Shown: in pieces, positions 1 to 64,000 of the stretch
How the letters are laid out: each line of letters begins with the position of its first letter
How positions within the stretch are numbered: position 1 is the first letter of the stretch
Source of the DNA: Prochlorococcus sp. AG-409-P03
GTDB taxonomy: Bacteria; Cyanobacteriota; Cyanobacteriia; PCC-6307; Cyanobiaceae
Direction of reading: 5' to 3'
DNA length: 64,000 bases
Assembly (NCBI GenBank): GCA_003215295.1
Contig: QCKN01000003.1
Coordinates: forward strand, 1-64,000
Translations under genes and position numbers: made by a program
The notes under the pieces: model-generated
The model's database searches: none
Told to the model about the DNA's origin: nothing
What the model saw: only the letters and a program-made list of their open reading frames with translations

Positions 1-8
1 ACTCCAAC

Positions 9-128
9 ATGGTTCACTGCCTCTGCTGTGATACCCTCGTTCCTCTCTCACACCTAGATGATAGGTTCGTCTCATTCCAAGTCTGCGTCCCGTGCGCGGA
101 TGCATTCGCCAAGGACATCGCAAAGTAA
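9..128 (+). CDS. small two-CxxC-type zinc-binding peptide, possibly 5'-truncated
   Basis: A 39-residue frame from ATG at 9 to TAA at 126-128. It has cysteines grouped as CLCC near residues 4-7 and CVPC near residues 26-29, the pattern of a minimal zinc ribbon. The frame stays open to the window edge, so the true start may lie upstream. It resembles in layout the small zinc peptide at 2149-2301, and both sit directly upstream of near-identical promoters. Function unknown; a transcription or translation modulator is only a guess. Confidence 0.5.
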   Translation: MVHCLCCDTLVPLSHLDDRFVSFQVCVPCADAFAKDIAK

Positions 129-142
129 ATCCGAGAAACCTC

Positions 143-171
143 TTGCAATCCCCTTCAACTCCTGATATAAT
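143..171 (+). promoter_or_regulatory. sigma70-type promoter for leaderless gene at 178
   Basis: TTGCAA (143-148), a 17-base spacer and TATAAT (166-171). The last -10 base is six bases from the ATG at 178, so the expected transcription start is at or next to the start codon and there is no room for a ribosome binding site. Confidence 0.75.
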
Positions 172-177
172 ACACGC

Positions 178-372
178 ATGAAAGACACAGAGCTTATGGG
201 TGATGCCCTTGAAGAGTACGAGCAGGTTCAGGTCCTAGAGGCCATGGCTGATGAGTCCGAGATGACCGAGAAGGACATGGATGACTGGTATCAGTACCTG
301 CTAGACAAGGAGCTTGCGCGTGAGGAGCGTGAGATCTGGTCTGATTTCTGGAACGACAAGGAGCGAGCATGA
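178..372 (+). CDS. small acidic protein, leaderless start
   Basis: A 64-residue, Glu/Asp-rich, probably helical protein of unknown function. The start is fixed by the promoter six bases upstream. Its stop TGA overlaps the ATG of the next small gene (ATGA), which points to translational coupling in a three-gene unit 178-775. The strong net negative charge is typical of small early phage proteins, but I recognise no family. Confidence 0.7.
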   Translation: MKDTELMGDALEEYEQVQVLEAMADESEMTEKDMDDWYQYLLDKELAREEREIWSDFWNDKERA

Positions 373-461
373 CTCGATCAAGACGAGACGCCATCGAAGG
401 CGCAATTTTCTTTCTTGCCATCACAAGTGGCGCAATTCTCACCCTTATAGGTATTCTCTAA
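369..461 (+). CDS. 30-residue single-pass membrane peptide
   Basis: ATG at 369 overlaps the previous stop (ATGA), and its own TAA (459-461) overlaps the next ATG (TAATG). The peptide has a basic N-terminus (MTRSRR) followed by one hydrophobic helix of about 19 residues reaching the C-terminus, so an inner-membrane single pass with N-in topology is likely. The perfect double coupling is the main evidence that it is translated. Function unknown. Confidence 0.6.
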   Translation: MTRSRRDAIEGAIFFLAITSGAILTLIGIL

Positions 462-775
462 TGCAGTTACTCACAGACAAAATCAAAGACGCTCTCCCCT
501 CTCTCTACTCCACCGAAGACATTCCGTGCGAGGATAAAGAGGTTATCGTGAAATTCTTCAACCCGATGGGCTCTCAGACTTGGGAGATTGTCGAGGGCTC
601 TGAGGAGCCCGATGGTGAGTGGATCCTCTTTGGTAAGTGTGACCTCGGCTATGGTCCCGAGTGGGGGTATGTGACGCTCTCTGAGCTTCAGAGCTTGAGC
701 GTTGGCTTCGGTCTTGGGATCGAGCGTGATATCTGCGTGAACTCCCACCTCCACGATGAGTGGGCTGCGATGTAA
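461..775 (+). CDS. DUF2958 family protein
   Basis: The 104-residue product beginning MQLLTDKIKDALPSLYS matches my memory of the DUF2958 family found on plasmids and phages: N-terminal LLTDKI..LP.LYS, a central VKFFNP segment, and WGYVTLSEL followed by IERD near the C-terminus. The family function is unknown. I chose the ATG at 461 because it overlaps the preceding stop and starts exactly at the family N-terminus; the frame is open further upstream but reads nonsense there. Confidence 0.8.
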   Translation: MQLLTDKIKDALPSLYSTEDIPCEDKEVIVKFFNPMGSQTWEIVEGSEEPDGEWILFGKCDLGYGPEWGYVTLSELQSLSVGFGLGIERDICVNSHLHDEWAAM

Positions 776-802
776 TTCCCAGATTTTCCTAGCAAATCCC
801 AA

Positions 803-856
803 ATCGGGGGGGCGGCTGCGCCGAGTGTAAGTATACAATCCACAAGCACTTACGAC
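803..856 (+). repeat. dispersed hairpin plus 28-mer element, copy 1
   Basis: A G-run and a CGGC-TGC-GCCG hairpin are followed at 827-854 by the 28-base core GTAAGT...ACTTACG, whose ends form an inverted repeat. It lies between the stop at 775 and the promoter at 899. Four more copies follow at 2024, 3134, 4060 and 4959. Confidence 0.85.
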
Positions 857-898
857 CATTTTTACCCTAGGAAACTTCAAAGAAAGTGAGAAGAGTTC

Positions 899-926
899 TT
901 GATCCTACCTCAGATTATGTTATAAT
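899..926 (+). promoter_or_regulatory. sigma70-type promoter for leaderless gene at 934
   Basis: TTGATC (899-904), a 16-base spacer and TATAAT (921-926). Seven bases separate the -10 box from ATG 934. Confidence 0.7.
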
Positions 927-933
927 ACTCCCC

Positions 934-1329
934 ATGAACGAAACCAAACGAACGCGGAGGACACCCGAGCAACTGATCGCAGATGCTCAGTCCCGCTTGG
1001 ACAAGCTCCAAGCCAAAGCTGCTGAAACCGAGGCAGCGTCTAACCCGCTTCTCGCTCCTCTCCTCACGGAGATCAAGGAAGTTGAGAAGGCCGAGCTTAT
1101 GGCTCGAAAAGGATTCTCCAAGGGTCCACAAAACTTTGACGAGCGGATTGCCAAGGCACAAGCTCGTATCGACAAGATCACCGCGCAGCAGGCTGAGGCC
1201 GAGCAAGTGATCGAGAATGCGAAGTCTCGCAAGAAATTCCTCAAGGTTGCTCTTGCTGACCTGACGCAAGCTATTGCCAAAGGCGAGGATATCACCGAGG
1301 GTGATGTATTTCTCGCACTTGAGGCTTGA
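934..1329 (+). CDS. coiled-coil protein, leaderless start
   Basis: A 131-residue protein rich in Ala, Glu, Lys and Gln, with heptad-like stretches across roughly residues 12-115 (repeated AKAQARIDKI-type segments), so a long helical coiled coil is expected. The N-terminal dozen residues are basic. The ATG at 934 is preferred over an upstream GTG at 886 because the -10 box at 921-926 would lie inside the longer frame. No catalytic motif is visible. Function unknown. Confidence 0.7.
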   Translation: MNETKRTRRTPEQLIADAQSRLDKLQAKAAETEAASNPLLAPLLTEIKEVEKAELMARKGFSKGPQNFDERIAKAQARIDKITAQQAEAEQVIENAKSRKKFLKVALADLTQAIAKGEDITEGDVFLALEA

Positions 1330-1354
1330 TTTTCATGGGGGGCCATGGTATAAT
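1326..1354 (+). promoter_or_regulatory. sigma70-type promoter for the 1392 gene
   Basis: TTGATT (1326-1331), a 17-base spacer and TATAAT (1349-1354). The expected start near 1361 leaves a leader of about 30 bases with AGAGGA before ATG 1392. Unlike most of its neighbours, this transcript has a leader. Confidence 0.7.
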
Positions 1355-1391
1355 GGTCCCTCATTCACCAAAACCCCTTTAGAGGAAACCG

Positions 1392-1610
1392 ATGCTTAAC
1401 AACATCACCAACATCGTGCGCTCAAACCAGAGCGCGGTCATGGTTCGGGTTGGCTCTGGTAGCTCTGCTATCTACACCATCTTCGACCTCTCGACGCGAA
1501 GCAACAGCTTCACAGGCACCCTTGCTGGAGCCAAGTCTGCTTGGAACCGCAAGTACAAGCGTTCTCGCCAGTATGTGGCGCAGGGTAACCACCGTTACCT
1601 AAACGCCTAG
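1392..1610 (+). CDS. small basic protein of unknown function
   Basis: A 72-residue Ser/Arg/Asn-rich protein with a proper Shine-Dalgarno (AGAGGA, 1381-1386). A SxSSAIYTIFDLS segment and a basic C-terminus (KYKRSRQY) suggest a small nucleic-acid-binding beta protein, but no family is recognised. The stop codon TAG abuts a long structured non-coding stretch (1610-2012), so this gene may sit at the 5' end of that RNA's transcript. Confidence 0.65.
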   Translation: MLNNITNIVRSNQSAVMVRVGSGSSAIYTIFDLSTRSNSFTGTLAGAKSAWNRKYKRSRQYVAQGNHRYLNA

Positions 1611-2012
1611 GACGCTAGGCACTCGGCTGGGCGAGTATAAACAGCCATTAGGCCCAGAGCGTCCCCACCCCATAATGCCCAATCACGGAACTAGTGAGTG
1701 AATCGGTAGGGGTGGGGGGTTGGAAATTCGGAGAGGCATCGGGAGGCATCCTGATGCGGGTCGCATAATAAGAGTTTTGTTGCTCTCTAGTGCAGACAGG
1801 CCTTAGCCAATGCCCAAATGGGTGAGGAGTGGTCGAGGGATTATTCCCGTTTGTCGTAGGCGATAACGAACCAGTAACATGGAGTCTTGCAGGTAATACA
1901 TTAAGTCCTGCCCCTTTCTCTCCGTCTTTCCTCTCACCCCTGGTTCGCCCCTGCTTCTTTTTCTACGCATTACCAATTGGAAAAGAAAAAGGTTGCGAGC
2001 GAGGGGTTTTTT
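1610..2012 (+). ncRNA. candidate ~400-base structured RNA ending in a terminator
   Basis: No plausible gene lies on the plus strand here, but nested helices are dense. GGACGCT (1610-1616) pairs with AGCGTCC (1658-1664), with inner CTGGGC/GCCCAG. ACTCG/CGAGT lies at 1621-1636. CCCCACCCC (1663-1671) can pair with GGGGTGGGG (1709-1717). Shorter hairpins at 1736-1757, GGGATTATTCCC and CCCAAATGGG follow. The stretch ends in an 11-of-12-pair stem (1937-1948 with 1995-2006) followed by six T. A long 3' UTR or a trans-acting RNA are both possible. It does not look like a tRNA or rRNA. Confidence 0.5.
1937..2012 (+). terminator. long-stem rho-independent terminator
   Basis: The CCCCTGGTTCGC arm (1937-1948) pairs with GCGAGCGAGGGG (1995-2006) with one mismatch. 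An inner CTTTTTC/GAAAAAG helix sits within, and TTTTTT follows at 2007-2012. It closes the 1392 transcription unit. Confidence 0.7.
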
Positions 2013-2021
2013 GTTGACATT

Positions 2022-2068
2022 TCGCGGCGGCACGACAGACCGTAAGTATACAATCCACAAGAGGTTAG
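2022..2068 (+). repeat. dispersed hairpin plus 28-mer element, copy 2
   Basis: CGCGGCGGCACGACAG is followed by GTAAGTATACAATCCACAAG from 2042. The distal arm is diverged (GGTTAG instead of ACTTAC), making this the most degenerate of the five copies. It follows the terminator at 2012. Confidence 0.75.
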
Positions 2069-2148
2069 AGCAGTCTCAATAATGAAACCAGGACAGATAA
2101 ATCAGAGAAATCACCTTCGGTTTGCCGAGTTTTGCCCCTTAACTATAT

Positions 2149-2301
2149 ATGAACAACGAATCCAAAGTCGAGTGCTGGGAGTGTGGGCAGGTCTTCCCTG
2201 ATCGTGTCTCCCTTGTCCAGCGTGTGTCCTACCTCATCTTCTGCAAATCCTGCTGGGCTGTCCACCCTTGGAACCCAAAAGAAATCTTGGAAACCTCTTG
2301 A
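2149..2301 (+). CDS. small zinc-ribbon peptide
   Basis: A 50-residue frame, ATG 2149 to TGA 2301, with CWEC (residues 9-12) and CKSC (residues 33-36): a compact two-CxxC zinc ribbon. No clear Shine-Dalgarno is present, and an AT-rich TATATA abuts the ATG. The stop lies inside the -35 box of the next promoter, exactly as expected if this gene and the one at 9-128 belong to duplicated gene-plus-promoter cassettes. Confidence 0.6.
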   Translation: MNNESKVECWECGQVFPDRVSLVQRVSYLIFCKSCWAVHPWNPKEILETS

Positions 2302-2326
2302 CCTTCCCCACAAACCCTGTTATAAT
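2298..2326 (+). promoter_or_regulatory. sigma70-type promoter for leaderless gene at 2333
   Basis: TTGACC (2298-2303), a 17-base spacer and TATAAT (2321-2326). The 15 bases TATAATACACGCATG are identical to those at 166-180, and the preceding GAAACCTCTTG is shared too, indicating a duplicated promoter. Confidence 0.8.
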
Positions 2327-2332
2327 ACACGC

Positions 2333-2545
2333 ATGAGCTACTTCAATCTCGCTATGGACCTCTCCGACAACATCTTCGCCTATCATCTCTGCGGAGTGCT
2401 AGAGGTCACTCATCGCAACAACCTCCCCTGCCCTTCCCCTGAGAAGCTGGCTAAGGAGTACCTAGAAACCTTCTACGCTGAGGAACTGGCTGAGAAGCTG
2501 GAAGCTGACGCAAACAACGCAACCCCTGAATGGAGTCTTTCCTAA
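2333..2545 (+). CDS. small acidic helical protein, leaderless start
   Basis: A 70-residue protein of unknown function. ATG 2333 is six bases after the -10 box. The middle and C-terminal half (LAKEYLETFYAEELAEKLEA) is predicted amphipathic helix. Its stop TAA shares a base with the next ATG (TAATG), so it is probably coupled to the following two genes. Confidence 0.65.
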   Translation: MSYFNLAMDLSDNIFAYHLCGVLEVTHRNNLPCPSPEKLAKEYLETFYAEELAEKLEADANNATPEWSLS

Positions 2546-2748
2546 TGGATCATCCCTTCCTCGAAATGAAGCTCTCTGAGTTTCAACGCATCTGCGAGTC
2601 GATTGGTATCGACATGGTAGAGCATGGCCCTCTGGCAACAGAGATGTACTGGGATGGCTTCTGCGCTGCTGAAGTGGCCGAGGCTGTCGAACTGATCGAA
2701 CTGAAAGAAGAATTCTCATACTTGGAGGAACCCCCCTATGTTTCCTGA
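2545..2748 (+). CDS. small acidic protein, coupled
   Basis: A 67-residue protein starting at the ATG that overlaps the previous stop. Mostly helical and acidic (AAEVAEAVELIELKEEF). No family recognised. It overlaps the next gene by 11 bases. Confidence 0.6.
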   Translation: MDHPFLEMKLSEFQRICESIGIDMVEHGPLATEMYWDGFCAAEVAEAVELIELKEEFSYLEEPPYVS

Positions 2749-3091
2749 AACTCCTGAATACATGATCATCCCCTGCCATCCTCCTATCACCGATGATATG
2801 AAGCTGGTGAACATCGAAGGCAGACCCTACAAGGGTATGATGGGGGAGATTTCCGAATGGGCTGCTCGTATGGCTCTGCGTGATTTCCCTGTTGGCTCTG
2901 AGCAACTTCTTTCTGAGGTTGTTGACCGTGCTTCTCAGCACCAGATGGATCTCGTCCTCTCCAAGATGGTAGACAACGGACTGCTGGATATGTCTTGGTG
3001 CGATGAGGATGAGGAGTTCAAGTTCTCCCTCACCCCAGGAGGTAAGGAGTGGCACGATGGACTTGAGATGGAGTTCTACGGAGACGCTTGA
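2738..3091 (+). CDS. winged-helix-like small protein
   Basis: A 117-residue protein with a good Shine-Dalgarno (GGAGGA, 11 bases before the ATG). The C-terminal 70 residues read like a winged helix: a helix (LLSEVVDRAS), a recognition-type helix (QHQMDLVLSKMVDNGLL) and a beta wing (EFKFSLTPGGKEWHD). A DNA-binding or protein-docking role is therefore possible, but this is inferred from pattern only. Confidence 0.6.
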   Translation: MFPETPEYMIIPCHPPITDDMKLVNIEGRPYKGMMGEISEWAARMALRDFPVGSEQLLSEVVDRASQHQMDLVLSKMVDNGLLDMSWCDEDEEFKFSLTPGGKEWHDGLEMEFYGDA

Positions 3092-3133
3092 ATTAGCGAA
3101 TAACCCCCCTCAGTTGGCCTCTATTGGCCGATT

Positions 3134-3181
3134 TGGGGGCGGCGCGACCGCGCATAAGTATAGAATCCACAAGCACTTACG
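3134..3181 (+). repeat. dispersed hairpin plus 28-mer element, copy 3
   Basis: GGGGGCGGCGCGACCGCGC is followed by core 3154-3181 (ATAAGTATAGAATCCACAAG then CACTTACG). TAAGT and ACTTA form the inverted ends. It lies between the stop at 3091 and the promoter at 3206. Confidence 0.85.
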
Positions 3182-3205
3182 CCCAAAAGTTTCCCAAGTT
3201 TTCCC

Positions 3206-3233
3206 TTGAGCCTGTCCCCTGTTATGGTATAAT
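3206..3233 (+). promoter_or_regulatory. sigma70-type promoter for leaderless gene at 3241
   Basis: TTGAGC (3206-3211), a 16-base spacer and TATAAT (3228-3233). ATG is seven bases further on. Confidence 0.7.
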
Positions 3234-3240
3234 AGGCGAC

Positions 3241-3549
3241 ATGGAACCGACATACAAAGCACCGCAGATCGACGCCCTCCTCTCTGAAATCATCTTCAAC
3301 GGCAAGGACCGTGCCACCTGTGTCCGTGAGGGCACTTGTGTAACTTGTGATGAGGCCCAAGGTCTCATTGCAACTTCCTTCCGTGATGATGTGTCCCGTA
3401 AAGAGTATCAGATCTCTGGTATGTGCCAGTCCTGCCAAGATGATGTCTTTGGCGTGGGTGAGCCTGAGTCCGACCCTTGGGACAATGAGTGGGCCGATGA
3501 TGACGCTCTAGGCTCTGCTGGGATGGGCACAGATGAGTATTATTTCTAG
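3241..3549 (+). CDS. small acidic cysteine-paired protein, leaderless start
   Basis: A 102-residue protein with cysteines at CVREGTCVTC (residues 27-36) and CQSC (about residues 61-64), which could form one zinc site, followed by a very acidic tail. ATG 3241 is chosen from the promoter seven bases upstream. The upstream in-frame extension runs through the repeat element and is not coding-like. Function unknown; it resembles the other small zinc proteins of this block. Confidence 0.7.
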   Translation: MEPTYKAPQIDALLSEIIFNGKDRATCVREGTCVTCDEAQGLIATSFRDDVSRKEYQISGMCQSCQDDVFGVGEPESDPWDNEWADDDALGSAGMGTDEYYF

Positions 3550-3559
3550 CGGTTTTCGC

Positions 3560-3588
3560 TGGACATTCCACCCTGTCCGTGGTATAAT
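3560..3588 (+). promoter_or_regulatory. sigma70-type promoter with structured leader
   Basis: TGGACA (3560-3565), a 17-base spacer and TATAAT (3583-3588). The leader of about 64 bases contains mutually exclusive short helices (GACTC/GAGTC and ACAGA/TCTGT) and ends in AGAGGA before ATG 3659. Confidence 0.65.
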
Positions 3589-3658
3589 AGGACTCACAGA
3601 TCGGGAGTCTGTGCTAGTTACTCCCACTTCAGTTTCTCTCTTGCAAGAGGATTTCACT

Positions 3659-3880
3659 ATGCGCTCATCTTTTGAGTACAACACCACGGAGGCCAAAATT
3701 CAAGGTCTTTCCGTTCAAGTTGGCGAACTGTTCGCTGACCTCTGGAAGTCTGGCTCTTTCGAGTCTGACCATGCGCTTGAGGCTTACAAGTCTCTTCGTC
3801 GCCTTCTTCCCACCGATGAGTGGACAGGTAGGCATCAGGGAGCTACGGCTGCCCACAAAGCTACCCAAGGCATGGCCTAG
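3659..3880 (+). CDS. small protein upstream of the tmRNA-like RNA
   Basis: A 73-residue protein with an AGAGGA ribosome site seven bases before the ATG. Mostly helical with a basic centre (YKSLRRLL); no family recognised. Its TAG (3878-3880) is followed eight bases later by a 9-bp-stem RNA and then the tmRNA-like RNA, with no intervening promoter, so all three probably share one transcript from the promoter at 3560. The gene at 1392, also with a leader, is likewise followed by structured RNA. Confidence 0.6.
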   Translation: MRSSFEYNTTEAKIQGLSVQVGELFADLWKSGSFESDHALEAYKSLRRLLPTDEWTGRHQGATAAHKATQGMA

Positions 3881-3887
3881 GTAGACA

Positions 3888-3948
3888 GGGGAGACCGCAC
3901 CTATAAAGAGACGGTAAACGGAAACACTCTGCTGAGTGTGGTCTCCCC
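3888..3948 (+). ncRNA. 61-base structured RNA with 9-bp closing stem
   Basis: GGGGAGACC (3888-3896) pairs perfectly with GGTCTCCCC (3940-3948). Inside is the hairpin ACACTC-TGCT-GAGTGT (3924-3939) and an A-rich internal segment. It lies between the small gene and the tmRNA-like RNA and may be a processing signal or a separate RNA. Confidence 0.55.
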
Positions 3949-3955
3949 ACCCTTC

Positions 3956-4036
3956 GGGGGTGTAAAGGAGTTTCGACGGGCTGAGTCCTATAAGGAATCC
4001 GTTCGGACCAGGGTTCGATTCCCTGCACCTCCACCA
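3956..4036 (+). ncRNA. tag-less tmRNA-like RNA (tRNA-like domain only)
   Basis: GGGGGTG (3956-3962) pairs with CACCTCC (4026-4032), followed by A73 and an encoded CCA (4034-4036). The third pair is G-U, the alanyl-tRNA synthetase identity element. TTCGACGGG (3972-3980), the tmRNA 5' signature, takes the place of a D arm. TTCGGAC (4002-4008) lies directly before the T arm CAGGG-TTCGATT-CCCTG (4009-4025), exactly as in tmRNA. Only about 20 bases, folding as ACGG/CCGT and TCC/GGA, replace the hundreds of bases of tag frame and pseudoknots. A degenerate tRNA or an ssrA integration-site remnant are the alternatives. Confidence 0.7.
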
Positions 4037-4059
4037 TTTTATACTTGCAAATCGCATTT

Positions 4060-4107
4060 GCGCGGCGGCGCGTCCGCGTGTAAGTGTACAATCCACAAGG
4101 ACTTAGG
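4060..4107 (+). repeat. dispersed hairpin plus 28-mer element, copy 4
   Basis: GCGCGGCGGCGCGTCCGCG is followed by core 4080-4107 (GTAAGTGTACAATCCACAAG then GACTTAGG). It lies between the tmRNA-like RNA and the promoter at 4132. Confidence 0.85.
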
Positions 4108-4131
4108 GCGAAAAGTTTCTATGGTTTTGTG

Positions 4132-4160
4132 TTGAAATCCCCCTCCTGACCTGATACAAT
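4132..4160 (+). promoter_or_regulatory. sigma70-type promoter for leaderless gene at 4168
   Basis: TTGAAA (4132-4137), a 17-base spacer and TACAAT (4155-4160). ATG is seven bases further on. Confidence 0.7.
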
Positions 4161-4167
4161 AGCCCCC

Positions 4168-4809
4168 ATGAAAACCCAGAGTAGATATCAGAAGAGTTTG
4201 AAAGATCCTAAGACGGGTCTCCTCAAACCAGGATCAAACAACAAGAAGCTAGGATTTCGCATTACCCGTGGAAAGTGGGCAGGTAAGAAGTTGTATTCTC
4301 TCACCCTAGAAGAGAGGACAACTTGCCCAGAGTCCTGCCATCATTGGGACGATTGTTACGGTGATAACATGCCATTCGCGCATCGCTATAAGACCGCAAA
4401 CATCGACCTATTCTTGGAGCGTGAGATTGCATCTTTGATGCAGAAACACAAGGACGGAATCGTGATTCGGCTTCATGTTCTGGGTGATTTCTTTTCGGTT
4501 GATTATGTTAGATTCTGGGAGGAGATGCTATTGACCCATCCCAAACTTGCCCTTTTTGGATATACTGCCAGAGAGGAGGATAAGCATATCGGACAGAGAA
4601 TTTGGCTCATAAACAATCGTTTCTCTGATCGTTGTGTGATTCGATTCTCGCGCAATAAAGAATACGCTTCGGATCATTTATTCGCTGCGGATGAATCATT
4701 TCAGGGTGAGCATTTTGTTTGCCCTGAACAGACAGGCAAAGTGAAAAGCTGTGCAGCTTGTGCGCTTTGTTGGACAACTCAAAAGACCGTAAAGTTTCTA
4801 TCTCACTAG
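4168..4809 (+). CDS. cysteine-rich phage protein, GP88-like
   Basis: A 213-residue protein that I associate with the phage Gene product 88 family: LGFRIT near residues 29-34, then TTCPESCHHWDDCYGDN (about 52-68), a central LHVLGDFFSVDYVRFW segment and a C-terminal cysteine cluster (CPEQ...CAACALCW). About seven cysteines suggest a metal or iron-sulfur site. The family function is not established to my knowledge. Start set by the promoter seven bases upstream. Codon use is more A+T-rich than the rest of this block. Confidence 0.65.
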   Translation: MKTQSRYQKSLKDPKTGLLKPGSNNKKLGFRITRGKWAGKKLYSLTLEERTTCPESCHHWDDCYGDNMPFAHRYKTANIDLFLEREIASLMQKHKDGIVIRLHVLGDFFSVDYVRFWEEMLLTHPKLALFGYTAREEDKHIGQRIWLINNRFSDRCVIRFSRNKEYASDHLFAADESFQGEHFVCPEQTGKVKSCAACALCWTTQKTVKFLSH

Positions 4810-4817
4810 GAGAAATT

Positions 4818-4946
4818 ATGTGGAAAGATGAAAAGAATTATCACTTCTGTGATTGGATTAGGGATAAGTGGTTCGACAAATTGGAAGCGAAGATGAATTT
4901 GGATTGCCCAGACTCATATCAGCTTAGAGGGATAAAAGCGGAGTAG
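4818..4946 (+). CDS. small protein following the GP88-like gene
   Basis: A 42-residue frame with a good ribosome site (AGGAGA, 4809-4814) before ATG 4818, eight bases after the preceding stop. Trp- and Lys-rich N-terminal half (MWKDEKNYHFCDWIRDKWF). No family recognised. It is the last plus-strand gene before the convergent region. Confidence 0.6.
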   Translation: MWKDEKNYHFCDWIRDKWFDKLEAKMNLDCPDSYQLRGIKAE

Positions 4947-4958
4947 GAAGTCCCATTG

Positions 4959-5005
4959 CGGGGCGGCCCCTCCCGCCATAAGTGTAGAATCGACAAGGAC
5001 TTACG
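4959..5005 (+). repeat. dispersed hairpin plus 28-mer element, copy 5
   Basis: GCGGGGCGGCCCCTCCCGCC, a strong GC hairpin of different sequence from the other copies, is followed by core 4978-5005 (ATAAGTGTAGAATCGACAAG then GACTTACG). It is the last copy, at the right edge of the G+C-rich block. Confidence 0.85.
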
Positions 5006-5037
5006 ACAACAAGCTCTAAATAAATCGGACTTTGTTC

Positions 5038-5066
5038 TTGATAATCTAAACTTGGCATGATAAAAT
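5038..5066 (+). promoter_or_regulatory. possible promoter after repeat copy 5
   Basis: TTGATA (5038-5043), a 17-base spacer and TAAAAT (5061-5066), at the same position relative to the repeat as the other promoters. No gene follows. The transcript would contain GTTCTA...TAGAAC (about 5083-5118) enclosing GTCC/GGAC, so a small RNA is conceivable. Confidence 0.4.
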
Positions 5067-5143
5067 ATATGGTAAATGCAAGTTCTAACTAAAGTCCGTA
5101 GGGACAATGGTTTAGAACAAATCAGATTATTTGAGAATTAGAT

Positions 5144-5180
5144 AAAAAAAGACATCACTCTCTAAATTGAGAATGATGCC
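5144..5180 (-). terminator. minus-strand terminator, convergent region
   Basis: The 12-base arms 5169-5180 and 5151-5162 pair with two G-U wobbles, and on the minus strand seven T follow (5150-5144). It would end leftward transcription arriving from beyond 5.4 kb. Confidence 0.65.
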
Positions 5181-5233
5181 TTAGGTAGAGGGTAGCTTTG
5201 GGATCTTATTATAGTCAGAGTATCCAAATAAAT

Positions 5234-5267
5234 AAGCACAATCATTTTATTTTAAATGATTGTGCTT
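5234..5267. terminator. 14-bp perfect hairpin in convergent region
   Basis: AAGCACAATCATTT (5234-5247) pairs with its exact complement at 5254-5267, with a six-base loop. There is only a weakly T-rich flank on the minus side. It may be a bidirectional terminator or RNA 3'-end protector between the two converging gene blocks. The rest of 5006-5394 holds no gene I can support; a 23-codon minus-strand frame near 5310-5240 is too weak to call. Confidence 0.55.
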
Positions 5268-5394
5268 AGGAGATAACCATGATCTAATAAGATCATTTGC
5301 CACAATATAATAGCTCATTGGTGATATAATTTCACATCAATTTGACTTTTCTTATAGGCTACTTGTATATAAGTGTGTATTAATTTGACTTTTC

Positions 5395-5589
5395 TTAAGT
5401 GGGTGTTACATCTATATGCTCTAGCTCAGGGTACACCATATCATTAAGAAAGAAGAACATACTAACAGGATCATAGTCAGACTTAGTTTCTAACTCTGCT
5501 TTAAGCTCGTTGAAATGCTTTAATTTATTGTTCCAATCGCGCTTATTAAAGTTCCAACTAAATTCTAATTTGACTTTTATATCGGACAT
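5395..5589 (-). CDS. small protein of unknown function
   Basis: A 64-residue protein with a basic, aromatic N-terminal half (FSWNFNKRDWNNKLKHF) and an acidic C-terminus. Its first codons contain the repeated 12-mer, so either the repeat has been captured as coding sequence or the true start is later. No family recognised. Confidence 0.5.
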   Translation of the reverse strand: MSDIKVKLEFSWNFNKRDWNNKLKHFNELKAELETKSDYDPVSMFFFLNDMVYPELEHIDVTPT

Positions 5590-5710
5590 ACTGAGATTAT
5601 TTTGTGTGTTTGGGTAAAGCAGAAATAATACACTATACTTGCATTATATAATATATGCTATGTATAATTTGACTTTTATGTATTGATTCTCAATAGATCG
5701 TACCTTTTAT

Positions 5711-6064
5711 TTAATCTACATCAAATTCAGGACAGACATCGGGAATATCAGTAGGATCTATTTTATCCTTCAATTGTTCCTTTTTCTTATAACTTTTATA
5801 CCATTTGGGTAGGTACTCCTTAAAGGTATGATTGATAGTACCCATCTTGTGTCCAGGTTCTTGTGGATCTTCTAAGTGTGGGTTCCAGAAGGTGATTATC
5901 ATACCTTCGTCTGTTATGAGTGTGACTATCTTCTTGTCTGCTCTTATTGCTTTGCGTATACCATAATTGGCTGCTTTCTCAAAGCTCTCAAAGCATGGGG
6001 ACATCACATAATTGAAGTCATCATTCTCATCTAAGTAGTTCTCATCGTAAATAAAATACATCAT
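5711..6064 (-). CDS. hypothetical acidic protein
   Basis: A 117-residue mixed alpha/beta protein (KKIVTLITDEGMIITFWNP in the middle) with a Pro/Asp-rich tail. No family recognised. It begins nine bases after a copy of AAAAGTCAAATT and has no clear Shine-Dalgarno. Confidence 0.6.
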   Translation of the reverse strand: MMYFIYDENYLDENDDFNYVMSPCFESFEKAANYGIRKAIRADKKIVTLITDEGMIITFWNPHLEDPQEPGHKMGTINHTFKEYLPKWYKSYKKKEQLKDKIDPTDIPDVCPEFDVD

Positions 6065-6107
6065 ATTTGGTTCTCTAATTTGACTTTTACCTTCGGTCCT
6101 TTATGAC

Positions 6108-6674
6108 CTAGAGTTTATTTTGGAGGATCTCAGATAGAGAAACAATCTCTTTTCTGATCTCTAACCATGTAAGATTCAGTTGTTCGGATAGTTTCTTGAT
6201 GTTTACCTTACCATTAGGCTTTAGTAGTGTTGGATCCTTAGTGATTGCATCTACTACTGTTCTCTGTCTATCTGTAAACTTATAGGCAATCTGGTCGATA
6301 GATATACCTAGATCAATACCACTAGTATCTTGTCTCTCGTCTATCAAGATCTCCGCGAATTTATTAATGTCTACGGTGTTCTTGGTTACAGGATACTTCT
6401 TCGTGATATTGGCTCCTTTCTTGTTCTTCAAGTTCCAGAGGCAAGTCTTGATATACTTGTTGAAGCCTTCTGTATCCCAAAACTCATCGAACTCTAATCC
6501 TTCTTTTCTTGCAAAGCCATTGACTGCTTCCATAGCTGCTAGTCTTAGGTCTTGAAGGTTATCGTCGTAATTGGCAATTGCAATATCGCCTGTAATGTTA
6601 TGGCAAATCTTACTAATGAGTCTGCCATACTTCTGTTCAATGAGATCCCATTGATCGCTAGTGATTGTGGTCAT
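6108..6674 (-). CDS. sigma-factor-like protein (region 2 type)
   Basis: A 188-residue protein. Residues 10-105 resemble sigma region 2: a first helix (YGRLISKICHNI), an acidic DDNLQDLRLAAMEAVNGF stretch like the sigma core-binding DxxQEVxL motif, and FNKYIKTCLWNLKNKKGA like the -10-recognition helix. A C-terminal segment (FTDRQRTVVDAI...LSEQLNLTWLEIRKEI) looks like a region 4 helix-turn-helix. It sits first in a leftward unit with its own promoter at 6759-6731. An alternative is an unrelated helical DNA-binding protein. Confidence 0.55.
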   Translation of the reverse strand: MTTITSDQWDLIEQKYGRLISKICHNITGDIAIANYDDNLQDLRLAAMEAVNGFARKEGLEFDEFWDTEGFNKYIKTCLWNLKNKKGANITKKYPVTKNTVDINKFAEILIDERQDTSGIDLGISIDQIAYKFTDRQRTVVDAITKDPTLLKPNGKVNIKKLSEQLNLTWLEIRKEIVSLSEILQNKL

Positions 6675-6730
6675 ATATTATGCGCGGAAAGTTATTTGTG
6701 TATTCGGGTGATTTCCTGATTTCAGGCACT

Positions 6731-6759
6731 ATTATACCATAGATGCTCTACGAAAGCAA
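6731..6759 (-). promoter_or_regulatory. sigma70-type promoter for the sigma-like gene
   Basis: On the minus strand: TTGCTT (6759-6754), a 17-base spacer and TATAAT (6736-6731). The leader of about 50 bases contains a CCTGA-AA-TCAGG hairpin and no obvious Shine-Dalgarno. Confidence 0.65.
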
Positions 6760-6773
6760 GAACAAAGTGGGGA

Positions 6774-7373
6774 TTACTTACTATCTTCTGGAGCTTTACA
6801 CTCTAAGTCAGAACCATCGTTAAACCCTTTGGGGCATGAATTATCTCTACGAAGTTCTCTCGCAACATCAAGCATAAAGTCTCTACAGTTACATCTAAAA
6901 AAGAAGTTTCCCCAAGTTAAAGGAATGTGTCTGTCTAGACAGTTCTTTCCTTCACACGCTCCTGGGAGTTCCTTTGTTTTATCAGGTAAACTACACTCAA
7001 TTTTACCTTCACACTTAGAGTCACAAAACACATCAGTAGACTCAATCTCCATAACATAAGAGAACTCTCTCTGTTGCCAATAGTTCTCCCCAGCGGGTTG
7101 TGCAGTAGGTCCAGTTGTTGGTGGAAGGGGAACAAGATCAGTTCTATACCTATGTCTCATCTCACTCCGTTCTTCTGGTGTTAAGCATTTACATTCCCAC
7201 ACAAATTTTAAGTCTGTAAATACTAGGTCGTACTTGGTATATCCATTTGGTGCTACATAAACTACTTTTTGTTCATACTTACCTTCAAAAGTTAGAATCT
7301 TATAACATTTCTTATCTTTAACAGTATCGCTGTCTGATGAACCAAAAGAAACCCTTCTACTTAAATCTACCAT
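6774..7373 (-). CDS. cysteine-rich hypothetical protein
   Basis: A 199-residue protein with about 13 cysteines, several as CxC or CxxxC (ECKC, CDSKC, CNC). The style recalls the tandem proteins at 42.5-44.4 kb, also Cys-rich with a charged beta-type core, so it may be a distant third member. No signal peptide is evident. Possibly a disulfide- or metal-stabilised virion or secreted protein; function unknown. Confidence 0.55.
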   Translation of the reverse strand: MVDLSRRVSFGSSDSDTVKDKKCYKILTFEGKYEQKVVYVAPNGYTKYDLVFTDLKFVWECKCLTPEERSEMRHRYRTDLVPLPPTTGPTAQPAGENYWQQREFSYVMEIESTDVFCDSKCEGKIECSLPDKTKELPGACEGKNCLDRHIPLTWGNFFFRCNCRDFMLDVARELRRDNSCPKGFNDGSDLECKAPEDSK

Positions 7374-7377
7374 TATT

Positions 7378-7869
7378 TTACTCCGTTAGCTTTTTAGGCC
7401 ACATACCATCAACTTCCCTCTCTGCTGGAGTACACTCAAGAATGTTATCTATTCTATCAATGGTCTTGTCTATTGCTTTATCTCTTTTCTCTAATTCTCT
7501 TTCTGCAATTAGTAGGTCTTTTTCTAAGCTAAGTGTCCTAACTCTCTCCCGCAAATAAAGATCATAATCATTAGGCTCTTTCCATTGAGGGAAATCCCAC
7601 TCAAGCCAGATCATATCAGCTTCGGACTCTCCCTTCATAGAAAGATCTTCGCTGGAGTATCCCTCTTCGTAACCATGACCCCATCCATCTCCCCATTCAC
7701 CTTCATACCAGCCATTTGACTTTCCAATTAGGTTCATGCTTCCTTTTACTTTACCTACTCCAATACGATCAGGAGTAAGAAAGTTAAGGGTTTTGGTAGG
7801 AGTTGTGCATCCTACCAAGAATTGTGCCATCACAAAAAGAGCTACAAAATATACTAATACCCATCGCAT
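7378..7869 (-). CDS. putative lipoprotein
   Basis: A 163-residue protein with a signal peptide ending in LVGC (residues 18-21), a good lipobox. This is followed by a Gly/Trp/Glu-rich segment and a C-terminal coiled coil (about residues 95-140, LSLEKDLLIAERELEKRDK). I start it at ATG 7869, which places the hydrophobic segment at the N-terminus. Its location would be the periplasmic face of a membrane. Candidates are an outer spanin, superinfection exclusion or host-envelope modification. Its neighbour upstream is also membrane-directed. Confidence 0.65.
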   Translation of the reverse strand: MRWVLVYFVALFVMAQFLVGCTTPTKTLNFLTPDRIGVGKVKGSMNLIGKSNGWYEGEWGDGWGHGYEEGYSSEDLSMKGESEADMIWLEWDFPQWKEPNDYDLYLRERVRTLSLEKDLLIAERELEKRDKAIDKTIDRIDNILECTPAEREVDGMWPKKLTE

Positions 7870-7880
7870 ACTATATCTAG

Positions 7881-8123
7881 TTATTCCTCTGAGTAGGACG
7901 CAAGAATTCTGTCCATATTTATTTTCCATATCTCTCTTAACTCCTCATGGGAATAATAATTGCTTCTATTCCAATGAATCATGGGAGCATTATAAGTAAA
8001 CTGTCTGGAGTTTAAATGTTCCATCCAATCACCTCTACGCTCTCTAGGTGCAGTACAACCTAAAGATAGAACAATGATTGCCTCTATCCAAAAGAAGATG
8101 ATTAAATATCTAAACATTTGCAT
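7881..8123 (-). CDS. small membrane or lipoprotein
   Basis: An 80-residue protein with a hydrophobic N-terminus (about residues 4-22) ending in LSLGC, an imperfect lipobox, then a charged periplasmic domain. Overlaps the upstream gene by 14 bases. With its neighbours (one lipoprotein, one single-pass protein) it could form a small envelope complex such as spanins, but no pair is clearly diagnostic. Confidence 0.55.
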   Translation of the reverse strand: MQMFRYLIIFFWIEAIIVLSLGCTAPRERRGDWMEHLNSRQFTYNAPMIHWNRSNYYSHEELREIWKINMDRILASYSEE

Positions 8124-8328
8124 CCTTATTTATCTCATCATCATCTATAGTTAATTTACCTTGTTCATTATAATAAACGGGTATTTCTCTTTTACTTGAA
8201 TCACCATCATTCCTACTATACCATGTAGTGAAAGTAAAATATACTGTAAGTATATTAGTAATAAGCATAACGCTGGCTAAGATAATAAGTCCCATACTCA
8301 TATCTAGGAGAGTTATATGACAGAGCAT
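8110..8328 (-). CDS. single-pass membrane protein
   Basis: A 72-residue protein with one long hydrophobic helix (about residues 10-33) and a charged C-terminal domain ending in an acidic stretch. An internal ATG (MSMGL) is an alternative start. Overlaps the downstream gene; two bases separate it from the nucleotidyltransferase upstream. Confidence 0.55.
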   Translation of the reverse strand: MLCHITLLDMSMGLIILASVMLITNILTVYFTFTTWYSRNDGDSSKREIPVYYNEQGKLTIDDDEINKDANV

Positions 8329-8330
8329 GA

Positions 8331-8726
8331 TTAGTTACTATCTCCATTTATAATATTAGTTGTGGAGTAGTCTCCTACCCTATCAAAGAACACTACCTCT
8401 TTAGCGTATTGTTCTCCTACGACAGTCTTACCCTTCCAATCTGATCCTACAACTATAACATCTGGCGCATACAGCTTTATAACATTCTCTAGGTCACTTG
8501 CTGAATCGAAGTAAGTAATCCCATTAATGTATTTAATAGCTTGTAACATAAACATCCTATCCCCAAGAGTGTTTATAGGTCTACCTTCTCCCTTATCTTC
8601 TTTAACCTTAGAGTCAGTATCAAGACCTACCATTAGCTCGTCGCCCAAATTATTGGCAAATCTAAATAGCTCCATGTGTCCACGATGTAGGATATCAAAG
8701 CAACCGTTAGTCCAGACCTTTTTCAT
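8331..8726 (-). CDS. HldE C-terminal-type nucleotidyltransferase
   Basis: A 131-residue cytidylyltransferase-fold enzyme. TNGCFDILHRGH (residues 6-17) contains the HxGH nucleotide-binding motif, and VIVVGSDWKGK (about 93-103) is characteristic of the ADP-heptose adenylyltransferase half of HldE (RfaE domain II) and of glycerol-3-phosphate cytidylyltransferase. It would couple a sugar-1-phosphate or polyol phosphate to a nucleotide. The matching HldE-type kinase lies at 35281-36018, so the two halves of a usually fused enzyme are 27 kb apart here. It overlaps the HAD phosphatase gene by four bases. Confidence 0.75.
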   Translation of the reverse strand: MKKVWTNGCFDILHRGHMELFRFANNLGDELMVGLDTDSKVKEDKGEGRPINTLGDRMFMLQAIKYINGITYFDSASDLENVIKLYAPDVIVVGSDWKGKTVVGEQYAKEVVFFDRVGDYSTTNIINGDSN

Positions 8727-9013
8727 ATGTTTTCTATCCTATCTGTTTTATCACAAATGAGAAGATCATAGGAGGGTTTCCCCATACGAAGTTCATGGTG
8801 TTTTACTCCCCAGTCAGATAGTTGCTTTTCAGTAAGATCCTTCCAATCAACTCCTGTTGCAGATCCTCTCGCAGTCCAATAAACAATATGATGCCCTTCA
8901 TCATATAATTTATTTATTTTAGCTATGCTTTCGTACCAAGGAGTTGCATCAGGATAAGATCTTTCTCCCTCATAAAAACATATTGTTTCATCTATATCTA
9001 CAAAGATGTTCAT
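8723..9013 (-). CDS. HAD-family phosphatase
   Basis: A 96-residue capless HAD protein. VDIDET (residues 5-10) gives the DxDxT nucleophile motif, YWTARG (about 46-51) is motif II, and GKPSYDLLICDK (about 78-89) covers motifs III/IV. Small HAD phosphatases of this type sit in LPS and capsule clusters. Together with the adjacent HldE-like transferase it may remove a phosphate in a heptose-like activation pathway, as GmhB does; this pairing is inferred. Confidence 0.7.
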   Translation of the reverse strand: MNIFVDIDETICFYEGERSYPDATPWYESIAKINKLYDEGHHIVYWTARGSATGVDWKDLTEKQLSDWGVKHHELRMGKPSYDLLICDKTDRIENI

Positions 9014-9339
9014 TCCGTTGCGCGAATTGCCTCCACTAGTTCTTCATCACTTGGGTCATCATAAAAGAATCCCTGATCTTCTGCGTACTCAGAGTCACCA
9101 GTATACTCAGGCTTACCAGCGTTCTCCCAGCATACTTTATGCCACATCTCAGGATCTTCAGGGTATTCGGTTACTTCAAACGCACCAATGCGACCGTACC
9201 CATCGTACTCACCATAGATGGGATCCTCTCCTTCACGAAGAACAACAGCCTGAGTCATATACTCCCAGCCTGTGGGAACATTGTAGGGTGCTTTGATTGA
9301 GTGTCCACACTTCTTACAGTTCCAGCTAAATAGTCCCAT
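9010..9339 (-). CDS. zinc-ribbon-start hypothetical protein
   Basis: A 109-residue protein opening with a CKKC knuckle (residues 8-11) and a later Cys in HKVCWENAGKP, then an acidic tail. Its product resembles short phage proteins of unknown role with an N-terminal treble-clef half. Coupled by a four-base ATGA overlap to the HAD gene. Confidence 0.6.
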   Translation of the reverse strand: MGLFSWNCKKCGHSIKAPYNVPTGWEYMTQAVVLREGEDPIYGEYDGYGRIGAFEVTEYPEDPEMWHKVCWENAGKPEYTGDSEYAEDQGFFYDDPSDEELVEAIRATE

Positions 9340-9551
9340 TACTTATCCTCCGTCTTGTACTCCATCAGTTGATCGTAATGCTCCTGCAAAGTGTCATCAT
9401 CCATGTCGTTAAACATACGCCACACAAAATCCTCTAGCATCGCAAGCAACGCTTGAGTAGGTTGACCCATCTCATCATCGGAAAGATCGTCTACCATTTG
9501 CCTTCGCAACTCGTCGTAACGCTCTGTATTAAATAGTGTTTCGTTAATCAT
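9339..9551 (-). CDS. small acidic hypothetical protein
   Basis: A 70-residue acidic helical protein. I prefer ATG 9551 because AGGAG lies four bases upstream; ATG 9578 would add nine residues but has no ribosome site. Its TAA shares a base with the next ATG. Confidence 0.55.
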   Translation of the reverse strand: MINETLFNTERYDELRRQMVDDLSDDEMGQPTQALLAMLEDFVWRMFNDMDDDTLQEHYDQLMEYKTEDK

Positions 9552-9581
9552 CGGTCTCCTCATGTTGTAAAAATCCATTTT

Positions 9582-9839
9582 TTAGCACTCCACAGGAGGA
9601 GGCATTTTATCGTCTCTTTGTTCCTTAACCCATAACAGTTGTACTGTTTGGTAATCCTTAATAATTTCGTATGCTTCTTGAATTAAAGTTCTGGCCTTAT
9701 CAATCTCTGGGCAGTCATCAAAGCATTCAGTCTCATCAAGAAGAAACTGGGCGAGACTATCATCGACCCACATTAGTTTGTCTAGGTCTATGTCAAATCG
9801 CTCTAGGTTCTTCTTGTACTTGTTTAGATCACTATTCAT
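9582..9839 (-). CDS. small acidic hypothetical protein
   Basis: An 85-residue mostly helical acidic protein. ATG 9839 overlaps the preceding stop (ATGA) and follows GAGG at seven bases, which decides the start. No family recognised. Confidence 0.55.
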   Translation of the reverse strand: MNSDLNKYKKNLERFDIDLDKLMWVDDSLAQFLLDETECFDDCPEIDKARTLIQEAYEIIKDYQTVQLLWVKEQRDDKMPPPVEC

Positions 9840-9997
9840 CGCCATACCTCATTGTGGTCATCAATACGCCAAATTAGTTCTTGGATACGATCAGCAACTT
9901 CACCCGCTTTCTCAGCAGTAAGTCCATCGTACTTCTTTGCATCATCCATACGATCACGAAGAAGAACCAGTTCACTAATAATATTATCCTTACTCAT
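9836..9997 (-). CDS. 53-residue helical protein
   Basis: Two predicted helices with heptad-like spacing (IISELVLLRDRMDDA and EVADRIQELIWRIDDH). The start at ATG 9997 gives an eight-base overlap with the upstream gene; a longer frame upstream is low-complexity and not coding-like. Function unknown. Confidence 0.5.
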   Translation of the reverse strand: MSKDNIISELVLLRDRMDDAKKYDGLTAEKAGEVADRIQELIWRIDDHNEVWR

Positions 9998-10193
9998 CCT
10001 TATCTTTGTGGTCCTCGTAGTTCTCAGTCTCATAAACCTTGTTTGCATAAAGGTTTTTAATATGATCTTCGGTCTGCTTCTCATACCAGTTGTAAAGAAA
10101 ATCTTCGGCCAATGAGTAGATGATATGCTCCTCACTAGTTTCTAGTTCATAGTCTACCATCTCTTTAATCATATCTTTAATTTCCATCTTCAT
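9990..10193 (-). CDS. small helical hypothetical protein
   Basis: A 67-residue protein, acidic, with an N-terminal amphipathic helix (MKMEIKDMIKEMVDYELE). ATG 10193 is supported by GAGG nine bases upstream. It overlaps the genes on both sides. Confidence 0.5.
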   Translation of the reverse strand: MKMEIKDMIKEMVDYELETSEEHIIYSLAEDFLYNWYEKQTEDHIKNLYANKVYETENYEDHKDKDE

Positions 10194-10536
10194 CTTTTTG
10201 TCCCTCGTATCCCATGACCTCTGCAAGATCATCTTCATCATCCCATTGGTGTACTCGTTCCCATTCCTCTACACCATCAATGTCTGCTTCATTAAGAGCT
10301 TCATTGAATTCATCAACAGTAAAGCCCCACTTCAAGTAGTAAGGAGCTAGGTCTGCGTCAGAGCCTTCTGCATATCCACACACAGTCACTCCATCATCGT
10401 CAGCACCAAAAACACAGCCACACTCAGTATACTTGAAGATGTGCTTTTCCATAAGCTGGGCAGCGTACTCCTCATCATCTTTGTGGTCTGCACCACTCCA
10501 CTCTTTTACGAGTTGAATACAATTATTAATCTTCAT
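10177..10536 (-). CDS. small acidic hypothetical protein
   Basis: A 119-residue protein, very acidic C-terminal half, one CGC pair and one further Cys in VCGYAEGSDAD. ATG 10536 lies ten bases after AGGAG. No family recognised. Part of the overlapping small-gene run 11.4 to 9.0 kb. Confidence 0.55.
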   Translation of the reverse strand: MKINNCIQLVKEWSGADHKDDEEYAAQLMEKHIFKYTECGCVFGADDDGVTVCGYAEGSDADLAPYYLKWGFTVDEFNEALNEADIDGVEEWERVHQWDDEDDLAEVMGYEGQKDEDGN

Positions 10537-10801
10537 CTTCGCTAATCTCCTGTAGGCTGTAGCCATTGAACATCCAGTTCTCAGCGTCATCAATATCGTA
10601 CTTCAAGTTTTGAAGTAGCTCATACATACTGTTGTAAGTCTCCCCTATCATCTCGATAGAGTCCTCACGCAGATCATAGTGTTCTTCTAATGCGTACAAC
10701 TCAGAAGCAGCATTACACAGAGCGTCCCAATGAAATCCCATCCTTTCATGGATCTGGGTAGCTCTTTGGTCTAGGGGTAATTTAGAGTGCGGCATAAACA
10801 T
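10526..10801 (-). CDS. small helical hypothetical protein
   Basis: A 91-residue acidic helical protein (ALCNAASELYALEEHYDL; SMYELLQNLKYDIDDAENW). A second ATG two codons on is equally possible. Overlaps both neighbours. Function unknown. Confidence 0.55.
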   Translation of the reverse strand: MFMPHSKLPLDQRATQIHERMGFHWDALCNAASELYALEEHYDLREDSIEMIGETYNSMYELLQNLKYDIDDAENWMFNGYSLQEISEDED

Positions 10802-11210
10802 ATCCGTAGGTAAGAGTTACCAACTTGGCCTCATGCACATCTTGGTAACTGGTAAAAGTGGTTTCAGGGTCAGTAACAGTAGCGGTAAAGTGATCGTTCT
10901 GGTACGGGTTGTAAGTAACCCACTCAGTACACTTAGCTTTGAACTCAGAGGTAGTGTGCGGGAAGGTCGAAGGAGCGAGGTAAGTCCCTCTAATAAATGC
11001 GTGAACATTCTTCTTACCTTCACGGCGAACCTTTTCTCTACCAGCAGGTTGCACAGCAAACTTCACATCTTTCAGGAAGATGCTCTGCCAGTTCGCAAGG
11101 TGTTTTACTACCTTACCGTTTCTGCGAATAGAGAAGGTATCGTTGTGGAGGTTGCGGTAGACCTCGATGCGATCACCATGATTCAGCTTTCCATTCCTAA
11201 GTTTACTCAT
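10782..11210 (-). CDS. hypothetical beta-rich protein
   Basis: A 142-residue protein that is basic at the N-terminus and beta-rich (GDRIEVYRNLHNDTFSIRR; TWVTY-type strands). It has clearly higher G+C than its flanks and resembles a conserved phage protein that I cannot name. Overlaps the upstream gene by four bases. Confidence 0.6.
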   Translation of the reverse strand: MSKLRNGKLNHGDRIEVYRNLHNDTFSIRRNGKVVKHLANWQSIFLKDVKFAVQPAGREKVRREGKKNVHAFIRGTYLAPSTFPHTTSEFKAKCTEWVTYNPYQNDHFTATVTDPETTFTSYQDVHEAKLVTLTYGYVYAAL

Positions 11211-11395
11211 CGGTTACTCCCAGGTCTGTAGGGGTGAAGGAAACATTCGACGCTTTCGCACTTTCTTGCTTCTTGGGAGGAGCCGATACAGTTGATGCAC
11301 ATAAGGTAGATAGCCTCCTTACGGCTTCCGTTCGCTGCCTTCTTGGCCCTATCAGGCCACTTCTCCCTCAGCATTTGCTCGTTGGTTTTCGTCAT
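11207..11395 (-). CDS. small zinc-finger-like phage protein
   Basis: A 62-residue protein with CINC (about residues 33-36), CESVEC and the closing LHPYRPG, the arrangement seen in many short phage proteins where CxxC plus CxxxxC close a zinc site before an HPYR tail. First gene of the leftward unit driven by the promoter at 11432-11405. Confidence 0.65.
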   Translation of the reverse strand: MTKTNEQMLREKWPDRAKKAANGSRKEAIYLMCINCIGSSQEARKCESVECFLHPYRPGSNR

Positions 11396-11404
11396 CGTGC
11401 GCCT

Positions 11405-11432
11405 ATTATACCATATATAACGCAAGGAGCAA
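11405..11432 (-). promoter_or_regulatory. sigma70-type promoter, short leader
   Basis: Minus strand: TTGCTC (11432-11427), a 16-base spacer and TATAAT (11410-11405), nine bases from ATG 11395. The leader would be only about two bases, again near-leaderless. Confidence 0.65.
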
Positions 11433-11490
11433 GGGAAAAACCAAATTAATTGGCTCCCTAACTCCTTGTGATTTCAATACTTAGATCGTC

Positions 11491-11712
11491 TTAGTTTGTT
11501 TTAGTGGATTTCAAAGGCTTTGTTGCGCTACTATTCCAATAAGACGATAAGGCTGCATAGGCATCAGTAATCCATTGTGCTTGCTTGGCATAGTCATCCA
11601 TAAACCGTACCTTATTAGGCTCATCATTCAAACCAAGTTTGTAATATGCTGGGTTCATAATACCCATCTCATCAATCCGATCAATAAGATCTTTTGCTTC
11701 TTCTTTAGTCAT
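11491..11712 (-). CDS. small hypothetical protein
   Basis: A 73-residue mainly helical protein, overlapping the upstream gene by eight bases. No family recognised. It is the last gene before the promoter at 11432. Confidence 0.55.
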   Translation of the reverse strand: MTKEEAKDLIDRIDEMGIMNPAYYKLGLNDEPNKVRFMDDYAKQAQWITDAYAALSSYWNSSATKPLKSTKTN

Positions 11713-12019
11713 TATATTCCTCCATTAACTGGTCACTTTTATTATAGTGCCGATTCATACCTAATAATCCATATCCAACAATATCTCGATAGGGATTTTC
11801 ATCAAAAGCAGTAGGATTATTGGCAATCCTAAACAGTTTATCAAGAATCCTCGTAATAGTGAGGAGATCATCGTATTGTTCGGACTGAATCCCATCTGGG
11901 TACATCTGTCTAAGGCATTCGCCACTCTTTCCAAATGAATCACCATACGCTTCCTGTTTTACATATACTGTATGTGCTACACTATCTGCAATATCTGCAA
12001 ACTTATTACTCTGTTTCAT
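11705..12019 (-). CDS. DUF1599 / Nmad1-like protein
   Basis: A 104-residue protein with VKQEAYGDSFGKSGECL (about residues 20-36), a DLLTITRILDKLFRIAN segment and RDIVGYGLLG near the C-terminus, the pattern I associate with DUF1599 or the nucleotide-modification-associated domain 1 proteins of phages. The family role is unclear. Good ribosome site (GGAGG). An exact copy of AAAAGTCAAATT lies 18 bases upstream. Confidence 0.6.
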   Translation of the reverse strand: MKQSNKFADIADSVAHTVYVKQEAYGDSFGKSGECLRQMYPDGIQSEQYDDLLTITRILDKLFRIANNPTAFDENPYRDIVGYGLLGMNRHYNKSDQLMEEYND

Positions 12020-12236
12020 TAATTTTATCCTCCAATAATTTGACTTTTCTTTCCAGTCGTTGAGTCATTACATATTGTGCTAATATGGTAGCGACTACTT
12101 GCCGTGACTGTATAGAGCCTAACATTGAACTAGCATACCACTCTATATCATCAAGATGATTACGCAAGGCTAAAGGCAGTTCTTTTACCTGTAACATTTC
12201 GCAAGCGCAATCGTGAAGCCAATATTGCTGTGCCAT
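12006..12236 (-). CDS. small hypothetical protein
   Basis: A 76-residue helical protein starting at the ATG that shares a base with the previous stop (TAATG). No family recognised. Confidence 0.5.
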   Translation of the reverse strand: MAQQYWLHDCACEMLQVKELPLALRNHLDDIEWYASSMLGSIQSRQVVATILAQYVMTQRLERKVKLLEDKINETE

Positions 12237-12433
12237 TACACCCAATATGGAAGGGGATCTCCCAACTGTAGGGCGACTTCGTAAAGCTCCTTATAAAGAT
12301 CTTTTATCTTTTGTGCGGAGTCTCGATACTCTCCCTCACTAGCAATATGCTTGCTATACTTAGCAGAGTGAGCGTCGAACATACGACGATACTTCTTTTC
12401 CAGTTCTTCTCTTTTCTTCTTAAGATCTTCCAT
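12236..12433 (-). CDS. small coiled-coil protein
   Basis: 65 residues, the first 50 forming a highly charged coiled coil (KKKREELEKKYRRMF). Overlaps its neighbours by single bases. Function unknown. Confidence 0.55.
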   Translation of the reverse strand: MEDLKKKREELEKKYRRMFDAHSAKYSKHIASEGEYRDSAQKIKDLYKELYEVALQLGDPLPYWV

Positions 12434-12558
12434 CAGTCAATCATTCCTAAAAACCATAAAACATAAGTAACAAACATAACACCGTAGCTCATAGCTCCAC
12501 AACCTAGGAACAGGCCAAGCAAGAACTGCATCTTCTTATCATTAATTTCAATCTTCAT
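12433..12558 (-). CDS. small membrane protein
   Basis: A 41-residue peptide: charged N-terminus (MKIEINDKK) then about 28 hydrophobic residues, enough for one long or two very short membrane passes. ATG 12558 is preferred over a longer frame that starts inside the upstream gene. It lies between genes for an exported and a coiled-coil protein. Confidence 0.5.
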   Translation of the reverse strand: MKIEINDKKMQFLLGLFLGCGAMSYGVMFVTYVLWFLGMID

Positions 12559-12562
12559 ATTA

Positions 12563-12838
12563 TTAAGGGTAACAGGTTTTAATGTGTTCTTCGTAATCTG
12601 GGTAAACAAAATAGATTCCACAAGCTAGGCATTTTACTGCTTCAAGAGGATCTTCTGGCTCCTCCCAGTTCGTAGCACAATGAGAAGTTAGATGATCCTC
12701 ACTAGCATACGAATGCTCACATACAGGACAGGGAGGATGGTACTCTACTTTAGTGATACAACTACTGCACAAGAGCAGAGCCGCAAAAAGAAAAGTACCA
12801 ATCAAGCACCCTATGTTAAACTTATAATTACTGCTCAC
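12563..12838 (-). CDS. exported zinc-finger-like protein, possible lipoprotein
   Basis: 91 residues: hydrophobic N-terminus ending in LLLCSSC (imperfect lipobox, Cys 27), then CPVCEHSY...HLTSHC and CLACGIYF...HIKTC, two C2H2-like units. A zinc-finger domain behind a secretion signal is unusual; in the periplasm the cysteines might instead form disulfides. Begins with GTG overlapping the upstream stop. Confidence 0.55.
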   Translation of the reverse strand: MSSNYKFNIGCLIGTFLFAALLLCSSCITKVEYHPPCPVCEHSYASEDHLTSHCATNWEEPEDPLEAVKCLACGIYFVYPDYEEHIKTCYP

Positions 12839-13260
12839 TTGGAGTATTCGTCCATCGCTTTCTCAATAGACTTAAGAACAGCATCATAGGGTTGACGAAC
12901 AAGGATAGGCTCTTCCCTGTAAGTGGTGAACATCAAGCAAGAGTAATCAGTTTTCTTTGCATCTTCGAACCGATATACAGTAGTAATGTATGTTACATTC
13001 ACAAGCATATCATAAGGTTCAACACCTTTAAGGATAATTTCTCCTAGATCACCGTACTCAATGTCTTGCACCCTAAATTCTGCAAATCCAGGGAATACAT
13101 CACCTTTGTAGGTTCCTAGTCTTTTGATAACAGGGCCTTGACCAAGACCTGTACCTCTTCCCAGTCCTCCACCTCTCTGAGTTGGCATGGCTCCCATGAT
13201 AAGCATCATCACACAAGCTACTACCGTTAAACCGAAAACTGTCTTTAATACTTTAATCAT
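12835..13260 (-). CDS. exported or membrane-anchored protein
   Basis: 141 residues with an N-terminal hydrophobic segment (about 4-24) that can serve as signal anchor, a Gly/Arg linker (GGGLGRGTGLGQG) and a beta-rich soluble domain. No family recognised. Overlaps genes on both sides (TAATG with the upstream small gene). Confidence 0.55.
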   Translation of the reverse strand: MIKVLKTVFGLTVVACVMMLIMGAMPTQRGGGLGRGTGLGQGPVIKRLGTYKGDVFPGFAEFRVQDIEYGDLGEIILKGVEPYDMLVNVTYITTVYRFEDAKKTDYSCLMFTTYREEPILVRQPYDAVLKSIEKAMDEYSK

Positions 13261-13424
13261 TATTTAAACTCCACGACAGCCCAATGCTTCCATTTGTTAC
13301 GCTGTCTTTTTCTCCAGACTACAGAACCTCCATGTTCTTTGGCGAACTTTACTGCGTCAGCTTGTTTATGAAACCATCCTAACCAATGCTCGTAAGGTTG
13401 TTTCTTTTGTTGTTTCTTAACCAT
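13260..13424 (-). CDS. small basic Trp-rich protein
   Basis: A 54-residue frame between two confident genes: ATG 13424 overlaps the DUF4406 stop by eight bases and its TAA shares a base with the next ATG. Very basic (MVKKQQKKQ; VVWRKRQRNKWKHW) with five Trp, suggesting nucleic-acid binding. Unrecognised family. Confidence 0.65.
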   Translation of the reverse strand: MVKKQQKKQPYEHWLGWFHKQADAVKFAKEHGGSVVWRKRQRNKWKHWAVVEFK

Positions 13425-13791
13425 TTAATTTCTTTAACTCTTCTGCTTCCTGATACCTTACAGGCATATTAAGTTGCTGTGCTATGTTTCTCTCTAAAAT
13501 CGCTCCTTTACTACTTGCCCACCCGCGCAACATATAAATTTCGTCACATATGACTAGTTTTTTAATAGCTTCACGCATATAATAGTTCCAATCACCTCGC
13601 TTCTCTGCTTGTTCCCTTTGGTGATCGAACCTGAGATTTTCAGGAGGGCAAATAAGCATGGGGTTCACTACATCATACCCTTCGCACGATAAAACTTCAG
13701 TAGCATCTTCGAAATCTTTTTCACAGGTGCTATTACCAGTAATCGGACCACTAACATACATTTTTGTAGATTCTACTGAACTATTCATCAT
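13417..13791 (-). CDS. DUF4406 nucleoside-deoxyribosyltransferase-like protein
   Basis: 124 residues with KMYVSGPITG near the N-terminus, GYDVVNP, and YMREAIKKLVICDEIYMLRGWASSKGAILE: the DUF4406 pattern, related to nucleoside 2-deoxyribosyltransferases. In phages such proteins sit with nucleotide-salvage enzymes, here directly downstream of dCMP deaminase. The activity is inferred from fold similarity only. Confidence 0.7.
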   Translation of the reverse strand: MMNSSVESTKMYVSGPITGNSTCEKDFEDATEVLSCEGYDVVNPMLICPPENLRFDHQREQAEKRGDWNYYMREAIKKLVICDEIYMLRGWASSKGAILERNIAQQLNMPVRYQEAEELKKLNG

Positions 13792-14207
13792 AATTTTTCC
13801 ACCTTAACTCCAGCTTTTTTTAATAAGGTGAGACCTTCACCTTTACTGTATGGTTCATCATACACGACCCTCTCTATACCTGATTGAATAATGAGTTTTG
13901 CACAATCAAAACAAGGACAACAAGTAACATATAGTGTTGCGCCTTCGGATGAATTAGTAGAGCGAGCAAGTTTCGTGATGGCATTTGATTCTGCGTGTAA
14001 GACCTCTGGTTTGGTATAGTAGTGATCCACATGGTCAACATATTCGCAACTATTATCAAAGCCCCTAGGAGTTCCATTCAAACCCTCTGCTATGATATGA
14101 GTATCCTTTACAATCAAACAACCTACTTTCCTTCTTTGAGCATGAGAGAGCTTTGCCAACTCTCTTGCCATGTTCATATAAGTCTTATCTAGTTTATCTT
14201 TTTCCAC
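13788..14207 (-). CDS. deoxycytidylate deaminase
   Basis: 139 residues with HAE (71-73) and PCFDC (98-102), the zinc site of the dCMP/cytidine deaminase fold, plus the phage-typical LNGTPRGFDNS loop. It converts dCMP to dUMP, feeding dTMP synthesis. Starts with GTG and overlaps the nuclease gene upstream by 14 bases. A second deaminase-like protein lies at 22369-22707. Confidence 0.8.
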   Translation of the reverse strand: MEKDKLDKTYMNMARELAKLSHAQRRKVGCLIVKDTHIIAEGLNGTPRGFDNSCEYVDHVDHYYTKPEVLHAESNAITKLARSTNSSEGATLYVTCCPCFDCAKLIIQSGIERVVYDEPYSKGEGLTLLKKAGVKVEKL

Positions 14208-14565
14208 CGAAATACTCTACTGCAAAGCCTTCTTCGATTAGTTGCCTGTTAATATTCGTTTGCTCCTGCCCATCCCCTGCATTCTGGTCAGCAAAGACAG
14301 TACCTAAGTATCGTCCATACTTACCCTTCTTGTTGGTTTGTAAGATAAGATCTCCTTCGTACTGTTCAAGCAATTCGATAAGTCTCTTCTTACTAGCTAA
14401 TCCTCTGGCCTTTTCCTCCAAGTCCCTAGTTCTGCTTTCTGGAGTATTAATTCCATACATCCTCACCCTGATTTTGTGTGAGATGTTGAAGCCTAGGTCC
14501 ACGGTGCAGTCGAAGGTATCACCATCGACGATGTGATCTATAGTTTTTATTTTATATTCGTACAT
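14194..14565 (-). CDS. staphylococcal-nuclease-like (SNase) protein
   Basis: 123 residues: DGDTF (14-18), RVRMYGINTPE (33-43) and GKYGRYLG (about 81-88) match the SNase/thermonuclease catalytic core, with the Asp, Arg and Glu expected for calcium-dependent phosphodiester cleavage. No signal peptide is seen, so it may act inside the cell on host DNA or RNA. First gene after the tRNA region; a TATAAATT sequence precedes its ATG. Confidence 0.75.
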   Translation of the reverse strand: MYEYKIKTIDHIVDGDTFDCTVDLGFNISHKIRVRMYGINTPESRTRDLEEKARGLASKKRLIELLEQYEGDLILQTNKKGKYGRYLGTVFADQNAGDGQEQTNINRQLIEEGFAVEYFGGKR

Positions 14566-14583
14566 AATTTATATATTAAAAGT

Positions 14584-14664
14584 GAAGCCCCGCAAGCATA
14601 GCGTTATGTTGTGAACGGGTACTAGTTCTGGGGGAAAGAACTTTTCCTCATGTTGCGGGGCTTC
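14584..14664 (-). ncRNA. 81-base three-way-junction-like RNA
   Basis: The 12-bp arms 14653-14664 and 14584-14595 (GAAGCCCCGCAA on the minus strand) close a domain with hairpins AGTTCT/AGAACT (14642-14624) and CATA/TATG (14609-14598). It follows tRNA-Arg by 12 bases and precedes the SNase gene. It may terminate the tRNA transcript or be an independent RNA; T-richness after the stem is modest. Confidence 0.5.
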
Positions 14665-14676
14665 TGTTTATTATAG

Positions 14677-14753
14677 TGGCACTCCCGTCAGGATTCGAAC
14701 CTGAAATCTACGGATTAGAAGTCCGTTGCATTATCCTGTTATGCTACGGGAGC
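14677..14753 (-). tRNA. tRNA-Arg (anticodon UCU), CCA encoded
   Basis: Acceptor GCTCCCG/CGGGAGT, anticodon arm ACGGA-CTTCTAA-TCCGT, T arm with GGTTCGAATCC, and an encoded GCCA 3' end. It reads AGA, common in A+T-rich phage genes and often rare in hosts. Confidence 0.9.
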
Positions 14754-14766
14754 TTACGAGAATTTA

Positions 14767-14973
14767 CTACTGCTCAACTTTTACTACCCAAGACCTTGGA
14801 ATAAAAGAACTCTTATCCTTTAAAGTGAGTACCACATACTTTCCTCGCTCAACTGCTCCAAGGATATCAGTATACTCCCAAATTTCAATGGGTGCATTTT
14901 CAAATCTCTGTATATGAAACCTTACAGGAGGTTCTACAGCGAAATCAAACAGTAGTTGACGGTATTCTTGCAT
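14767..14973 (-). CDS. small protein between two tRNAs
   Basis: 68 residues, beta-rich (VVLTLKDKSSFIPRSWVVKVE). The ATG at 14973 is only six bases after the CCA end of tRNA-Leu, with no Shine-Dalgarno, so maturation of the tRNA 3' end would leave an almost leaderless mRNA. Function unknown. Confidence 0.55.
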   Translation of the reverse strand: MQEYRQLLFDFAVEPPVRFHIQRFENAPIEIWEYTDILGAVERGKYVVLTLKDKSSFIPRSWVVKVEQ

Positions 14974-14979
14974 TGTATT

Positions 14980-15056
14980 TGGTAGGACGAGTGGGACTCG
15001 AACCCACACTTGACAGATTTTAAGTCTGTTGCCTCTGCCGATTGGGCTATCGTCCC
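14980..15056 (-). tRNA. tRNA-Leu (anticodon UAA) with short variable loop
   Basis: Acceptor GGGACGA/TCGTCCT, anticodon arm ACAGA-CTTAAAA-TCTGT (anticodon TAA), T arm GTGGG/CCCAC, A73, CCA encoded. The variable loop is five bases (CAAGT), whereas bacterial tRNA-Leu normally has a long variable arm. It reads UUA; what it is charged with is uncertain, though A73 fits leucine. Confidence 0.8.
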
Positions 15057-15103
15057 ATAGATAGCACCTAGTCTTTTTCTATCTCTAAAAATATAACTAT
15101 GCA

Positions 15104-15358
15104 CTATAGACTTTGTTGCCCGTAATCCCCACGATCCCACTCAAATCCAGCATGGTAATCCTTATCAGAAGGATCAATGTGCCCTTCATCCTGCTGTTCT
15201 AGCAGTAGCTTGTTTTTACATCTCTTAGTCCTGTAAGCTACTACGCAAACGCTTTTTACATCAATCTTCTCAATGGTCCATCCTTCGGATTGCACTTCTT
15301 CTACTAGTTTTTCTAGTTCACGCAAACTCTTAGCTACCCTAATCTTCCACTCATACAT
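15104..15358 (-). CDS. small hypothetical protein between tRNAs
   Basis: 84 residues: N-terminal alpha/beta unit (helix RELEKLVEEVQSEGW then strands KIDVKSVCVVAYRTK) and an acidic tail. The pattern recalls short DUF proteins with a TIEKI/CVVAY strand pair, but I cannot name it. Lies between tRNA-Asn and tRNA-Leu. Confidence 0.55.
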   Translation of the reverse strand: MYEWKIRVAKSLRELEKLVEEVQSEGWTIEKIDVKSVCVVAYRTKRCKNKLLLEQQDEGHIDPSDKDYHAGFEWDRGDYGQQSL

Positions 15359-15366
15359 AATTAAAT

Positions 15367-15442
15367 TGGCTCCTCGACTTGGACTCGAACCAAGAACCCT
15401 TCGGTTAACAGCCGAATGCTCTACCTATTGAGCTATCGAGGA
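15367..15442 (-). tRNA. tRNA-Asn (anticodon GUU), CCA encoded
   Basis: Acceptor TCCTCGA/TCGAGGA, D arm GCTC...GAGC, anticodon arm TTCGG-CTGTTAA-CCGAA, T arm CTTGG/CCAAG, G73 and CCA. Confidence 0.9.
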
Positions 15443-15454
15443 TTCCTCCTTTGG

Positions 15455-15568
15455 TTACTTCTTTTTAGTTACCTTCTTCTTAGAACTTTTCTTCACATCA
15501 TCAGGATGAGCAAAGATTGTATCTTTAAGAAGCTCTCTGATGTTTTTTTCCATATTAATTTCTAGCAT
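15455..15568 (-). CDS. 37-residue Lys-tailed peptide
   Basis: ATG 15568 follows ACAGGAG at a proper distance. The sequence ends in KKSSKKKVTKKK, similar in style to the tail of the protein at 15903-16061. Probably binds nucleic acid or an acidic partner. Lies between tRNA-Asn and the folded RNAs next to tRNA-Ile. Confidence 0.55.
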   Translation of the reverse strand: MLEINMEKNIRELLKDTIFAHPDDVKKSSKKKVTKKK

Positions 15569-15590
15569 ATCTACTCCTGTAAAATAAAAT

Positions 15591-15682
15591 GGAGGGGCGC
15601 AGAGTCCCGAAAGACCCCGCGTAGCCCCTCCTTGCTAAGATTTCGGTTCTGACAGCTTCTCTCACGATCAGCTAATCTTAGC
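15591..15682 (-). ncRNA. two consecutive strong hairpins beside tRNA-Ile
   Basis: Hairpin A: GGAGGGGC/GCCCCTCC (15591-15598 with 15624-15631) stacked on an 8-bp helix with G-U pairs around a TTTCGG loop, followed on the minus strand by ATTTTATTTT. Hairpin B: GCTAAGATT/AATCTTAGC (15634-15642 with 15674-15682). B ends five bases from the tRNA-Ile 3' end. A resembles a terminator; B may be a processing signal. Confidence 0.55.
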
Positions 15683-15687
15683 GTATC

Positions 15688-15765
15688 TGGTAGGCAAGGC
15701 TGGACTTGAACCAGCGACCTCAGCTTTATAAGAACCGCGCTCTAACCTGTCTGAGCTACTTGCCC
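15688..15765 (-). tRNA. tRNA-Ile (anticodon UAU), CCA encoded
   Basis: Acceptor GGGCAAG/CTTGCCT, D arm GCTC...GAGC, anticodon arm CGGTT-CTTATAA-AGCTG, T arm GCTGG/CCAGC, A73 and CCA. It reads AUA without needing lysidine modification. Confidence 0.9.
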
Positions 15766-15771
15766 GAAGTA

Positions 15772-15820
15772 GAAGAGAGAGTGCTGGTTGTATGCAAGAT
15801 CGTTAAAGCACTCTCTCTTC
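15772..15820 (-). other. 14-bp perfect hairpin upstream of tRNA-Ile
   Basis: Arms 15772-15785 and 15807-15820 are exact complements. The 21-base loop contains AACGAT (minus strand), complementary to ATCGTT a little upstream in the transcript (15838-15833), so a pseudoknot is possible. It sits in the leader of the tRNA transcript. Confidence 0.5.
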
Positions 15821-15867
15821 TTAATGTTAAAGAACGATTGCCAAGGCTGAGTTGCCCCGTGCAAGAT

Positions 15868-15873
15868 ATTATA
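15868..15873 (-). promoter_or_regulatory. -10 box, probable promoter of the tRNA region
   Basis: TATAAT on the minus strand at 15873-15868, with only a weak -35 region upstream. It would start a transcript about 95 bases before tRNA-Ile. Confidence 0.45.
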
Positions 15874-15902
15874 TGCCCGTACCTCGAAAAGTAATAAAGA
15901 AA

Positions 15903-16061
15903 CTAGCTCTTTTTGGTAGCTTTCTTCTTTTTGGTAGCTTTCTTTGCCTTAGTGACTACAGGAGCATCAGCAACGCCAAGCTCTATCATGGCTCGGCCTT
16001 TAGCTACAGGCTTTCCTGCTTTCCTTGCTGCGTTTCTTAATCTTCTTGATCTTCCACCCAT
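15903..16061 (-). CDS. small histone-like basic protein
   Basis: 52 residues with AAGGA before ATG 16061. Arg-rich start (MGGRSRRLRNAARK), a short neutral middle, and a repeated AKKATKKKKATKKS tail like bacterial histone-H1-type tails. It probably binds DNA or RNA. Directly follows the Clp-type gene. Confidence 0.6.
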   Translation of the reverse strand: MGGRSRRLRNAARKAGKPVAKGRAMIELGVADAPVVTKAKKATKKKKATKKS

Positions 16062-16062
16062 T

Positions 16063-17388
16063 TTAAAATTCCTTAGTTTTTATGATGATAAGTTCGTTAT
16101 CCACGATCTTTGATGAATAAAGATTCCCATCCTTTTCAGGAACCCTCTTCTCTAGAATTGCTTCTGCTACTTTAACAGAAACATTGTTACGAATAAATCT
16201 ATTTATATTTCTCGCTCCATATTCTTTTGAATATCCATTTGTAATTATATAGTCAAGAAGAGATTTAGTTTTCCGAATTGGGATGTCTTTAAGCTCCATT
16301 TTGGCTATTTCTCGTAAGTTATCTTGCGACAATTGGTTAAAGAAAATGAAATGGTCAATACGATTTAAGAATTCTGGATTAAAATTCTTCTTAACAGACT
16401 CTAATACTTGATCCTTGCTCTGTTCATAGTCTACAGGAGACTTATCAAAGCCTACAAGCATTTTATTTATCTTAGTATCATTCAAGCCTTGGTTGGATGT
16501 AAAGATAAAAATAGACTTAGAAAAATCAAGCACCTTTCCCATATTATCCGTTACAGTACCATCATCCAAAAGGGACAATAAGAAATCATAGAATTTGGGA
16601 TGTGCTTTCTCTATCTCATCAAAAAGGAAAATCCACTTGTTCGATGCATCAGCTTTTTCAGCTAAAATACTCGTTTCTGTATGACCAACATAACCTGGAG
16701 GAGCCCCGATTAACTTAGCGTAGTCATGCGAGGAAGAGAACTCTCCACAGTTAATCTTGTAAAAGTTACCACTATACTTTTCGCCCAGCGCCTTAGCCAA
16801 TTTAGTTTTGCCAACGCCTGTAGGTCCGATAAAAAAGTAAGAACTAAAGGTATCCAACCCCGTAGCTAACAACTTAAGCGAACTCATAATACCTTTTATA
16901 GCCTCTTCCTGCCCAATAACAGAACTTATTAGGTGCTTCTCTATCCTTTCAATATCGGACAGAGTTGATAAAGGGTATGTTTTTTCGTTTCCCACTTGTG
17001 GTTGCTGGTCAATATGAACCTTTCCTATATATTTTTTAAATAACTCATTTGCGTTATTGATCGCAAAATTGGCGTTAATGTCGAAACAAATAAACTCAAA
17101 CTCGAAATGAGGATAAGCCTCCACTATAGTTGTATATAGAGCAGAAATAAGATCTTCATACACCCCCGCCTTCTTATAATCATCTTCTCCTATATAGAAA
17201 GCCTCTAAATCTAACATGAATAAGTCTACTATGGATTTTTTGTAATCCATAACCTTTATGGAGTTGGGACTAGAGAGAAACTTCTGTTTTGTTTTCTCGT
17301 ATAAACGAACTTCCTCTTCGGGATCTAGTATCTTAACAGAAACAATCTCGTCTAACTCTTTGCAGTAAATTTTATAACTATCAGTCAT
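16063..17388 (-). CDS. Clp/Hsp100-type AAA+ ATPase, single module
   Basis: 441 residues. After an unrecognised N-terminal ~150 residues, an AAA+ module of the ClpA/ClpB D2 type: Walker A GPTGVGKT (188-195), pore loop GYVG (232-235), Walker B FLFDEIEKAH (255-263) with D257/E258, sensor TSN, arginine region FLNRIDHF, and a C-terminal small domain with GARN. It would unfold or remodel protein substrates as a hexamer. I see no tripeptide for ClpP docking and no second AAA module. Its N-terminus may confer substrate choice. Overlaps the upstream gene by eight bases. Confidence 0.8.
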   Translation of the reverse strand: MTDSYKIYCKELDEIVSVKILDPEEEVRLYEKTKQKFLSSPNSIKVMDYKKSIVDLFMLDLEAFYIGEDDYKKAGVYEDLISALYTTIVEAYPHFEFEFICFDINANFAINNANELFKKYIGKVHIDQQPQVGNEKTYPLSTLSDIERIEKHLISSVIGQEEAIKGIMSSLKLLATGLDTFSSYFFIGPTGVGKTKLAKALGEKYSGNFYKINCGEFSSSHDYAKLIGAPPGYVGHTETSILAEKADASNKWIFLFDEIEKAHPKFYDFLLSLLDDGTVTDNMGKVLDFSKSIFIFTSNQGLNDTKINKMLVGFDKSPVDYEQSKDQVLESVKKNFNPEFLNRIDHFIFFNQLSQDNLREIAKMELKDIPIRKTKSLLDYIITNGYSKEYGARNINRFIRNNVSVKVAEAILEKRVPEKDGNLYSSKIVDNELIIIKTKEF

Positions 17389-17716
17389 TTTTTGATAAGT
17401 TTTCTAAGTGACTAAACACATTAGCCATGGAAGTTTTTGACCCTTGCTCCTTCTCTTTCATAGAGTCTATCTTAACAACCAAGTCCATAACTTTAACAAT
17501 ATTTGCTTTTGAGGTTTGCGCCAGTTTTAAACAATCCACCATCTGTGACTTTGCAACAGAATCTTGTGGGTTTTCATCCACCATCTCTTTAAAATAGCGA
17601 TACGCTTCTAAGGCTAGTGTTCTATCCTCAGTAGCGTCATCAATAATCTTTTTAGCGTGTTTTTGGAGTCTATTTGCGTCTAGAACTCCGCGCTTTAGTT
17701 GATACTCTTTTGGCAT
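17381..17716 (-). CDS. helical hypothetical protein
   Basis: 111 residues, almost entirely helical (TLALEAYRYFKEMVDENP; QTSKANIVKVMDLVVKIDSMKEKEQG). Size and style are compatible with a small terminase subunit or an adaptor for the adjacent ATPase, but neither is supported by a motif. Confidence 0.55.
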   Translation of the reverse strand: MPKEYQLKRGVLDANRLQKHAKKIIDDATEDRTLALEAYRYFKEMVDENPQDSVAKSQMVDCLKLAQTSKANIVKVMDLVVKIDSMKEKEQGSKTSMANVFSHLENLSKND

Positions 17717-17858
17717 CCTTCATCCTTTCATCTATATAATATGTTAAAATTTCTTCGAAATCTTTACTCGTTATCTCCCAAGGAAATAACTTAAACCAGT
17801 CCAAGGTAAAATCTGGACTACCACTTTTTTCTTGTGAACTTTTCAAAATCTCCATCAT
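17670..17858 (-). CDS. small hypothetical protein
   Basis: 62 residues with an aromatic stretch (TLDWFKLFPWEITSKDFEEILTYY) and basic tail. It overlaps the downstream gene by 47 bases and the upstream one by 41, more than usual here, but is the only frame covering 17717-17817. The start is uncertain. Confidence 0.45.
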   Translation of the reverse strand: MMEILKSSQEKSGSPDFTLDWFKLFPWEITSKDFEEILTYYIDERMKDAKRVSTKARSSRRK

Positions 17859-18012
17859 CTTCCCACTCTGAGTAAATATCAGAATCGTCTAGATCCTCGT
17901 TGTTATCCTCTTTTTTTGTAACATCTTCCACTCTCTCTTTTACATTTACTTTTTTCTTTTTCTTGGAAAAAGAATGATTAACCTCTCCTCTAAACTTATA
18001 TGATTTACTCAT
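17818..18012 (-). CDS. small charged protein
   Basis: 64 residues: a lysine run (SKKKKKVNVKERVED) then a very acidic C-terminal half (NNEDLDDSDIYSEWEDDGD). Probably disordered. ATG 18012 overlaps the preceding stop. Confidence 0.5.
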   Translation of the reverse strand: MSKSYKFRGEVNHSFSKKKKKVNVKERVEDVTKKEDNNEDLDDSDIYSEWEDDGDFEKFTRKKW

Positions 18013-18241
18013 TGGATAACTTTTTAGCCTCTTCCAAGAGATCTTCTGCCTCATTAGCATAATCCTCTCTCTTCTCTGCGCGTGTTACATTTTGTTTATA
18101 GACTCTAATTCCTTCCATCCTAATCAAAAAAACCATTCCTAATTCTAGTTTAGGGTACAGGCAAAAAATAGAGGCTAGAAAGTTAAGAGTTGAGCCTACA
18201 AACTCTAACATATAAAAAACAAGATACTTAAGGTAGTTCAT
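18005..18241 (-). CDS. membrane protein with coiled-coil tail
   Basis: 78 residues: hydrophobic segment about residues 5-40 (LVFYMLEFVGSTLNFLASIFCLY and following), probably two passes, then a charged helix (AEKREDYANEAEDLLEEAKKL). ATG 18241 is the first in-frame ATG outside the upstream gene. Function unknown. Confidence 0.5.
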   Translation of the reverse strand: MNYLKYLVFYMLEFVGSTLNFLASIFCLYPKLELGMVFLIRMEGIRVYKQNVTRAEKREDYANEAEDLLEEAKKLSNE

Positions 18242-18242
18242 A

Positions 18243-18572
18243 TTAATTATCTTCAATAATATTAATTGGGCCTAACAGATCATTCCTAGTAAGTTCCCTC
18301 ATAATAATACCATTATGAGGGAACTTTAAAACTACGGTTTCAGACTTTACATCCCAACATAGTTGGGCAACATTAGGGTCTGCCTCCATTAGATCCCACA
18401 CAAAGTTATAAATTAAACACTTTGAAAAGTATTCCTTAAACTGTGGGGAATTTTTCTTGATATGCTCGTACCCCTTCCTTCTATTAAGGAAGAACTGCAA
18501 TTGAGCCTGAGTAAGATACAGGCCCTCAACATCCACAAATACTGGTTTTCTAAACTGTGAGTCGTTGTCCAT
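18243..18572 (-). CDS. hypothetical protein starting at a terminator
   Basis: 109 residues, mixed alpha/beta, no family recognised. ATG 18572 comes immediately after the T-run of the terminator hairpin 18609-18580; an in-frame TTG inside the hairpin stem is the only earlier start. No independent Shine-Dalgarno is seen, so translation may depend on read-through or on RNA refolding. Confidence 0.5.
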   Translation of the reverse strand: MDNDSQFRKPVFVDVEGLYLTQAQLQFFLNRRKGYEHIKKNSPQFKEYFSKCLIYNFVWDLMEADPNVAQLCWDVKSETVVLKFPHNGIIMRELTRNDLLGPINIIEDN

Positions 18573-18609
18573 AAAAACACCGTCCAAGATATTTAGGTAT
18601 CTTGGACGG
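18573..18609 (-). terminator. terminator abutting the 18572 start codon
   Basis: Arms 18598-18609 and 18580-18591 are a perfect 12-bp stem with a six-base loop, followed on the minus strand by TGTTTTT and then ATG. It ends the DUF932 transcript. Confidence 0.8.
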
Positions 18610-18617
18610 TCGGTACT

Positions 18618-19388
18618 TCAATTTTTAGAGTAATTGGAGGCTAAATCCCACAATTCAGTATTAATCTCAAGGTTTTTGTCAATAGAAGTAATAGTCCTGG
18701 AAGACCGTCTACCGCCATTAACCATAAACCCTCCACGGATCAGGTTTTCCTGTGCCCTATTAAAGACAGTCCAAAGGTTGTCCTCAGCATCCTCCATTCT
18801 GCGCGTTTGAAGAACACTATTAACTGTCATCTCATCAGGGTTCTCGAAACGCAACTTTGCAGCATCAAGACCGAAACTAGCAACCTGCTTCTTGTCCATC
18901 TGAATACCCTTCCAATCATCGACCACATCAAGGATACGCTCGGCAGACTCAATGAACTTCTTAGACGCATCAACAACTTGATCGTCAGAGTAACCCATGT
19001 GGCGAATCCGAATAGGTGCAAGATGCTCAGTACCCACAACCATGCCATTAGAGCAGATCATACGGTAAAGGCCGAACCTAAGCTGATAGTTAGCCCTTCC
19101 ATTGTGAGAGTTGAACAGCACAAGTTCAGGGAATGTATCCCCAACTTTACCTTCACCATCCCAAACAGCAGTATCCTCATGCCTGAGACGAATCAGGTGC
19201 TTCGCGTGTTGACGCTCCTCATCTGTTCGGCTAGAAACCTGTTGAGCAGAAGTAGGAACCCAACCTTCCTCAGAGAGAACATCAAGGATGCGGGTAGTGG
19301 GAATGAATGAGTATTTGTCCGAAAGTCGATCCGACCTAGTGGTAGAAAAGACAGAAGGCATAGTTTCTTTAGTAATAATTCCGTACAT
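18618..19388 (-). CDS. DUF932 family protein
   Basis: 256 residues resembling the phage/plasmid DUF932 family (TIGR03299-type): YSFIPTTRILDVLSEEGWVPTSAQQ near the N-terminus, the central LFNSHNGRANYQLRFGLYRMICSNGMV signature and a C-terminal helical part (VFNRAQENLIRGG). The family is widespread on mobile elements and its biochemical role is unproven. Stands in its own unit with the following terminator. Confidence 0.8.
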   Translation of the reverse strand: MYGIITKETMPSVFSTTRSDRLSDKYSFIPTTRILDVLSEEGWVPTSAQQVSSRTDEERQHAKHLIRLRHEDTAVWDGEGKVGDTFPELVLFNSHNGRANYQLRFGLYRMICSNGMVVGTEHLAPIRIRHMGYSDDQVVDASKKFIESAERILDVVDDWKGIQMDKKQVASFGLDAAKLRFENPDEMTVNSVLQTRRMEDAEDNLWTVFNRAQENLIRGGFMVNGGRRSSRTITSIDKNLEINTELWDLASNYSKN

Positions 19389-19399
19389 AAATAAATCTC

Positions 19400-19627
19400 C
19401 TAGTTTTTAAATCGTAAATGAAAGGCTTCTTCTCTAGTTAGGCCCAAAGTTTTCTCCTCTTTAGTAAGTCTGAATCGTTTACCCGTCTGCTGGGTATACT
19501 CTTCAATGCTACTATAAGGAGAGTCTTGAGTATCAGGCTCCTCAACAGGCTTGTCCTTACCGAACGCCTTGTCGAATGCTTGATCTATCAGGCTAGTGAA
19601 GAAATCGAATGTGTTGTTTTTTTCCAT
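19400..19627 (-). CDS. small hypothetical protein
   Basis: 75 residues, acidic and Phe-rich N-terminus (FDFFTSLIDQAFDKAF) followed by a linker and a helical C-terminus. Between the recombinase and DUF932 genes. Unrecognised. Confidence 0.55.
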   Translation of the reverse strand: MEKNNTFDFFTSLIDQAFDKAFGKDKPVEEPDTQDSPYSSIEEYTQQTGKRFRLTKEEKTLGLTREEAFHLRFKN

Positions 19628-19663
19628 CGCAATATTATAGGGGATTAAGTATGTAGTTTCAAG

Positions 19664-20650
19664 TTAATTCTGAAATAATTTTCGTATCGGTGCAAACTCT
19701 TGTGAATCCTCGGCTTGCAACAGCCCTTGGAAGTCCTTGGACTGGAATTTCTTGTCTGTGCCTACTACAGAGTACCAAGCTCCTGAACGGGAGACGAGCC
19801 CATCAGCCTCCAACAACTTGAGCGAACCAGCATACGGGTTCAAACCCTCATCATATATAAGCTCAAATTCGCACTCCTTGAATGGGATGGAACACTTGTT
19901 CTTTGTGTTCTTAACTCTACCCATAATACCAATAACATTCTTGTTATCATCTTTTATGAGATCACTAGTCTTGTTAGACACACACTTAAGATTAACTCCA
20001 AGGTAATACTCTAAAGACTTACCACCTGCTGCCATCGTCTCAGGATTACCATACATTACTCCAACTTTATTTCTGATTTGGTTGATTACAACCAAAGCAA
20101 CTTTATGCTTACGCAGCAAGGGGTTAATCTTTCTAAGACAAGCACCCGTAGCCTTTGCCCTTACTGCTCCCTGCATATTATTCCCTTCATAACTATCAGC
20201 CTCATACTCAGCCTTAGAAGGAGACACAGCAATACTATCATATGCAGCAACAATAGGTGTATCAGGGTCAGTCTCCCTAATAGCCAGAATAGTGTCTTCA
20301 AGAACTTGAAAACTATCTTCCAAAGTCTCTGGTGCAGAGTAGATTAATTTCTTAGGATCTATACCTAAACTTTGTGCAAACTCTGAGTTATACGCATTCT
20401 CACTATCAACAAGGATAGAATAATAACCCTTAACCTGAGCTTCTTTTAAAATGTGCGTAGCAAAAACAGTCTTTGCTGTAGAAGATTCACCATGGAATTG
20501 AGTAATCATCCCAATCGGAATGCCCTTAGTGTAATCTCCTGAGATGATCTTGTTTAGGGCATAGTTCCCAGTAGATACGAACCCCAGATCAGGGACTTGC
20601 TCTGACAATAAGCCAGCGTTCTTTAGTCTTTTTAGTACAGCTTGATCCAT
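19664..20650 (-). CDS. uvsX: RecA/UvsX-family recombinase
   Basis: 328 residues. Walker A GESSTAKT (54-61), ILVDSENAYNSEFAQSLG (about 79-96) with the conserved acidic residues, VAAYDSIA Walker B (about 134-141), and the VVINQIRNKVGVMYGNPE loop preceding DNA-binding loop 2. It forms filaments on single-strand DNA for strand exchange in phage recombination-dependent replication, with the gp32-like and gp46/47-like proteins here. ATG 20650 is five bases after TATAAT with no Shine-Dalgarno, again leaderless. The Walker A is Ser-rich rather than the usual GPESSGKT. Confidence 0.85.
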   Translation of the reverse strand: MDQAVLKRLKNAGLLSEQVPDLGFVSTGNYALNKIISGDYTKGIPIGMITQFHGESSTAKTVFATHILKEAQVKGYYSILVDSENAYNSEFAQSLGIDPKKLIYSAPETLEDSFQVLEDTILAIRETDPDTPIVAAYDSIAVSPSKAEYEADSYEGNNMQGAVRAKATGACLRKINPLLRKHKVALVVINQIRNKVGVMYGNPETMAAGGKSLEYYLGVNLKCVSNKTSDLIKDDNKNVIGIMGRVKNTKNKCSIPFKECEFELIYDEGLNPYAGSLKLLEADGLVSRSGAWYSVVGTDKKFQSKDFQGLLQAEDSQEFAPIRKLFQN

Positions 20651-20655
20651 GTACT

Positions 20656-20661
20656 ATTATA
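20656..20661 (-). promoter_or_regulatory. -10 box of the recombinase gene
   Basis: TATAAT (20661-20656, minus strand), five bases from ATG 20650. No canonical -35; instead AAGTCAAAT lies just upstream, and a near copy of the 12-mer AAAAGTCAAATT is at 20712-20702. It may depend on a phage factor. Confidence 0.5.
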
Positions 20662-20710
20662 GACATTTGACTTATTTAGTCCTCTGGATATTGCCTAAAT
20701 GATTTGACTT

Positions 20711-22363
20711 TTATATCCCAAACTTTTGGGATAGAATAGCAAAAAGATCTCTTCTATCTGCATCTGTTAATACAGCATTGTAAGCTATAAACTCGTAAAT
20801 TGTACCCATGAAAGTGTGAGAGGTGTCAGGGCAGTAGCCGTAGCTAGGGCCGAAGGGGCTTGTGCTTTCTTCACAGCCTAAACCTGTTTGGTCATGTACA
20901 CCCCACCAAGTCTCTGTGGCGTGTTGAGGAGGGGCTCCACCTACAAACATAGTCCCATCTTTAAGTAATGGATGATCAGGCATTGCAGGAATAACACTCT
21001 CTGCTCTAGGTTCAAGAACATATGCGGGAATAGTGTTTCCATTTTCACCTGTTGTTTTTTCCCATGGATTATAACAAGGAGTAAATCCATTATTTCCTGT
21101 AGGATTAGTCAGTACTGGACTTCCCCCCATAGAATATATTCGCATTCTTGGGCCACTACGGATAGCAGGTGTTGGGAGATCATCTTCTTCTGGACTTCCA
21201 GGATCAGGGCGTTCTACATTGAAAAGCTCTCTATTATCATACTCCAGCATGACTATTTGTAAACCCTTAGTAAGGTATGCCCCATCATCAAAAGTGCGAC
21301 TTTCTGAACCACCATGACCGTCAGAGTCTGCCTCTGACATAAAACCTGCCTTGCCCTTCTGATTAACAGGGACAGAGTAGCCATCGTTAATAGGATCTTC
21401 AACATAATTAACACTTGGACCAGCCTCAAACTGTGGGCATCCTACAATATAAGACGCATTAGACAGCGGATCTACATTCATTTTCCACATATTACCTTGC
21501 CACCACCATTGGACTCCATAATCATCCATTGTAGGCCAATTATCTAAATTAGTATACCAGGGCTGTGTGCCTGTGGTCGTTGGCATTTGCTCCGCAGTAG
21601 TACCTGGAACTCTGTTGTATAGTAGCAATTGTCTATATGCATGGGGTCGATCATCAGATGATGTAGTGCTTTCTGGACTCGTCCCAGCATTAAAGTAATT
21701 AGTATTCTCATCAGGCTCTAAAACAAAAACGAAGGTAGCACCTGTGTTTTTATACTCGTCCGACTGACTGCTGCCTCCTCCTGTATTAAAATGCCAATCA
21801 TCCAAAGAAGCCCCCCAGAAGTTTAACATTTCGTCAAACCCCTCAGTTTTCATATAACTTCTGTAATTGTTCCCTGTCATTCCAACAGGCCAAGTGCCTT
21901 TAGCAAATCTAAGACCTTTGTGCAGGACACCGTTGATCATTTTTTCCTTACATCTTGGAAGGTAATCACTAGTAAAACTAAGTTCGCCAGAGTAAAGCCA
22001 TTGGTTTGCTGGGTGATTTTTATCAGCAACTAAGTGGTGGTTAGGGAAGGTATCACCAGGAAAATTAGCATTTGTCCACTTTACTACTAAATGCTGGTCT
22101 TGAGCGTTGTTACCCGCTTGATTAATAAAGTTGTAAGTTCCACCTCCTTCATCCCAATCGCTCCTGAAATGATACCAAGGAACACCAACATAAGTGGCAC
22201 CCTGATTCACTGCTAGGTCGTACTCCCCTGGAATACCTGGATTTTGATTAACAAAATTAAGCTTAGGGTTAGTTACACCATTTGGGTTCTTGGTTCCTCT
22301 AAAAGAGCCTTTATTTGGTGAGGAGCCAAAAAAAGAACCACCTGTTGCTGTTGTTCCAAACAT
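20711..22363 (-). CDS. putative tail fibre / adhesin with LamG-like end
   Basis: 550 residues, Gly/Asn/Pro/Trp-rich, no signal peptide. The last ~35 residues (GTIYEFIAYNAVLTDADRRD then LSQKFGI) match the closing strand and helix of concanavalin/LamG-type carbohydrate-binding domains, and the preceding ~400 residues contain further beta-sandwich-like segments. Likely a receptor-binding or host-surface-adhesion virion protein. It is adjacent to the glycan cluster, so its ligand or its own glycosylation might relate to that cluster. Confidence 0.65.
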   Translation of the reverse strand: MFGTTATGGSFFGSSPNKGSFRGTKNPNGVTNPKLNFVNQNPGIPGEYDLAVNQGATYVGVPWYHFRSDWDEGGGTYNFINQAGNNAQDQHLVVKWTNANFPGDTFPNHHLVADKNHPANQWLYSGELSFTSDYLPRCKEKMINGVLHKGLRFAKGTWPVGMTGNNYRSYMKTEGFDEMLNFWGASLDDWHFNTGGGSSQSDEYKNTGATFVFVLEPDENTNYFNAGTSPESTTSSDDRPHAYRQLLLYNRVPGTTAEQMPTTTGTQPWYTNLDNWPTMDDYGVQWWWQGNMWKMNVDPLSNASYIVGCPQFEAGPSVNYVEDPINDGYSVPVNQKGKAGFMSEADSDGHGGSESRTFDDGAYLTKGLQIVMLEYDNRELFNVERPDPGSPEEDDLPTPAIRSGPRMRIYSMGGSPVLTNPTGNNGFTPCYNPWEKTTGENGNTIPAYVLEPRAESVIPAMPDHPLLKDGTMFVGGAPPQHATETWWGVHDQTGLGCEESTSPFGPSYGYCPDTSHTFMGTIYEFIAYNAVLTDADRRDLFAILSQKFGI

Positions 22364-22368
22364 AATTA

Positions 22369-22707
22369 TTATCCACTATATACTATTTTTTTAATACCAT
22401 GCTTATGAATTAAACCCATACAACACGGACAGGGCTTGGCTAAGTTGTTGTTGTGCCTGTAAATATATATAGTGGTTCCAACTAGATCAATTCCAGATCT
22501 AATTGCCTTGTAAATAGCATGACTTTCAGCATGGAGAGTATTATATTCTCCAGACCCATACACAGGGTGTGTCTTTCTAGTATTGTGAGCTTTAGCTAAA
22601 ACCTTATTACCTTTTGCTATGGCTGCTCCGATTTTAAACCTGTGCTGTGATTTTTTTGATTCTTGTATTGCCGCTCTCCACGGCGGGATCGGGTCATCTT
22701 CGCTCAT
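22369..22707 (-). CDS. cytidine-deaminase-fold protein
   Basis: 112 residues with LHAESHAI (HAE near residue 60) and KPCPCCMGLI (PCxxC-like, CPCC), the deaminase zinc site. Shorter than dCMP deaminase and with PCPCC in place of the common PCxxC. Substrate unknown: free nucleoside, nucleotide or RNA. Coupled by four bases to the zinc-ribbon gene. Confidence 0.65.
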   Translation of the reverse strand: MSEDDPIPPWRAAIQESKKSQHRFKIGAAIAKGNKVLAKAHNTRKTHPVYGSGEYNTLHAESHAIYKAIRSGIDLVGTTIYIYRHNNNLAKPCPCCMGLIHKHGIKKIVYSG

Positions 22708-22922
22708 TGCATTCTATCGGGGTAGTATGCCCCTTCTCCAGTAATTTTAAACTTAGGAAGACTCCCTTTAAAATGCACCTGATGAAGAGTTCCCTCCTCC
22801 TCTAGTATGTCAGGATCACATTCAGGACAATGGGTAGGAGGCTCTTCGTCCCTCTCAGTCATAGTCTGGAATATCTCAAAAACCATATCGCACTTTTTAC
22901 AATGCCAATTATATACGGGCAT
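22704..22922 (-). CDS. FmdB-type zinc-ribbon protein
   Basis: 72 residues with MPVYNWHCKKCDMVFEIF at the N-terminus and CPEC further on, the two-knuckle FmdB/CxxC regulatory-protein pattern. Role unknown, perhaps a regulator or an assembly factor. Starts two bases before the cupin gene ends. Confidence 0.65.
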   Translation of the reverse strand: MPVYNWHCKKCDMVFEIFQTMTERDEEPPTHCPECDPDILEEEGTLHQVHFKGSLPKFKITGEGAYYPDRMQ

Positions 22923-22924
22923 AA

Positions 22925-23272
22925 TTAATCACCTTTTACTGCTCTGTAGCTGTCATCCTCAAAATGTTGTGTTGAGAACTCAAATAACTCACTATCTTCC
23001 AATGCAATCATCTGATGCCGTCTCCCTCTTGGGATTTCGAATACATCGCCTGGAGTTAATAGCTTTTCAAAAGCAACATCAATGTCATCAATGTTTCCAA
23101 ACTTAATAAGCATCTTACCTGATTGGAGATAGAATGTTTCCACCTTTATCTTGTGGTAATGGTATGAACACTTCTTACCCTTCTCAAAAAACAAAAGCTT
23201 TCCACAGTATTTATCATCGTTATGAATCCAAAGCTCATAACCCCATCCTTTCTTATGATATTCAGGCTTCAT
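22925..23272 (-). CDS. cupin, sugar-phosphate-isomerase-like
   Basis: 115 residues forming one cupin barrel: GWGYELWI start, KCSYHYHKIKVETFYLQSG (cupin motif 1 with two His and a Glu) and PGDVFEIPRGRRHQM (motif 2 region). It resembles the small cupins next to sugar-nucleotide genes and the C-terminal domain of type II phosphomannose isomerase. Last enzyme gene of the glycan cluster. Substrate unknown. Confidence 0.65.
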   Translation of the reverse strand: MKPEYHKKGWGYELWIHNDDKYCGKLLFFEKGKKCSYHYHKIKVETFYLQSGKMLIKFGNIDDIDVAFEKLLTPGDVFEIPRGRRHQMIALEDSELFEFSTQHFEDDSYRAVKGD

Positions 23273-23280
23273 TTAATCTT

Positions 23281-24426
23281 TTAGTAATTATTACTTATTA
23301 CTTCCTCAAAAAATTCGGAGAAGGCAGTTGCCATTCTTTCTAGATCCATCATGCTTAGGTATTGGTGTACACCTACATGGATTCCATTTATTCCAACATA
23401 CTCTGACTCAGGGAAATCTCCAAGTTTGTGTCCCATAAACTCATACGCCTTGTGTTGTGTAGGAGTTGATCCAAAATTACGCTTCCAATGAATGTTATGA
23501 TTATCTAAGATCTCACACAGACGATTGATGTTATACTTTTCATCCTTTAGAACTACACTAAACCCATGAGGGCATACATCTGTGCCATCTGGCTGTTCAT
23601 TAAAGTACGCGAACTCACGATATTTTGCAGTTTCCTTAAGAAGATAAAAGAGATGTGTCTTACGAATTCGGTATGTCTGCCAAAACTCACCCACTCCTTC
23701 TAAACCTAGAGATGCTTCTAAATCATTCATCTTGGAGTTGTAGCCTATTCTATCGAATGAGAAATAAAGGTCACCATTCTTTCTACCATGAGTGCGAGTA
23801 GAATGTACAGCCTCAGCTACTTCCTTATTATTGGTAGACACCATGCCTCCCTCACCACAACAAATTAGGTGAGCCACATAATAACTAAATGCAGCCCCAT
23901 CACCGAAAGTACCAATGTAATTATCCTTATATTGAGCACCATGAGCTTCACAGCAATCTTCAAATAACATCAGGTCATGCTTATCAGTTATCTCTTTAAT
24001 TTTATCCATCTCACAAGGAACGCCCATTGTGTGAACAGCTAAGACTGCCCTAGTTTTAGGTGTAATAGCTGCTTCAATCTTATCGGGATCAATATTCAAA
24101 GTGTCTCTCTTAATATCTACGAAAACAGGAGTAAGACCAGCCATAGAAACAGCATTTGCAGTTGCAATAAAACTTAGAGCGGGGACTATAACCTCGTCTC
24201 CTCGCTTTGCACCAAACTCATACAGGGAGCTAACCAAGTTCATTACTGCGTCGGTTCCTGAGCTAAGAGCTTTGTTGTACTTGTAGTTAAATAGTTTGCC
24301 CCATTTCTCTTCAAACTTTCTAACTTTAGGCCCTGATGATGCCCAATCTTTGGATACACAGTCCAAAAGATTCATCTTTGCTTCTGTGCCTATTCTTAAT
24401 TCGCCAAATTCAATTCTTCTTTTCAT
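23281..24426 (-). CDS. DegT-fold sugar 3-dehydratase-like enzyme (Lys replaced by His)
   Basis: 381 residues, full-length DegT/DnrJ/EryC1/StrS fold: SSGTDAVMNL (55-64), FEDCCEAHGA (155-164, D157 for the pyridine nitrogen), then GDGAAFSYYVAHLICCGEGG (175-194). The residue aligned with the PLP-binding lysine is His186. In this superfamily Lys-to-His marks PMP-dependent 3-dehydratases such as ColD and RfbH/E1, which deoxygenate C3 of 4-keto-6-deoxy sugars. The Cys cluster of the [2Fe-2S] E1 enzymes is not apparent, so a ColD-type reaction is more likely. Family membership is clear; the substrate is inferred. Confidence 0.8.
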   Translation of the reverse strand: MKRRIEFGELRIGTEAKMNLLDCVSKDWASSGPKVRKFEEKWGKLFNYKYNKALSSGTDAVMNLVSSLYEFGAKRGDEVIVPALSFIATANAVSMAGLTPVFVDIKRDTLNIDPDKIEAAITPKTRAVLAVHTMGVPCEMDKIKEITDKHDLMLFEDCCEAHGAQYKDNYIGTFGDGAAFSYYVAHLICCGEGGMVSTNNKEVAEAVHSTRTHGRKNGDLYFSFDRIGYNSKMNDLEASLGLEGVGEFWQTYRIRKTHLFYLLKETAKYREFAYFNEQPDGTDVCPHGFSVVLKDEKYNINRLCEILDNHNIHWKRNFGSTPTQHKAYEFMGHKLGDFPESEYVGINGIHVGVHQYLSMMDLERMATAFSEFFEEVISNNY

Positions 24427-24428
24427 AA

Positions 24429-25622
24429 TTAAATAAACTCAGGATGAGTAATCTCCTTTTTCTGAATATCTCCTAACTGAAGGAGATCATTTTTGTATAA
24501 TTCTTTATCTTCACTTTCGTTGTACTCATTGTACAATTTCCACATTGCTTTATTGCTTTCATGAGGTTTACACAATTGAGTGCAATTAGAGAAACACTCT
24601 TCCTCTTCAATTCGATGCATAACTTCTCGACGCTTTTGCATATTCCCCCAGATATCAAGAAAAGATTTTTCATATAATGATCCATAACTATACTCCTCAT
24701 AACCCCTATGATTGGTACAAACATAAACATGACCATCTGCTCCGACACAGGGCTGAATTTGTGATCCCAAACATTTTTCATAACTTCTACCATAAAGATC
24801 AGGATCTTCTTCTAAATCAGAAAGCTTATACCCATTGATTTGAAACTTACTTCCTAAAATGCTCTTGGCTTCTTCCAGAAGAGGCTCTACCTCATTATAC
24901 CAAAACTCCTGTTCCCTTTGTTGACCGTCTTCGCGTTCCCTATTAACGATCTCAGGCTTAAATTGGCAGTAATCAACATCGTACTCAGCGAAAACCTTAG
25001 CAAAGTCTACTATTTCTGTGTATGTGTCGGGAGTGATAACGAAGCCAACACCTATATCAATCTTCTTACCCTTTTCGTTGTTAGTTTTAATTAGTTTGGA
25101 AAGATTACTTAGCATCTTCTTCCAGTTTTGTCCCCCTTTAACTCTGCGTACCGAATTATAAGTTTCTTCTCTTCCAGCATCAACTGAAAAACGAACCCAT
25201 GTCATGTGATCCACAAAAGTATCAAAAAGGTCATACTTATCCAACAAGGTTCCGTTGGTAAATATTCCCATCTTAATATCTGAGGTTTCACCTACAAACT
25301 CGATTGCTTCTTTTAATGCAGGGTTAATTGTAGGCTCTCCACCTCCTGTCCAATTGATAGCTCTAGTGTTCAAATCAATTAAATCTCTACAGACATCTAA
25401 CAGAACATTCCTAGTCATGATAGACCTGTCGAATGTTTTCAAATCTACTGATTCAGGAAGGTGAATGTATGAGGAGATACAGAAATAGCAACCATGGTTG
25501 CAAGCATTACTTGGATCAATTTCTACCAGGATAGGTGCGGCTACACCGTACTCAAAGAAATCAAGTACCCTATCAGCATTAGCTAATATCTTAGCTTTGG
25601 GATTAAATATTTTACTTGCCAT
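24429..25622 (-). CDS. radical SAM enzyme with SPASM-like C-terminus
   Basis: 397 residues. CNHGCYFC (CxxxCxxC) near residues 41-48 binds the radical SAM 4Fe-4S cluster, NWTGGGEPTINP is the GGE motif, and the C-terminus has further cysteines (CLGSQIQPCVGADGHVYVC and CFSNCTQLC) of a SPASM/twitch auxiliary-cluster domain. Such enzymes modify peptides or sugars. In this cluster a sugar epimerisation, dehydration or carbon-skeleton step is plausible. ATG 25622 overlaps the exostosin-like gene's stop. Confidence 0.75.
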   Translation of the reverse strand: MASKIFNPKAKILANADRVLDFFEYGVAAPILVEIDPSNACNHGCYFCISSYIHLPESVDLKTFDRSIMTRNVLLDVCRDLIDLNTRAINWTGGGEPTINPALKEAIEFVGETSDIKMGIFTNGTLLDKYDLFDTFVDHMTWVRFSVDAGREETYNSVRRVKGGQNWKKMLSNLSKLIKTNNEKGKKIDIGVGFVITPDTYTEIVDFAKVFAEYDVDYCQFKPEIVNREREDGQQREQEFWYNEVEPLLEEAKSILGSKFQINGYKLSDLEEDPDLYGRSYEKCLGSQIQPCVGADGHVYVCTNHRGYEEYSYGSLYEKSFLDIWGNMQKRREVMHRIEEEECFSNCTQLCKPHESNKAMWKLYNEYNESEDKELYKNDLLQLGDIQKKEITHPEFI

Positions 25623-26538
25623 GTAACCAATCAATAAATTCTTTTGTAGGGTCTGCGAAGTAATCTCTAATTACCGTATCAAAATACTTCCTCGCATTAT
25701 TTGACTTTTCTTCTATTTCTTCCTTGGGCTTATCGTATATCTCTGTTAATTGGTCTATTAGATTTTGCTCTGACAAATCAGGAACTAAAACCTTGTAAGC
25801 AAAATCATCTACATTAACCTTATGCTCACCCACTAAGAAATAATCTTTATCTGTAATTATAATAGGCACTCTATTAAAGTAACAAGTCTCTATAACTCTA
25901 ACACTATCAATGCCTATCCCTCTAGGACATAATGAAAATATGTGGTCGGTCATTAACTTTGTGTACTCTTTCCTTAGATCCGAACCTTCGACCATAGGCC
26001 CACCCCAAACATTGTTAGGGTAAATATGTACTGGAAGATGCCAATGTTTATGCGTTTGGTATAAAGAATTAAACAACAAATACCGTACTGCATGATTAGG
26101 TAGTCCTTTAAAACCAAAGGATCTTTCCTCTGGGATCTCGAAATGCTCAGGCTCACCATTCACTATATCCAGCAAGAGATGTGAGAAAGTAGGACGAACA
26201 AACAGCTTTTTTATGTGAGAATATTCCTTCAAAGGACCGTTGGTGGTTATGATTGATCCATGCAACCACTCAGGAATAAGAATACCTCCTTCTCCCTCAA
26301 GATCAACTATGTGTCTCTCTTCGTTCCCCTCAAAATACTGAAACTCATCAGGATTAGGTCGATTGTTTACATCAGCAAACTGACCCATATAAAAGTAGTC
26401 AGCTTCTTCAGGCCCAACTAACTCACAATGATCTACTAAGCCTTTCTTACTTAACGGAACACAGTTAATATACTTGGGATCCTGATCATGAACATGATCC
26501 TTAGCATTAGGATATACATATAATTTTAATTTATTCAT
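25612..26538 (-). CDS. exostosin-like glycosyltransferase (GT47 type)
   Basis: 308 residues. The stretch HIFSLCPRGIGIDSVRVIETCYFNRVPIII (taken in two halves, about residues 200-229) is the exostosin hallmark region for nucleotide-sugar binding in the GT-B fold; LPVHIYPNNVWGG precedes it. GT47-like proteins are uncommon in phages. Predicted to add one sugar to a glycan or protein acceptor. Overlaps genes on both sides. Confidence 0.7.
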   Translation of the reverse strand: MNKLKLYVYPNAKDHVHDQDPKYINCVPLSKKGLVDHCELVGPEEADYFYMGQFADVNNRPNPDEFQYFEGNEERHIVDLEGEGGILIPEWLHGSIITTNGPLKEYSHIKKLFVRPTFSHLLLDIVNGEPEHFEIPEERSFGFKGLPNHAVRYLLFNSLYQTHKHWHLPVHIYPNNVWGGPMVEGSDLRKEYTKLMTDHIFSLCPRGIGIDSVRVIETCYFNRVPIIITDKDYFLVGEHKVNVDDFAYKVLVPDLSEQNLIDQLTEIYDKPKEEIEEKSNNARKYFDTVIRDYFADPTKEFIDWLHGK

Positions 26539-27782
26539 TCTACACCTTCATCTAAAGCAGCAACATGTGTGGCTAATCTTGTTTCTATGAACTCTTTATA
26601 TTGCATAGATCCAGCATTCATAGTATATAAGTTTATCTTCCTATTTATGTCATCTTCGCCTCTTTTATTCTCTTCTATTGTGCTGAGGTGGGAGTAATGT
26701 GCTACCTGGATTTCAGAAGAAAGATTAAAAATACGAGGTATCTTAGAGTTAGAGTAGACTTCATAGAGTGCAAAATCAGCCAGCCAGCAATAAAATTCTC
26801 TCAAAGCTAAGAAACCTAATTTGTCATAGCTGCTTCTTGATATTACAGGAAAAGCGCAGACAGACAAAGCTTTCCCAGAGTCACCTTCATGACTGCCATC
26901 ACTTACTTTTATATAATAAGCACAGTCTGATTCAGAGCCTCCGAAGAGGTAATTTAATCTCTCTTCAAACTCCATAGAATGCTTTAGAATAGTATCATCC
27001 CAGTCATTATTTAGAATCTCGCAGTCATCACCCAACGCCCAAATTAAATCCCCTGTTGCATGACTAGCACCAAAGTTATAACACTCCTCGTTGTTATTTT
27101 GTGAAGAACTAGCGCGATCAATAATCTTAACACAATCCCCATAAGAGGTATTCTTTAAAAAGGACTCAATCCTATCTCGATAAGTTACACAAGATGCATC
27201 CACAAAATCATGATACGCTAAACCGTTGGTTTTGTGAACCTCATGTAAAGGAGTAGTGTCTAAACCAGAATGATCATCATGGTCCACCACCAAGATAATT
27301 TCAATATTTTTTATGCTCTTAGCTCTTTTACAGGCTGTGTATAGAAAATGAAGTAATAGTTCTAATCTCTCACGGGAGGGAACAATTAGAGATATCTTTT
27401 TGTCCCCGTAATCTCTTTCTTTTCCCTCCATTAAAAGCTTATCTATCATTATAGGTAATGGTTTGTTCTCCAAAGTAGATAACTTTAAAGAACGCATAGA
27501 ATCTACCAGTTTATAAGCATCTATAACCCAAGTAAGCAAACTTTGATAATAACCGTAAAATTTTAGATTAAGTCCCGCGTCTTGTAGGTTCAGAGCATTC
27601 TCAACAGACATACCTACCTTGGCAGGAGGAACAATGGATAATTCGTTAAGACTATCAAATAAAACATTTGCTTTATTATCAAGTACCTTTCCTGTTCGAT
27701 ATAAAGAACCTCTAAGCGTGGCACTATTCTTTTGCACCTCTTGTGCAAAAGTCTTTAGAAATTTAGGGTCAATGTCAGGCAA
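26535..27782 (-). CDS. GT2-type glycosyltransferase with long N-terminal domain
   Basis: 415 residues if started at TTG 27782, which has GGAG seven bases upstream and overlaps the TPP-enzyme stop; a TTG at 27827 would add 15 basic residues. After ~130 helical residues, KKISLIVPSRERLELLLHFLY starts a GT-A domain, with VDHDD and, further on, LIWALGDDCEIL (DxD-like metal site). The acceptor is unknown. It belongs to the glycan cluster. Confidence 0.65.
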   Translation of the reverse strand: MPDIDPKFLKTFAQEVQKNSATLRGSLYRTGKVLDNKANVLFDSLNELSIVPPAKVGMSVENALNLQDAGLNLKFYGYYQSLLTWVIDAYKLVDSMRSLKLSTLENKPLPIMIDKLLMEGKERDYGDKKISLIVPSRERLELLLHFLYTACKRAKSIKNIEIILVVDHDDHSGLDTTPLHEVHKTNGLAYHDFVDASCVTYRDRIESFLKNTSYGDCVKIIDRASSSQNNNEECYNFGASHATGDLIWALGDDCEILNNDWDDTILKHSMEFEERLNYLFGGSESDCAYYIKVSDGSHEGDSGKALSVCAFPVISRSSYDKLGFLALREFYCWLADFALYEVYSNSKIPRIFNLSSEIQVAHYSHLSTIEENKRGEDDINRKINLYTMNAGSMQYKEFIETRLATHVAALDEGVE

Positions 27783-29670
27783 TATTCGACTCCGCAAAGG
27801 TAGAGTGCTTCTCTTCCTTCTTCTCAACTAAACCAGAAGATCCAGAAGGCTTCTTAGATACATCCCTGTTAACAGAACACTCCAAAGGTTTAATATACAT
27901 GTTGGCTAAGAACTCTTCTCTTGGAAGCCAAGGATACATATCTTCAATAGGCGTGTCCCACCCAACAATCTTAGGCTCATAAGTGTGATATTCAAAGCAG
28001 TTAACATCACAAACAACAGGCCCATCTGCTGCTAAAAGCTCTCTAATCTGGTGTCTTACTTTGTCGTACTTACCTTCTTTGATCTCGATAGTCTCAATAT
28101 CATAAGCTTTAGCAATTTTTACAAAATCGGGAGGGTTATAACCCTTAGGCCCACAGGCTTCGCTTCTACCTTCAAAGTTAACTTCCTGGTAAGCCTTAGT
28201 GATCCCGTAGATGTTGTTATTAAGTACAATCGTCTTTAACTTAACTCCATAATTTTTCAGAGTTTGAAGTTCCTGAATGTTCATGTTCATCCCACCATCA
28301 CCAATAACACAAACGACATTTTGCTTTTTATCGGAAGCAAACCATGCACCCATAGCCCCTGCAAAGGAAAAGCCCATAGGAGAGTTGCCGTTATTAGTAA
28401 AATACCTCTGACCCGTCTTAGTTTCAAAAGCATGGTTGGTTACTACAATGTTACCCCCACAATCTGCTGCAAGAATATCGTCCGAGTTCATCTCCTCTGA
28501 GAGAATACGCATAAAAGCATAAGGGTGAACAATATCACTCTCATCGAACATATCAGAGGTTACGGGGTCGTACTTTACTTTCCACTCTCTAACCTTATCA
28601 ACCCACCAATCGAAATTAGGAATAGTAATATTTCTCTCGTCAATCCTGTCCATAAGTAACTGGATAAACAGTTTGGCATCAGATAAAATACACTCATCAA
28701 AAGGCACTTGTTGTAAGTGTGGTTGTAGCGCGGGTTCGTCTACATCAACCATATACTTCTTAGCTTCTCTAGCAAAGCTATGAATGTTACCACCCGTAAT
28801 TCGTCCTGAAATCCGACTACCGATAGCTAATAGTAAATCGGTATTTTGGATGCCAAAGTTTCTTCCAGCACCACCATAGGTCCCAATTCTACCGCCATAA
28901 TACTCGTAGTCAGAACAAATAATATCGAGAGCGTTCCAAGTAGGAAATACGGGAATCTTGAGCTTACGCCCTAAGTCCAGAATGTCATTCTCAGCACCTG
29001 CTAAACGAACCCCATTACCTATCATCAAGCAAGGACGCTCACTAGTGACTAGATCATCTAAATAGGTATCTATTTGCTTAAGAATAACTTCTTCATTATA
29101 TGAGTTGTTAGTCTGTGTACTAAACCCAATAAGCTTATCAGGATCAACCATAGCCTTTTGTAAATTTAAAGGAATGTCTAGATGTACGGGACCTGGGCGA
29201 CCAGTAGTGGCTAAGTGAATAGCTTTCTCTAGCTCATATCTAATCTCTTCAGGCTCTGTAATCATCTTCGCATACTTAGTGACAGGCTCTGCAATAGCTA
29301 CCATGTCTGTTTCCTGGAAACCAATCTGTCGGATTTCTTCAGAAGGGCGAAGGAACTTAGAGTTAATCTGACCTGTAATAAACACACAAGGCACGGAATC
29401 ATAGAAGCAATTACCCATAGAGGTAACAAGGTTCTGACCTCCTGGCCCACTTGTTACGATAACTACTCCAGGCTTTCCAGAGATTTTTGCATACCCCTCA
29501 GCAGCAAATCCACCACCCTGCTCATGCATTACCGCAACATAGCGTGTCTTTTCAGCCCTAACAAATGCGTCAACAAGATCTCCATTCGCTGCTCCATAAA
29601 CAAGAAAAATATCCTCGATACCCAGATCACCAAGGTAGTTAATTACATAATCCGAAAGTTTTTGCTCCAC
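27775..29670 (-). CDS. acetolactate-synthase-like ThDP enzyme
   Basis: 631 residues. N-terminal PYR domain with the catalytic Glu in HEQGGGFAAEGYAK (about 49-62), a central FAD-type domain (IGSRISGRITGGN) and the C-terminal PP domain with GDGGMNMN...LNNNIYGI, the ThDP/Mg motif. About 70 residues longer than usual, with a Lys/Ser-rich tail. Family members make acetolactate or transfer two-carbon units; YerE adds a two-carbon unit to a 4-keto-3,6-dideoxy sugar to make yersiniose. With the adjacent 3-dehydratase-like gene, a branched-sugar role is the best guess. Confidence 0.75.
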   Translation of the reverse strand: MEQKLSDYVINYLGDLGIEDIFLVYGAANGDLVDAFVRAEKTRYVAVMHEQGGGFAAEGYAKISGKPGVVIVTSGPGGQNLVTSMGNCFYDSVPCVFITGQINSKFLRPSEEIRQIGFQETDMVAIAEPVTKYAKMITEPEEIRYELEKAIHLATTGRPGPVHLDIPLNLQKAMVDPDKLIGFSTQTNNSYNEEVILKQIDTYLDDLVTSERPCLMIGNGVRLAGAENDILDLGRKLKIPVFPTWNALDIICSDYEYYGGRIGTYGGAGRNFGIQNTDLLLAIGSRISGRITGGNIHSFAREAKKYMVDVDEPALQPHLQQVPFDECILSDAKLFIQLLMDRIDERNITIPNFDWWVDKVREWKVKYDPVTSDMFDESDIVHPYAFMRILSEEMNSDDILAADCGGNIVVTNHAFETKTGQRYFTNNGNSPMGFSFAGAMGAWFASDKKQNVVCVIGDGGMNMNIQELQTLKNYGVKLKTIVLNNNIYGITKAYQEVNFEGRSEACGPKGYNPPDFVKIAKAYDIETIEIKEGKYDKVRHQIRELLAADGPVVCDVNCFEYHTYEPKIVGWDTPIEDMYPWLPREEFLANMYIKPLECSVNRDVSKKPSGSSGLVEKKEEKHSTFAESNIA

Positions 29671-30492
29671 TTAAAAATCCTCCAAAGGTGCATAAAAGTG
29701 CTCTTCACTTGGGAAAGAACCATCCCTAACTTCAGAGCAATAATCCTCCAAAGCTTCTCTAATTAATTTACCTGCTTCGCAATATCTCTTGGCAAACCTA
29801 GGCTTGAACTCAAAAAACATACCAATTAAATCGTGCAGGATTACAAGCTGACCATCAGTTTCATTACCTGCTCCAATCCCATAAACAGGTATGTCTAATT
29901 CTTCAGCGATCATTCTCGCTGGTTCTACAGGCATCGCTTCTAATAATAAGAAAGAGCAACCCGCCTCCTGCACTCTTCTAGCCTGATCTAAAATTTCACG
30001 AAAGGACTCTTTCGTTTTACCTTGAACTCTATGTCCACCCAATTTGGCCTGACTTTGTGGTGTTAGACCTAAGTGACCCATAACCATAATGCCTGCGTCT
30101 GAAATGGCTTTAATTCTACTCTCGGCTACTCCTTCAAGTTTAATGCAATCCATACCCGCTTGAATAAACCTACCTGCATTTCTAACAGCATCCTCATCCG
30201 AGGCTTGATAAGAAAGGAAAGGCATATCACCTATGAGAAAAGTTTTATCCGCACCGCGCTTAACAGCCTTACAATGACTAATCATTTCATCCATTGTAAC
30301 TGGTATAGTGCTTTCATGACCTAAAGTTGTCATGCCTAGCGAATCACCTACAAGAATCATATCAACTCCAGCTTGCTGGGCTAGTTGAGCTTGTGGGAAA
30401 TCATACGCTGTAACCATAACAGCATTAGTTTTTTCTTGCTTATATTTATTAAGCGTAAGTATGTTACATTTTTTTCGTTTAGAATCACTCAT
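29671..30492 (-). CDS. panB: ketopantoate hydroxymethyltransferase-like (PanB family)
   Basis: 273 residues with MVTAYDFPQAQLAQQAGVD, LVGDSLGMTTLGH, HLGLTPQSQAKLGG and VYGIGAGNETDGQLVILHDLIG, all PanB hallmarks. PanB uses methylene-THF to hydroxymethylate a 2-keto acid for pantothenate. Directly follows and abuts (by one base) the acetolactate-synthase-like gene, both being enzymes of the valine/pantothenate branch. Either it serves CoA supply or, more likely given the context, it makes a branched keto-acid or hydroxymethyl group for the glycan. Confidence 0.85.
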   Translation of the reverse strand: MSDSKRKKCNILTLNKYKQEKTNAVMVTAYDFPQAQLAQQAGVDMILVGDSLGMTTLGHESTIPVTMDEMISHCKAVKRGADKTFLIGDMPFLSYQASDEDAVRNAGRFIQAGMDCIKLEGVAESRIKAISDAGIMVMGHLGLTPQSQAKLGGHRVQGKTKESFREILDQARRVQEAGCSFLLLEAMPVEPARMIAEELDIPVYGIGAGNETDGQLVILHDLIGMFFEFKPRFAKRYCEAGKLIREALEDYCSEVRDGSFPSEEHFYAPLEDF

Positions 30493-30526
30493 AGGGTCAC
30501 ATATAAAAGAAGAGGGGGAGAAAATT

Positions 30527-32017
30527 TTAAGCGATAAATTTTCTTTTTAAAGTATGGGAGAGCATCCGATCTAGTTCAGTAGTAAAAGTTGCTCCATACT
30601 TATCAGTCATGCGAGAAACATAATCTGAGTTAGTGAAGTATTTTATAAATGCCTCATCCCTAAAAGCAAGAACTTCACCTGGGGTAAGGGTTTCTGTTGG
30701 CAAATTATATGTTTCATACGCATGTTGAGAATACCCTATCCATCCTGGATAATCACTATGCTCAGGTAGGACTTCTGGATTATTTGCGGAAAAGTCCTCA
30801 TGTAACTTCGACCCTGGATAAGCCATAGCGCAATAAAAGTTTGCCCAATCGGTGTTTAAAGCAATTGCTAGATCCAAAGTGTTTTGCATGCTTTCTTTTG
30901 TATCATTGGGCAAGCCGAAAATATAGTTAGCACCTATGTTAATACCGTGATCATGGATTTTGTTTACAATGTCTACAATATTTAAGTCTTGGAACTTACC
31001 TTTAACAACACCTTGTCGGACATCCACATCTCCCGACTCAATACCCAATCCAACCCAGTTTATACCAGCTTTTTTCATGGTTTTAAGATACTTCTCTTTT
31101 ACAGTATCGACCCTTGCATAACACCAAATATTAAACCCGTAATCTCGTTCGATTAAAAGCTCACAGAGCGCCATGAAATGCTTTGGATTCAGAACAAACA
31201 TCTCATCAGCAATCTTTACATTTTTAATGCCCATCTCTGCAATTTTATCGAACTCTTTAATCATTACCTCTGGGCTCCAGTATCTAAACCCAGAACCTCC
31301 AAAAGGCGAATTTATCATACAGAAAGTGCATTTGTATGGACAACCTAAACTAGTGTAAACTGCGGCAAAAGGTTGATTATCACACTCATTTGTCCAGCTA
31401 TGCCAATTGGAAGTTCTATACTTGTCCATGGGAAGAAGATCCCACGCCAACCCAGGAAGCTCTTTATCTAAGTCGGTAATTAAAGGCGCAGGTTTAGTGT
31501 TTTTAATCTCTTCGTTTTCCAAATCATAATACCACAGACCTGGAACGGTGGATAGTTCCTCCTCATTAAATATATCGACTTGTAACAGAGCGTCTAAAGT
31601 GTATGGTCCTTCACCCTCACAAACAAAAGCCCTTTTGTCATCTAGAAGAGTCTTTTTTGGCAAAGCAGAAGGGTGGGCTCCTAAGTAAATCCTAGGAATA
31701 CCATACATATCAACCTGCTTCATAAGCTCTATAGCGCCCACCATATTCTGAGTGGAGGCAGAGGGTTGCTGCCCGTAAACTACTACACCCACAAAGCGAG
31801 GCTTGGCAACACCGATAATTTTACCAGCTTCAATTGCACTAAGCCTGTTAGCTTCGCAATCTAAAATATCTACCTTGTAACCCTTATTAAGCAAGAACTT
31901 TGCTATCATAGCAGCCCAAATAGGAGGCTCGATAGCAGAGAAGTCTTTACTGAGATCTTGATAGATCTTATTAGAAGCATTAGGATGAACAAGTAGTATA
32001 TCTAAATCTGATTTCAT
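30527..32017 (-). CDS. B12-binding-type radical SAM enzyme
   Basis: 496 residues from ATG 32017. The N-terminal ~150 residues form a Rossmann-like B12-binding-type domain (ILLVHPNAS, VVVYGQQPS); CPYKCTFC (CxxxCxxC, about 226-233) is the radical SAM site, and GIESGD is a SAM-binding turn. This architecture covers methyltransferases and other C-C-bond enzymes, so C-methylation of a sugar or keto-acid is a reasonable hypothesis. Cobalamin would also serve the class II reductase at 45.6 kb. Confidence 0.75.
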   Translation of the reverse strand: MKSDLDILLVHPNASNKIYQDLSKDFSAIEPPIWAAMIAKFLLNKGYKVDILDCEANRLSAIEAGKIIGVAKPRFVGVVVYGQQPSASTQNMVGAIELMKQVDMYGIPRIYLGAHPSALPKKTLLDDKRAFVCEGEGPYTLDALLQVDIFNEEELSTVPGLWYYDLENEEIKNTKPAPLITDLDKELPGLAWDLLPMDKYRTSNWHSWTNECDNQPFAAVYTSLGCPYKCTFCMINSPFGGSGFRYWSPEVMIKEFDKIAEMGIKNVKIADEMFVLNPKHFMALCELLIERDYGFNIWCYARVDTVKEKYLKTMKKAGINWVGLGIESGDVDVRQGVVKGKFQDLNIVDIVNKIHDHGINIGANYIFGLPNDTKESMQNTLDLAIALNTDWANFYCAMAYPGSKLHEDFSANNPEVLPEHSDYPGWIGYSQHAYETYNLPTETLTPGEVLAFRDEAFIKYFTNSDYVSRMTDKYGATFTTELDRMLSHTLKRKFIA

Positions 32018-32535
32018 AGTGCATCTCTCTCTGAAAGTATTGGATTTTTTATAGGCCAAAAAATACCCAAGTTCCGATCATCCCAAGCAGCGGTTATCTG
32101 TTTATCGGCACCTTTATAATAGCTTGTCTGTTTATAAGAAAAAATACATTTCTCACTTAAGCAAAGATGCCCATTTAAGAAACCTTTTGGGATTAAAACC
32201 TGTAACTTATTTTTATCGTTAAGTAGGAAAGATTCCCATTTCATATATGTGGGAGAATCCTCTCGCCAATCAACTACAACTAAATAAATCTCTCCATGTA
32301 GGCATTGAACTAACTTATCGGTTACATGGTCGCCATGCAACCCTCGCAGGACATTTTTCCTAGAGATTGAAATTTTATCTTCAACAAAAGGATCTTCTAA
32401 ATGAACTTGACCTAACAGTTTTTCGTAAACTCCAGCCTTGTAGGTTGTAAATATCTCACCCCTGAAATCATAACTTACAGAAGGGTTGAATAGAAGCACA
32501 TCTTTAAATTTTTCAGAAGAGACCTTCCACTTCAT
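32014..32535 (-). CDS. RmlC-like sugar 3,5-epimerase
   Basis: 173 residues with DFRGEIFTTY, SRKNVLRGLHGDHVTDKLVQC (conserved RGLH region, split here) and VVVDWREDSPTYMKW, the dTDP-4-keto-6-deoxyglucose 3,5-epimerase family. The usual GFAHGF segment reads GFLNGH, so a key His is shifted or lost and substrate or stereospecificity may differ. It suggests a 4-keto-6-deoxy sugar intermediate, consistent with the His-type DegT enzyme. Confidence 0.75.
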   Translation of the reverse strand: MKWKVSSEKFKDVLLFNPSVSYDFRGEIFTTYKAGVYEKLLGQVHLEDPFVEDKISISRKNVLRGLHGDHVTDKLVQCLHGEIYLVVVDWREDSPTYMKWESFLLNDKNKLQVLIPKGFLNGHLCLSEKCIFSYKQTSYYKGADKQITAAWDDRNLGIFWPIKNPILSERDAL

Positions 32536-33563
32536 TCGATGAACTCACTTTCAATATTATCGTAATCTAACTGCTCCTTCTTTAAGAACATGTTATCCTT
32601 TAAAAACTCTTGCAAGTTTTCGTTCCTACAAAACCCATTATCATCATAATGGTCAGGGTCATGTATCAGTACACCGTTACACTCTTCGTACCCAAAGCCT
32701 AGAGGATATCCCTCTTCGCAAATTTTCTCGATAGGTTTTGGGGATCTAAACAGATGCTGGTGTGGCTTTAAATGTGATGGGAACTGCCCATGAGGTGCAA
32801 AACCAGCACTTGCAACATCCAGACTTTTTAAATGCTCTAACATATTTCTAGGATCAATAACCCAGTTCTTACCTAGTGCTGCACACATAAAAGAATAGAC
32901 AGACTCAGTACAATACGATGCAAAGATATCAGGAACTAACCTCTCATTATATGCTTTATAGTATTCGTTAGAGAATAACTCAAAGTGACCATTAATCGCT
33001 TCCCCCACGGGAATCACTATCTCATTTGTATCGTCTGAATCCCCCACAGCCTCTAAGAAAATGTCTTCTTTTTGAAAACCTAAAGAAGTATTAGCCTCTT
33101 TTTTTATAGCCTTCACATTACCAGCACTTTCCAATAGCTTATCAATTAAATGTCTAGGAGCAAAATCATTCTCCACCAAGGTAGAGACCAATGAATACGG
33201 ACCAGAGTTTAATGTTTGATACATATTACTAAATATATTCTTCTTAGGAAGTTTTATTCCTGAATCAATATAAAGATAACTATCAAACTCACCAAACCTC
33301 TTAACTGATTGATACACAGTATGGTTAAATGTAGCGTTTACAGGTAACACCTCTTCAATAAAATTATACGAGATACTTTCCTCAAAATACTCCCGAACTG
33401 TGTTCCGCGTTTCTGCATCGTTAAGGCAGCTAGACATCACCACTTGGACTCCATCTAAATCTTGCTCTAACAAGCTGGAAATGCTTCTAATATACTCAGC
33501 CGACTGTCTTGGATTCTTAAATATACCACAAGTGTTGTATACCGCTAGTAACTTATTCGCCAT
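32532..33563 (-). CDS. putative glycosyltransferase, GT-A-like
   Basis: 343 residues. The N-terminal part (LLAVYNTCGIFKNP, DSYLYIDSGIKLP) has the look of a GT-A nucleotide-sugar domain, with IDSG near the expected metal site. The C-terminal region is Cys/His/Asp-rich and unrecognised. Its place between the RmlC-like and GT2-like genes supports a glycosyltransferase role, but the family is not clear. ATG 33563 overlaps the upstream stop. Confidence 0.5.
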   Translation of the reverse strand: MANKLLAVYNTCGIFKNPRQSAEYIRSISSLLEQDLDGVQVVMSSCLNDAETRNTVREYFEESISYNFIEEVLPVNATFNHTVYQSVKRFGEFDSYLYIDSGIKLPKKNIFSNMYQTLNSGPYSLVSTLVENDFAPRHLIDKLLESAGNVKAIKKEANTSLGFQKEDIFLEAVGDSDDTNEIVIPVGEAINGHFELFSNEYYKAYNERLVPDIFASYCTESVYSFMCAALGKNWVIDPRNMLEHLKSLDVASAGFAPHGQFPSHLKPHQHLFRSPKPIEKICEEGYPLGFGYEECNGVLIHDPDHYDDNGFCRNENLQEFLKDNMFLKKEQLDYDNIESEFIE

Positions 33564-34278
33564 CTTTAAACTCACTTATATATGTTTTAATTTTTTCTAT
33601 GTCTTTCTTTTTCGCGTCTCTTAAATTTTCAAAAACCTGGGGAACATTATCTTTAGCAAACCTTTTTCGACCGTCAAGATATGTGTCATCAAATTCAGCC
33701 TTCCCTAATGTGAAGTGCATATGTTCATTGTAAATCGGAAGTAAATACTTTCTACCTACTGCGTCTGCCAAATCATTTAACCATGTGTCAGCATAGTCGC
33801 AAGAGAAATATGGAGGGTTAATATACCCTAGCACATCAAACCATTTCCTGTGAATAATTGGATGTGTGGCAAAGTCAGGAGGATGTTGGGTTTCACCTCC
33901 ATCAACGCCATAAACTAAAGCAAGTCTGTCTGGGATTTTTTCAAATGCCTCAATAACAAAACGATCCCAATGTCTAGTTCTCATTACAAGATCGTCTCCC
34001 GCCAAAAACATGATGTTTTCATCAGAGGTCATTTCAAACAATTTATTTGGCATTTCAGACATTAAAATCCGTGGACCCACCATGTAAAATACATTGTTGG
34101 GGAATGCATTAGACAGAAATCTAGCGCCTGCGAGACCATGTAAATCATCCTCATCAATGTAAAGATACATTGTAATGTACGCTGGGTATCTTGCGGTTTC
34201 ATTAACCGAAGCCCAGAACCGCTTAAGCCAATTAGTTCTACCTCTTGTTGGAAGAAGTATTGCTATCTTTTCAGTCAT
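33553..34278 (-). CDS. GT2-type glycosyltransferase
   Basis: 241 residues. IAILLPTRGRTNWLKRFWASV is the GT2 N-terminus; MYLYIDEDD and IMFLAGDDLVM carry the aspartates for nucleotide and metal binding. Short, single-domain GT-A fold. Part of the glycan cluster, overlapping the SDR gene by four bases. Confidence 0.7.
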   Translation of the reverse strand: MTEKIAILLPTRGRTNWLKRFWASVNETARYPAYITMYLYIDEDDLHGLAGARFLSNAFPNNVFYMVGPRILMSEMPNKLFEMTSDENIMFLAGDDLVMRTRHWDRFVIEAFEKIPDRLALVYGVDGGETQHPPDFATHPIIHRKWFDVLGYINPPYFSCDYADTWLNDLADAVGRKYLLPIYNEHMHFTLGKAEFDDTYLDGRKRFAKDNVPQVFENLRDAKKKDIEKIKTYISEFKDGE

Positions 34279-35288
34279 AGGTTCGTATACTGATTTAAGC
34301 TAGGACCTAAGATAGTAAAACACTTCTTAAGCTCACGAATACCATCATCAAGGGTATAATATGGTCTCCAACCCAATGACTCTATTTTTTCATTGGATAC
34401 AATATAGTCTCGCTTGTCAGGATCCTCTTTAATGGAATCACATTGGACCGATAATGCAGGGAAATGCTCTTTGATTTTATAAGTTAGCTCTAGCTTAGTA
34501 AGATTAGCATCAGAGAGCCCTATGTTATAAGCATTACCTTTCATAAACTCATAATTCTGTATAGCAAAGATAAATGCAAGGGCAACATCTTGCACATGAA
34601 TGTAATTCCTATTAAAATGCCACTCAAATAAAACTAAGTATCCATCTTTGTAGGCTTTGTAGGTAAAGTCGTTAACAAGTAAATCAAGCCTCATCCTTGG
34701 TGATACACCAAAAACAGTAGCTAATCTAAAAGCAATCTGATCGTCTTTAATTACAGCATCTTCTGCGGCACACTTGGTCTTACCGTAATGAGAAATTGGA
34801 TTAAGGGGCGTTTCTTCAGTGCAATGAACGCCTGCCTCCCCTACACCGTAACCACTATTGGTGTTAGGGTATATAACTTTACATGATGGCTTTTTGTTTT
34901 TTAGTATAAACTCAATCTGGTTTGTGTTAACCGCAGTGGCTAACTCCTTATCTGCTTCACAGGCAGGAAAACCTACTATGGCAGCTAACGGGATAATTAC
35001 ATCTGCCTCTTTAACGAGAGGAAGTAATTTTTCCTCATCTCTTACATCACCCTGAACAAATTGAAAATCTCCACGGTAGCAATAATTAGTAAGAGGAGTT
35101 TGCTTATACATTAAGTTATCATAAACTGTAACCTTATCCCACACATAAAAAGAAGGGGTTTCTACTTTTTCCTTATACTTTGGATCATGGTAAGCAAGTC
35201 TTGCTGACTTCTTGGACTCCATCAACTTTTGGACAAGAACAGAGCCAAGATAGCCTGCACCACCTGTAATTAAAATCTTTTCACTCAT
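34275..35288 (-). CDS. NAD-dependent sugar epimerase/dehydratase (SDR)
   Basis: 337 residues, extended SDR: GGAGYLGS (8-15) dinucleotide-binding turn, FVQGDVRD, IPLAAIVGFPAC in place of the usual AA.V, PNTNSGYG, and YGKTK (the YxxxK catalytic pair). Similar in layout to UDP-sugar 4-epimerases and 4,6-dehydratases. It would supply the keto or epimerised sugar for the downstream RmlC- and DegT-type enzymes. Confidence 0.75.
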   Translation of the reverse strand: MSEKILITGGAGYLGSVLVQKLMESKKSARLAYHDPKYKEKVETPSFYVWDKVTVYDNLMYKQTPLTNYCYRGDFQFVQGDVRDEEKLLPLVKEADVIIPLAAIVGFPACEADKELATAVNTNQIEFILKNKKPSCKVIYPNTNSGYGVGEAGVHCTEETPLNPISHYGKTKCAAEDAVIKDDQIAFRLATVFGVSPRMRLDLLVNDFTYKAYKDGYLVLFEWHFNRNYIHVQDVALAFIFAIQNYEFMKGNAYNIGLSDANLTKLELTYKIKEHFPALSVQCDSIKEDPDKRDYIVSNEKIESLGWRPYYTLDDGIRELKKCFTILGPSLNQYTNL

Positions 35289-36018
35289 CTACTACTGTCA
35301 CTCCTCGTTTCTGGACTACCTTTGTGGAGCATTCATTTGCGAACACAATAGCCTTAGTTATGTCTTGCGTTCTTAAGTATTCAACGACTAAGGCCGCTAA
35401 AAATGTATCCCCAGCACCAGAAACATCTTTAATGTCTACTTGGTCTACAAGGTAGTCTATCTTATTATACCTGCAACCATTTTTTCCTGTAGTAACAATC
35501 AGTTTTTTATCATAATTTTCATCAAGAGATAGCTTTGATTTCTCGTACTCAACCGAGTTGATTTTTATAAACTTAGCTCGCCTAGCCCAAGAACCTAATA
35601 CTTTCTTAGTATCTAAAAAGGTTACAGGGTGACAGCGAAAGATATAATCTAAATCATCTTCAGTTAAAAAGCCTTTATCGTAGTCAGAAACAACAATTGC
35701 ATCATACTGATCATAATCAATCTCTGAAACATTCCCTCTCTTAATTTTATCGTCATTTTTATCAATACGGATAAACATTTGATTAGTGCGATCATCAACA
35801 TACCTAACCTTCTGTATATCCTTCCAATTACTATTAGTAAAAATCTGACAATCAACTCCTAGAGATAAAATGTTTCTCTGCACATGCATAGCCATTCCTG
35901 GGTTATCTAACTCAGAAATAAGTGTAAACACAGGTACTGGGGCTTCAGGTGCTAATCGACTACAATCACCGTAGCAAAACTTATCCTGGCAGGTCTCACC
36001 AATAACAAGAACATTCAC
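35281..36018 (-). CDS. HldE N-terminal-type (PfkB) sugar kinase
   Basis: 245 residues from GTG 36018 (GGGAG eight bases upstream). CSRLAPEAPVPVF (about 19-31) is nearly diagnostic for the heptose-7-phosphate kinase half of HldE/RfaE, followed by IVVSDYDKG and the PfkB catalytic DVSGAGDTF. It lacks the fused transferase half, which exists separately at 8331-8726. Suggests ADP-heptose-like activation. Somewhat shorter than bacterial HldE domain I (about 315 residues), with a reduced lid region. Confidence 0.75.
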   Translation of the reverse strand: MNVLVIGETCQDKFCYGDCSRLAPEAPVPVFTLISELDNPGMAMHVQRNILSLGVDCQIFTNSNWKDIQKVRYVDDRTNQMFIRIDKNDDKIKRGNVSEIDYDQYDAIVVSDYDKGFLTEDDLDYIFRCHPVTFLDTKKVLGSWARRAKFIKINSVEYEKSKLSLDENYDKKLIVTTGKNGCRYNKIDYLVDQVDIKDVSGAGDTFLAALVVEYLRTQDITKAIVFANECSTKVVQKRGVTVVDE

Positions 36019-36428
36019 CAACTAATCTCCCAGTCCTTAAAGTCAGCAGCAAGGCAATCAATTTTGTAGTCCTTGCGACCTCCGAAAAGCTCCTGGATTT
36101 TATTCTTAGCTGTATTTCTAATACCGTTTAAACCATGTGTAAGTTCTAGATTATTCCCTTCATCAATACCTTTTCTGTAGTTTGCCTCATTATGCCATAT
36201 ATGTAAATTCATTTGGGCGAGAACAATCAAAGATCTAATAAACTTAGCATCTACTTTTTTGGGTGATGGTTTACTAAGTAGTTGATCAATGTCATGCATA
36301 ATCTGATTTATTTCAATCTTATACTCATCTTTATTCTCAGGAATAAAAACTTCTTTTAATTGTACAATAGAGAGCCTATCAATTAGCTCTGAAAAAGTGG
36401 GTAAATATTTTCTGTAGATGTCATCCAT
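36015..36428 (-). CDS. glycan-cluster hypothetical protein
   Basis: 137 residues, all helical: FSELIDRLSIVQLKEVFIPENKDEY at the start (two segments), then a helical middle with HIWHNEANYR and a C-terminal GLNGIRNTAKNKI helix. I have the impression of a family seen beside glycosyltransferases in capsule loci but cannot name it. Overlaps the kinase gene by four bases. Confidence 0.55.
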   Translation of the reverse strand: MDDIYRKYLPTFSELIDRLSIVQLKEVFIPENKDEYKIEINQIMHDIDQLLSKPSPKKVDAKFIRSLIVLAQMNLHIWHNEANYRKGIDEGNNLELTHGLNGIRNTAKNKIQELFGGRKDYKIDCLAADFKDWEISW

Positions 36429-36429
36429 T

Positions 36430-37224
36430 TTATATCTCCAATGCCTCCTTCCATAATTCTAAAATTTCTTTCTTATCCATATAAGTAGCGTTAGGATCGT
36501 TTTCGTCTAATCCTAAGTATGATGTTCCCGTTTGCTCACACTCTGCTTTAATATAATTAAAGGTCTCCCTCTTAGAAGAATGATATACAGAATGAAGCGA
36601 ATCATACATAGCTTGCTTGTCCTCTGTGTATTCTTTCCACACAACCTTATCGTTTAACAAGGGCTGTACTTCATTTTTAAAGTAATCAACTTCTGTTACA
36701 GCCCCATATAAATGCACTTCTTTAAACCCGTCTTCTAAAGCCCTCTTGATTGATAAATGAGGTCTCTTATGTGAGTCTATACTTCCTATTACTCCAGCGA
36801 CACTGCTATCCTTGTATAACTTCTTCTTTAGATCAGAAAGAACATTCGGGATGACCACTGAAGGCTTATCCACATCATGCCAATCTTTTTGGAAATTAGA
36901 AACATAGTGAATAAAGTTATAAATAGCCAAAGGGACGATATCCTTAACTGGCCGTAAATCCGTCTCATGGCATGAGTACACCATCTTTCTCACAGGATAC
37001 TTATTCCCAACATTTATAAAATGAAAAATAACATTATCATCAGGATTTGCTCCTGCCTGATCTAAAGGTAGTCCACGACATTTATCCATATGCCATGCAT
37101 GGGGACCATAAAAGACACAATCAATCCCATTATCATTAAACATATTACATAGATTAATGAAAGCGGTAGTTGATCCCCCAGGGTTTGACCAACCACTAAG
37201 AATTTTGATAAATGGTTTGCTCAT
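36430..37224 (-). CDS. GT-B glycosyltransferase
   Basis: 264 residues. N-terminal GWSNPGGSTTAFINLCNMF and C-terminal VIGSIDSHKRPHLSIKRALEDGF with HLYGAV describe a short GT4-like GT-B fold. The usual EGxPxxxxEA motif is replaced by SSKRETFNYIKAE, where the conserved Glu pair is partly kept. Overlaps the next gene upstream by 29 bases. Confidence 0.65.
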   Translation of the reverse strand: MSKPFIKILSGWSNPGGSTTAFINLCNMFNDNGIDCVFYGPHAWHMDKCRGLPLDQAGANPDDNVIFHFINVGNKYPVRKMVYSCHETDLRPVKDIVPLAIYNFIHYVSNFQKDWHDVDKPSVVIPNVLSDLKKKLYKDSSVAGVIGSIDSHKRPHLSIKRALEDGFKEVHLYGAVTEVDYFKNEVQPLLNDKVVWKEYTEDKQAMYDSLHSVYHSSKRETFNYIKAECEQTGTSYLGLDENDPNATYMDKKEILELWKEALEI

Positions 37225-38416
37225 AATTTTCTAATTTTTTGTATAACTCATCATACTCTCTAACTTTGAAGCATTCTCTGTACAATTCTAATCTCTTGAC
37301 AGCTACTTTATTTAAATCGAAATACATGTCTGAAAGCTTGTTTAGATTTTGTCCCATGTTAATCCGATGCTTTTTATCTCTAATAACTTTAGTTAATACT
37401 TTTACCCATTCAGATTTAGACGCTTCAGGGCTAATAAGATATCCAGTGACTCCGTTCTGGATGGTCTCACTATAACATCCTACATCCGAGGCAATCAAGG
37501 GGACAGAGTATCGCCCACACTCAGCTACTTTAATTTCAGATTTTGAATCATTAAATGGATTCATTTGAAGAGGTGCTATAGCAATATCCATACGAGAGTA
37601 AATAGCACCATAATGGTCTGCGGGAAGAGCATTGAAGATATTGTAATTTCTAGCACCTTTAAATCCGCGCATCAAAATACGCTCATAATTATCCCAAACA
37701 TCGTGTTGCCAATCTCTTTTCTGACCTTCGGCAATGGGAGGTCTTCCATAAAAGTCCCAGCTAATATTCTCTCGCCCAACTTTTTGGTTTACAAAATGAG
37801 GAACTCCAGCAAACTCTTTCACATCTTCTTCATGATGAATCCCCCCTGCCCATCCAATCCTAACAAATCTTTTTCTAGGCGACGGTGCTTTTGGAACATT
37901 CCAACAATCGAGATTATAATCAACTGCATTTTTTACTACTGCGAGAACTCCACCACAAAAATCTTTAACTCTTTCAGCAAACTTTATTTGTGTTACTGTA
38001 ACAAGGTCTGAATTATTGTAGTAAAATTTTGTAGTGTCAGACAGCCCTTGCTCTTCATACACCTGCTTTAACCTGTGACCGTCATATAATTCGGTCAACA
38101 AATCATCAGTATCATAATGAACAAATTTCCCAAACTCTTTTGCTTTGCCTATTACTCTACCCGTGTACGGGGCTCCCCAGTTACATATATTATGGACAAA
38201 AACTACATCTGCCCATTTCATGTTTTCAAAGTCCCAATCTTCTTTCCATTGCCCTGCTTGCTCCCCTTCTTCTATGATCCCTAAGGGATTTTTATCAAAC
38301 CTCATTTCTAACAAATGAGGATATAACTCTAGGAGCTTTTGAAACGGAGCCCATGCTCGGTAATATGCACATCCACCATCATTAGCGGGTACAACAAGTA
38401 TCTTTAATCTATCCAT
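37196..38416 (-). CDS. GT4-type glycosyltransferase, first gene of glycan cluster
   Basis: 406 residues. GGCAYYRAWAPFQKLL at the N-terminus, RIGWAGGIHHEEDV in the middle and IAIAPLQMNPFNDSKSEIKVAECG (the donor-binding region, split here) at about 280-303 give a GT4 assignment. Its ATG follows the T-run of a terminator directly, so the ~15-kb cluster may have its own start signal hidden in the terminator region or rely on read-through. Confidence 0.75.
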   Translation of the reverse strand: MDRLKILVVPANDGGCAYYRAWAPFQKLLELYPHLLEMRFDKNPLGIIEEGEQAGQWKEDWDFENMKWADVVFVHNICNWGAPYTGRVIGKAKEFGKFVHYDTDDLLTELYDGHRLKQVYEEQGLSDTTKFYYNNSDLVTVTQIKFAERVKDFCGGVLAVVKNAVDYNLDCWNVPKAPSPRKRFVRIGWAGGIHHEEDVKEFAGVPHFVNQKVGRENISWDFYGRPPIAEGQKRDWQHDVWDNYERILMRGFKGARNYNIFNALPADHYGAIYSRMDIAIAPLQMNPFNDSKSEIKVAECGRYSVPLIASDVGCYSETIQNGVTGYLISPEASKSEWVKVLTKVIRDKKHRINMGQNLNKLSDMYFDLNKVAVKRLELYRECFKVREYDELYKKLENYEQTIYQNS

Positions 38417-38450
38417 AATAAAAATATAGGGAGCCGAAGCTCCCTATATT
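38417..38450 (-). terminator. UUCG-loop terminator before the glycan cluster
   Basis: Minus strand: AATATAGGGAGC-TTCG-GCTCCCTATATT (38450-38423), then TTTATT and the ATG of the first glycosyltransferase. Perfect 12-bp stem with a stable tetraloop. Confidence 0.85.
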
Positions 38451-38457
38451 ATAGCCA

Positions 38458-38481
38458 TTAATCTTTATTAATAAAGATTAA
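38458..38481. repeat. 24-base perfect palindrome
   Basis: TTAATCTTTATT followed by its exact reverse complement, overlapping the stop codon of the 38699 gene. No loop, so as RNA it would need an unpaired centre; as DNA it is a potential protein dimer site. Confidence 0.7.
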
Positions 38482-38699
38482 TCCTCCTCTTCATTACTTT
38501 CTTCTTCTAAATCTTGCTCGTCTTCTTCGATCCCTAAAAGTTCTTCAAGCTCTGCAACCTTCTCTTCCATATCTGCTTTCTGGGCCTTGGCTCCTTCGAG
38601 TTGCTGCTCAGTATTAGCAATGTAGTCAGTAACTTGCATCACATTTTGTGTGTAGCCTGTAAGCATCGTTTTAAGAAATTCTTCAGCTTTTGCTTCCAT
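38478..38699 (-). CDS. small coiled-coil protein
   Basis: 73 residues, helical throughout (ANTEQQLEGAKAQKADMEEK) with a Glu/Asp tail. Its ATG shares a base with the stop of the lipoprotein gene upstream. No family recognised. Confidence 0.6.
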   Translation of the reverse strand: MEAKAEEFLKTMLTGYTQNVMQVTDYIANTEQQLEGAKAQKADMEEKVAELEELLGIEEDEQDLEEESNEEED

Positions 38700-39085
38700 T
38701 ACGCTTTCTCCTTAAGTGCTTCTTTTTTGTTGTCAGCTACCTCTTTATCATTAGCAGCCTTTGTTGCGTCTGAGGAATGCGAAAGACCTAAGCCTGAACC
38801 TAAAGACTTAACCGCTTCACCAAACTCAACATTCTTGTTAAGAGGAACAACTGCCATAACCATATTAGAGTAATGTTGCCTCTTTCTTGGGCTAAAAACA
38901 GATCCAACCCCTTCCCATGCAGCTAGACTAGGAAGGAAACCCTTCAGCATAGTCCACAGAGTATCAAGAAAACCTCCAGGAGAATTAGTAGTACCTTCTC
39001 CTAAAAAGCCTTCCACCATGGAACAAGAAGTTAATCCTATCCCGAGTATAGCTGCAAAACCGATCATATAAATAGTATTTTTCAT
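38699..39085 (-). CDS. putative lipoprotein
   Basis: 128 residues with a clean lipoprotein signal (hydrophobic residues 5-20, LTSC at 18-21), a neutral central region (SPRKRQHYSNMVMAVVPLNK) and a Lys/Ala/Glu helix at the end. Unexpectedly co-transcribed with the gp32-like gene (four-base overlap). Possible envelope role in exclusion or lysis. Confidence 0.65.
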   Translation of the reverse strand: MKNTIYMIGFAAILGIGLTSCSMVEGFLGEGTTNSPGGFLDTLWTMLKGFLPSLAAWEGVGSVFSPRKRQHYSNMVMAVVPLNKNVEFGEAVKSLGSGLGLSHSSDATKAANDKEVADNKKEALKEKA

Positions 39086-39825
39086 GATTGTAGCCTCTTC
39101 ATATAATCATCATCAGAGGCATCATTTGAAGTTTGATGATTATCGTTAGCAGATCTTTCTACCGCAGAAAACGGATTGATGCTTTCGGCAACCTGCTTTA
39201 GTTCTTCATAATCCTCCAACTTAACGAGGGAGTAAATATCATGAAGAGATTCCATCCACGCTGCGGTCTCTTGCCCAGAGCCAGCTTCGGAGGGCTTAGG
39301 ACGAGGCGCAGACTGGTCGTACTTAGGCCACTGGCCCTCCATAACTTTAATAATCTTAAAGTCATGCCCGTCCTTAAGATCGGTAATGTCACCGTAATCA
39401 GGATCACACATTGCAGCAATGATCTTCTTAAAGAGGATAATGCCAACTGAAAGAATCTTAACATCTCCAGTTTCACGCTCAACTACATTCATGTAGTAGC
39501 GATCTCGACCTTTAATCTGTCGAGCCAAATTCTCGTCCTTTGTGGGCTCTTTCCACAAAGAATAGTAAAGGTTACAAATGGGGCATTGTTCCCCATGAAC
39601 CTGACGGCAATGGATGTTCTTAACATTCCCATCGCTAGTAGGTACGCGATGAATCTTTGTCATCGCGTAAAAATCCAAATCGTCCTCCTTGGGAGGAAGG
39701 ATTCGTAGAACTGTTGTCCCCTCTTGGAGTTGGACGAAGTTATTGCTAAAGTCGCTAGAACCTCCCGATGCGGGGTTGGACAGCTTCTCATGCATAGCTC
39801 TAATTTTATCTAAATCAATTGCCAT
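39082..39825 (-). CDS. gp32-like single-strand DNA-binding protein
   Basis: 247 residues. An OB-fold core with TTVLRILPPKEDDLDFYAMT and the zinc-type HCRQVHGEQCPICNLYY (His, Cys, CxxC at about 72-88), then a long mixed region and an acidic, Ser/Asn/Asp-rich C-terminal tail (NDASDDDYM) for partner binding: the T4 gp32 layout. Coats single-strand DNA in replication and recombination. Leader of about 35 bases with ACAGGAG. Confidence 0.8.
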   Translation of the reverse strand: MAIDLDKIRAMHEKLSNPASGGSSDFSNNFVQLQEGTTVLRILPPKEDDLDFYAMTKIHRVPTSDGNVKNIHCRQVHGEQCPICNLYYSLWKEPTKDENLARQIKGRDRYYMNVVERETGDVKILSVGIILFKKIIAAMCDPDYGDITDLKDGHDFKIIKVMEGQWPKYDQSAPRPKPSEAGSGQETAAWMESLHDIYSLVKLEDYEELKQVAESINPFSAVERSANDNHQTSNDASDDDYMKRLQS

Positions 39826-39868
39826 TTTTTTTCTCCTGTGTCGTAGTAGACAGTTTGTTGGTTAGGCT

Positions 39869-39874
39869 ATTATA
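39869..39874 (-). promoter_or_regulatory. -10 box before the gp32-like gene
   Basis: TATAAT (39874-39869, minus strand), preceded by TGGG and no clear -35. It leaves a leader with a good Shine-Dalgarno before ATG 39825. Confidence 0.5.
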
Positions 39875-39894
39875 CCCAGTTGATTAAATTATTG

Positions 39895-40344
39895 TTACGA
39901 ATATATATTTTTTTCTGCTCGACCATTGGCCGAAAGTTGGATAAGCATATCTTTTCTATGAATAAAGGCTTGAACTAAACTCTTTAAAAGGTTTAGTTTA
40001 TGCATAGACTCATTAAGAGTGGTGCTTAATTCTATGTAGGTACTATGAGAAAAAACATAATCATCCAAATCTTTAGCAGTAGCTTTCTTCCCCTCAGCTT
40101 TGCAACGGATAGAATAGTCTTTCCTTGTTTCAGATGCGAATTGGGTAACTCTTAGAGAAGATTGCTCAACATCTTTTTTAGCGAGATCACAAAGTCCACT
40201 ATAGTACGAGAACTGACTTGCATGTTTTATTAGCTCATTATCAATATCTTTATCGCTAATTTTTATGATAGAATCAGAAATGTCTACAAACAGATCCCAA
40301 TCCAAATCTTGATACGCTAGAAGTAAGTCATCAGCCCTGCTCAT
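39895..40344 (-). CDS. helical protein, possible recombination mediator
   Basis: 149 residues, almost all helix, including YYSGLCDLAKKDVEQSSLRV and STYIELSTTLNESMHKLNLL segments. Position next to gp32-like and recombinase functions and the general helical make-up are compatible with a UvsY-like mediator, but sequence alone does not establish it. Overlaps the metalloprotease-like gene by 14 bases. Confidence 0.5.
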   Translation of the reverse strand: MSRADDLLLAYQDLDWDLFVDISDSIIKISDKDIDNELIKHASQFSYYSGLCDLAKKDVEQSSLRVTQFASETRKDYSIRCKAEGKKATAKDLDDYVFSHSTYIELSTTLNESMHKLNLLKSLVQAFIHRKDMLIQLSANGRAEKNIYS

Positions 40345-40717
40345 GTAAAAGCTCCTTAGATAATTCTGGGTTTAGTCGAGCAAACATCATAATTGCTCGG
40401 GAGACTGTAATAGTCAGTCGTTCGTTAGAAGTATACACATATTCTTCATCTTCCCCCTCACCTTCACCTCCCATGCCGCAAAGCTCTAGATAGGCATGAC
40501 ATATCTCATGGAAGAGTGTCTCCCGTGCGGGAGCGGATTCTATTTTATCTTCAAGGTGGATTTGATAGGTATCAAAGTCACAGGTTCCCCAACAATTTGA
40601 AGAACCTGATTTTAAACCTTTCTTAAATACAATATCGAAAGTGGCCCAACCAACATTCACTTTTTGAAGCTTTGGGTTATCTTTTATTTTATCAAAAATA
40701 TGATTACTCTTCGTCAT
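40331..40717 (-). CDS. HEXXH metallopeptidase-like protein
   Basis: 128 residues with LFHEICHAYLELCG: the HEICH zinc motif of zincin proteases, with upstream beta strands (TYQIHLEDKI) as in SprT/IrrE-like folds. It could process a phage or host protein. ATG 40717 overlaps the helicase stop. Confidence 0.65.
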   Translation of the reverse strand: MTKSNHIFDKIKDNPKLQKVNVGWATFDIVFKKGLKSGSSNCWGTCDFDTYQIHLEDKIESAPARETLFHEICHAYLELCGMGGEGEGEDEEYVYTSNERLTITVSRAIMMFARLNPELSKELLHEQG

Positions 40718-42005
40718 CGAAATAATCCTCACCCTCTGTTAGTCGTAATATGCTGTAATCAATATTGACAGGAACAACAAACCTTTGCTTGCCGTTTCTC
40801 GATTTCATCACATAGGCTCGCATCCTACCCTCATCAAATTCTTCCTCTGTTTGATTTAGGGATACGGCATAGTCACAAGTACGAATCTTACCGTAAGCAT
40901 CAGCCAATTCAGCATCTGTAATCAATTTTACCGATCTTCCTTGTCTGTTAGTTTGCGTTGCAGTCCAGACCAGAATATTGTTTTCAACCGCTAAACCCCG
41001 AAGCTCTTCACTAATTCTTTGTTGTGCTTGATACTCAGCTAATCCTTCGCGTGTAGGTCGCATAAGCTCCAGATAATCTAAGAGGATAATGTCAGGTACA
41101 AAGTCTTCGTAATTCTTTAGCTGAACCATCAAAGATCTTACCGCATTAACAGTCGCCAAGCCCGTAGGGAATTCTTTGATAATCAAACGACTCTCAGGGA
41201 ACTCATCTTTAAAGACTTGAAGCCTCTCAGTAACGATATGGTACTTCTCTTTTAGGTTTCTCTGCTGTATAAGTGTGGTTACAGAATCAAATCTTTGAGC
41301 AATTTTGTCTTCACTCATTTCAAGAGAGATGTAAAGAACCTTCTTATTCTCCATCAACGCTTGAACGCCTTGGTTAACAAGATATAAGGATTTGCCAACC
41401 CCAGGAGGGGCAACAACCATAGCTAACTCTTTCCTGCTGAGGCCCCCCTCCAGTTCTCTATTTAGAGTTGGGAAAACCAAGCTAAAGCGTTCGCCTTCAG
41501 CCTCCTTAAATATACGCTCAAATCTACCTTTAATATCGTCAAAGTAAAGGTGTCCATAATCAACATTTCTATTAACAGTTAACGCCTTTCTGACTACGGA
41601 TTCAATCTCATCAATCTTATCATCCTTCATCAACCCTATACTTTCGGTAATGGCTGATTTCATAGCCTCTTTTCTAGCAAAAGATTCTACTATATCCAGA
41701 TAAAACTCAACATTATCAATAGAAGAAGTGTCCATGCTGTTGATGTAGTGTAACTCATCAACATAATCAGAAAGCTGCTCCTTACCTTCTTTTACATCCT
41801 TAACTTCTTCAACTAAAAAATCATCAGTAGGAAGACTACTATACTTGTCATAGTGCGTCCTGATGGATGAGAAAAGTGTACCGTGAATCGGGAATTCAAA
41901 ATATTCCTCCTTCACAAGAGAAGCTATCTGGAGATAAAAATCTCTATTGTATTTGGAGAGGAAGAGAATACCTCGTTGGATATTCTCACTAAAATCGTAT
42001 TTCAT
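40704..42005 (-). CDS. dnaB: DnaB-type replicative helicase
   Basis: 433 residues. N-terminal DnaB-like helical domain (IQRGILFLSKYNRDFY), linker, then a RecA-type motor with Walker A APPGVGKS (199-206), LYISLEMSEDKIAQRF, DIILLDYLELM (Walker B) and TATQTNRQGR. Comparable to T4 gp41: hexameric 5'-3' helicase at the fork. An acidic C-terminus (GEDYFDDEE) may contact partners. Confidence 0.85.
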   Translation of the reverse strand: MKYDFSENIQRGILFLSKYNRDFYLQIASLVKEEYFEFPIHGTLFSSIRTHYDKYSSLPTDDFLVEEVKDVKEGKEQLSDYVDELHYINSMDTSSIDNVEFYLDIVESFARKEAMKSAITESIGLMKDDKIDEIESVVRKALTVNRNVDYGHLYFDDIKGRFERIFKEAEGERFSLVFPTLNRELEGGLSRKELAMVVAPPGVGKSLYLVNQGVQALMENKKVLYISLEMSEDKIAQRFDSVTTLIQQRNLKEKYHIVTERLQVFKDEFPESRLIIKEFPTGLATVNAVRSLMVQLKNYEDFVPDIILLDYLELMRPTREGLAEYQAQQRISEELRGLAVENNILVWTATQTNRQGRSVKLITDAELADAYGKIRTCDYAVSLNQTEEEFDEGRMRAYVMKSRNGKQRFVVPVNIDYSILRLTEGEDYFDDEE

Positions 42006-42007
42006 TT

Positions 42008-42472
42008 CTACTGTGGTTTATCGAAGTCTAATTTACCTGGATCTCGGCCCACATTGTTATAGTTGTCTCTCGTCAATTGTTTAGCATTATTAATAGCATC
42101 TGTGAATTCTTCCTCAGTTCTCCTTTTAGCTTTGCCTTCCTTTACGAATTCTTCGCCATTAGGAGTTACTCTAGAATAGTGCTGCCATCCTTTCTTTATT
42201 GCTCTTTCTGATCTTTCAATCGAATCCTTTAAGAACTTATCTGCTTCCTGTTTATTCATCCCCTTGAGATCATATTCTTTATTCCTAGCCCTTACAGTAT
42301 GGAAATCAGTATCGGTCCCCCAGTTAAAATTAGGCAGTTGTGAACCATAATATCTATTACCGAATTTACCACATTTTTTAGGGCATTTGGTTTTTTTAGG
42401 AGCTTTCCCTACAGGAGCCTCACGCTCCCAAATAACACCACAGTCTTTACATAAATAGTCGAATTTAGCCAT
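42008..42472 (-). CDS. zinc-ribbon protein
   Basis: 154 residues: CKDCGVIWE and CPKKCGKFGNRYYG (FmdB-like ribbon with CxxC and CxxxC) at the N-terminus, then a long helical, basic region (RARNKEYDLKGMNKQEADKF). Good AGGAGG ribosome site. Two bases from the helicase gene. Unknown role. Confidence 0.65.
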   Translation of the reverse strand: MAKFDYLCKDCGVIWEREAPVGKAPKKTKCPKKCGKFGNRYYGSQLPNFNWGTDTDFHTVRARNKEYDLKGMNKQEADKFLKDSIERSERAIKKGWQHYSRVTPNGEEFVKEGKAKRRTEEEFTDAINNAKQLTRDNYNNVGRDPGKLDFDKPQ

Positions 42473-42488
42473 TATAATGCCTCCTACT

Positions 42489-42494
42489 ATTATA
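42489..42494 (-). promoter_or_regulatory. -10 box before the zinc-ribbon/helicase genes
   Basis: TATAAT (minus strand) 16 bases before ATG 42472, with AGGAGG between. No strong -35 seen. Confidence 0.45.
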
Positions 42495-42508
42495 GTGGGT
42501 GCATATTA

Positions 42509-43498
42509 CTATTCACAGCAATTGCAGCATTTATCGGATACTACGCACTCGGATAATAACTCTTCTATAACATCACATACCGCTTTTTTCATTCTGCCCA
42601 TTGTGCTATTTGCCTCACAGTCAGCGTTTCGTAAAGCAGTACGAACTTTTTTCCCAAACTTTTCTGCTGCTTTTTTAGGGTTAAGAATTAATTCATGAGC
42701 ACTCCAATCCATACCACCCGAAGATTGATTGCCATCAGGAGTATCCATGCCGAAAGAATCCATCAAATCAGAATCAGATTGTGAGGCTGGAGGTAAAGAA
42801 TCGTCGCTGCCCATTCCTGTATTTTTACATGTAAGGACTGGCGCATCGTTAGGATTGCGGGGAGGTTGATTTTCACATATTGACCAATTATATCCCGTTC
42901 TGTATGGAACTTGAGCCCCTGGATGCTGTGTATCTCGCCTTTCTATTGTTTTTACTTTAACACAATTATCCACGCATTTTAGATCTTCAGACCTGATAAT
43001 GCCATTGCAAACAGTTAAACATTTTAAAGTCTCACCTTCAAAGGTAGGGGCACAACACTCACTAGAGAAGGGCTTTTTCTGTAATCTTTTAATTTTTCCA
43101 GAAAAAGTTCTAGTTATCACTGTTCCGTTTGTATGTCTTAGGCTTGCAGGCTTTCCATCTGCATCTTTCAAGCACTCTGGGAGCTTATCGGCTAGAGAAC
43201 CTTGAGTGGCTATTAATTGGTCTGCTTCTTCTTTAGTGGTACACCAATCAGAAACCTTTTTTCTAACCTTAATTTCAATGGTCCTTCTATTCTCTTTATG
43301 CTGATGTAAGGGTCTACCCGCACCTGGGGGGTTTCCTGGATCTCGATTATCACCACCGATCCCGCCTCTTTTTATGTTTACACCACTTTCTAATTTAACA
43401 CTAAAATGAAACTCACACTCCTGTAAACATTCACATGTTTGCGTCCCTGTGCCCGTTCCTGGTGGTATTCCGTCTCCGTGCGTTCCAAATAAAACCAT
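42509..43498 (-). CDS. cysteine-rich protein, tandem paralogue A
   Basis: 329 residues with about 20 cysteines: CECLQEC opening, SECCAPTF, LKCLTVCNG, LKCVDNCVK and a C-terminal CVVSDKCCNCCE. Beta-strand-like segments alternate with Pro/Asn loops. Layout parallels the next gene (opening CxCxxxC then a strand of about ten residues; closing CC-x-C). No signal peptide. Likely a virion or secreted protein stabilised by disulfides or metals. Confidence 0.6.
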   Translation of the reverse strand: MVLFGTHGDGIPPGTGTGTQTCECLQECEFHFSVKLESGVNIKRGGIGGDNRDPGNPPGAGRPLHQHKENRRTIEIKVRKKVSDWCTTKEEADQLIATQGSLADKLPECLKDADGKPASLRHTNGTVITRTFSGKIKRLQKKPFSSECCAPTFEGETLKCLTVCNGIIRSEDLKCVDNCVKVKTIERRDTQHPGAQVPYRTGYNWSICENQPPRNPNDAPVLTCKNTGMGSDDSLPPASQSDSDLMDSFGMDTPDGNQSSGGMDWSAHELILNPKKAAEKFGKKVRTALRNADCEANSTMGRMKKAVCDVIEELLSECVVSDKCCNCCE

Positions 43499-44409
43499 TA
43501 CCCTTCCTCCTCCTCTTCACAATCACAGCAAAGTTCTGTGCTTACAAATTCCTGTACAGGATTGCCAGGACCCCCGAGAGTAATAGCAAAACTCTCACAA
43601 TTCTTTTGCATTTGTTTAAGCATTCCGCAAATCGCTTTTGATGAATCGTTTCCTCCTGCTGCTAAAGCTTGTGCTAAATCATTACCAAAAGTAGTTCCGT
43701 GAGGTACAGTGGCAGGAAATTGTTCATTAACTACATCATTATTATCAAAATAGGAATTATCTTCTAAAATATCAATAATACCCTGTTCACTTTCTGAGGT
43801 AAGACCCGCTTCTTCAGCAGTGTCTTTCCAACCTGAATCCTTATCACCACATTCTTTTCTAAATTCTACAGCGCGAGGGGGTTGTGGTTCTCCAAATGCT
43901 TCAGAACGAGGTCTTGCATGTCTTATACTTATTTTGCATTGCTGCTTGCATTGTCCTACATCCTCAATAGAGCCACAATCATTATCAAAATTACCCCAGC
44001 AGGCAGGTATATCATCACAAACCCCTGTGTCTGTAGAACCTAAGATTTTTCTAATGAGTGTGCGGCTTCTGATGTTACAGGATGCTTCTCTTAATCCACC
44101 TCCAGTAGGAGTTCCGAGAGGCGAAGACGCATTTGTTACAGCCCCTCCAAAACAGTCTTGATCAGGAAGCTCTAAACTTCCCCAGGTGCTACATTCACGA
44201 AATCTTTTAACAGAAAACATCAGTTTTATACTCCTGATCATTCCCTGCTCAGTAAACTCACCTGTGCCAGCTTGGACATTATCAGGTAACTTTTTATTTA
44301 AATTTATACTGATTGTGTTATCACATATGTCTGTGCAATAACATTTTTCATCAGGTGGACTATCATCTGGGGAAACTCCAGGTTGTTGTGTTCCGAAAAA
44401 TTTTGCCAT
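43498..44409 (-). CDS. cysteine-rich protein, tandem paralogue B
   Basis: 303 residues with about 17 cysteines: CYCTDICDNTISINLNKKL at the start, CGSIEDVGQCKQQCKIS in the middle and LCCDCEEEEEG at the end. The stop and the next ATG share one base. Domain order matches the downstream neighbour, consistent with a duplication that has since diverged. Confidence 0.6.
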   Translation of the reverse strand: MAKFFGTQQPGVSPDDSPPDEKCYCTDICDNTISINLNKKLPDNVQAGTGEFTEQGMIRSIKLMFSVKRFRECSTWGSLELPDQDCFGGAVTNASSPLGTPTGGGLREASCNIRSRTLIRKILGSTDTGVCDDIPACWGNFDNDCGSIEDVGQCKQQCKISIRHARPRSEAFGEPQPPRAVEFRKECGDKDSGWKDTAEEAGLTSESEQGIIDILEDNSYFDNNDVVNEQFPATVPHGTTFGNDLAQALAAGGNDSSKAICGMLKQMQKNCESFAITLGGPGNPVQEFVSTELCCDCEEEEEG

Positions 44410-44461
44410 AATACTTCTCCCTTTTATATAGGGACTACTCTTGGCAAAAAAGATTGTTTCT

Positions 44462-44917
44462 TTACGGAGTTATAGCACCTCTAGCTCTCCACCTAAATAG
44501 AACTTCTTTCTTTTTTTCGTTTTTTATTATGGATATTACAGCTTGTGTTTGATCCCAAGGAACTTTTCGAACATGAGAAATTGCTTTCCACATGCTATCT
44601 ACCCCAGCTACTCTCATCTGAGTTCTACAAGCCTTCTGACATCTAGCCTCTGCTTCCGAGATTAGGCGAATACCTAAAGGAGAATCCTTATTAATTTTAT
44701 CCTTCTTGATCTTTTTCATCTCGGGGGTTACTTCCATTAATTTGGACCAGTTTACCACTCCAGGCTGTTTTACCATTCTAGGCTCCTTTACGCCGCAAAT
44801 ATTATCAGAAGGCGTAGCAATCCACTCATCTATTTGGTAAGATAAAAAAGTATTATCTAAAAGAGGAGGAAGGCATCCTGTGCCTAACCCTAAAAAGAAT
44901 ATGATTAACCGATCCAT
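44462..44917 (-). CDS. exported hypothetical protein
   Basis: 151 residues with a hydrophobic N-terminus ending in LGTGC (Cys 15), which may be a poor lipobox or part of a signal anchor, followed by a basic helical domain (KKIKKDKINKDS, ARCQKACRTQM). Unrecognised. Overlaps a small membrane-peptide gene. Confidence 0.5.
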   Translation of the reverse strand: MDRLIIFFLGLGTGCLPPLLDNTFLSYQIDEWIATPSDNICGVKEPRMVKQPGVVNWSKLMEVTPEMKKIKKDKINKDSPLGIRLISEAEARCQKACRTQMRVAGVDSMWKAISHVRKVPWDQTQAVISIIKNEKKKEVLFRWRARGAITP

Positions 44918-45012
44918 CTTATTAATCCATATAAAAGCAAGGAGCCTAAAGTAGCATACAGTAAAGCTAAAACTATAATCTCCCGTGTTACTTGATCGTC
45001 TCGTTTATACAC
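44905..45012 (-). CDS. 35-residue membrane peptide
   Basis: GTG 45012 lies seven bases after GGGGAG, a strong ribosome site, and overlaps the IscA-like stop by eight bases. Sequence: a charged start (MYKRDDQVTRE) then a 21-residue hydrophobic helix ending in LIRWIG. A longer frame from 45111 reads through the IscA-like gene and is not favoured. Confidence 0.55.
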   Translation of the reverse strand: MYKRDDQVTREIIVLALLYATLGSLLLYGLIRWIG

Positions 45013-45316
45013 TAAATGACTCCCCACAACCACAGGTTTTTGACGCTGAAGGGTTTTCAAATTTAAACCCTCTACCCATAAGGCTTTCCTCAAAATCAAC
45101 CTCTGTACCATTCAAATACAAAAAAGATTTAGGATCACATATTATATTGCCATACTGCATATCTAACTCGGTTTTATTATCATCGAAGCCTAAGGTGTAT
45201 GAAAATCCACTACACCCTCCACCCTTAACACCTACACGAAGAAAGACACTACCTAAATTTTGTTCGGTAACAATTCTATCAACTTCTGCTTGTGCTTTTT
45301 TACTAAGAGTTATCAT
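45005..45316 (-). CDS. IscA/ErpA-like Fe-S carrier
   Basis: 103 residues of the HesB/IscA A-type carrier family: GGGCSGFSY (C35) and SKTCGCGESF (C95, C97) are the three cluster ligands. It would pass Fe-S clusters to apo-proteins, here most simply the adjacent ferredoxin, or the two radical SAM enzymes of the glycan cluster. ATG 45316 overlaps the ferredoxin stop by 14 bases. Confidence 0.85.
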   Translation of the reverse strand: MITLSKKAQAEVDRIVTEQNLGSVFLRVGVKGGGCSGFSYTLGFDDNKTELDMQYGNIICDPKSFLYLNGTEVDFEESLMGRGFKFENPSASKTCGCGESFSV

Positions 45317-45563
45317 ATTCGTCTGCCAACAAAGCATTAAGTTGAATCCATCTATCTTCCGACTCATCTTCTTGCCTTATTGCATCTACTGGACATTCTG
45401 GTTCACAAGCAGCGCAATCAATACATTCTTCGGGATGAATAAACATCGGAAGATTAGAAGTATCTTCTTTTGGTTCAGCTTCGTGGATGCAGTCCACTGG
45501 GCAAACTTCTACGCATGCTGTGTCTTTAACTCCTACACAAGGTTCCTGTATTACATATGTCAT
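45303..45563 (-). CDS. seven-iron/dicluster-type ferredoxin
   Basis: 86 residues: CVGVKDTACVEVCPVDC and ECIDCAACEPECPVDAI, the two cluster motifs of bacterial ferredoxins with an expanded first motif (3Fe-4S or 4Fe-4S) and a C-terminal extension (RWIQLNALLADEYDNS). Located one base after the ribonucleotide reductase, for which it may supply electrons, and before the IscA-like gene. Confidence 0.85.
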   Translation of the reverse strand: MTYVIQEPCVGVKDTACVEVCPVDCIHEAEPKEDTSNLPMFIHPEECIDCAACEPECPVDAIRQEDESEDRWIQLNALLADEYDNS

Positions 45564-47459
45564 TTAAGCACCACAATCCCCACCTGCAAGTGAGCACATT
45601 TCTCCAGTCTGTACTTCCGACTTTATTTCCTCACCCTTCATATATTTATCTACATTAGTTTGGGTAAGAGGTATAGCCTCTAAAGGCTCATTACCTTTCG
45701 AGCCAGCACGATAAACCGTGAGTCCTTTAAGGTATGGAGCATAGTCCAAAGCGGCTTGAGAAAAGTCCGCAGCTTCCGCAGTATTGGGGAGGTTGATTGT
45801 TTTTGAAATACAGGAGTCGATGTACTTCTGAATCGTCGCCTGTACTTTAATGTGACCATCGGGCGCAACATCATAAGCTCCGACGAAGTTATCAAGCGGG
45901 ACTCCTTTTTCGTAAAACTCTTGGAATAACGGATCGACAACTAATTGCTCCTTCCAAATATTGTTAGTACGGTAACGCCTGTTATACATAGCAGCGAATA
46001 TCGGCTCAATTCCAGAACTAACCCCGTGGAGCATTGAGATAGTACCACAAGGAGGGATAGTAAGCATAACAGCATTTCGAATCCCGTATCGCTTGATAAG
46101 CATTCTGATACGAGCAGGAAGGGTTTTTGCAAAAGATTCATTTAGATACTTTTTGTAATCGAACTCTGCGAATGGGGCTTTGTCCCTTGCGAGGTAAATC
46201 GACATTTTGTACGACTCATCTCGTATGGTAGCAAAGAGTCGATCTAAAAACTCAAGGCACTTTTCACTACCGTACTTAATTCCCAGTTTAATAAGCATAT
46301 AATGTAGACCAGTTACGCCTAATCCAATTCTACGAGATCTCTGCGCGACAGTTCGACACTCCTCAGTAGGGAAATTGTTCACAGTTAGAACATTGTCTAG
46401 GAATCTAATTCCTGTACGAACTGTACGAGCCAATCTTTTCCAGTCAACATCACTACCATCAGCAAGCACCATATTATTGAGATTAATATTAGCGAGGCAG
46501 CAGTTTCCATAGGATGGGAGGGATATTTCCCCACAAGGATTGGTTGAATCAAGGCTTTCAAAATACGACACATTAGTATATTTATTAGCCAAGTCGATGT
46601 TATAGATGCCAGGATCTCCAGATTCTACAGAGTTTTTCCAAATCAGATCCCATAAGTCCCTAGCTTTAATGTCTTTACGACCTTGGCAAGAAAAAGTGTC
46701 TTTCCAGTCTTTCTTATGGAAATTTTCGGCTCGGGCAAGGGCATCTTCTTCATCCATACCTATTACATAGATAAACTCTTCACCGTTACGCAGCATCTCG
46801 TAGGAGTGATATTCTTTATTATTAAAAGAGAAATACCACTCTTCGTCTAGTTCAATCGCTTCCAAGAACCTGTCGGTAATAGCAACAGAGATGTTAAAAT
46901 TATTAAGTTGTCCTTGGTCTAACTTTACAGACAAAAACTCAAGTAAATCAGGGTGGGTAACATTAAGGATACCCATAAGAGCAGTTCTGCGATTCTTACC
47001 AGCACGGACATGTTCACCTACCTCATTAATCATTTGAAGAACGGAAACTGCCCCAGGAGCGGAATTAGCTACGCTACCTATATGATCTCCCTTGGGCCGA
47101 ATTTTAGAAACATTAAAACCTACGCCTCCACCTGCACAGGAGATCCGATACATGTCTTGTACAGTTTTTCCAATGGAGTCCACAGTGTCTTCTGGAATAA
47201 TAACATAGCAATTAAGCAGGTTGTGATTACCACGACTCCTACCAGCACCATAAATGATCCTACCACCTGGGATAAGATCCCCAGAACCGACTGCTTCATA
47301 AAACGCTTTTTCAACTTTTTCTTTGTTTTCATCAATCTCTGCGGAAGCAACAGTTTTAGCTATAACCTTTGCTCTTTCTGCCCATTTAGTTTCGCCAGGA
47401 TAGGCATAACGACTTTCAAAAATTTCCTGACCTAGATCACTTAATACAGCTTTACTCAT
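45564..47459 (-). CDS. nrdJ: class II (B12-dependent) ribonucleotide reductase
   Basis: 631 residues. Reductase core with IIYGAGR, LLNCYVIIPEDTVDSIG, STNPCGEISLPSYGNCCL (active-site Cys and Glu in NPCGE), IPPCGTISMLHGVSSGIEP, and a C-terminal CSLAGGDC pair that would re-reduce the active site. No ATP-cone is seen. Forms the thiyl radical with adenosylcobalamin, so no NrdB is needed. Provides dNTP precursors during infection. The only visible B12-linked partner is the radical SAM enzyme at 30.5-32.0 kb. Confidence 0.9.
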   Translation of the reverse strand: MSKAVLSDLGQEIFESRYAYPGETKWAERAKVIAKTVASAEIDENKEKVEKAFYEAVGSGDLIPGGRIIYGAGRSRGNHNLLNCYVIIPEDTVDSIGKTVQDMYRISCAGGGVGFNVSKIRPKGDHIGSVANSAPGAVSVLQMINEVGEHVRAGKNRRTALMGILNVTHPDLLEFLSVKLDQGQLNNFNISVAITDRFLEAIELDEEWYFSFNNKEYHSYEMLRNGEEFIYVIGMDEEDALARAENFHKKDWKDTFSCQGRKDIKARDLWDLIWKNSVESGDPGIYNIDLANKYTNVSYFESLDSTNPCGEISLPSYGNCCLANINLNNMVLADGSDVDWKRLARTVRTGIRFLDNVLTVNNFPTEECRTVAQRSRRIGLGVTGLHYMLIKLGIKYGSEKCLEFLDRLFATIRDESYKMSIYLARDKAPFAEFDYKKYLNESFAKTLPARIRMLIKRYGIRNAVMLTIPPCGTISMLHGVSSGIEPIFAAMYNRRYRTNNIWKEQLVVDPLFQEFYEKGVPLDNFVGAYDVAPDGHIKVQATIQKYIDSCISKTINLPNTAEAADFSQAALDYAPYLKGLTVYRAGSKGNEPLEAIPLTQTNVDKYMKGEEIKSEVQTGEMCSLAGGDCGA

Positions 47460-49039
47460 TTTCTTCCTTTGATGTAAGACACACCTTTCTTTTTTGCAAC
47501 AGTAATTTTCTTAGAGGAATATAATAGGGACTTTAGATGACTATTGTGAGTGATAACAAAAACTTTTTTATTTGCCTTAATCTCTTGAAGTAGCCCGTAC
47601 AATCCTGTTATACCTTCTTCATCCAAATTCTCAGCTATTTCATCGAAAAATAGTAAATTTGGTTGTGTTTTGTCCGTTAAAAGTAAAAGATCTTTAAGGG
47701 AAAGCGTGACTGCTAAATTAACCTTTCGTCGTTCGCCTCCTGACAATGATATATATTGCACTCGTTGTCCGTTAGTATGAATTTCTTCGATTAATTCTTC
47801 GTTAAATTTTAACATATACTTTGAATTAGTTAAGAATGATAGGTAATAATTGATCCTATCATTCAAATAGTCTAATACATTTTTAATTATATACTTAATT
47901 ATACCCTGCTGGGAGAAAGCCTTTTCCCAGAAACGCATAACCTCATATTTCACTTTGTTATTAGCTTTTACCTCATTAGATAGGGTAATTTTGGAAGTTA
48001 ATGAATCCTTAATCTCTTGGTAATTTGTCCCGTCCCTACATAAGTCTCTATACTGTAAGAATTTGTTGTATTCGGAAGAACTAAACTTTATTTCAGGAAT
48101 GTCATTCTTAATTACTTTTAAGTCTTGCTCTAAAGAACCAATGTCCGAAATTAAATTTTCTATTTCAGAGAGTATCTTATTGTCAGTCCTGCTAACTAGT
48201 ACCTGACTACATTTCGAACAAGTCCTATCCTCGATAGGTATTTGTAGTTCTTTTTCTAGTCCTTCAACCCTATCTGATAGGCTATCAATTTCATTAGACT
48301 TTCTAGAAGCCTGATATGTTAGCTTCGACTTAAGCTGCTCGGTTTCTACAATTTCCGATAGGGTTAGATCAAGCGGGTAACCTTCATACTTCACAAACTC
48401 TTTTTTAGCGGAGTTGATGTAATTAATCTTTTTATCAATTCCTTGGATAGTCTTTTCATGCTCGGAGACAATTGCGTCCTGCTCTTTCATCTCTTGATAG
48501 AACCCTGCCTTGTGATTCTTTATCCTGTCTCGCATAATAAAGATCTCATCGAGAGCAAGAAAGTGTTTAATGATGTTTCGTTTATCTTCGGCAGAACAGT
48601 CCAAAAAGTTTAAATCATTGGACTGACCAAAAAACATAGAGGCTAATAAAACCTTATAATTTGTTTTATATCGCTCATCAATTAGAGCTTGAGTATCGAA
48701 TATCGTATGCTGTGTTTTGTCCTCTCCGTCGATAAAAAGCTTCAGTTTTGTCGGCTTTTTTTGCCGTAAAATACGAACCCCGTCATCTAGAAATACCTCT
48801 ACTTGGCATTTCTTTTTCTCTTGATTGTTGACCAAGGCTTCGTCAGTGCTCTTTCTAATGGTTTTGCCTGTCAAACCAAAATAAATTGATTCAATTAGTA
48901 CACTTTTGCCAGCGCCATTAGAGCCTTTAGTATCGTAATTATAACCATCAATAAGAACGATGCCTTGTGATTTGGAAAAGTTTAAAGTAGCATTCTTAAA
49001 AGAATAAAAGTTCTGAATTCTTACTTTCTTAATGTTCAT
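47456..49039 (-). CDS. SbcC/gp46-like recombination nuclease subunit
   Basis: 527 residues, SMC-like: Walker A GSNGAGKS (39-46), coiled coils on either side of a zinc hook CSKC (274-277), ABC signature LSGGERRKV and LLFFDEIAENLD Walker B. With the SbcD-like partner it resects DNA ends for recombination-dependent replication. Ten-base overlap with the SbcD-like gene upstream. Confidence 0.85.
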   Translation of the reverse strand: MNIKKVRIQNFYSFKNATLNFSKSQGIVLIDGYNYDTKGSNGAGKSVLIESIYFGLTGKTIRKSTDEALVNNQEKKKCQVEVFLDDGVRILRQKKPTKLKLFIDGEDKTQHTIFDTQALIDERYKTNYKVLLASMFFGQSNDLNFLDCSAEDKRNIIKHFLALDEIFIMRDRIKNHKAGFYQEMKEQDAIVSEHEKTIQGIDKKINYINSAKKEFVKYEGYPLDLTLSEIVETEQLKSKLTYQASRKSNEIDSLSDRVEGLEKELQIPIEDRTCSKCSQVLVSRTDNKILSEIENLISDIGSLEQDLKVIKNDIPEIKFSSSEYNKFLQYRDLCRDGTNYQEIKDSLTSKITLSNEVKANNKVKYEVMRFWEKAFSQQGIIKYIIKNVLDYLNDRINYYLSFLTNSKYMLKFNEELIEEIHTNGQRVQYISLSGGERRKVNLAVTLSLKDLLLLTDKTQPNLLFFDEIAENLDEEGITGLYGLLQEIKANKKVFVITHNSHLKSLLYSSKKITVAKKKGVSYIKGRK

Positions 49040-50015
49040 CTCGAATTAGTCGAAGCCCCTCCAAAATATCCTCCTTAGGTAAATCAGTATGGGCAGCATC
49101 AATATAATCTTCTAAAATCACTTCATTCAAGGTAAACAGGTCTCGCTTAGGTTTGTAATCAGAAAGCATCTCTTCATCGAAAGCAGGTTTGAACTTAAAC
49201 TCTACAGAAGCAACATCTAGCCCATCTGTGACTGGTTGTGTTTCTCCAGAGGATAGGTTAACCCGTAAAAGAGTATAGTAATCAGGATTATTGATATCAT
49301 CTAGACAAAACTCTATTTCAGACTTATCTACAACAAGATACCTAGGCCCAAAAGTTACCTCATGGTACTTTGTTTCGCCATCCTCTATAGTTGCGTAATA
49401 GTTTACTTTCCGACTTTCTCCAAAGTTAGTACTATACGGAGTTCCTAAGATTGTTACTAATTCTGATTGTTTGAATCTATGAATATGCCCCAAATAAGTG
49501 CGGTTCCTAAAAGTAGCAAGAGTAATCCCGAAATCAGCATCACCAACGGAGTTAAGGCAACCGTCGTAACCAAAATGCCCAAAGACGCTATGATCTTTTG
49601 GGACAGTGAGTAGAATGTTTTTAATCCTGTCTTGATCTTCGTAGTGTGGGATGTAGGTTCGTTTTTTATCATAATCATGGGTAGTCTGTGTAACAACTTG
49701 TACATTGTCTGATTCGAATAGGGATAATATTGTTAACCCATCATCGGATCTATTATCACTATCATGATTCCCTCGAATCAAAACCATAGGACAATGCAAA
49801 CTTATGGTTTTGATTATATCGTGGAGCGCGGAGAGGACCACTGGTTGGGGTCGCCTAACCATTACGAGGTCTCCCATTATTATAACCTCGTCAGGTTTTT
49901 CCTTCTCGAATATTTTTAAAATACATTCTTTCTGTGCGTCCAGTAACCCTACAGGCTTATGTGTTAAATGTAAATCAGTCAGTAATAATGTTTTCAAACT
50001 CAACCTCTTTTCCAT
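49029..50015 (-). CDS. SbcD/gp47-like nuclease subunit
   Basis: 328 residues from ATG 50015. Calcineurin-type metallophosphoesterase motifs: LLTDLHLTHK, IIMGDLV, LIRGNHDSDN, GHFG and GHIHR. Dimerises with the SbcC-like protein. Overlaps the polymerase C-terminal gene by 41 bases. Confidence 0.85.
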   Translation of the reverse strand: MEKRLSLKTLLLTDLHLTHKPVGLLDAQKECILKIFEKEKPDEVIIMGDLVMVRRPQPVVLSALHDIIKTISLHCPMVLIRGNHDSDNRSDDGLTILSLFESDNVQVVTQTTHDYDKKRTYIPHYEDQDRIKNILLTVPKDHSVFGHFGYDGCLNSVGDADFGITLATFRNRTYLGHIHRFKQSELVTILGTPYSTNFGESRKVNYYATIEDGETKYHEVTFGPRYLVVDKSEIEFCLDDINNPDYYTLLRVNLSSGETQPVTDGLDVASVEFKFKPAFDEEMLSDYKPKRDLFTLNEVILEDYIDAAHTDLPKEDILEGLRLIRDEH

Positions 50016-51060
50016 CGCCAAAGCTAGTTCCCACTTCAACATCTATATTTAGGGGTACGGCAAACTCGATACCGAATAGCTTCTTAATAGTCGGATAATT
50101 AACCAACTCATCATGTATGATTGAAAGAACAATATCCAACTCATCTTTGGGACACACTACCTCCACACTATCATGAACAGTTGCAACAGGTTTAGCTTTT
50201 AAATTATTCTCCTTAAACCTCCTAGCAACACCTAATAAACCACAAAGAAGAATGTCAGACGCTGTACTTTGGATAGTAAAGTTTAGGCCCTGCCTTAGGG
50301 CTCTGTTGACAACCGACCTGTCACGGGAGTAAACATCGGGTAAGTTTCTTCTCCTACCAAAGATAGAATATGCGTAGCCATTTTCCCGTATAAATTCATT
50401 TACATGGTCCATGTATCTAAAAACTCCAGGGTAGACCCTTTGATAGTTCTTAATTATCTTCTCCGCTCTATCCATAGGTATGGACATTGTTTCAGCTAAA
50501 TTGAACGCGCCTCCTCCATAAACAATTAAGAAGGAAACAGTCTTTGCAATCTGTCGCTCCCGTTTCGAAATATCATCCTTCCCGAACAGTAGCTTTGCCG
50601 TGTATGTATGCAGGTCTGCGCCAGAATTGAATGCATGCTGCATACTTTTCTCTTTAGCCACATGAGCAAGAACTCGCAACTCCATGGCAGCATAATCTAC
50701 AGTTACAAAATGGCAGTCATGGCTTGCGGTGAACATGCTTCGAATGTTTGTATCAGTATCACGGGGAAGAGTATGGAAAGAAACACCCATAGGCTTCTGA
50801 GCATTATACGCAGCACAAGATAGCCTACCCGTTGCAGTGCCATCAAGTCTGTAGTCTACATAGACCTTGCTCCTTCCATTGTAATCAATGGCTTTCTTCG
50901 TACCTAAGATATAAGTCTTCTGTAGTTTCTGAATCTTTCTAAGACTTAATAGGTCAGAAATAAATTTTGAAGCAGACCGAAGATCCTCAGTTGATTTATC
51001 CTTGATGACCCTCTTACTGATCTTCTTTCCTTCTTCTCTGTATTGCCACTTTGAACTCAT
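49975..51060 (-). CDS. family-A DNA polymerase, palm/fingers piece
   Basis: 361 residues. DGTATGRLSC (73-82), motif A VDYAAMELRV (121-130, D122), motif B RQIAKTVSFLIVYGG (169-183, with R, K and Y), and motif C TVHDSVEV (294-301, H296/D297) give a complete polymerase active site, but the thumb and exonuclease are encoded by separate genes upstream. ATG 51060 overlaps the thumb-gene stop (ATGA), so the pieces are co-translated. Presumably assembles non-covalently. Confidence 0.9.
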   Translation of the reverse strand: MSSKWQYREEGKKISKRVIKDKSTEDLRSASKFISDLLSLRKIQKLQKTYILGTKKAIDYNGRSKVYVDYRLDGTATGRLSCAAYNAQKPMGVSFHTLPRDTDTNIRSMFTASHDCHFVTVDYAAMELRVLAHVAKEKSMQHAFNSGADLHTYTAKLLFGKDDISKRERQIAKTVSFLIVYGGGAFNLAETMSIPMDRAEKIIKNYQRVYPGVFRYMDHVNEFIRENGYAYSIFGRRRNLPDVYSRDRSVVNRALRQGLNFTIQSTASDILLCGLLGVARRFKENNLKAKPVATVHDSVEVVCPKDELDIVLSIIHDELVNYPTIKKLFGIEFAVPLNIDVEVGTSFGDGKEVEFENIITD

Positions 51061-51536
51061 GATCTTCTACTTAATTCAGAGTTAATTTGTTCGAGTAATA
51101 GCTTAAGGGTTGGAGCAGAGACTGAAGGTTTTCCACTCCCAGTCTTGTCAGGAGGGTAAAGCTCAAAACCCCCCTCTCGGGTATAAAATATTTCAGTTAA
51201 ATCATTATTAGATGCAAGGTTGTCTGTGTTTACCACCTGTGAATAAGAATATAAATCGTCCTCTTGGTTCACAATAAGGTTAGACAACTCCCTATCTAAT
51301 TCCTTTAGCTTTGCTTCGCTAACCTGCAACCCCTCGTACTCCATGTCAGAAAAAACATCTAACGCTTCGGGCAAAATTTGCTCAACGAAAGTTAAGCACC
51401 CATTTTCCTCTAACTTGTTTGACACGATATCGAAAAGTTTCAAAGTAAAATAGGCATCAGCCGCATTGCCCTCGCAGCAATCTGCCAAAGACATCGAAGA
51501 CCAATCGAAAGTTTTAGGGTTTGTTACGGTTAGCAT
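51057..51536 (-). CDS. DNA polymerase piece: exonuclease III motif plus thumb
   Basis: 159 residues. ADCCEGNAADAYFTLKLFD (about 18-36) is the Exo III region of a 3'-5' exonuclease (D27), and FSDMEYEGLQVSEAKLKEL then SGKPSVSAPTLKLLLEQ are the pol A thumb and tip. It therefore joins the gap between the exonuclease piece and the palm piece. The exonuclease fold is broken between Exo II (in 51987-53000) and Exo III (here). Confidence 0.8.
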   Translation of the reverse strand: MLTVTNPKTFDWSSMSLADCCEGNAADAYFTLKLFDIVSNKLEENGCLTFVEQILPEALDVFSDMEYEGLQVSEAKLKELDRELSNLIVNQEDDLYSYSQVVNTDNLASNNDLTEIFYTREGGFELYPPDKTGSGKPSVSAPTLKLLLEQINSELSRRS

Positions 51537-51580
51537 GGCTACATATTACAGGGGCAAGAGCCCAATTATAGGTTGAGATT

Positions 51581-52009
51581 ATGATTAAATTATCCGAAAG
51601 ATTAAGCCCTATCCAGCAACAAAGGTCTAGAACAAAAATTCAAACAGCTTTAGCAAGGCGTGGAAATATAGATAGAGGGCATGGTATTGCACCTGTTACT
51701 CAACGAACAGCTAAAAGAGAATTGCAAAGAAAAGCATCTAGACAAGGTTCAATTCAAAGAGTCGCGTCACAGCAAAAAAAATACGGACAGCAAATTGCGT
51801 CAAGAAGTTTAGGCATTACCTCATACAATAAACTTTTTGAGATGATGGTAGCTGATAATCCAAAAAAAGAAACTCGCGCAGTACAACGAGCAAGACTCCG
51901 TAATAAAGAAGCAGGAAGCATGTTAACCAGACCTAACCAAAGAAGATTAACAATGTTAAAAGCAGCTTTAAAAAATTTGTTATTTTCTAAAGACTCTCCA
52001 ACTCCGTAG
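51581..52009 (+). CDS. basic protein inserted opposite in the polymerase gene
   Basis: 142 residues, very rich in Arg, Gln and Lys, helical (TAKRELQRKASRQGSIQRVASQQKK in part). On the plus strand within the ~450 bases that separate two polymerase pieces; its last 23 bases overlap the exonuclease gene's end. Possibly a DNA-binding or packaged protein. It lacks LAGLIDADG, HNH or GIY-YIG motifs, so a homing nuclease is not indicated. Confidence 0.65.
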   Translation: MIKLSERLSPIQQQRSRTKIQTALARRGNIDRGHGIAPVTQRTAKRELQRKASRQGSIQRVASQQKKYGQQIASRSLGITSYNKLFEMMVADNPKKETRAVQRARLRNKEAGSMLTRPNQRRLTMLKAALKNLLFSKDSPTP

Positions 52010-53000
52010 GAAAGTATAACTTCACCAAATCCATCAAGCTCTTAGGTAGGTTCTCATCCAAGAAGTGATGCATAATCTTAGTATCCCACACATTCTTAGT
52101 GTAAATTCCGTAATTAATCAGGAATTTTAGATCAAACTTAGCATTGTGAAATACCTTCTTGTTCTTTGGGTTCTCTAGTATGGCTCTGAGATTTCTCCAC
52201 ATCTTCTCATAGTGGGACTCCCCCTTCCTGAATGGTGAGTCCTTATGGTCGCAAGGGATTACCCAGTTCGTCTCTCTGGATGAGATGGCTATTGTTTGGA
52301 TGCTATCTTTAAGGAAGTTAAGACCAGTAGTTTCTATGTCCATTGCCAAAGTCTCTTCAGTATCCTTAAGATCATATGCCAGCTTAATTACTTCCTGAAT
52401 GTCAGTTAGGACTTTGTATTGGAGCTTCCCTTCATGTTTCTTTTCGAGGACATACTTTTCATACGCATTCCTAATGTCGGTTTCGAAGAGAATCCTATGC
52501 CGAGGTTCTTTAACCACAGAATAAGGATGAAAGATAGGAACAACAACACAAGAATGTCCTTCATCAGTTGTATAATCATAAGATCTTCCCCTTTTATCAG
52601 TGATGCCACTTTTTTTAATTAGCATCTTCATTGCAAGGTTTCCACAGGTAAATACTAATATAGGCTTTACCCTCTGTATCGTTAAGTCTAAGTGCTGTCT
52701 ACAGAGCTTCATGTTATCTGGAGACATATCAGCCTCCTTCACAGAAGGGCACTTAACAGACGCAGAAAAAGAAGCATCATGATCAAAGCAATCACTAATT
52801 AACTCCTTCTCCTGCTTAGAAAAGGCCATCGACTTCCCGAACCTGTGGTAAAAAGAATCAGATAAAAACAAAACATCGTTTCTATCCAACGAATCATAAT
52901 CTGTGATACTATAATTCGGCTTTTCTTTATCTAAAATCGTGCAACCAGCGCATAAATCGTTGGTATTAGTAGAGTTATATAAACTATAGAGATTACGCAT
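51987..53000 (-). CDS. DNA polymerase piece: UDG-like domain plus 3'-5' exonuclease
   Basis: 337 residues. Residues 1-190 resemble a 4Fe-4S-type uracil-DNA glycosylase (Cys 17, 20, 84 and 100; VFTCGNLAMKML; IFHPY) as in SPO1-type polymerases, probably without activity since the usual GEAPG is absent. Then Exo I MDIETTGLNF (220-229) and Exo II HNAKFDLKF (285-293). It stops shortly after DLVKLYFPTELESL, before Exo III. Promoter and start discussed at the palindrome 53000-53014. Confidence 0.8.
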   Translation of the reverse strand: MRNLYSLYNSTNTNDLCAGCTILDKEKPNYSITDYDSLDRNDVLFLSDSFYHRFGKSMAFSKQEKELISDCFDHDASFSASVKCPSVKEADMSPDNMKLCRQHLDLTIQRVKPILVFTCGNLAMKMLIKKSGITDKRGRSYDYTTDEGHSCVVVPIFHPYSVVKEPRHRILFETDIRNAYEKYVLEKKHEGKLQYKVLTDIQEVIKLAYDLKDTEETLAMDIETTGLNFLKDSIQTIAISSRETNWVIPCDHKDSPFRKGESHYEKMWRNLRAILENPKNKKVFHNAKFDLKFLINYGIYTKNVWDTKIMHHFLDENLPKSLMDLVKLYFPTELESL

Positions 53001-53014
53001 ACTATGATATAGTA
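53000..53014. promoter_or_regulatory. palindrome shared by divergent start codons
   Basis: TACTATGATATAGTA is a perfect inverted repeat filling the entire space between the minus-strand ATG (polymerase) and the plus-strand ATG of the sigma factor. It contains TATGAT six bases before the plus ATG and a mirror-image box before the minus ATG, so both mRNAs could be leaderless and share one control site. Confidence 0.6.
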
Positions 53015-53359
53015 ATGAAAACCCATTATATAGACAACAAACGCTTCGAAGAGCTAATTAAAGCTTATCAGGAAGACCCTGGCGAAAGTGAAGATGAACT
53101 ATTTGCTATGTTCGATATCCTTATCGGAAACATAATTAATTCATTTTCATTTAAGCTGGACTTCGATGATGCGAAGCAGGAATGTTTTCTAATAATATTA
53201 AAAACATTAAAAAACTTCAAAAAAGAAAACGGAAGTGCATTCAATTACTTCACAACTATTATACTAAACAATTTGAAGCTTTTGTACACAAAGGATAAAA
53301 AATATACAGAGAAGATCAACAATTACATTGATCTAAAAAAAGATCTACTCGATCCCTAA
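53015..53359 (+). CDS. gp55-like late sigma factor
   Basis: 114 residues of the compact T4 gp55 type: FEELIKAYQ, FDILIGNIINSFSFKLDFDDAKQECFLIILK (sigma region 2.1-2.2 with DDAKQECF, split here) and NGSAFNYFTTIILNNLKLLY (region 2.3-2.4). It would direct host RNA polymerase to late promoters, with no region 4. One of few plus-strand genes here. No Shine-Dalgarno; starts right after the palindrome. Confidence 0.8.
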   Translation: MKTHYIDNKRFEELIKAYQEDPGESEDELFAMFDILIGNIINSFSFKLDFDDAKQECFLIILKTLKNFKKENGSAFNYFTTIILNNLKLLYTKDKKYTEKINNYIDLKKDLLDP

Positions 53360-53695
53360 AGTCTCATATATTTTCGGTAAGTAGTCTTCCGTATACACCC
53401 TATGCTTATCTATTTTTACAAGCTGGGGGACTTTGTTTGTTTTGTATATAACAAAAGAGTGGGGCATATTGTAACTATCTACAATATACAAAGGGTACTT
53501 CCTTGATGAGTTAATTTCCTGTTTCTTTAGGGAATCAACGAGTTCGGTGCTGTAATCGTCCCATAAAGAAACGAATAGAATTCTAAGTTTCTTAGGCTCT
53601 TTCTTATGGGCCTTTAGAATTTTGTTAAGGTCATTTTCCTTTCTCAGGAATGTCAGGTAATAGTCTGACTTAATTTTCTTAGTCTTAGTTCTCAT
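53345..53695 (-). CDS. thioredoxin-fold-like protein
   Basis: 116 residues. LRILFVSLWDDYSTELV, SRKYPLYIVDSYNMPHSFVI and VPQLVKIDKHRVYT follow the beta-alpha-beta order of thioredoxins, with VP at the cis-Pro position, but the CxxC is replaced by WDDYS, so it lacks the redox pair. May be a structural or binding derivative. Tail overlaps the sigma gene end on the other strand. Confidence 0.5.
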   Translation of the reverse strand: MRTKTKKIKSDYYLTFLRKENDLNKILKAHKKEPKKLRILFVSLWDDYSTELVDSLKKQEINSSRKYPLYIVDSYNMPHSFVIYKTNKVPQLVKIDKHRVYTEDYLPKIYETLGIE

Positions 53696-54041
53696 CATTT
53701 TCATCTGCTTTTGCAGAATCAGCGACCATTTCTTCAACAGAATCATAACCTGCATCTTCTCGCAGTGACTCTAAATCAATGTTATGTTCTTCCGCGTGTT
53801 TCTCTACAGCGTTCATTAACTTAGACTCCATAGTTTCCAAACCCATTTTGAAGATACTTTTAAGGAAGTCTTCATCGGAAATTTCGTCAGGCTTTACAAC
53901 CTCAGCGAAATTTTTAAACGCTTGAGCTTCTATCTGATTTAGTTTAATTTGTAGTTTCATTCGAGATCTCGTCCTCTCTTTTAATTTGATTGACCAATTG
54001 GATAAATTGATATCTATCGCTACTTCTTTTGTTTTATCCAT
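53685..54041 (-). CDS. small acidic-tailed helical protein
   Basis: 118 residues from ATG 54041 (AGGA seven to eight bases upstream): short strand, helical core (IEAQAFKNFAEVVKPDEISDED) and an acidic C-terminus (AKADENDEN). No family recognised. Its start and the plus-strand promoter for 54071 are back to back. Confidence 0.55.
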   Translation of the reverse strand: MDKTKEVAIDINLSNWSIKLKERTRSRMKLQIKLNQIEAQAFKNFAEVVKPDEISDEDFLKSIFKMGLETMESKLMNAVEKHAEEHNIDLESLREDAGYDSVEEMVADSAKADENDEN

Positions 54042-54059
54042 TGCTGGTTCCTGTCGGTG

Positions 54060-54065
54060 TATAAT
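54060..54065 (+). promoter_or_regulatory. -10 box of the 54071 gene
   Basis: TATAAT five bases before ATG 54071, no Shine-Dalgarno and no clear -35: another leaderless-type start. Confidence 0.55.
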
Positions 54066-54070
54066 AGTGT

Positions 54071-54598
54071 ATGAAAGATAATTTTGATGTAGCAAAACTA
54101 ACAAAAACTAAAAAACCTAAAAAGGTTAACAGCAGGAATAAGGGGCATTCTTTTGAGCGAAAGATAGCAACAATGCTAAATAATAAATTCGACACAAAAG
54201 AGTTTAGCCGCTCTCCTGGCTCTGGTGCGTTTGCCACAACCCATAATATCCCAGATCACCTAAAAATCTATGGAGATTTAATAACTCCTAAAGATTTTAA
54301 ATTCTGTATTGAATGTAAAAAAGGATATAACAAAGAGAATATATATAGTCTATTTAATAAGAGATCAGAGCTATGGAAATTTATAGATCAATGCGAAAAA
54401 GATTCTAAACAATGTAACAAAGAGCCCTTAATAATATTTCAACAAGATAGGCAGAAAATATTAGCTATTGTACGCTCTAATACATTTAATATTGATATAA
54501 AAAAAATAGATCTAACTAGAAAGAGTAATAAAGAATATAATAATTATTCTATGTATCTACTAGAAGATCTATTATTAAACGATGATATTTGGATCTAA
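54071..54598 (+). CDS. PD-(D/E)XK nuclease, resolvase-like
   Basis: 175 residues. NSRNKGHSFERKIATML (helix with Glu), FSRSPGSGAF, GDLITPKDFKFCIECKKGY (D...ECK: the PD-(D/E)XK site) are typical of small phage Holliday-junction resolvase or Vsr/RecB-like nucleases. It probably trims or resolves branched DNA before packaging. It lies divergently from the minus-strand operon. Confidence 0.7.
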   Translation: MKDNFDVAKLTKTKKPKKVNSRNKGHSFERKIATMLNNKFDTKEFSRSPGSGAFATTHNIPDHLKIYGDLITPKDFKFCIECKKGYNKENIYSLFNKRSELWKFIDQCEKDSKQCNKEPLIIFQQDRQKILAIVRSNTFNIDIKKIDLTRKSNKEYNNYSMYLLEDLLLNDDIWI

Positions 54599-57426
54599 TT
54601 CATAGTTACTTCTTTTTCAAGCTGTTCAAGAAGTAGTTTTTGTCCCATAATAAACTTATACATTAAAGACTCTTGCCCATCTGATACACCTGTCGCACCT
54701 ACTACTTCATTTATCATAGCATATTCTTCAGCTAATGCCTTGCTAATCATTACCGCAGAACCTGTTTGATAGGTATCTTTTCTTGTTTTTCTTGTAGTTT
54801 TTAAAGAAAGTGATTGTCTAGTACCTTTTCTCGTAATCCTAAGTGAACTACCTACGCCTTCAAAGTCCCACTCGTCTGGGTTATATAATATGCCTCTAGT
54901 AGGACCATCTAAAGGAGCTTGGTGTGAAACAACTAGTGTACTACCTGAATCTAAGTCTTTTACATTAGTAAAACCCCCACCGACTGCACCACCCAGCATT
55001 TGTATTGTGTATGCTGCGTTTGCTCTTGCGTTGATAGCATTTGCAGTAAGATTACCTTTCGAATCTCTTTCATTGCCATCCTGGTGGTATCTGGCAGTTG
55101 TAAGTAAGCGTGTCATTCTTTCACTAATATATGCATGATTTTGTGGAGTCATAGGAAGCCAATGCCCTTTGTCATCTTTAAACAATCTAAGAACATTATC
55201 CTGCTGTCCTTCTAGATATGAGAATTGGTTTTTTAATTTATTGTATATAGTTTGAGCCCCTGTGTTACTCCACTCACCAGGAATTACCTTACCTTTTTTA
55301 TCTACCTGAACACCATCAGCGCCAGGAAACACAGTACTTAATGCTTCAACATCTGCGTCCAATTTATCTTGATACGCTACAACTCCAGCATAAGTAGGGG
55401 AGCCTTTAATAGGATTCCCTGTATCGTCCATGGCATCTAAACCTAAACCTGTTCTTGTCTGCTGATGCATCTGGGGGTGAACAGTACCTCCTCCAGTATC
55501 TCTAACAACCGCAGACCGATCTTCCCAGCCATTATTTTCACCTGCTTTATAACCACCAAATCTTAGATAACTTTTTAGGCTAGATCCGATTGTATAGACA
55601 GGAGTGCTATCTGTTAAGGTTCGTCCTTCAGACTTATAAACAGACTCATAATGAGAGAGTATATTCTTTGCTTCTTTTCCTTGGGTTCTAAGTTCACCTA
55701 TTGTAGTAGTTTCATACCCTAATGCAAGGTGATCACAGTCCGTTCCTCCTTGGGCTAAACATGCACTACGAAAATGTTCCACTTTAGCTTCAGCTACATC
55801 TGGATCTAAATACCCGTAGACATTATCATCTGCATATCCTTGTCCAGTGTTTACCCCTACTGGCAGAATAAGATCTGGTTCTAAAGCTTCCAAGACTGGT
55901 AATTCTAATCGTGACAACGAAACAAAATAAGACTTTAAAAGCTCGTCATTCTCTGTCATCTTTTCCAATTCTTGAAGAGTTTCATATATTTTTTGACTTT
56001 CTGTGTCAGTAGAAACTTCTCCTGCTGCAACTTTTTTTGCCCACTGCATCGCCGCTTTGAATTTAAAATCGTCTTCAAGTAATTTACCAGCAATATAATC
56101 TAAATGATCTTTTAATATTTTTCTTCTATCTCTAGGGTTTTTTACATTCTGAATAAGCCCAGCTATATGAAGACTGGTTATAGCAACTTCATTAATTTTC
56201 CCCCTAAAATCGTTGAGTTCTTGAGGATCATACTTAGCTTTAGGTACTTGTTGTATAGGCATACCACCACAATTATCCATTGCTCTTTCAGCAGCATAAT
56301 CTAGCATAGGATTAGATTGTATAACCATGCCCTGCTCAGTCTCACCCCTTGCTAGAAATACAAAACTATTTCCTCGCTTTTTAACATAAGTAGACATCTT
56401 TCCACAGTCTTCAAATTCTTTATCACCTAACGCTGCTCTGAATAAAAAGTTTACTGACTCTGCTGCACCCCGCATTAAAACTATATCATTCTCAGCTAAA
56501 ACAACTGGTGTAACAACCAAGTCAGTTTCGCCAGTCTCATTCCCTTTATCGTCCAATACGGGGTCAGATGAAATGTCAATGCCCTCTGCTAGTGCAAATT
56601 TTCTTTCTAAACTTGCCCCTGCATTTCCTGTAATATAAGATTGCTCTGCTTGGGTTCCTCCTTCTGCTGCTCTAGAGCCACCAGTAGCCCAATGGTCTTC
56701 CCCTTCTGGATTCCGTAATCTATAGTCTTCAGCTAATTTTTTTCCGTGACCTACCCACTCTCTTATTTTATCCTCAAGACCATCAGGACCATCATCTCTA
56801 AAACCTCTATGTCTTTCGAAAGTTCCACCTGCTCTATCCCACGAAGCATTACGGTCTAGTTCTTGCCTAAGTTCCGCATTTCTTTTGTTTCTTGCTTCTT
56901 CTTCTTTTTCTTCTGGAGTCTTGGGTTTATCTGGAGTAGTTTTTTTAGGGGCTGCTCCTTCGTGTCGTGCTGCTAAAGCGTTTCTATATCTTCTAAATAT
57001 TTGAGAATTGCCTTCACCATATCGGTTAATAATGGGACGATCTGATTTAACATCCCCAAATCCTCGATAATAAATAAAGGTTTCCCCTTGAGGTAATATA
57101 GCTGTAGGATCTCCTCCTGACTGAATAGTCTTAATAACTTTTGCTATTGTTCCTTGAGGTACACCATAACCTGTTTCAGAATTATCAGGGTTAGGAGCAT
57201 TAGGAATATCAGTACCCACACTCATTTGTCCCTTGGGGTCTGAGGTCCCTAACTGCTTAATTAGTAGATCATCAATTTCTTTTGCCGCTTCGGGATTTTG
57301 TTTTTTTAAAGTTTCATAATCTCCTGTAGGAACTTGTCCCGCAGCAGTAACCTCGTCAAGAGTAATATTTAACTGTCGCTTCTTGAGCTTATCGTAACTT
57401 TCTAGTAATTGAGTAAAATAGTTCAT
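54595..57426 (-). CDS. large virion or virion-associated protein
   Basis: 943 residues, mixed, with long charged segments (KKTTPDKPKTPEEKEEEARN) and a C-terminal helical part. Its location just before tail tube and sheath genes, large size and lack of signal peptide suggest a structural or injected protein. No enzyme motif recognised. Its ATG is eight bases after TATAAT. Its own terminator is not obvious: it ends against the plus-strand nuclease gene. Confidence 0.55.
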   Translation of the reverse strand: MNYFTQLLESYDKLKKRQLNITLDEVTAAGQVPTGDYETLKKQNPEAAKEIDDLLIKQLGTSDPKGQMSVGTDIPNAPNPDNSETGYGVPQGTIAKVIKTIQSGGDPTAILPQGETFIYYRGFGDVKSDRPIINRYGEGNSQIFRRYRNALAARHEGAAPKKTTPDKPKTPEEKEEEARNKRNAELRQELDRNASWDRAGGTFERHRGFRDDGPDGLEDKIREWVGHGKKLAEDYRLRNPEGEDHWATGGSRAAEGGTQAEQSYITGNAGASLERKFALAEGIDISSDPVLDDKGNETGETDLVVTPVVLAENDIVLMRGAAESVNFLFRAALGDKEFEDCGKMSTYVKKRGNSFVFLARGETEQGMVIQSNPMLDYAAERAMDNCGGMPIQQVPKAKYDPQELNDFRGKINEVAITSLHIAGLIQNVKNPRDRRKILKDHLDYIAGKLLEDDFKFKAAMQWAKKVAAGEVSTDTESQKIYETLQELEKMTENDELLKSYFVSLSRLELPVLEALEPDLILPVGVNTGQGYADDNVYGYLDPDVAEAKVEHFRSACLAQGGTDCDHLALGYETTTIGELRTQGKEAKNILSHYESVYKSEGRTLTDSTPVYTIGSSLKSYLRFGGYKAGENNGWEDRSAVVRDTGGGTVHPQMHQQTRTGLGLDAMDDTGNPIKGSPTYAGVVAYQDKLDADVEALSTVFPGADGVQVDKKGKVIPGEWSNTGAQTIYNKLKNQFSYLEGQQDNVLRLFKDDKGHWLPMTPQNHAYISERMTRLLTTARYHQDGNERDSKGNLTANAINARANAAYTIQMLGGAVGGGFTNVKDLDSGSTLVVSHQAPLDGPTRGILYNPDEWDFEGVGSSLRITRKGTRQSLSLKTTRKTRKDTYQTGSAVMISKALAEEYAMINEVVGATGVSDGQESLMYKFIMGQKLLLEQLEKEVTMN

Positions 57427-57443
57427 TCTATATCATTATAGAT

Positions 57444-57486
57444 AAAGAAAAGGCCCAACCCAGCGTAAAAGACTGCGTTGGGCCTT
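57444..57486 (-). terminator. terminator after the tail tube gene
   Basis: Minus strand: AAGGCCCAAC (57486-57477) pairs with GTTGGGCCTT (57459-57450), then TTCTTT. A TATAAT and the ATG at 57426 follow directly. Confidence 0.75.
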
Positions 57487-57505
57487 TAATTCTGATCATT
57501 ACTTA

Positions 57506-58096
57506 TTAAGGGGTTGAAATATCCTCTCTATGAATAATAAAGTCGTAGCGAAGTTTCATCTCTAAAGTGTGGAATTCGTTCTGAGAGTAGTTGTACTCTG
57601 CGGCAGTAAGCGATTTAGGCCAAGCACCAATTAACTGAATGTAGTTATAGGGCTGCATGTCAGAAGAGAGTTGTACTAATTCAATATTAGTCTTAAAACG
57701 ACCTGGAGTTTGTAGGAAGCTGCTTGTAAACTCACCTGTTGTTGGATCCCAAATAGTTTGGAAGAACTTAAAGAGTCCAACATTAGCCTTAGTCTTAACA
57801 AGGTTATCAAAGGTAACGGTCATTTCCTCAGTACTTGGCTTTCCAGGGTAGTAAACTTGGTCGTTAACTCTGTGTACAGGAATATCCTCGACCTGAAGAC
57901 CAATACCATTAACCTGCTTCGCTGCAAGAGTTAAGGGCTTCGAAAAAGAACCAATCTCAACTTCCTGTGGAGGGTGAAATGTTATTTCCCATTGATAAGC
58001 TCTGATCGAATCAATGTCCTGGGAAATAACAGGCATGGTATTACCATCCGTGATGTCCCGATTTAAATTGTTTGCATAGTATCCTGTAAGTCCCAT
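57506..58096 (-). CDS. tail tube protein (gp19-like)
   Basis: 196 residues. RAYQWEITFHPP, LAAKQVNGIGLQVEDIPV, TVTFDNLVKTKANVGLFKFF and a C-terminal LEMKLRYDFI match the beta-sandwich tail tube proteins of T4-like phages (gp19). Forms the rigid inner tube. Directly downstream of the sheath gene, with a terminator after it. Confidence 0.85.
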   Translation of the reverse strand: MGLTGYYANNLNRDITDGNTMPVISQDIDSIRAYQWEITFHPPQEVEIGSFSKPLTLAAKQVNGIGLQVEDIPVHRVNDQVYYPGKPSTEEMTVTFDNLVKTKANVGLFKFFQTIWDPTTGEFTSSFLQTPGRFKTNIELVQLSSDMQPYNYIQLIGAWPKSLTAAEYNYSQNEFHTLEMKLRYDFIIHREDISTP

Positions 58097-58110
58097 TAGT
58101 TTCTCCTATT

Positions 58111-60204
58111 CTAACTTAAGTTTGTAGATTGGTTTGTAATATTGAGTTCAAAGACAATAACTTCAGCAGTCTTTGTTGGCTTAATAAGAACTTTACACCA
58201 AAGTTCATTTCTATCAACCCTAACAGGTGTGTTTGTAGTTTCATCACAAACAACCTTGAATTGATTAATTCCTCTTCTTCGTCTAATATCATCTAGGAAA
58301 GGATCAAGCGTAGCCTTTACCTTTTCCCAGGTGATCTCATCATTAGGCTCGAAAACAAATCTTTGAGTTGCATCTAAAATAACTCTCTTAACAACGAGCA
58401 AGAGTCTACGAACATTAATTCTGTCTAATGCAGTGGGATCTCTCTGTGCTGTTCTTTGCCCGAAGATCGTAATCCCTCTCTGGGGGAAATTAACGATGGG
58501 GTTGATTGCATTACCGCCACTGTATAAGGAGTCTCTGTCTCCCTGATTGAGATCAACTTCAACCTCAGTGGGCTTAAGAAGTCTACCTCTAACAAAACCT
58601 GCGGGAGCGAACCATGGATCAGCAACACTATCAGTGAAGCACATTTGCTTAATACCGTAGACACCTGGATCCATAAAGATATCCCTACCTAGGTAAGGGT
58701 TGAATACTTTTACAGCAGGATAATAAATAGCTGCGTAAGAGCTATTTATTGGGGAGGTTCTCATTAATTTACCGTTATGCCAATCAATAGCGTTTTGAGC
58801 ATTACCAATTGCAAGAGGAGTACCTAAAACAGCTATAAAATCGTTTGTTCTTTCTGCTAATGCTACTAACTCATTTTGAACAGCTTCGTCGGTGATGCCT
58901 GGGACAATAGCCATGGTGATTGGAACGCCTTCTACATCTAATGATTGCATACCTGTTTTAGGAAGAGCCGCAGCATTTCCTACTAAAGAACCAGTGGTGT
59001 TTTCAGAAGCTCCACTGTTACCACCAGCCATTCCTACCCCACCATCAATAAATTTAGTAAATCGGGGTGTGATATCATCTGTACCATTAGCGTCTGCAAC
59101 GCCATCACCTAGTAAAACATCAATTCTCTTAGTAAACAGAATTGGATTAGCATCAAGGGAGCCTCCATCTTCTTCCAAGTTGCCCCGAATAACTTCAGAT
59201 GTAGTATCAGTATTACCAGTGTTGATTATAGACTCAACAAAAGATTCTGTTCCTAGAGAAACCGTAAAGCTTTCTAATATAGAGCCATTCTCATAAACAT
59301 ACAATACTGATTGATCACCACCTAAGGATTCAGTAGCGACTGCGTTACCTTTTACTGCACCGCCAACACCTACAACCTCATTGTAACCCGCTCCAGGCCA
59401 AAGTGATTCTGCTTTATATGCGAAAGATGCAGTTGAATAAGTCCAACCATTTGCGTTACCAGTGTCTGCCCAAGCAGGAGTTTCAGGATCGCTCCCCTCT
59501 TCAATCAGGGGATTACCTTCAGAGTCTAATGCAACAAAAGCATTTGAGATAATATCATCAATATCCTTAGCAGCGGAGGAGTATGCAGTCGCAGTAATTG
59601 AAGCCGTTGCACCTGCTGCGAAGCCAACTAAAATACCGTTTTCTGAACCCATAAGGGAACCAGCATCATCGTCATCCCAAAAAACGCCAACCTTGTCAGT
59701 GCTAAGGGAACCCCCTATGGCCGCTCTTAAGGCTTGAGCATTAGTCTCGCCATTAGGCACAGGAACATGGAATGTTCTAGAGCCTTCTGGGAAACCAAAA
59801 TCATTATTATTGTCACGGACAGATATTTCCACCCAAACACCCTCAGTAGCCTCAGTAAAAATATTTGAATTAACAGCTAAAGCTGGGCAAGCACCTAAGG
59901 ATAAGCGACTAGAAGCTAATGCACTTTCTTCATCATCAATTGCACGAACAAACCATAGTTGATTCGTTCCGTTAGGACCCGCAAGAATCTCTAATGCACC
60001 TTGGAGTCCCTGACCTGGAAGATCGTCACTAGGTTCACCAAATGTACTTACAAGTTGTGTTGGGCTGGTAATTAGAGTAGGCTTATGTGGCTCTCCTTTA
60101 TCAGCAAACCCAACCACACCTACAATAGATGGGTTAGTTGCTGGGGTGTATTCACTAATATCTTTCTCAATTACATAGACACCTGGACTTACAAAATTTG
60201 GCAT
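58111..60204 (-). CDS. contractile tail sheath protein (gp18-like)
   Basis: 697 residues. SPGVYVIEKDISEYTP at the N-terminus (the handshake region) and the conserved C-terminal sheath domain with FAPAGFVRGRLL (its AG.NRG-like region), QRGITIFGQRTAQRD, NVRRLLLVVKRVI and RFVFEPND. Defines a myovirus. The middle ~250 residues carry variable surface domains with many Gly/Asp/Thr. Confidence 0.95.
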   Translation of the reverse strand: MPNFVSPGVYVIEKDISEYTPATNPSIVGVVGFADKGEPHKPTLITSPTQLVSTFGEPSDDLPGQGLQGALEILAGPNGTNQLWFVRAIDDEESALASSRLSLGACPALAVNSNIFTEATEGVWVEISVRDNNNDFGFPEGSRTFHVPVPNGETNAQALRAAIGGSLSTDKVGVFWDDDDAGSLMGSENGILVGFAAGATASITATAYSSAAKDIDDIISNAFVALDSEGNPLIEEGSDPETPAWADTGNANGWTYSTASFAYKAESLWPGAGYNEVVGVGGAVKGNAVATESLGGDQSVLYVYENGSILESFTVSLGTESFVESIINTGNTDTTSEVIRGNLEEDGGSLDANPILFTKRIDVLLGDGVADANGTDDITPRFTKFIDGGVGMAGGNSGASENTTGSLVGNAAALPKTGMQSLDVEGVPITMAIVPGITDEAVQNELVALAERTNDFIAVLGTPLAIGNAQNAIDWHNGKLMRTSPINSSYAAIYYPAVKVFNPYLGRDIFMDPGVYGIKQMCFTDSVADPWFAPAGFVRGRLLKPTEVEVDLNQGDRDSLYSGGNAINPIVNFPQRGITIFGQRTAQRDPTALDRINVRRLLLVVKRVILDATQRFVFEPNDEITWEKVKATLDPFLDDIRRRRGINQFKVVCDETTNTPVRVDRNELWCKVLIKPTKTAEVIVFELNITNQSTNLS

Positions 60205-60213
60205 AATTATCTC

Positions 60214-60390
60214 CTAAGCATTTTTTAAACGCAAAAGCTGCATTTTCTGCATATTCTTTACTTGTTCGGTAATATAGTAGGAAGGAACTACTATAGTCTC
60301 CTTAGGCTTTAACCATCTTGTGATATGACCTTTAGGAGTGTTAATGTGGATCTCAAATCCTTGCAAACTATCATTGGTGATACTTTTCAT
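60214..60390 (-). CDS. 58-residue protein between sheath and tail completion genes
   Basis: ATG 60390 follows GAGGAA; stop 60214 is ten bases before the sheath ATG. Basic, with a beta-type N-terminal half (SLQGFEIHINTPKGHITRWL) and a helical C-terminus. Short conserved-looking genes at this place are common in T4-like genomes. Role unknown. Confidence 0.6.
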   Translation of the reverse strand: MKSITNDSLQGFEIHINTPKGHITRWLKPKETIVVPSYYITEQVKNMQKMQLLRLKNA

Positions 60391-60443
60391 AATAATTCCT
60401 CTATTATATTTACTATACCTTGTAACTAAGGTTGATTATTTTT

Positions 60444-61118
60444 TTAGGTTAAATGAACATCAACCCCTAATTCTTCTATTTTTCCAGTAGAAGTATATCT
60501 AAATTTTGGGCTAGGTATATATGTTTCTACAGAAACAGTAAATGTCTTTCGAATAAGCCTGTCTTCTCTGTCCCCTGCGGTTACATCAGAGTTATTAGCC
60601 TCGTCGGTTAAGAATGCTTTCGTATCTTTACTATAGGGAGTAATAAAGAACAAGCTAGGATTAAATTTAAGCCTCACTTGCTCTGCTAATTGATCCATAT
60701 CTTCCATGTATTTGGTCCAAATACTAACACCGTAGCTAATATTTACGGGCCTATCAACAAAGCTTATCACCCTCTCTGCTCTAGCTGTCTCATTATTGTA
60801 AAACTTACTAGCAATAATAATAGGCTTATATTTACGCCTAGTGGGGTCATCATCAATCTTAGTCTGCCCAACTGTAACTACAGGAAGAATAATATTATTC
60901 TCTTGATATAGTTTTGCGATTGTCCGCTCAGGGTTTGCGTGAAAGCATTTTACATCAGTAAAATTACCCTCAGCATCAATATACCCTAAGTTACCGAACT
61001 CATGAATAAGAGAACGCAAGGTTTCTTTATAAACTTTTGCAGGTAAAGTGGACTTTTTAGTAGCTTCCATCAGATACCCACGAAGCTTTTCATTAGCTGA
61101 TCTACCCTCAATCGCCAT
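60444..61118 (-). CDS. tail terminator / sheath stabiliser (gp15 or gp3-like)
   Basis: 224 residues. RAERVISFVDRPVNISYGVSIW and YMEDMDQLAEQVRLKFNPSLFF are segments I associate with proximal tail-sheath stabilisers of T4-like phages, in the expected position between neck and sheath genes. It would cap the tail. gp3 and gp15 types are not distinguishable here. Confidence 0.7.
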   Translation of the reverse strand: MAIEGRSANEKLRGYLMEATKKSTLPAKVYKETLRSLIHEFGNLGYIDAEGNFTDVKCFHANPERTIAKLYQENNIILPVVTVGQTKIDDDPTRRKYKPIIIASKFYNNETARAERVISFVDRPVNISYGVSIWTKYMEDMDQLAEQVRLKFNPSLFFITPYSKDTKAFLTDEANNSDVTAGDREDRLIRKTFTVSVETYIPSPKFRYTSTGKIEELGVDVHLT

Positions 61119-61671
61119 GCATATACCTTCCTAGTTCATCAGTTGTGTGTAAGTTTGGTGTGTCCTGAACTTCTTCGTTAGCGCGAAGGAGTTTAGCAGA
61201 ACATACGAGGTGATACACGCCATAAATTTCAAAGCTATCTTCTTGAACTTGGAAGATCTCGTACTTCTGCTCCTGGAATTTAGGTTTTATAACATCTCCA
61301 GGTAGGGGCATCCTGTTTAATCTCTCCTCAATATAGCTTTTATTAAATACAAACAACTGCTCATTAGTTAATTCGATTCCAAACTCTGAGAGGTTTTCCT
61401 CCAAAGCTTTAGGCTCATAATGACCATGAACAACAATAGGTTCTGTAGCTATAGGCTTATTACGAGATTCTAGATATACATCATCATGATCTTCACTCTG
61501 ATAATATTTGTAGTAATATAGCTCAGATCCTGAGATCTTAATTAGCTCATCATCAACAAGATTAAAAAGATTAATATCTGCGTTTTCTTGATCAAAAAAG
61601 TTAAGCATACTACTGCCTTCCCCTTCGGGGAGGGGTGGCATATTTGTAGTAACTTTAAAATTCTTAGGCAT
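61108..61671 (-). CDS. neck protein, gp14-like
   Basis: 187 residues. ELYYYKYYQSEDHDDVYLES followed by a beta-rich domain (GDVIKPKFQEQKYEIFQV) in a gp14-like layout; it lies between the gp13-like and gp15/gp3-like genes as in T4. Sequence support is moderate. Confidence 0.55.
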   Translation of the reverse strand: MPKNFKVTTNMPPLPEGEGSSMLNFFDQENADINLFNLVDDELIKISGSELYYYKYYQSEDHDDVYLESRNKPIATEPIVVHGHYEPKALEENLSEFGIELTNEQLFVFNKSYIEERLNRMPLPGDVIKPKFQEQKYEIFQVQEDSFEIYGVYHLVCSAKLLRANEEVQDTPNLHTTDELGRYMHGD

Positions 61672-63028
61672 TTCTCAATCTTCTTCTGAGCATCTCCCTT
61701 AGGGGACTTCCAGTACCTAGGTACTCAGTATGTGCCCTGTCTATGTTGGTGTCGGGATGTTCGATCTCCCCTCTAGAGAGAGCATGAGGCATTGGTTTCT
61801 GTGTCCATTTCTTGCGTCTTGTTTGCTTAAATGTCTTCCTCGCTTGCTGTGCCCCACTAAGATTTCCAGATTTCCTTAACTGCAAGAGCTTTTCCAGATG
61901 TTTTTTTCTTAAAGCTATATTAGTTGGATCCCTCTTCACAGGGTCTTGCGTATATCTTTTACCCGCAGGAAGTTCGAGAGGCGCATCCTTCAGATTTTTA
62001 ACATCCCAACTCCACGGGCGTCGTGTTGTAGCAGGTAGGTCAGCGCCTCTTTCTATTTGGTTAGGATTGTAGTTAGATGGTTTATGCTCGATGGGCGTAG
62101 CATCTACTTTAAGAGGATCCTCTGGCACTAAGCTGGTTTCAGGTTTAACCTTAGGGTCTGTGGGTTTTCCTCTCCCTACTTTATACCATGGAACTCCTCC
62201 TTTACTAATAGGTCTACCTGTTCTAGATATCCCTGGCTCTGTTGTGTATGGATAAGAGGGGTCCGTTCTATCTCCAGATGTCTTTCTATATTCTGGTTCC
62301 TCCTCACCCCTAGCCATGGCTCTAGCTCTTGCGATATCTCTAAATGCTTTCACTGCTTCAGGATCACCAGCCAATCTTTTAGCTTGAGCTTGCTGCCTTT
62401 CTCTCCTTTGGATCCTCTGTGAAGTTGTTTGGTTCATGTACTTTCCAGAGGTTCCAGTTTGCTGCTTTCCTGGCTGAAATCCGAACTCTGTCTTCTTTGT
62501 TACTTTACCAGTATCTGGATCCACTTCTGTTCTTTGTACATCTCCATATCTTGAAGTAAATCCAGGAAGTGGCTTTCCTTGTCTCAGTTCGTACTCTCTA
62601 GCAAACTCATCTCTTTTAGCAGCAGTAGGAGCGTTCATCTTCCATTGATCAGAAAAGGTGGGTGCCCCTTTCCCCAATCTTCTATCTGCCATTCTTCTTT
62701 GTACGATATCCCAAGCTTTATCTCCTACTACTCTTTCTCCAGTGTTAGGATCAATCGCACCACCAACCATAGCATCACGCTTGGCTTGAGCTTTCATTGC
62801 GGCTCCCATATAGCCTTTCCTATAACCGAAACGATAATCATCTGCTGTTCCGATAACATCTCTTTTGATACGCTTTGCTGTTGCTCCTAATGAGCCTCTA
62901 AGCTTCCCCGCCTTGGTTTTTAGTGTAGAGGCTAATAATTCATCAATTCGATCATCAAATTCACTCTTAATATTTTCTTTAAGAGCTTGTCTTTCTGTAA
63001 GAATATCGTGTAATTTTTTCTTATCCAT
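61664..63028 (-). CDS. large basic virion-associated protein
   Basis: 454 residues, strongly basic and low-complexity (RRERQQAQAKRLAG; RKTFKQTRRKKWTQK), Pro-rich in the middle, presumably largely disordered. It lies between two neck genes where no T4 counterpart exists, so it is probably a structural or DNA-contacting insertion of this phage. Function unknown. Confidence 0.55.
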   Translation of the reverse strand: MDKKKLHDILTERQALKENIKSEFDDRIDELLASTLKTKAGKLRGSLGATAKRIKRDVIGTADDYRFGYRKGYMGAAMKAQAKRDAMVGGAIDPNTGERVVGDKAWDIVQRRMADRRLGKGAPTFSDQWKMNAPTAAKRDEFAREYELRQGKPLPGFTSRYGDVQRTEVDPDTGKVTKKTEFGFQPGKQQTGTSGKYMNQTTSQRIQRRERQQAQAKRLAGDPEAVKAFRDIARARAMARGEEEPEYRKTSGDRTDPSYPYTTEPGISRTGRPISKGGVPWYKVGRGKPTDPKVKPETSLVPEDPLKVDATPIEHKPSNYNPNQIERGADLPATTRRPWSWDVKNLKDAPLELPAGKRYTQDPVKRDPTNIALRKKHLEKLLQLRKSGNLSGAQQARKTFKQTRRKKWTQKPMPHALSRGEIEHPDTNIDRAHTEYLGTGSPLREMLRRRLRNA

Positions 63029-63029
63029 A

Positions 63030-63923
63030 TTAGTATGTAGTGAACACGGGTGGTTCTTCGATCTGTGAAGTAAGTTCTTCCATAAGAGCTTGCTTTTCTG
63101 TGGCTGATTCTTGTGCTAACTGTTGAGCATTAAGTGAGACACCCCCTCCAGGAGAAGGAACTTGTCCATATTTACCCCTAACCTGTGATAATACACCTTT
63201 AGCTACCGCTAACGCATACCTTTGAATCCAATTAACATAAGCAGGGTGTATAGTATTAGAATCTAATGCTCTATACTCAATAATAACAGGCTCTGGAGTC
63301 ATCACAGGAGCAGGATATAACTGCACATAGCGGTTATTTAAAATATTATATGAGCCTTCCTGGCTTAAAATCTTTCGTGTACTTTCGAGCATACTTTGGA
63401 GGAGGTAGAAATCACCTACCCCAAAGTTTTCAAACAAGAAATTCTCTTGAAAATACTTAATAAAAAAGTCAAATTCAAGCGTTCCTGCTTGCGATTGGAT
63501 ACTAAGCAAAGATTTTTTGTACACAATATAGCTTAAATTATCAATCATATATGTAGGAAGTTCATATACATTCTGACCAGCAGAAGCTTCAAATACTGCA
63601 TACTGCATAGTCCATAATGGAGCATGATAGTTTAGCTTTGTAACAGCTTCATCTATGCTCGCTTTTAATTGATAATGTGTAAGTTCGACACGAACAATAG
63701 GATGACCTAACATCCCCAAAACATAGTCTTTAACTAGTTCATCAAAAGGGGAAAACTCTACTCCATCTGATAGTTTAGTTTTATTCAGTTTTGAAGGATC
63801 AATATCTCCTTCTGGGGTATAGTTAAGGAGGTCATAGCCATAATCTTTAGAACTATTTCTATTACCAAAACTTGTCCCGTAACCATTAAGCCTCGGTCTT
63901 GGAAATGTCTTGTTTGTCGCCAT
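63030..63923 (-). CDS. neck protein, gp13-like
   Basis: 297 residues. YVLGMLGHPIVRVELTHYQLKASIDEA (split here) is characteristic of T4-like gp13 head-completion proteins, followed by YELPTYMIDNLSYIVYKK and LYPAP. Acts at the head-tail junction. Overlaps the next upstream gene by 38 bases. Confidence 0.8.
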   Translation of the reverse strand: MATNKTFPRPRLNGYGTSFGNRNSSKDYGYDLLNYTPEGDIDPSKLNKTKLSDGVEFSPFDELVKDYVLGMLGHPIVRVELTHYQLKASIDEAVTKLNYHAPLWTMQYAVFEASAGQNVYELPTYMIDNLSYIVYKKSLLSIQSQAGTLEFDFFIKYFQENFLFENFGVGDFYLLQSMLESTRKILSQEGSYNILNNRYVQLYPAPVMTPEPVIIEYRALDSNTIHPAYVNWIQRYALAVAKGVLSQVRGKYGQVPSPGGGVSLNAQQLAQESATEKQALMEELTSQIEEPPVFTTY

Positions 63924-64000
63924 CTATTTCTACCTTCTTTTTGGGTCTACCCCGTTTCTTTTCCTCAATTAAAGTTAACTGTGGATAATCTAGCTTTTCT
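63886..64000 (-). CDS. C-terminal end of an upstream gene with AT-hook-like motif
   Basis: The frame enters from beyond the window edge and ends at TAA 63886. About 38 residues are visible, including KKRGRPKKK, an AT-hook-like DNA-binding motif. It overlaps the gp13-like start by 38 bases, which is long for this genome. Identity of the full gene unknown; partial. Confidence 0.6.
   Translation of the reverse strand, partial: EKLDYPQLTLIEEKKRGRPKKKVEIDGDKQDISKTEA

What the first reader, a model, noticed from the sequence alone, without database searches (positions are those of the whole stretch)
3956..4036. Tag-less, tmRNA-derived tRNA-like RNA with an alanine-type G3-U70 pair
Seen: an 81-base RNA with a 7-bp acceptor (third pair G-U), A73, encoded CCA, T arm, the 5' tmRNA signature TTCGACGGG and the 3' TTCGGAC immediately before the T arm. 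Known: these two blocks and their spacing to acceptor and T arm are conserved in tmRNA, and G3-U70 is the main alanyl-tRNA synthetase determinant. Missing: tag frame, resume codon, pseudoknots; only about 20 bases join the halves. Inference: an alanine-chargeable RNA without decoding or tagging ability, which might act as a decoy or modulator of trans-translation or of SmpB/EF-Tu. An integration-site remnant would be expected to keep only the 3' part.
Basis: partly seen in the sequence, partly recalled or inferred. Interest (0 to 1): 0.92.

Follow-up and report, generated by a model that had tools for sequence, protein, structure and literature searches.

The report
Tag-less tmRNA-like RNA in phages
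A phage genome carries an 81-base RNA that keeps the tRNA-like end of the bacterial ribosome-rescue RNA (tmRNA) but has lost its tagging part; many other phages carry the same kind of RNA, which probably jams the host's ribosome-rescue system, as is reported for one described phage example.

Summary
Window 3956-4036 matches the whole Rfam tmRNA model (65.5 bits, E 2.7e-23) in 81 nt; ARAGORN misses it. It has a 7-bp acceptor with G3-U70, A73, CCA, a D-loop-like motif, a T arm, and one closed hairpin (P2) where tmRNA has tag and pseudoknots. It belongs to a large phage RNA class: pattern scans plus a pairing filter gave 124 distinct sequences; G3-U70 and A73 occur in 124 of 124, whereas other acceptor, T-stem and P2 pairs covary, so the fold is under selection. 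Six cultured Streptomyces and Stenotrophomonas phages carry it, one copy diverged. No SmpB was found in 40 carrier records; the window's host genome has its own two-piece tmRNA. The kind is known: phage DS6A's 'TLD only' RNA is in print, with inhibition of tmRNA in E. coli (Mao 2009, seen only as cited). New are breadth, covariation, cultured carriers and this member. Open: why the alanine-charging features never vary if an unchargeable form also inhibits.

The parts
3956..4036 (+). whole TLD-only (tag-less) tmRNA-like RNA, 81 nt
   Evidence: RF00023 65.5 bits, model 1-374; own covariance model R1 56.2 bits, E 3e-10
3956..3962 (+). acceptor stem 5' strand GGGGGTG (G3 of the G3-U70 pair at 3958)
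   Evidence: 7/7 pairs with 4026-4032
3963..3977 (+). D-loop-like region without stem, ending in TTCGAC (3972-3977)
   Evidence: sequence, aligned to the tmRNA consensus UUCGAC
3977..4005 (+). closed helix P2: 5' strand 3977-3989, loop 3990-3992, 3' strand 3993-4005; stands where tmRNA has tag and pseudoknots
   Evidence: 11 of 13 positions paired; three two-sided compensatory changes between window and relative L004; covariation in 124 sequences
4009..4025 (+). T arm CAGGG-TTCGATT-CCCTG
4026..4036 (+). acceptor 3' strand CACCTCC (U70 at 4030), A73 at 4033, encoded CCA 4034-4036
3560..3588 (+). sigma-70-like promoter (11 of 12) upstream of a small ORF and the RNA; possible source of the transcript
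   Evidence: 2 promoter-like sites found, mean 0.6 in shuffles; consensus match only
3889..3959 (+). leader block 90% identical in relative L004, with inverted repeat GGAGACC 3890-3896 / GGTCTCC 3940-3946; may affect processing (inference)

Best explanation
[quoted passage not shown] Shown: the fold is maintained by selection across the class, the alanyl-tRNA synthetase determinants never vary in the sample, there is no apparent tag frame and no room for pseudoknots, and no SmpB was found in the 40 carrier records searched. [quoted passage not shown] It thus titrates SmpB or occupies stalled A sites, damping the host's tmRNA tagging so that truncated phage proteins and engaged ribosomes escape tag-and-degrade rescue during infection.
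For: tmRNA membership of the domain. Class of 124 distinct sequences, G3-U70 and A73 124/124, covariation in P2, acceptor and T stem. Linker length is a discrete class: 60 viral loci with a gap of 8-38, 3 with 39-69. No SmpB match in any of 40 carrier records, some of them fragments. The target exists: the window's own genome has a two-piece tmRNA, 301 bits, and SmpB is found in 9 of 12 same-family genomes. Not a standing gene of the host family: 1 of 400 genomes, this contig only, with filters that lose weak matches. Precedent: passages on DS6A 'TLD only' and inhibition of tmRNA in E. coli. A TLD-only RNA with SmpB and EF-Tu binds a stalled ribosome in crystal structure 4ABR (passages of PMC3968760).
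Against: No expression, charging, SmpB-binding or infection data. [quoted passage not shown] One phage contig (L110) carries both a full tmRNA and a tag-less copy, which a simple 'switch trans-translation off' model does not predict. SmpB was not found in the window's own assembly (70.6% complete). Divergent copies in four other cyanobacterial genomes, outside the host family, show that the RNA is not strictly confined to virus records. The window RNA alone does not fold clearly into the tRNA-like form by energy.
Confidence: 0.6

Rival explanations
1. Alanine-only rescue: the charged RNA with SmpB and EF-Tu enters a stalled ribosome, accepts the nascent chain onto its alanine and, lacking a template, leaves as peptidyl-RNA or is released by other factors, so phage chains are freed with one alanine and no degradation tag. 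It would be an active substitute and not only a decoy.
For: G1-C72, G2-C71, G3-U70 and A73 invariant in 124 of 124 distinct sequences while pairs 4-6 take five or six types each: charging appears to matter. A TLD-SmpB-EF-Tu complex binds stalled ribosomes (passage). Mitochondrial tag-less tmRNAs are suggested to help deal with incomplete mRNAs (passage).
Against: No release step is known for it. The reported DS6A-like RNA acts as an inhibitor. Another review holds that tag-less mitochondrial tmRNAs argue against bacterial-type trans-translation (passage).
Confidence: 0.2
2. Integration-site remnant or decaying tmRNA gene without function.
For: tmRNA genes are common phage attachment sites (passage); Mycobacterium phages Milly and Validus keep a 3' half near an integrase. 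One Streptomyces phage copy (Alone3) is diverged (36.8 bits). Shaeky, another carrier, has an integrase gene about 1.5 kb from its copy.
Against: Both halves present with 7/7 acceptor pairing; P2 pairs take many Watson-Crick types in 124 sequences (92% of cells paired; shuffles at most 57%; slides at most 51%) and in a gapless 21-sequence set (95.9% of cells paired, 0 of 500 shuffles as high). Three double compensatory changes between window and L004.
Confidence: 0.03
3. Decoy for another tRNA-acting host factor or a tRNA-cleaving defence, or an alanine donor for a tRNA-dependent enzyme, unrelated to trans-translation.
For: Several carriers sit in tRNA arrays; 29 of 124 have a tRNA within 1 kb in the stretches held. 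Divergent copies in cyanobacterial genomes: 3 of 5 places have lost TTCGAC and none of 5 keeps GGAC.
Against: Why keep tmRNA-specific TTCGAC and GGAC blocks and the P2 helix, rather than an ordinary tRNA-Ala? (These blocks were part of the search pattern, but 5 of 6 cultured copies found by BLAST keep both.) 95 of 124 have no tRNA within 1 kb.
Confidence: 0.12
4. Ordinary tRNA or an unrecognised full-length or two-piece tmRNA.
For: Size near a tRNA; two carrier loci get a longer ARAGORN tmRNA call sharing the 3' end (L102, L183).
Against: No tRNA call here, no D stem or 7-base anticodon loop; 5' and 3' halves contiguous and closed by P2, unlike the permuted tmRNA of the host.
Confidence: 0.02

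Closest known systems
Mycobacteriophage DS6A 'TLD only' RNA (Mao et al. 2009; tmRNA Website tmID 11587)
   Same: Phage-encoded, little more than the tmRNA tRNA-like domain, no CDS; inhibition of tmRNA in E. coli is reported for it (PMC11915505) or for 'a similar molecule' (PMC4131195); passages.
   Different: Other phage and host lineage; the DS6A letters could not be compared because no record was found under two accession numbers. The window RNA's host has a two-piece tmRNA.
Bacterial tmRNA (RF00023)
   Same: Acceptor with G3-U70, A73, UUCGAC, GGAC, T arm, start of helix P2.
   Different: No apparent tag frame, resume codon or pseudoknots; 81 nt against 374 model positions.
CDS-less organellar tmRNAs (jakobid mitochondria, Mallomonadaceae plastids ~65 bp)
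   Same: tRNA-like domain without a tag frame (passage).
   Different: Organelle-encoded and suggested to serve the organelle itself; here the RNA belongs to a virus whose host genome keeps a complete tmRNA.
Cyanobacterial two-piece tmRNA (RF01851)
   Same: It is the tmRNA of the window's own genome, with a tRNA-like domain of the same logic.
   Different: Permuted gene, two pieces, tag ANKIVRFSRQTAPVAA predicted; its acceptor and T stem differ in sequence from the phage RNA.

Membership tests
Phage TLD-only tmRNA-like RNA (DS6A kind) | encoded by a phage | tested here: met
   Tail sheath, head-tail adaptor and DNA polymerase genes in the window; an IMG/VR virus record of 130,604 bp holds the same RNA at the same coordinates
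Phage TLD-only tmRNA-like RNA (DS6A kind) | little more than the tRNA-like domain, no tag CDS | tested here: met
   81 nt with both tmRNA ends; frame 0 has no stop, frames 1 and 2 have stops only at codon 3 and at codons 9 and 12; no dedicated tag predictor was run beyond ARAGORN
Phage TLD-only tmRNA-like RNA (DS6A kind) | inhibits host tmRNA | not testable with these tools
   needs a bench test; reported for DS6A or a similar molecule
Phage TLD-only tmRNA-like RNA (DS6A kind) | sequence similarity to DS6A's own RNA | not tested
   DS6A not found under the two accession numbers tried
tmRNA | acceptor with G3-U70, UUCGAC, GGAC and T arm | tested here: met
tmRNA | tag reading frame with resume codon, and pseudoknots | tested here: not met
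   only 32 nt (3977-4008) lie between UUCGA and the T stem, taken by one hairpin and GAC
tmRNA | binds SmpB | not testable with these tools
   inferred from the retained domain
tRNA | D stem and 7-base anticodon loop on a 5-bp stem | tested here: not met
   no ARAGORN call, no RF00005 match here at the gathering score
ssrA attachment-site remnant | 3' half only, next to an integrase | tested here: not met
   5' half present and pairing 7/7; contrast L092, L093; whether this phage has an integrase was not examined

The most novel reading that the evidence does not exclude
Tag-less tmRNAs are a widespread class of phage regulatory RNA that must be charged with alanine to work: the charged RNA is delivered by SmpB and EF-Tu into stalled ribosomes and ends rescue with a single alanine instead of a degradation tag, so that phages of many hosts run their own non-degrading version of ribosome rescue.
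Probability: 0.2. Interest if true: 0.88.

Novelty: new member of a known kind. Interest (0 to 1): 0.62.

Why it matters
It points to trans-translation as a host process that many phages interfere with, makes that testable at once in phages already grown on laboratory Streptomyces, and supplies natural candidate inhibitors of a pathway studied as an antibiotic target. The invariance of the alanine identity elements is a sharp puzzle for the titration model.

Tried and rejected
BLAST of the window region against phages gave nothing. BLAST with seven other queries from the class gave mostly T-arm matches; only a few were tag-less copies, listings were cut at 20-40 rows, and several short human-gut phage records in them were not followed up. 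Plasmids gave none for one query. Synechococcus phages S-CRM01 and S-CAM1 first looked like carriers but have permuted two-piece tmRNA; Gordonia phage GMA2 has a 412-nt tmRNA; Microbacterium phage Skylord (L087, 36.7 bits with R1), Mycobacterium phage Nappy and Pseudomonas phage PA_L9 were not counted as tag-less copies; L087 remains unclear, and Nappy and PA_L9 were not resolved. My first extraction script had a wrong motif and printed nothing; corrected. The first MAFFT alignment of 40 sequences misaligned the acceptor and was not used for counting. Association with tRNA arrays is only partial (29 of 124 within 1 kb), so I dropped it as a general rule. The suspicion that Pistol ribozymes travel with these RNAs was checked: 4 of 44 records, two of them close relatives and one (GMA2) a full-tmRNA carrier; not a rule. 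Conserved TTCGAC, GGAC and T-loop letters and T-stem pairs 52 and 53 are search criteria and were not counted as evidence of conservation; 7/7 acceptor pairing and at least 4 of 5 T-stem pairs were filters (27 of 185 places dropped), G3-U70 was not.

Paper searches behind the statement that I found no other report of such RNAs in phages: (open-licence library only; I saw listings and starts of abstracts, and passages). Mao 2009 was not held.

Full report
Observation. The 81-base element at 3956-4036 is real. It has the acceptor GGGGGTG/CACCTCC (7 of 7 pairs, G3-U70), A73, encoded CCA, TTCGAC and GGAC blocks and a 5-bp T arm. Rfam's tmRNA model aligns end to end, 65.5 bits, E 2.7e-23. ARAGORN calls no tRNA or tmRNA here. 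The joining segment is a hairpin: 13 positions, 11 paired, loop of three. Energy folding of the lone sequence prefers other pairings and is only mildly more stable than shuffles (z -1.64), so the fold rests on comparison and not on energy.

Is it more than one oddity? A pattern for tmRNA ends joined by 8-38 bases (TTCGACNGG...GGACNNNGGTTCRANNCC) hits 60 loci in IMG/VR; 58 of 60 have a perfect acceptor with G3-U70, the other two being one chance hit (L031) and one cut at a contig end (L049). The same pattern in the collection of 84,980 species genomes hits 18 loci, of which 1 passes the acceptor and T-stem filter: a Parafrankia locus, L083, whose RNA is identical to that of viral record L063 and probably the same prophage. 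A gap of 39-69 gives 3 viral loci, so the short form is a discrete class. Over the 201 sources then held (200 loci and the window) there were 185 places; 158 passed (7/7 acceptor and at least 4 of 5 T-stem pairs), 27 did not. The 158 include the window's own copy three times (window, L006, L008), so they stand for 156 places, and 124 distinct sequences of 65-88 nt.

Selection on the RNA. In the 124, pairs 1-72, 2-71 and 3-70 are G-C, G-C and G-U without exception and position 73 is always A, while pairs 4-6 and T-stem pairs 49-51 take four to six types each. Pairing of 7/7 was required by my filter, G3-U70 was not. The first seven P2 pairs were not filtered on pairing; the pattern fixed only the first pair and, in the 60 loci, two G on the 5' side. 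They are paired in 92.1% of cells (93.3% in 64 representatives less than about 80% identical); shuffling partners gives 52% on average and at most 58%, sliding at most 53%; 25 of 28 possible Watson-Crick types occur over the 7 pairs. On a gapless alignment of 21 sequences the structure has 95.9% paired cells, 128 cells changed on both sides against 40 in shuffles, covariation score 0.692 against 0.169, and 0 of 500 shuffles as high on these and on further pair types; the fifth measure, pairs with a change on both sides, is not exceptional (15 against 13.2; 50 of 500). Between the window and its relative L004, three P2 pairs change on both sides and stay paired. Conservation of TTCGAC, GGAC and the T loop is built into the pattern and is not claimed.

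Distribution. Cultured carriers, none with this RNA annotated: Streptomyces phages LuckySocke, GiJojo, pSt2308 and Shaeky, Stenotrophomonas virus Jojan60, and a diverged copy in Streptomyces phage Alone3. In GiJojo and Jojan60 a hypothetical protein is annotated over all or part of it. By contrast Mycobacterium phages Milly and Validus hold only a 3' half near an integrase. I gave 40 carrier records to two searches: 39 have a tmRNA-model match at E 0.001, 38 exceed the cut-off (Alone3 is below it, and G040, the record of L063, has no match, although R1 gives L063 65.7 bits), and none has SmpB; the records may be fragments. One, G044 (locus L110), holds both a 392-nt tmRNA and a tag-less copy. 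Model R1, built from 21 class members, finds it in 1 of 400 genomes of the window's host family (this contig) and in 5 of 386 genomes of the phylum, own included, both with stricter filters that lose weak matches; the four others hold five divergent copies, three of them inside dense tRNA arrays.

Host. The window's contig is binned with a 1.36-Mb, 70.6%-complete genome. That genome has a cyanobacterial two-piece tmRNA (301.4 bits), as have 11 of 12 same-family genomes; SmpB is found in 9 of 12 same-family genomes but not in this incomplete one. So a target for interference exists, if the bin is right. The family is unnamed in the tools; genome sizes and tmRNA type suggest a Prochlorococcus or Synechococcus lineage (inference). 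The element is on the + strand in a region of small ORFs, the tail, head and replication genes examined being on the - strand; expression early in infection is an inference.

What it does. Shown: a selected RNA fold with intact alanine identity elements and no apparent tag. Inferred: charging, SmpB and EF-Tu binding, damping of tagging. The precedent: the tmRNA database papers describe phage DS6A's RNA as TLD only; the 2025 paper says that this form inhibits the endogenous tmRNA in E. coli, the 2014 paper that a similar molecule, chargeable or not, strongly inhibits tmRNA, perhaps by titrating SmpB (passages; primary paper not read). A review describes a crystal structure of alanyl-TLD, SmpB and EF-Tu on a stalled ribosome (passages), so the domain alone can reach the A site. 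The weak point of simple titration is the invariance of the alanine determinants; an A-site mechanism that needs charging, or alanine-only rescue, would explain it. Inheritance from tmRNA with slow change of that part is a less interesting explanation, but pairs 4-6 have changed freely.

Novelty. The kind is in print since 2009 by those citations; the 2025 database update names DS6A as the phage example. My searches (listed in Tried and rejected) found no report of the breadth, the covariation or the cultured Streptomyces and Stenotrophomonas carriers. I rate the window element a new member of a known kind, with the size of the class as the real news.

Noticed in passing
window 1621-1716: Pistol self-cleaving ribozyme (54.8 bits, cut-off 34.5), also in relative L004; in L183 a Pistol lies 105 nt upstream of the tag-less RNA on the same strand. 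4 of 44 records searched have one.
   Followed up: partly
window 805-862, 2020-2077, 3132-3189, 4058-4115, 4956-5013: Five copies of a 58-nt repeat with core RTAAGTRTASAATCSACAAG, about 1 kb apart; one copy follows the tag-less RNA after a gap of 21 nt. Possibly a phage promoter, operator or terminator.
   Followed up: no
window 121-181 and 2276-2336: Two 61-nt direct repeats that look like sigma-70 promoters running into a start codon (the reading is mine).
   Followed up: no
L110 (record G044: tmRNA 77588-77979, tag-less copy 46486-46567): One 123.6-kb phage contig with both a full tmRNA and a tag-less one; ARAGORN's predicted tag SPEYRIRLLTNTKW does not end in an ALAA-like degradation signal.
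   Followed up: partly
L212-L216: Tag-less tmRNA-like copies in four other cyanobacterial genomes, three of five places inside dense tRNA arrays (11-16 tRNAs in 3 kb); those three have lost TTCGAC.
   Followed up: partly
L099, L135, L144, L151, L168, L184, L189, L193: A still smaller form of 65-72 nt in which P2 is mostly a simple hairpin of about 7-8 bp.
   Followed up: no
window 16063-17388: AAA+ gene matching an ATP-dependent protease family (phrog_4871) in the same phage; Clp unfoldases act on ssrA-tagged proteins (recalled), so a link to tagging is conceivable.
   Followed up: no
window 23281-38416: A run of sugar, amino-transfer, radical-SAM-like and thiamine-enzyme-like genes that seems unusual for a phage; names are my reading of the translations, not a search.
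   Followed up: no
L090 2956-3035: Streptomyces phage Alone3 carries a diverged copy with GCACGAC in place of TTCGAC, while LuckySocke, with the same gene order, keeps TTCGAC.
   Followed up: partly
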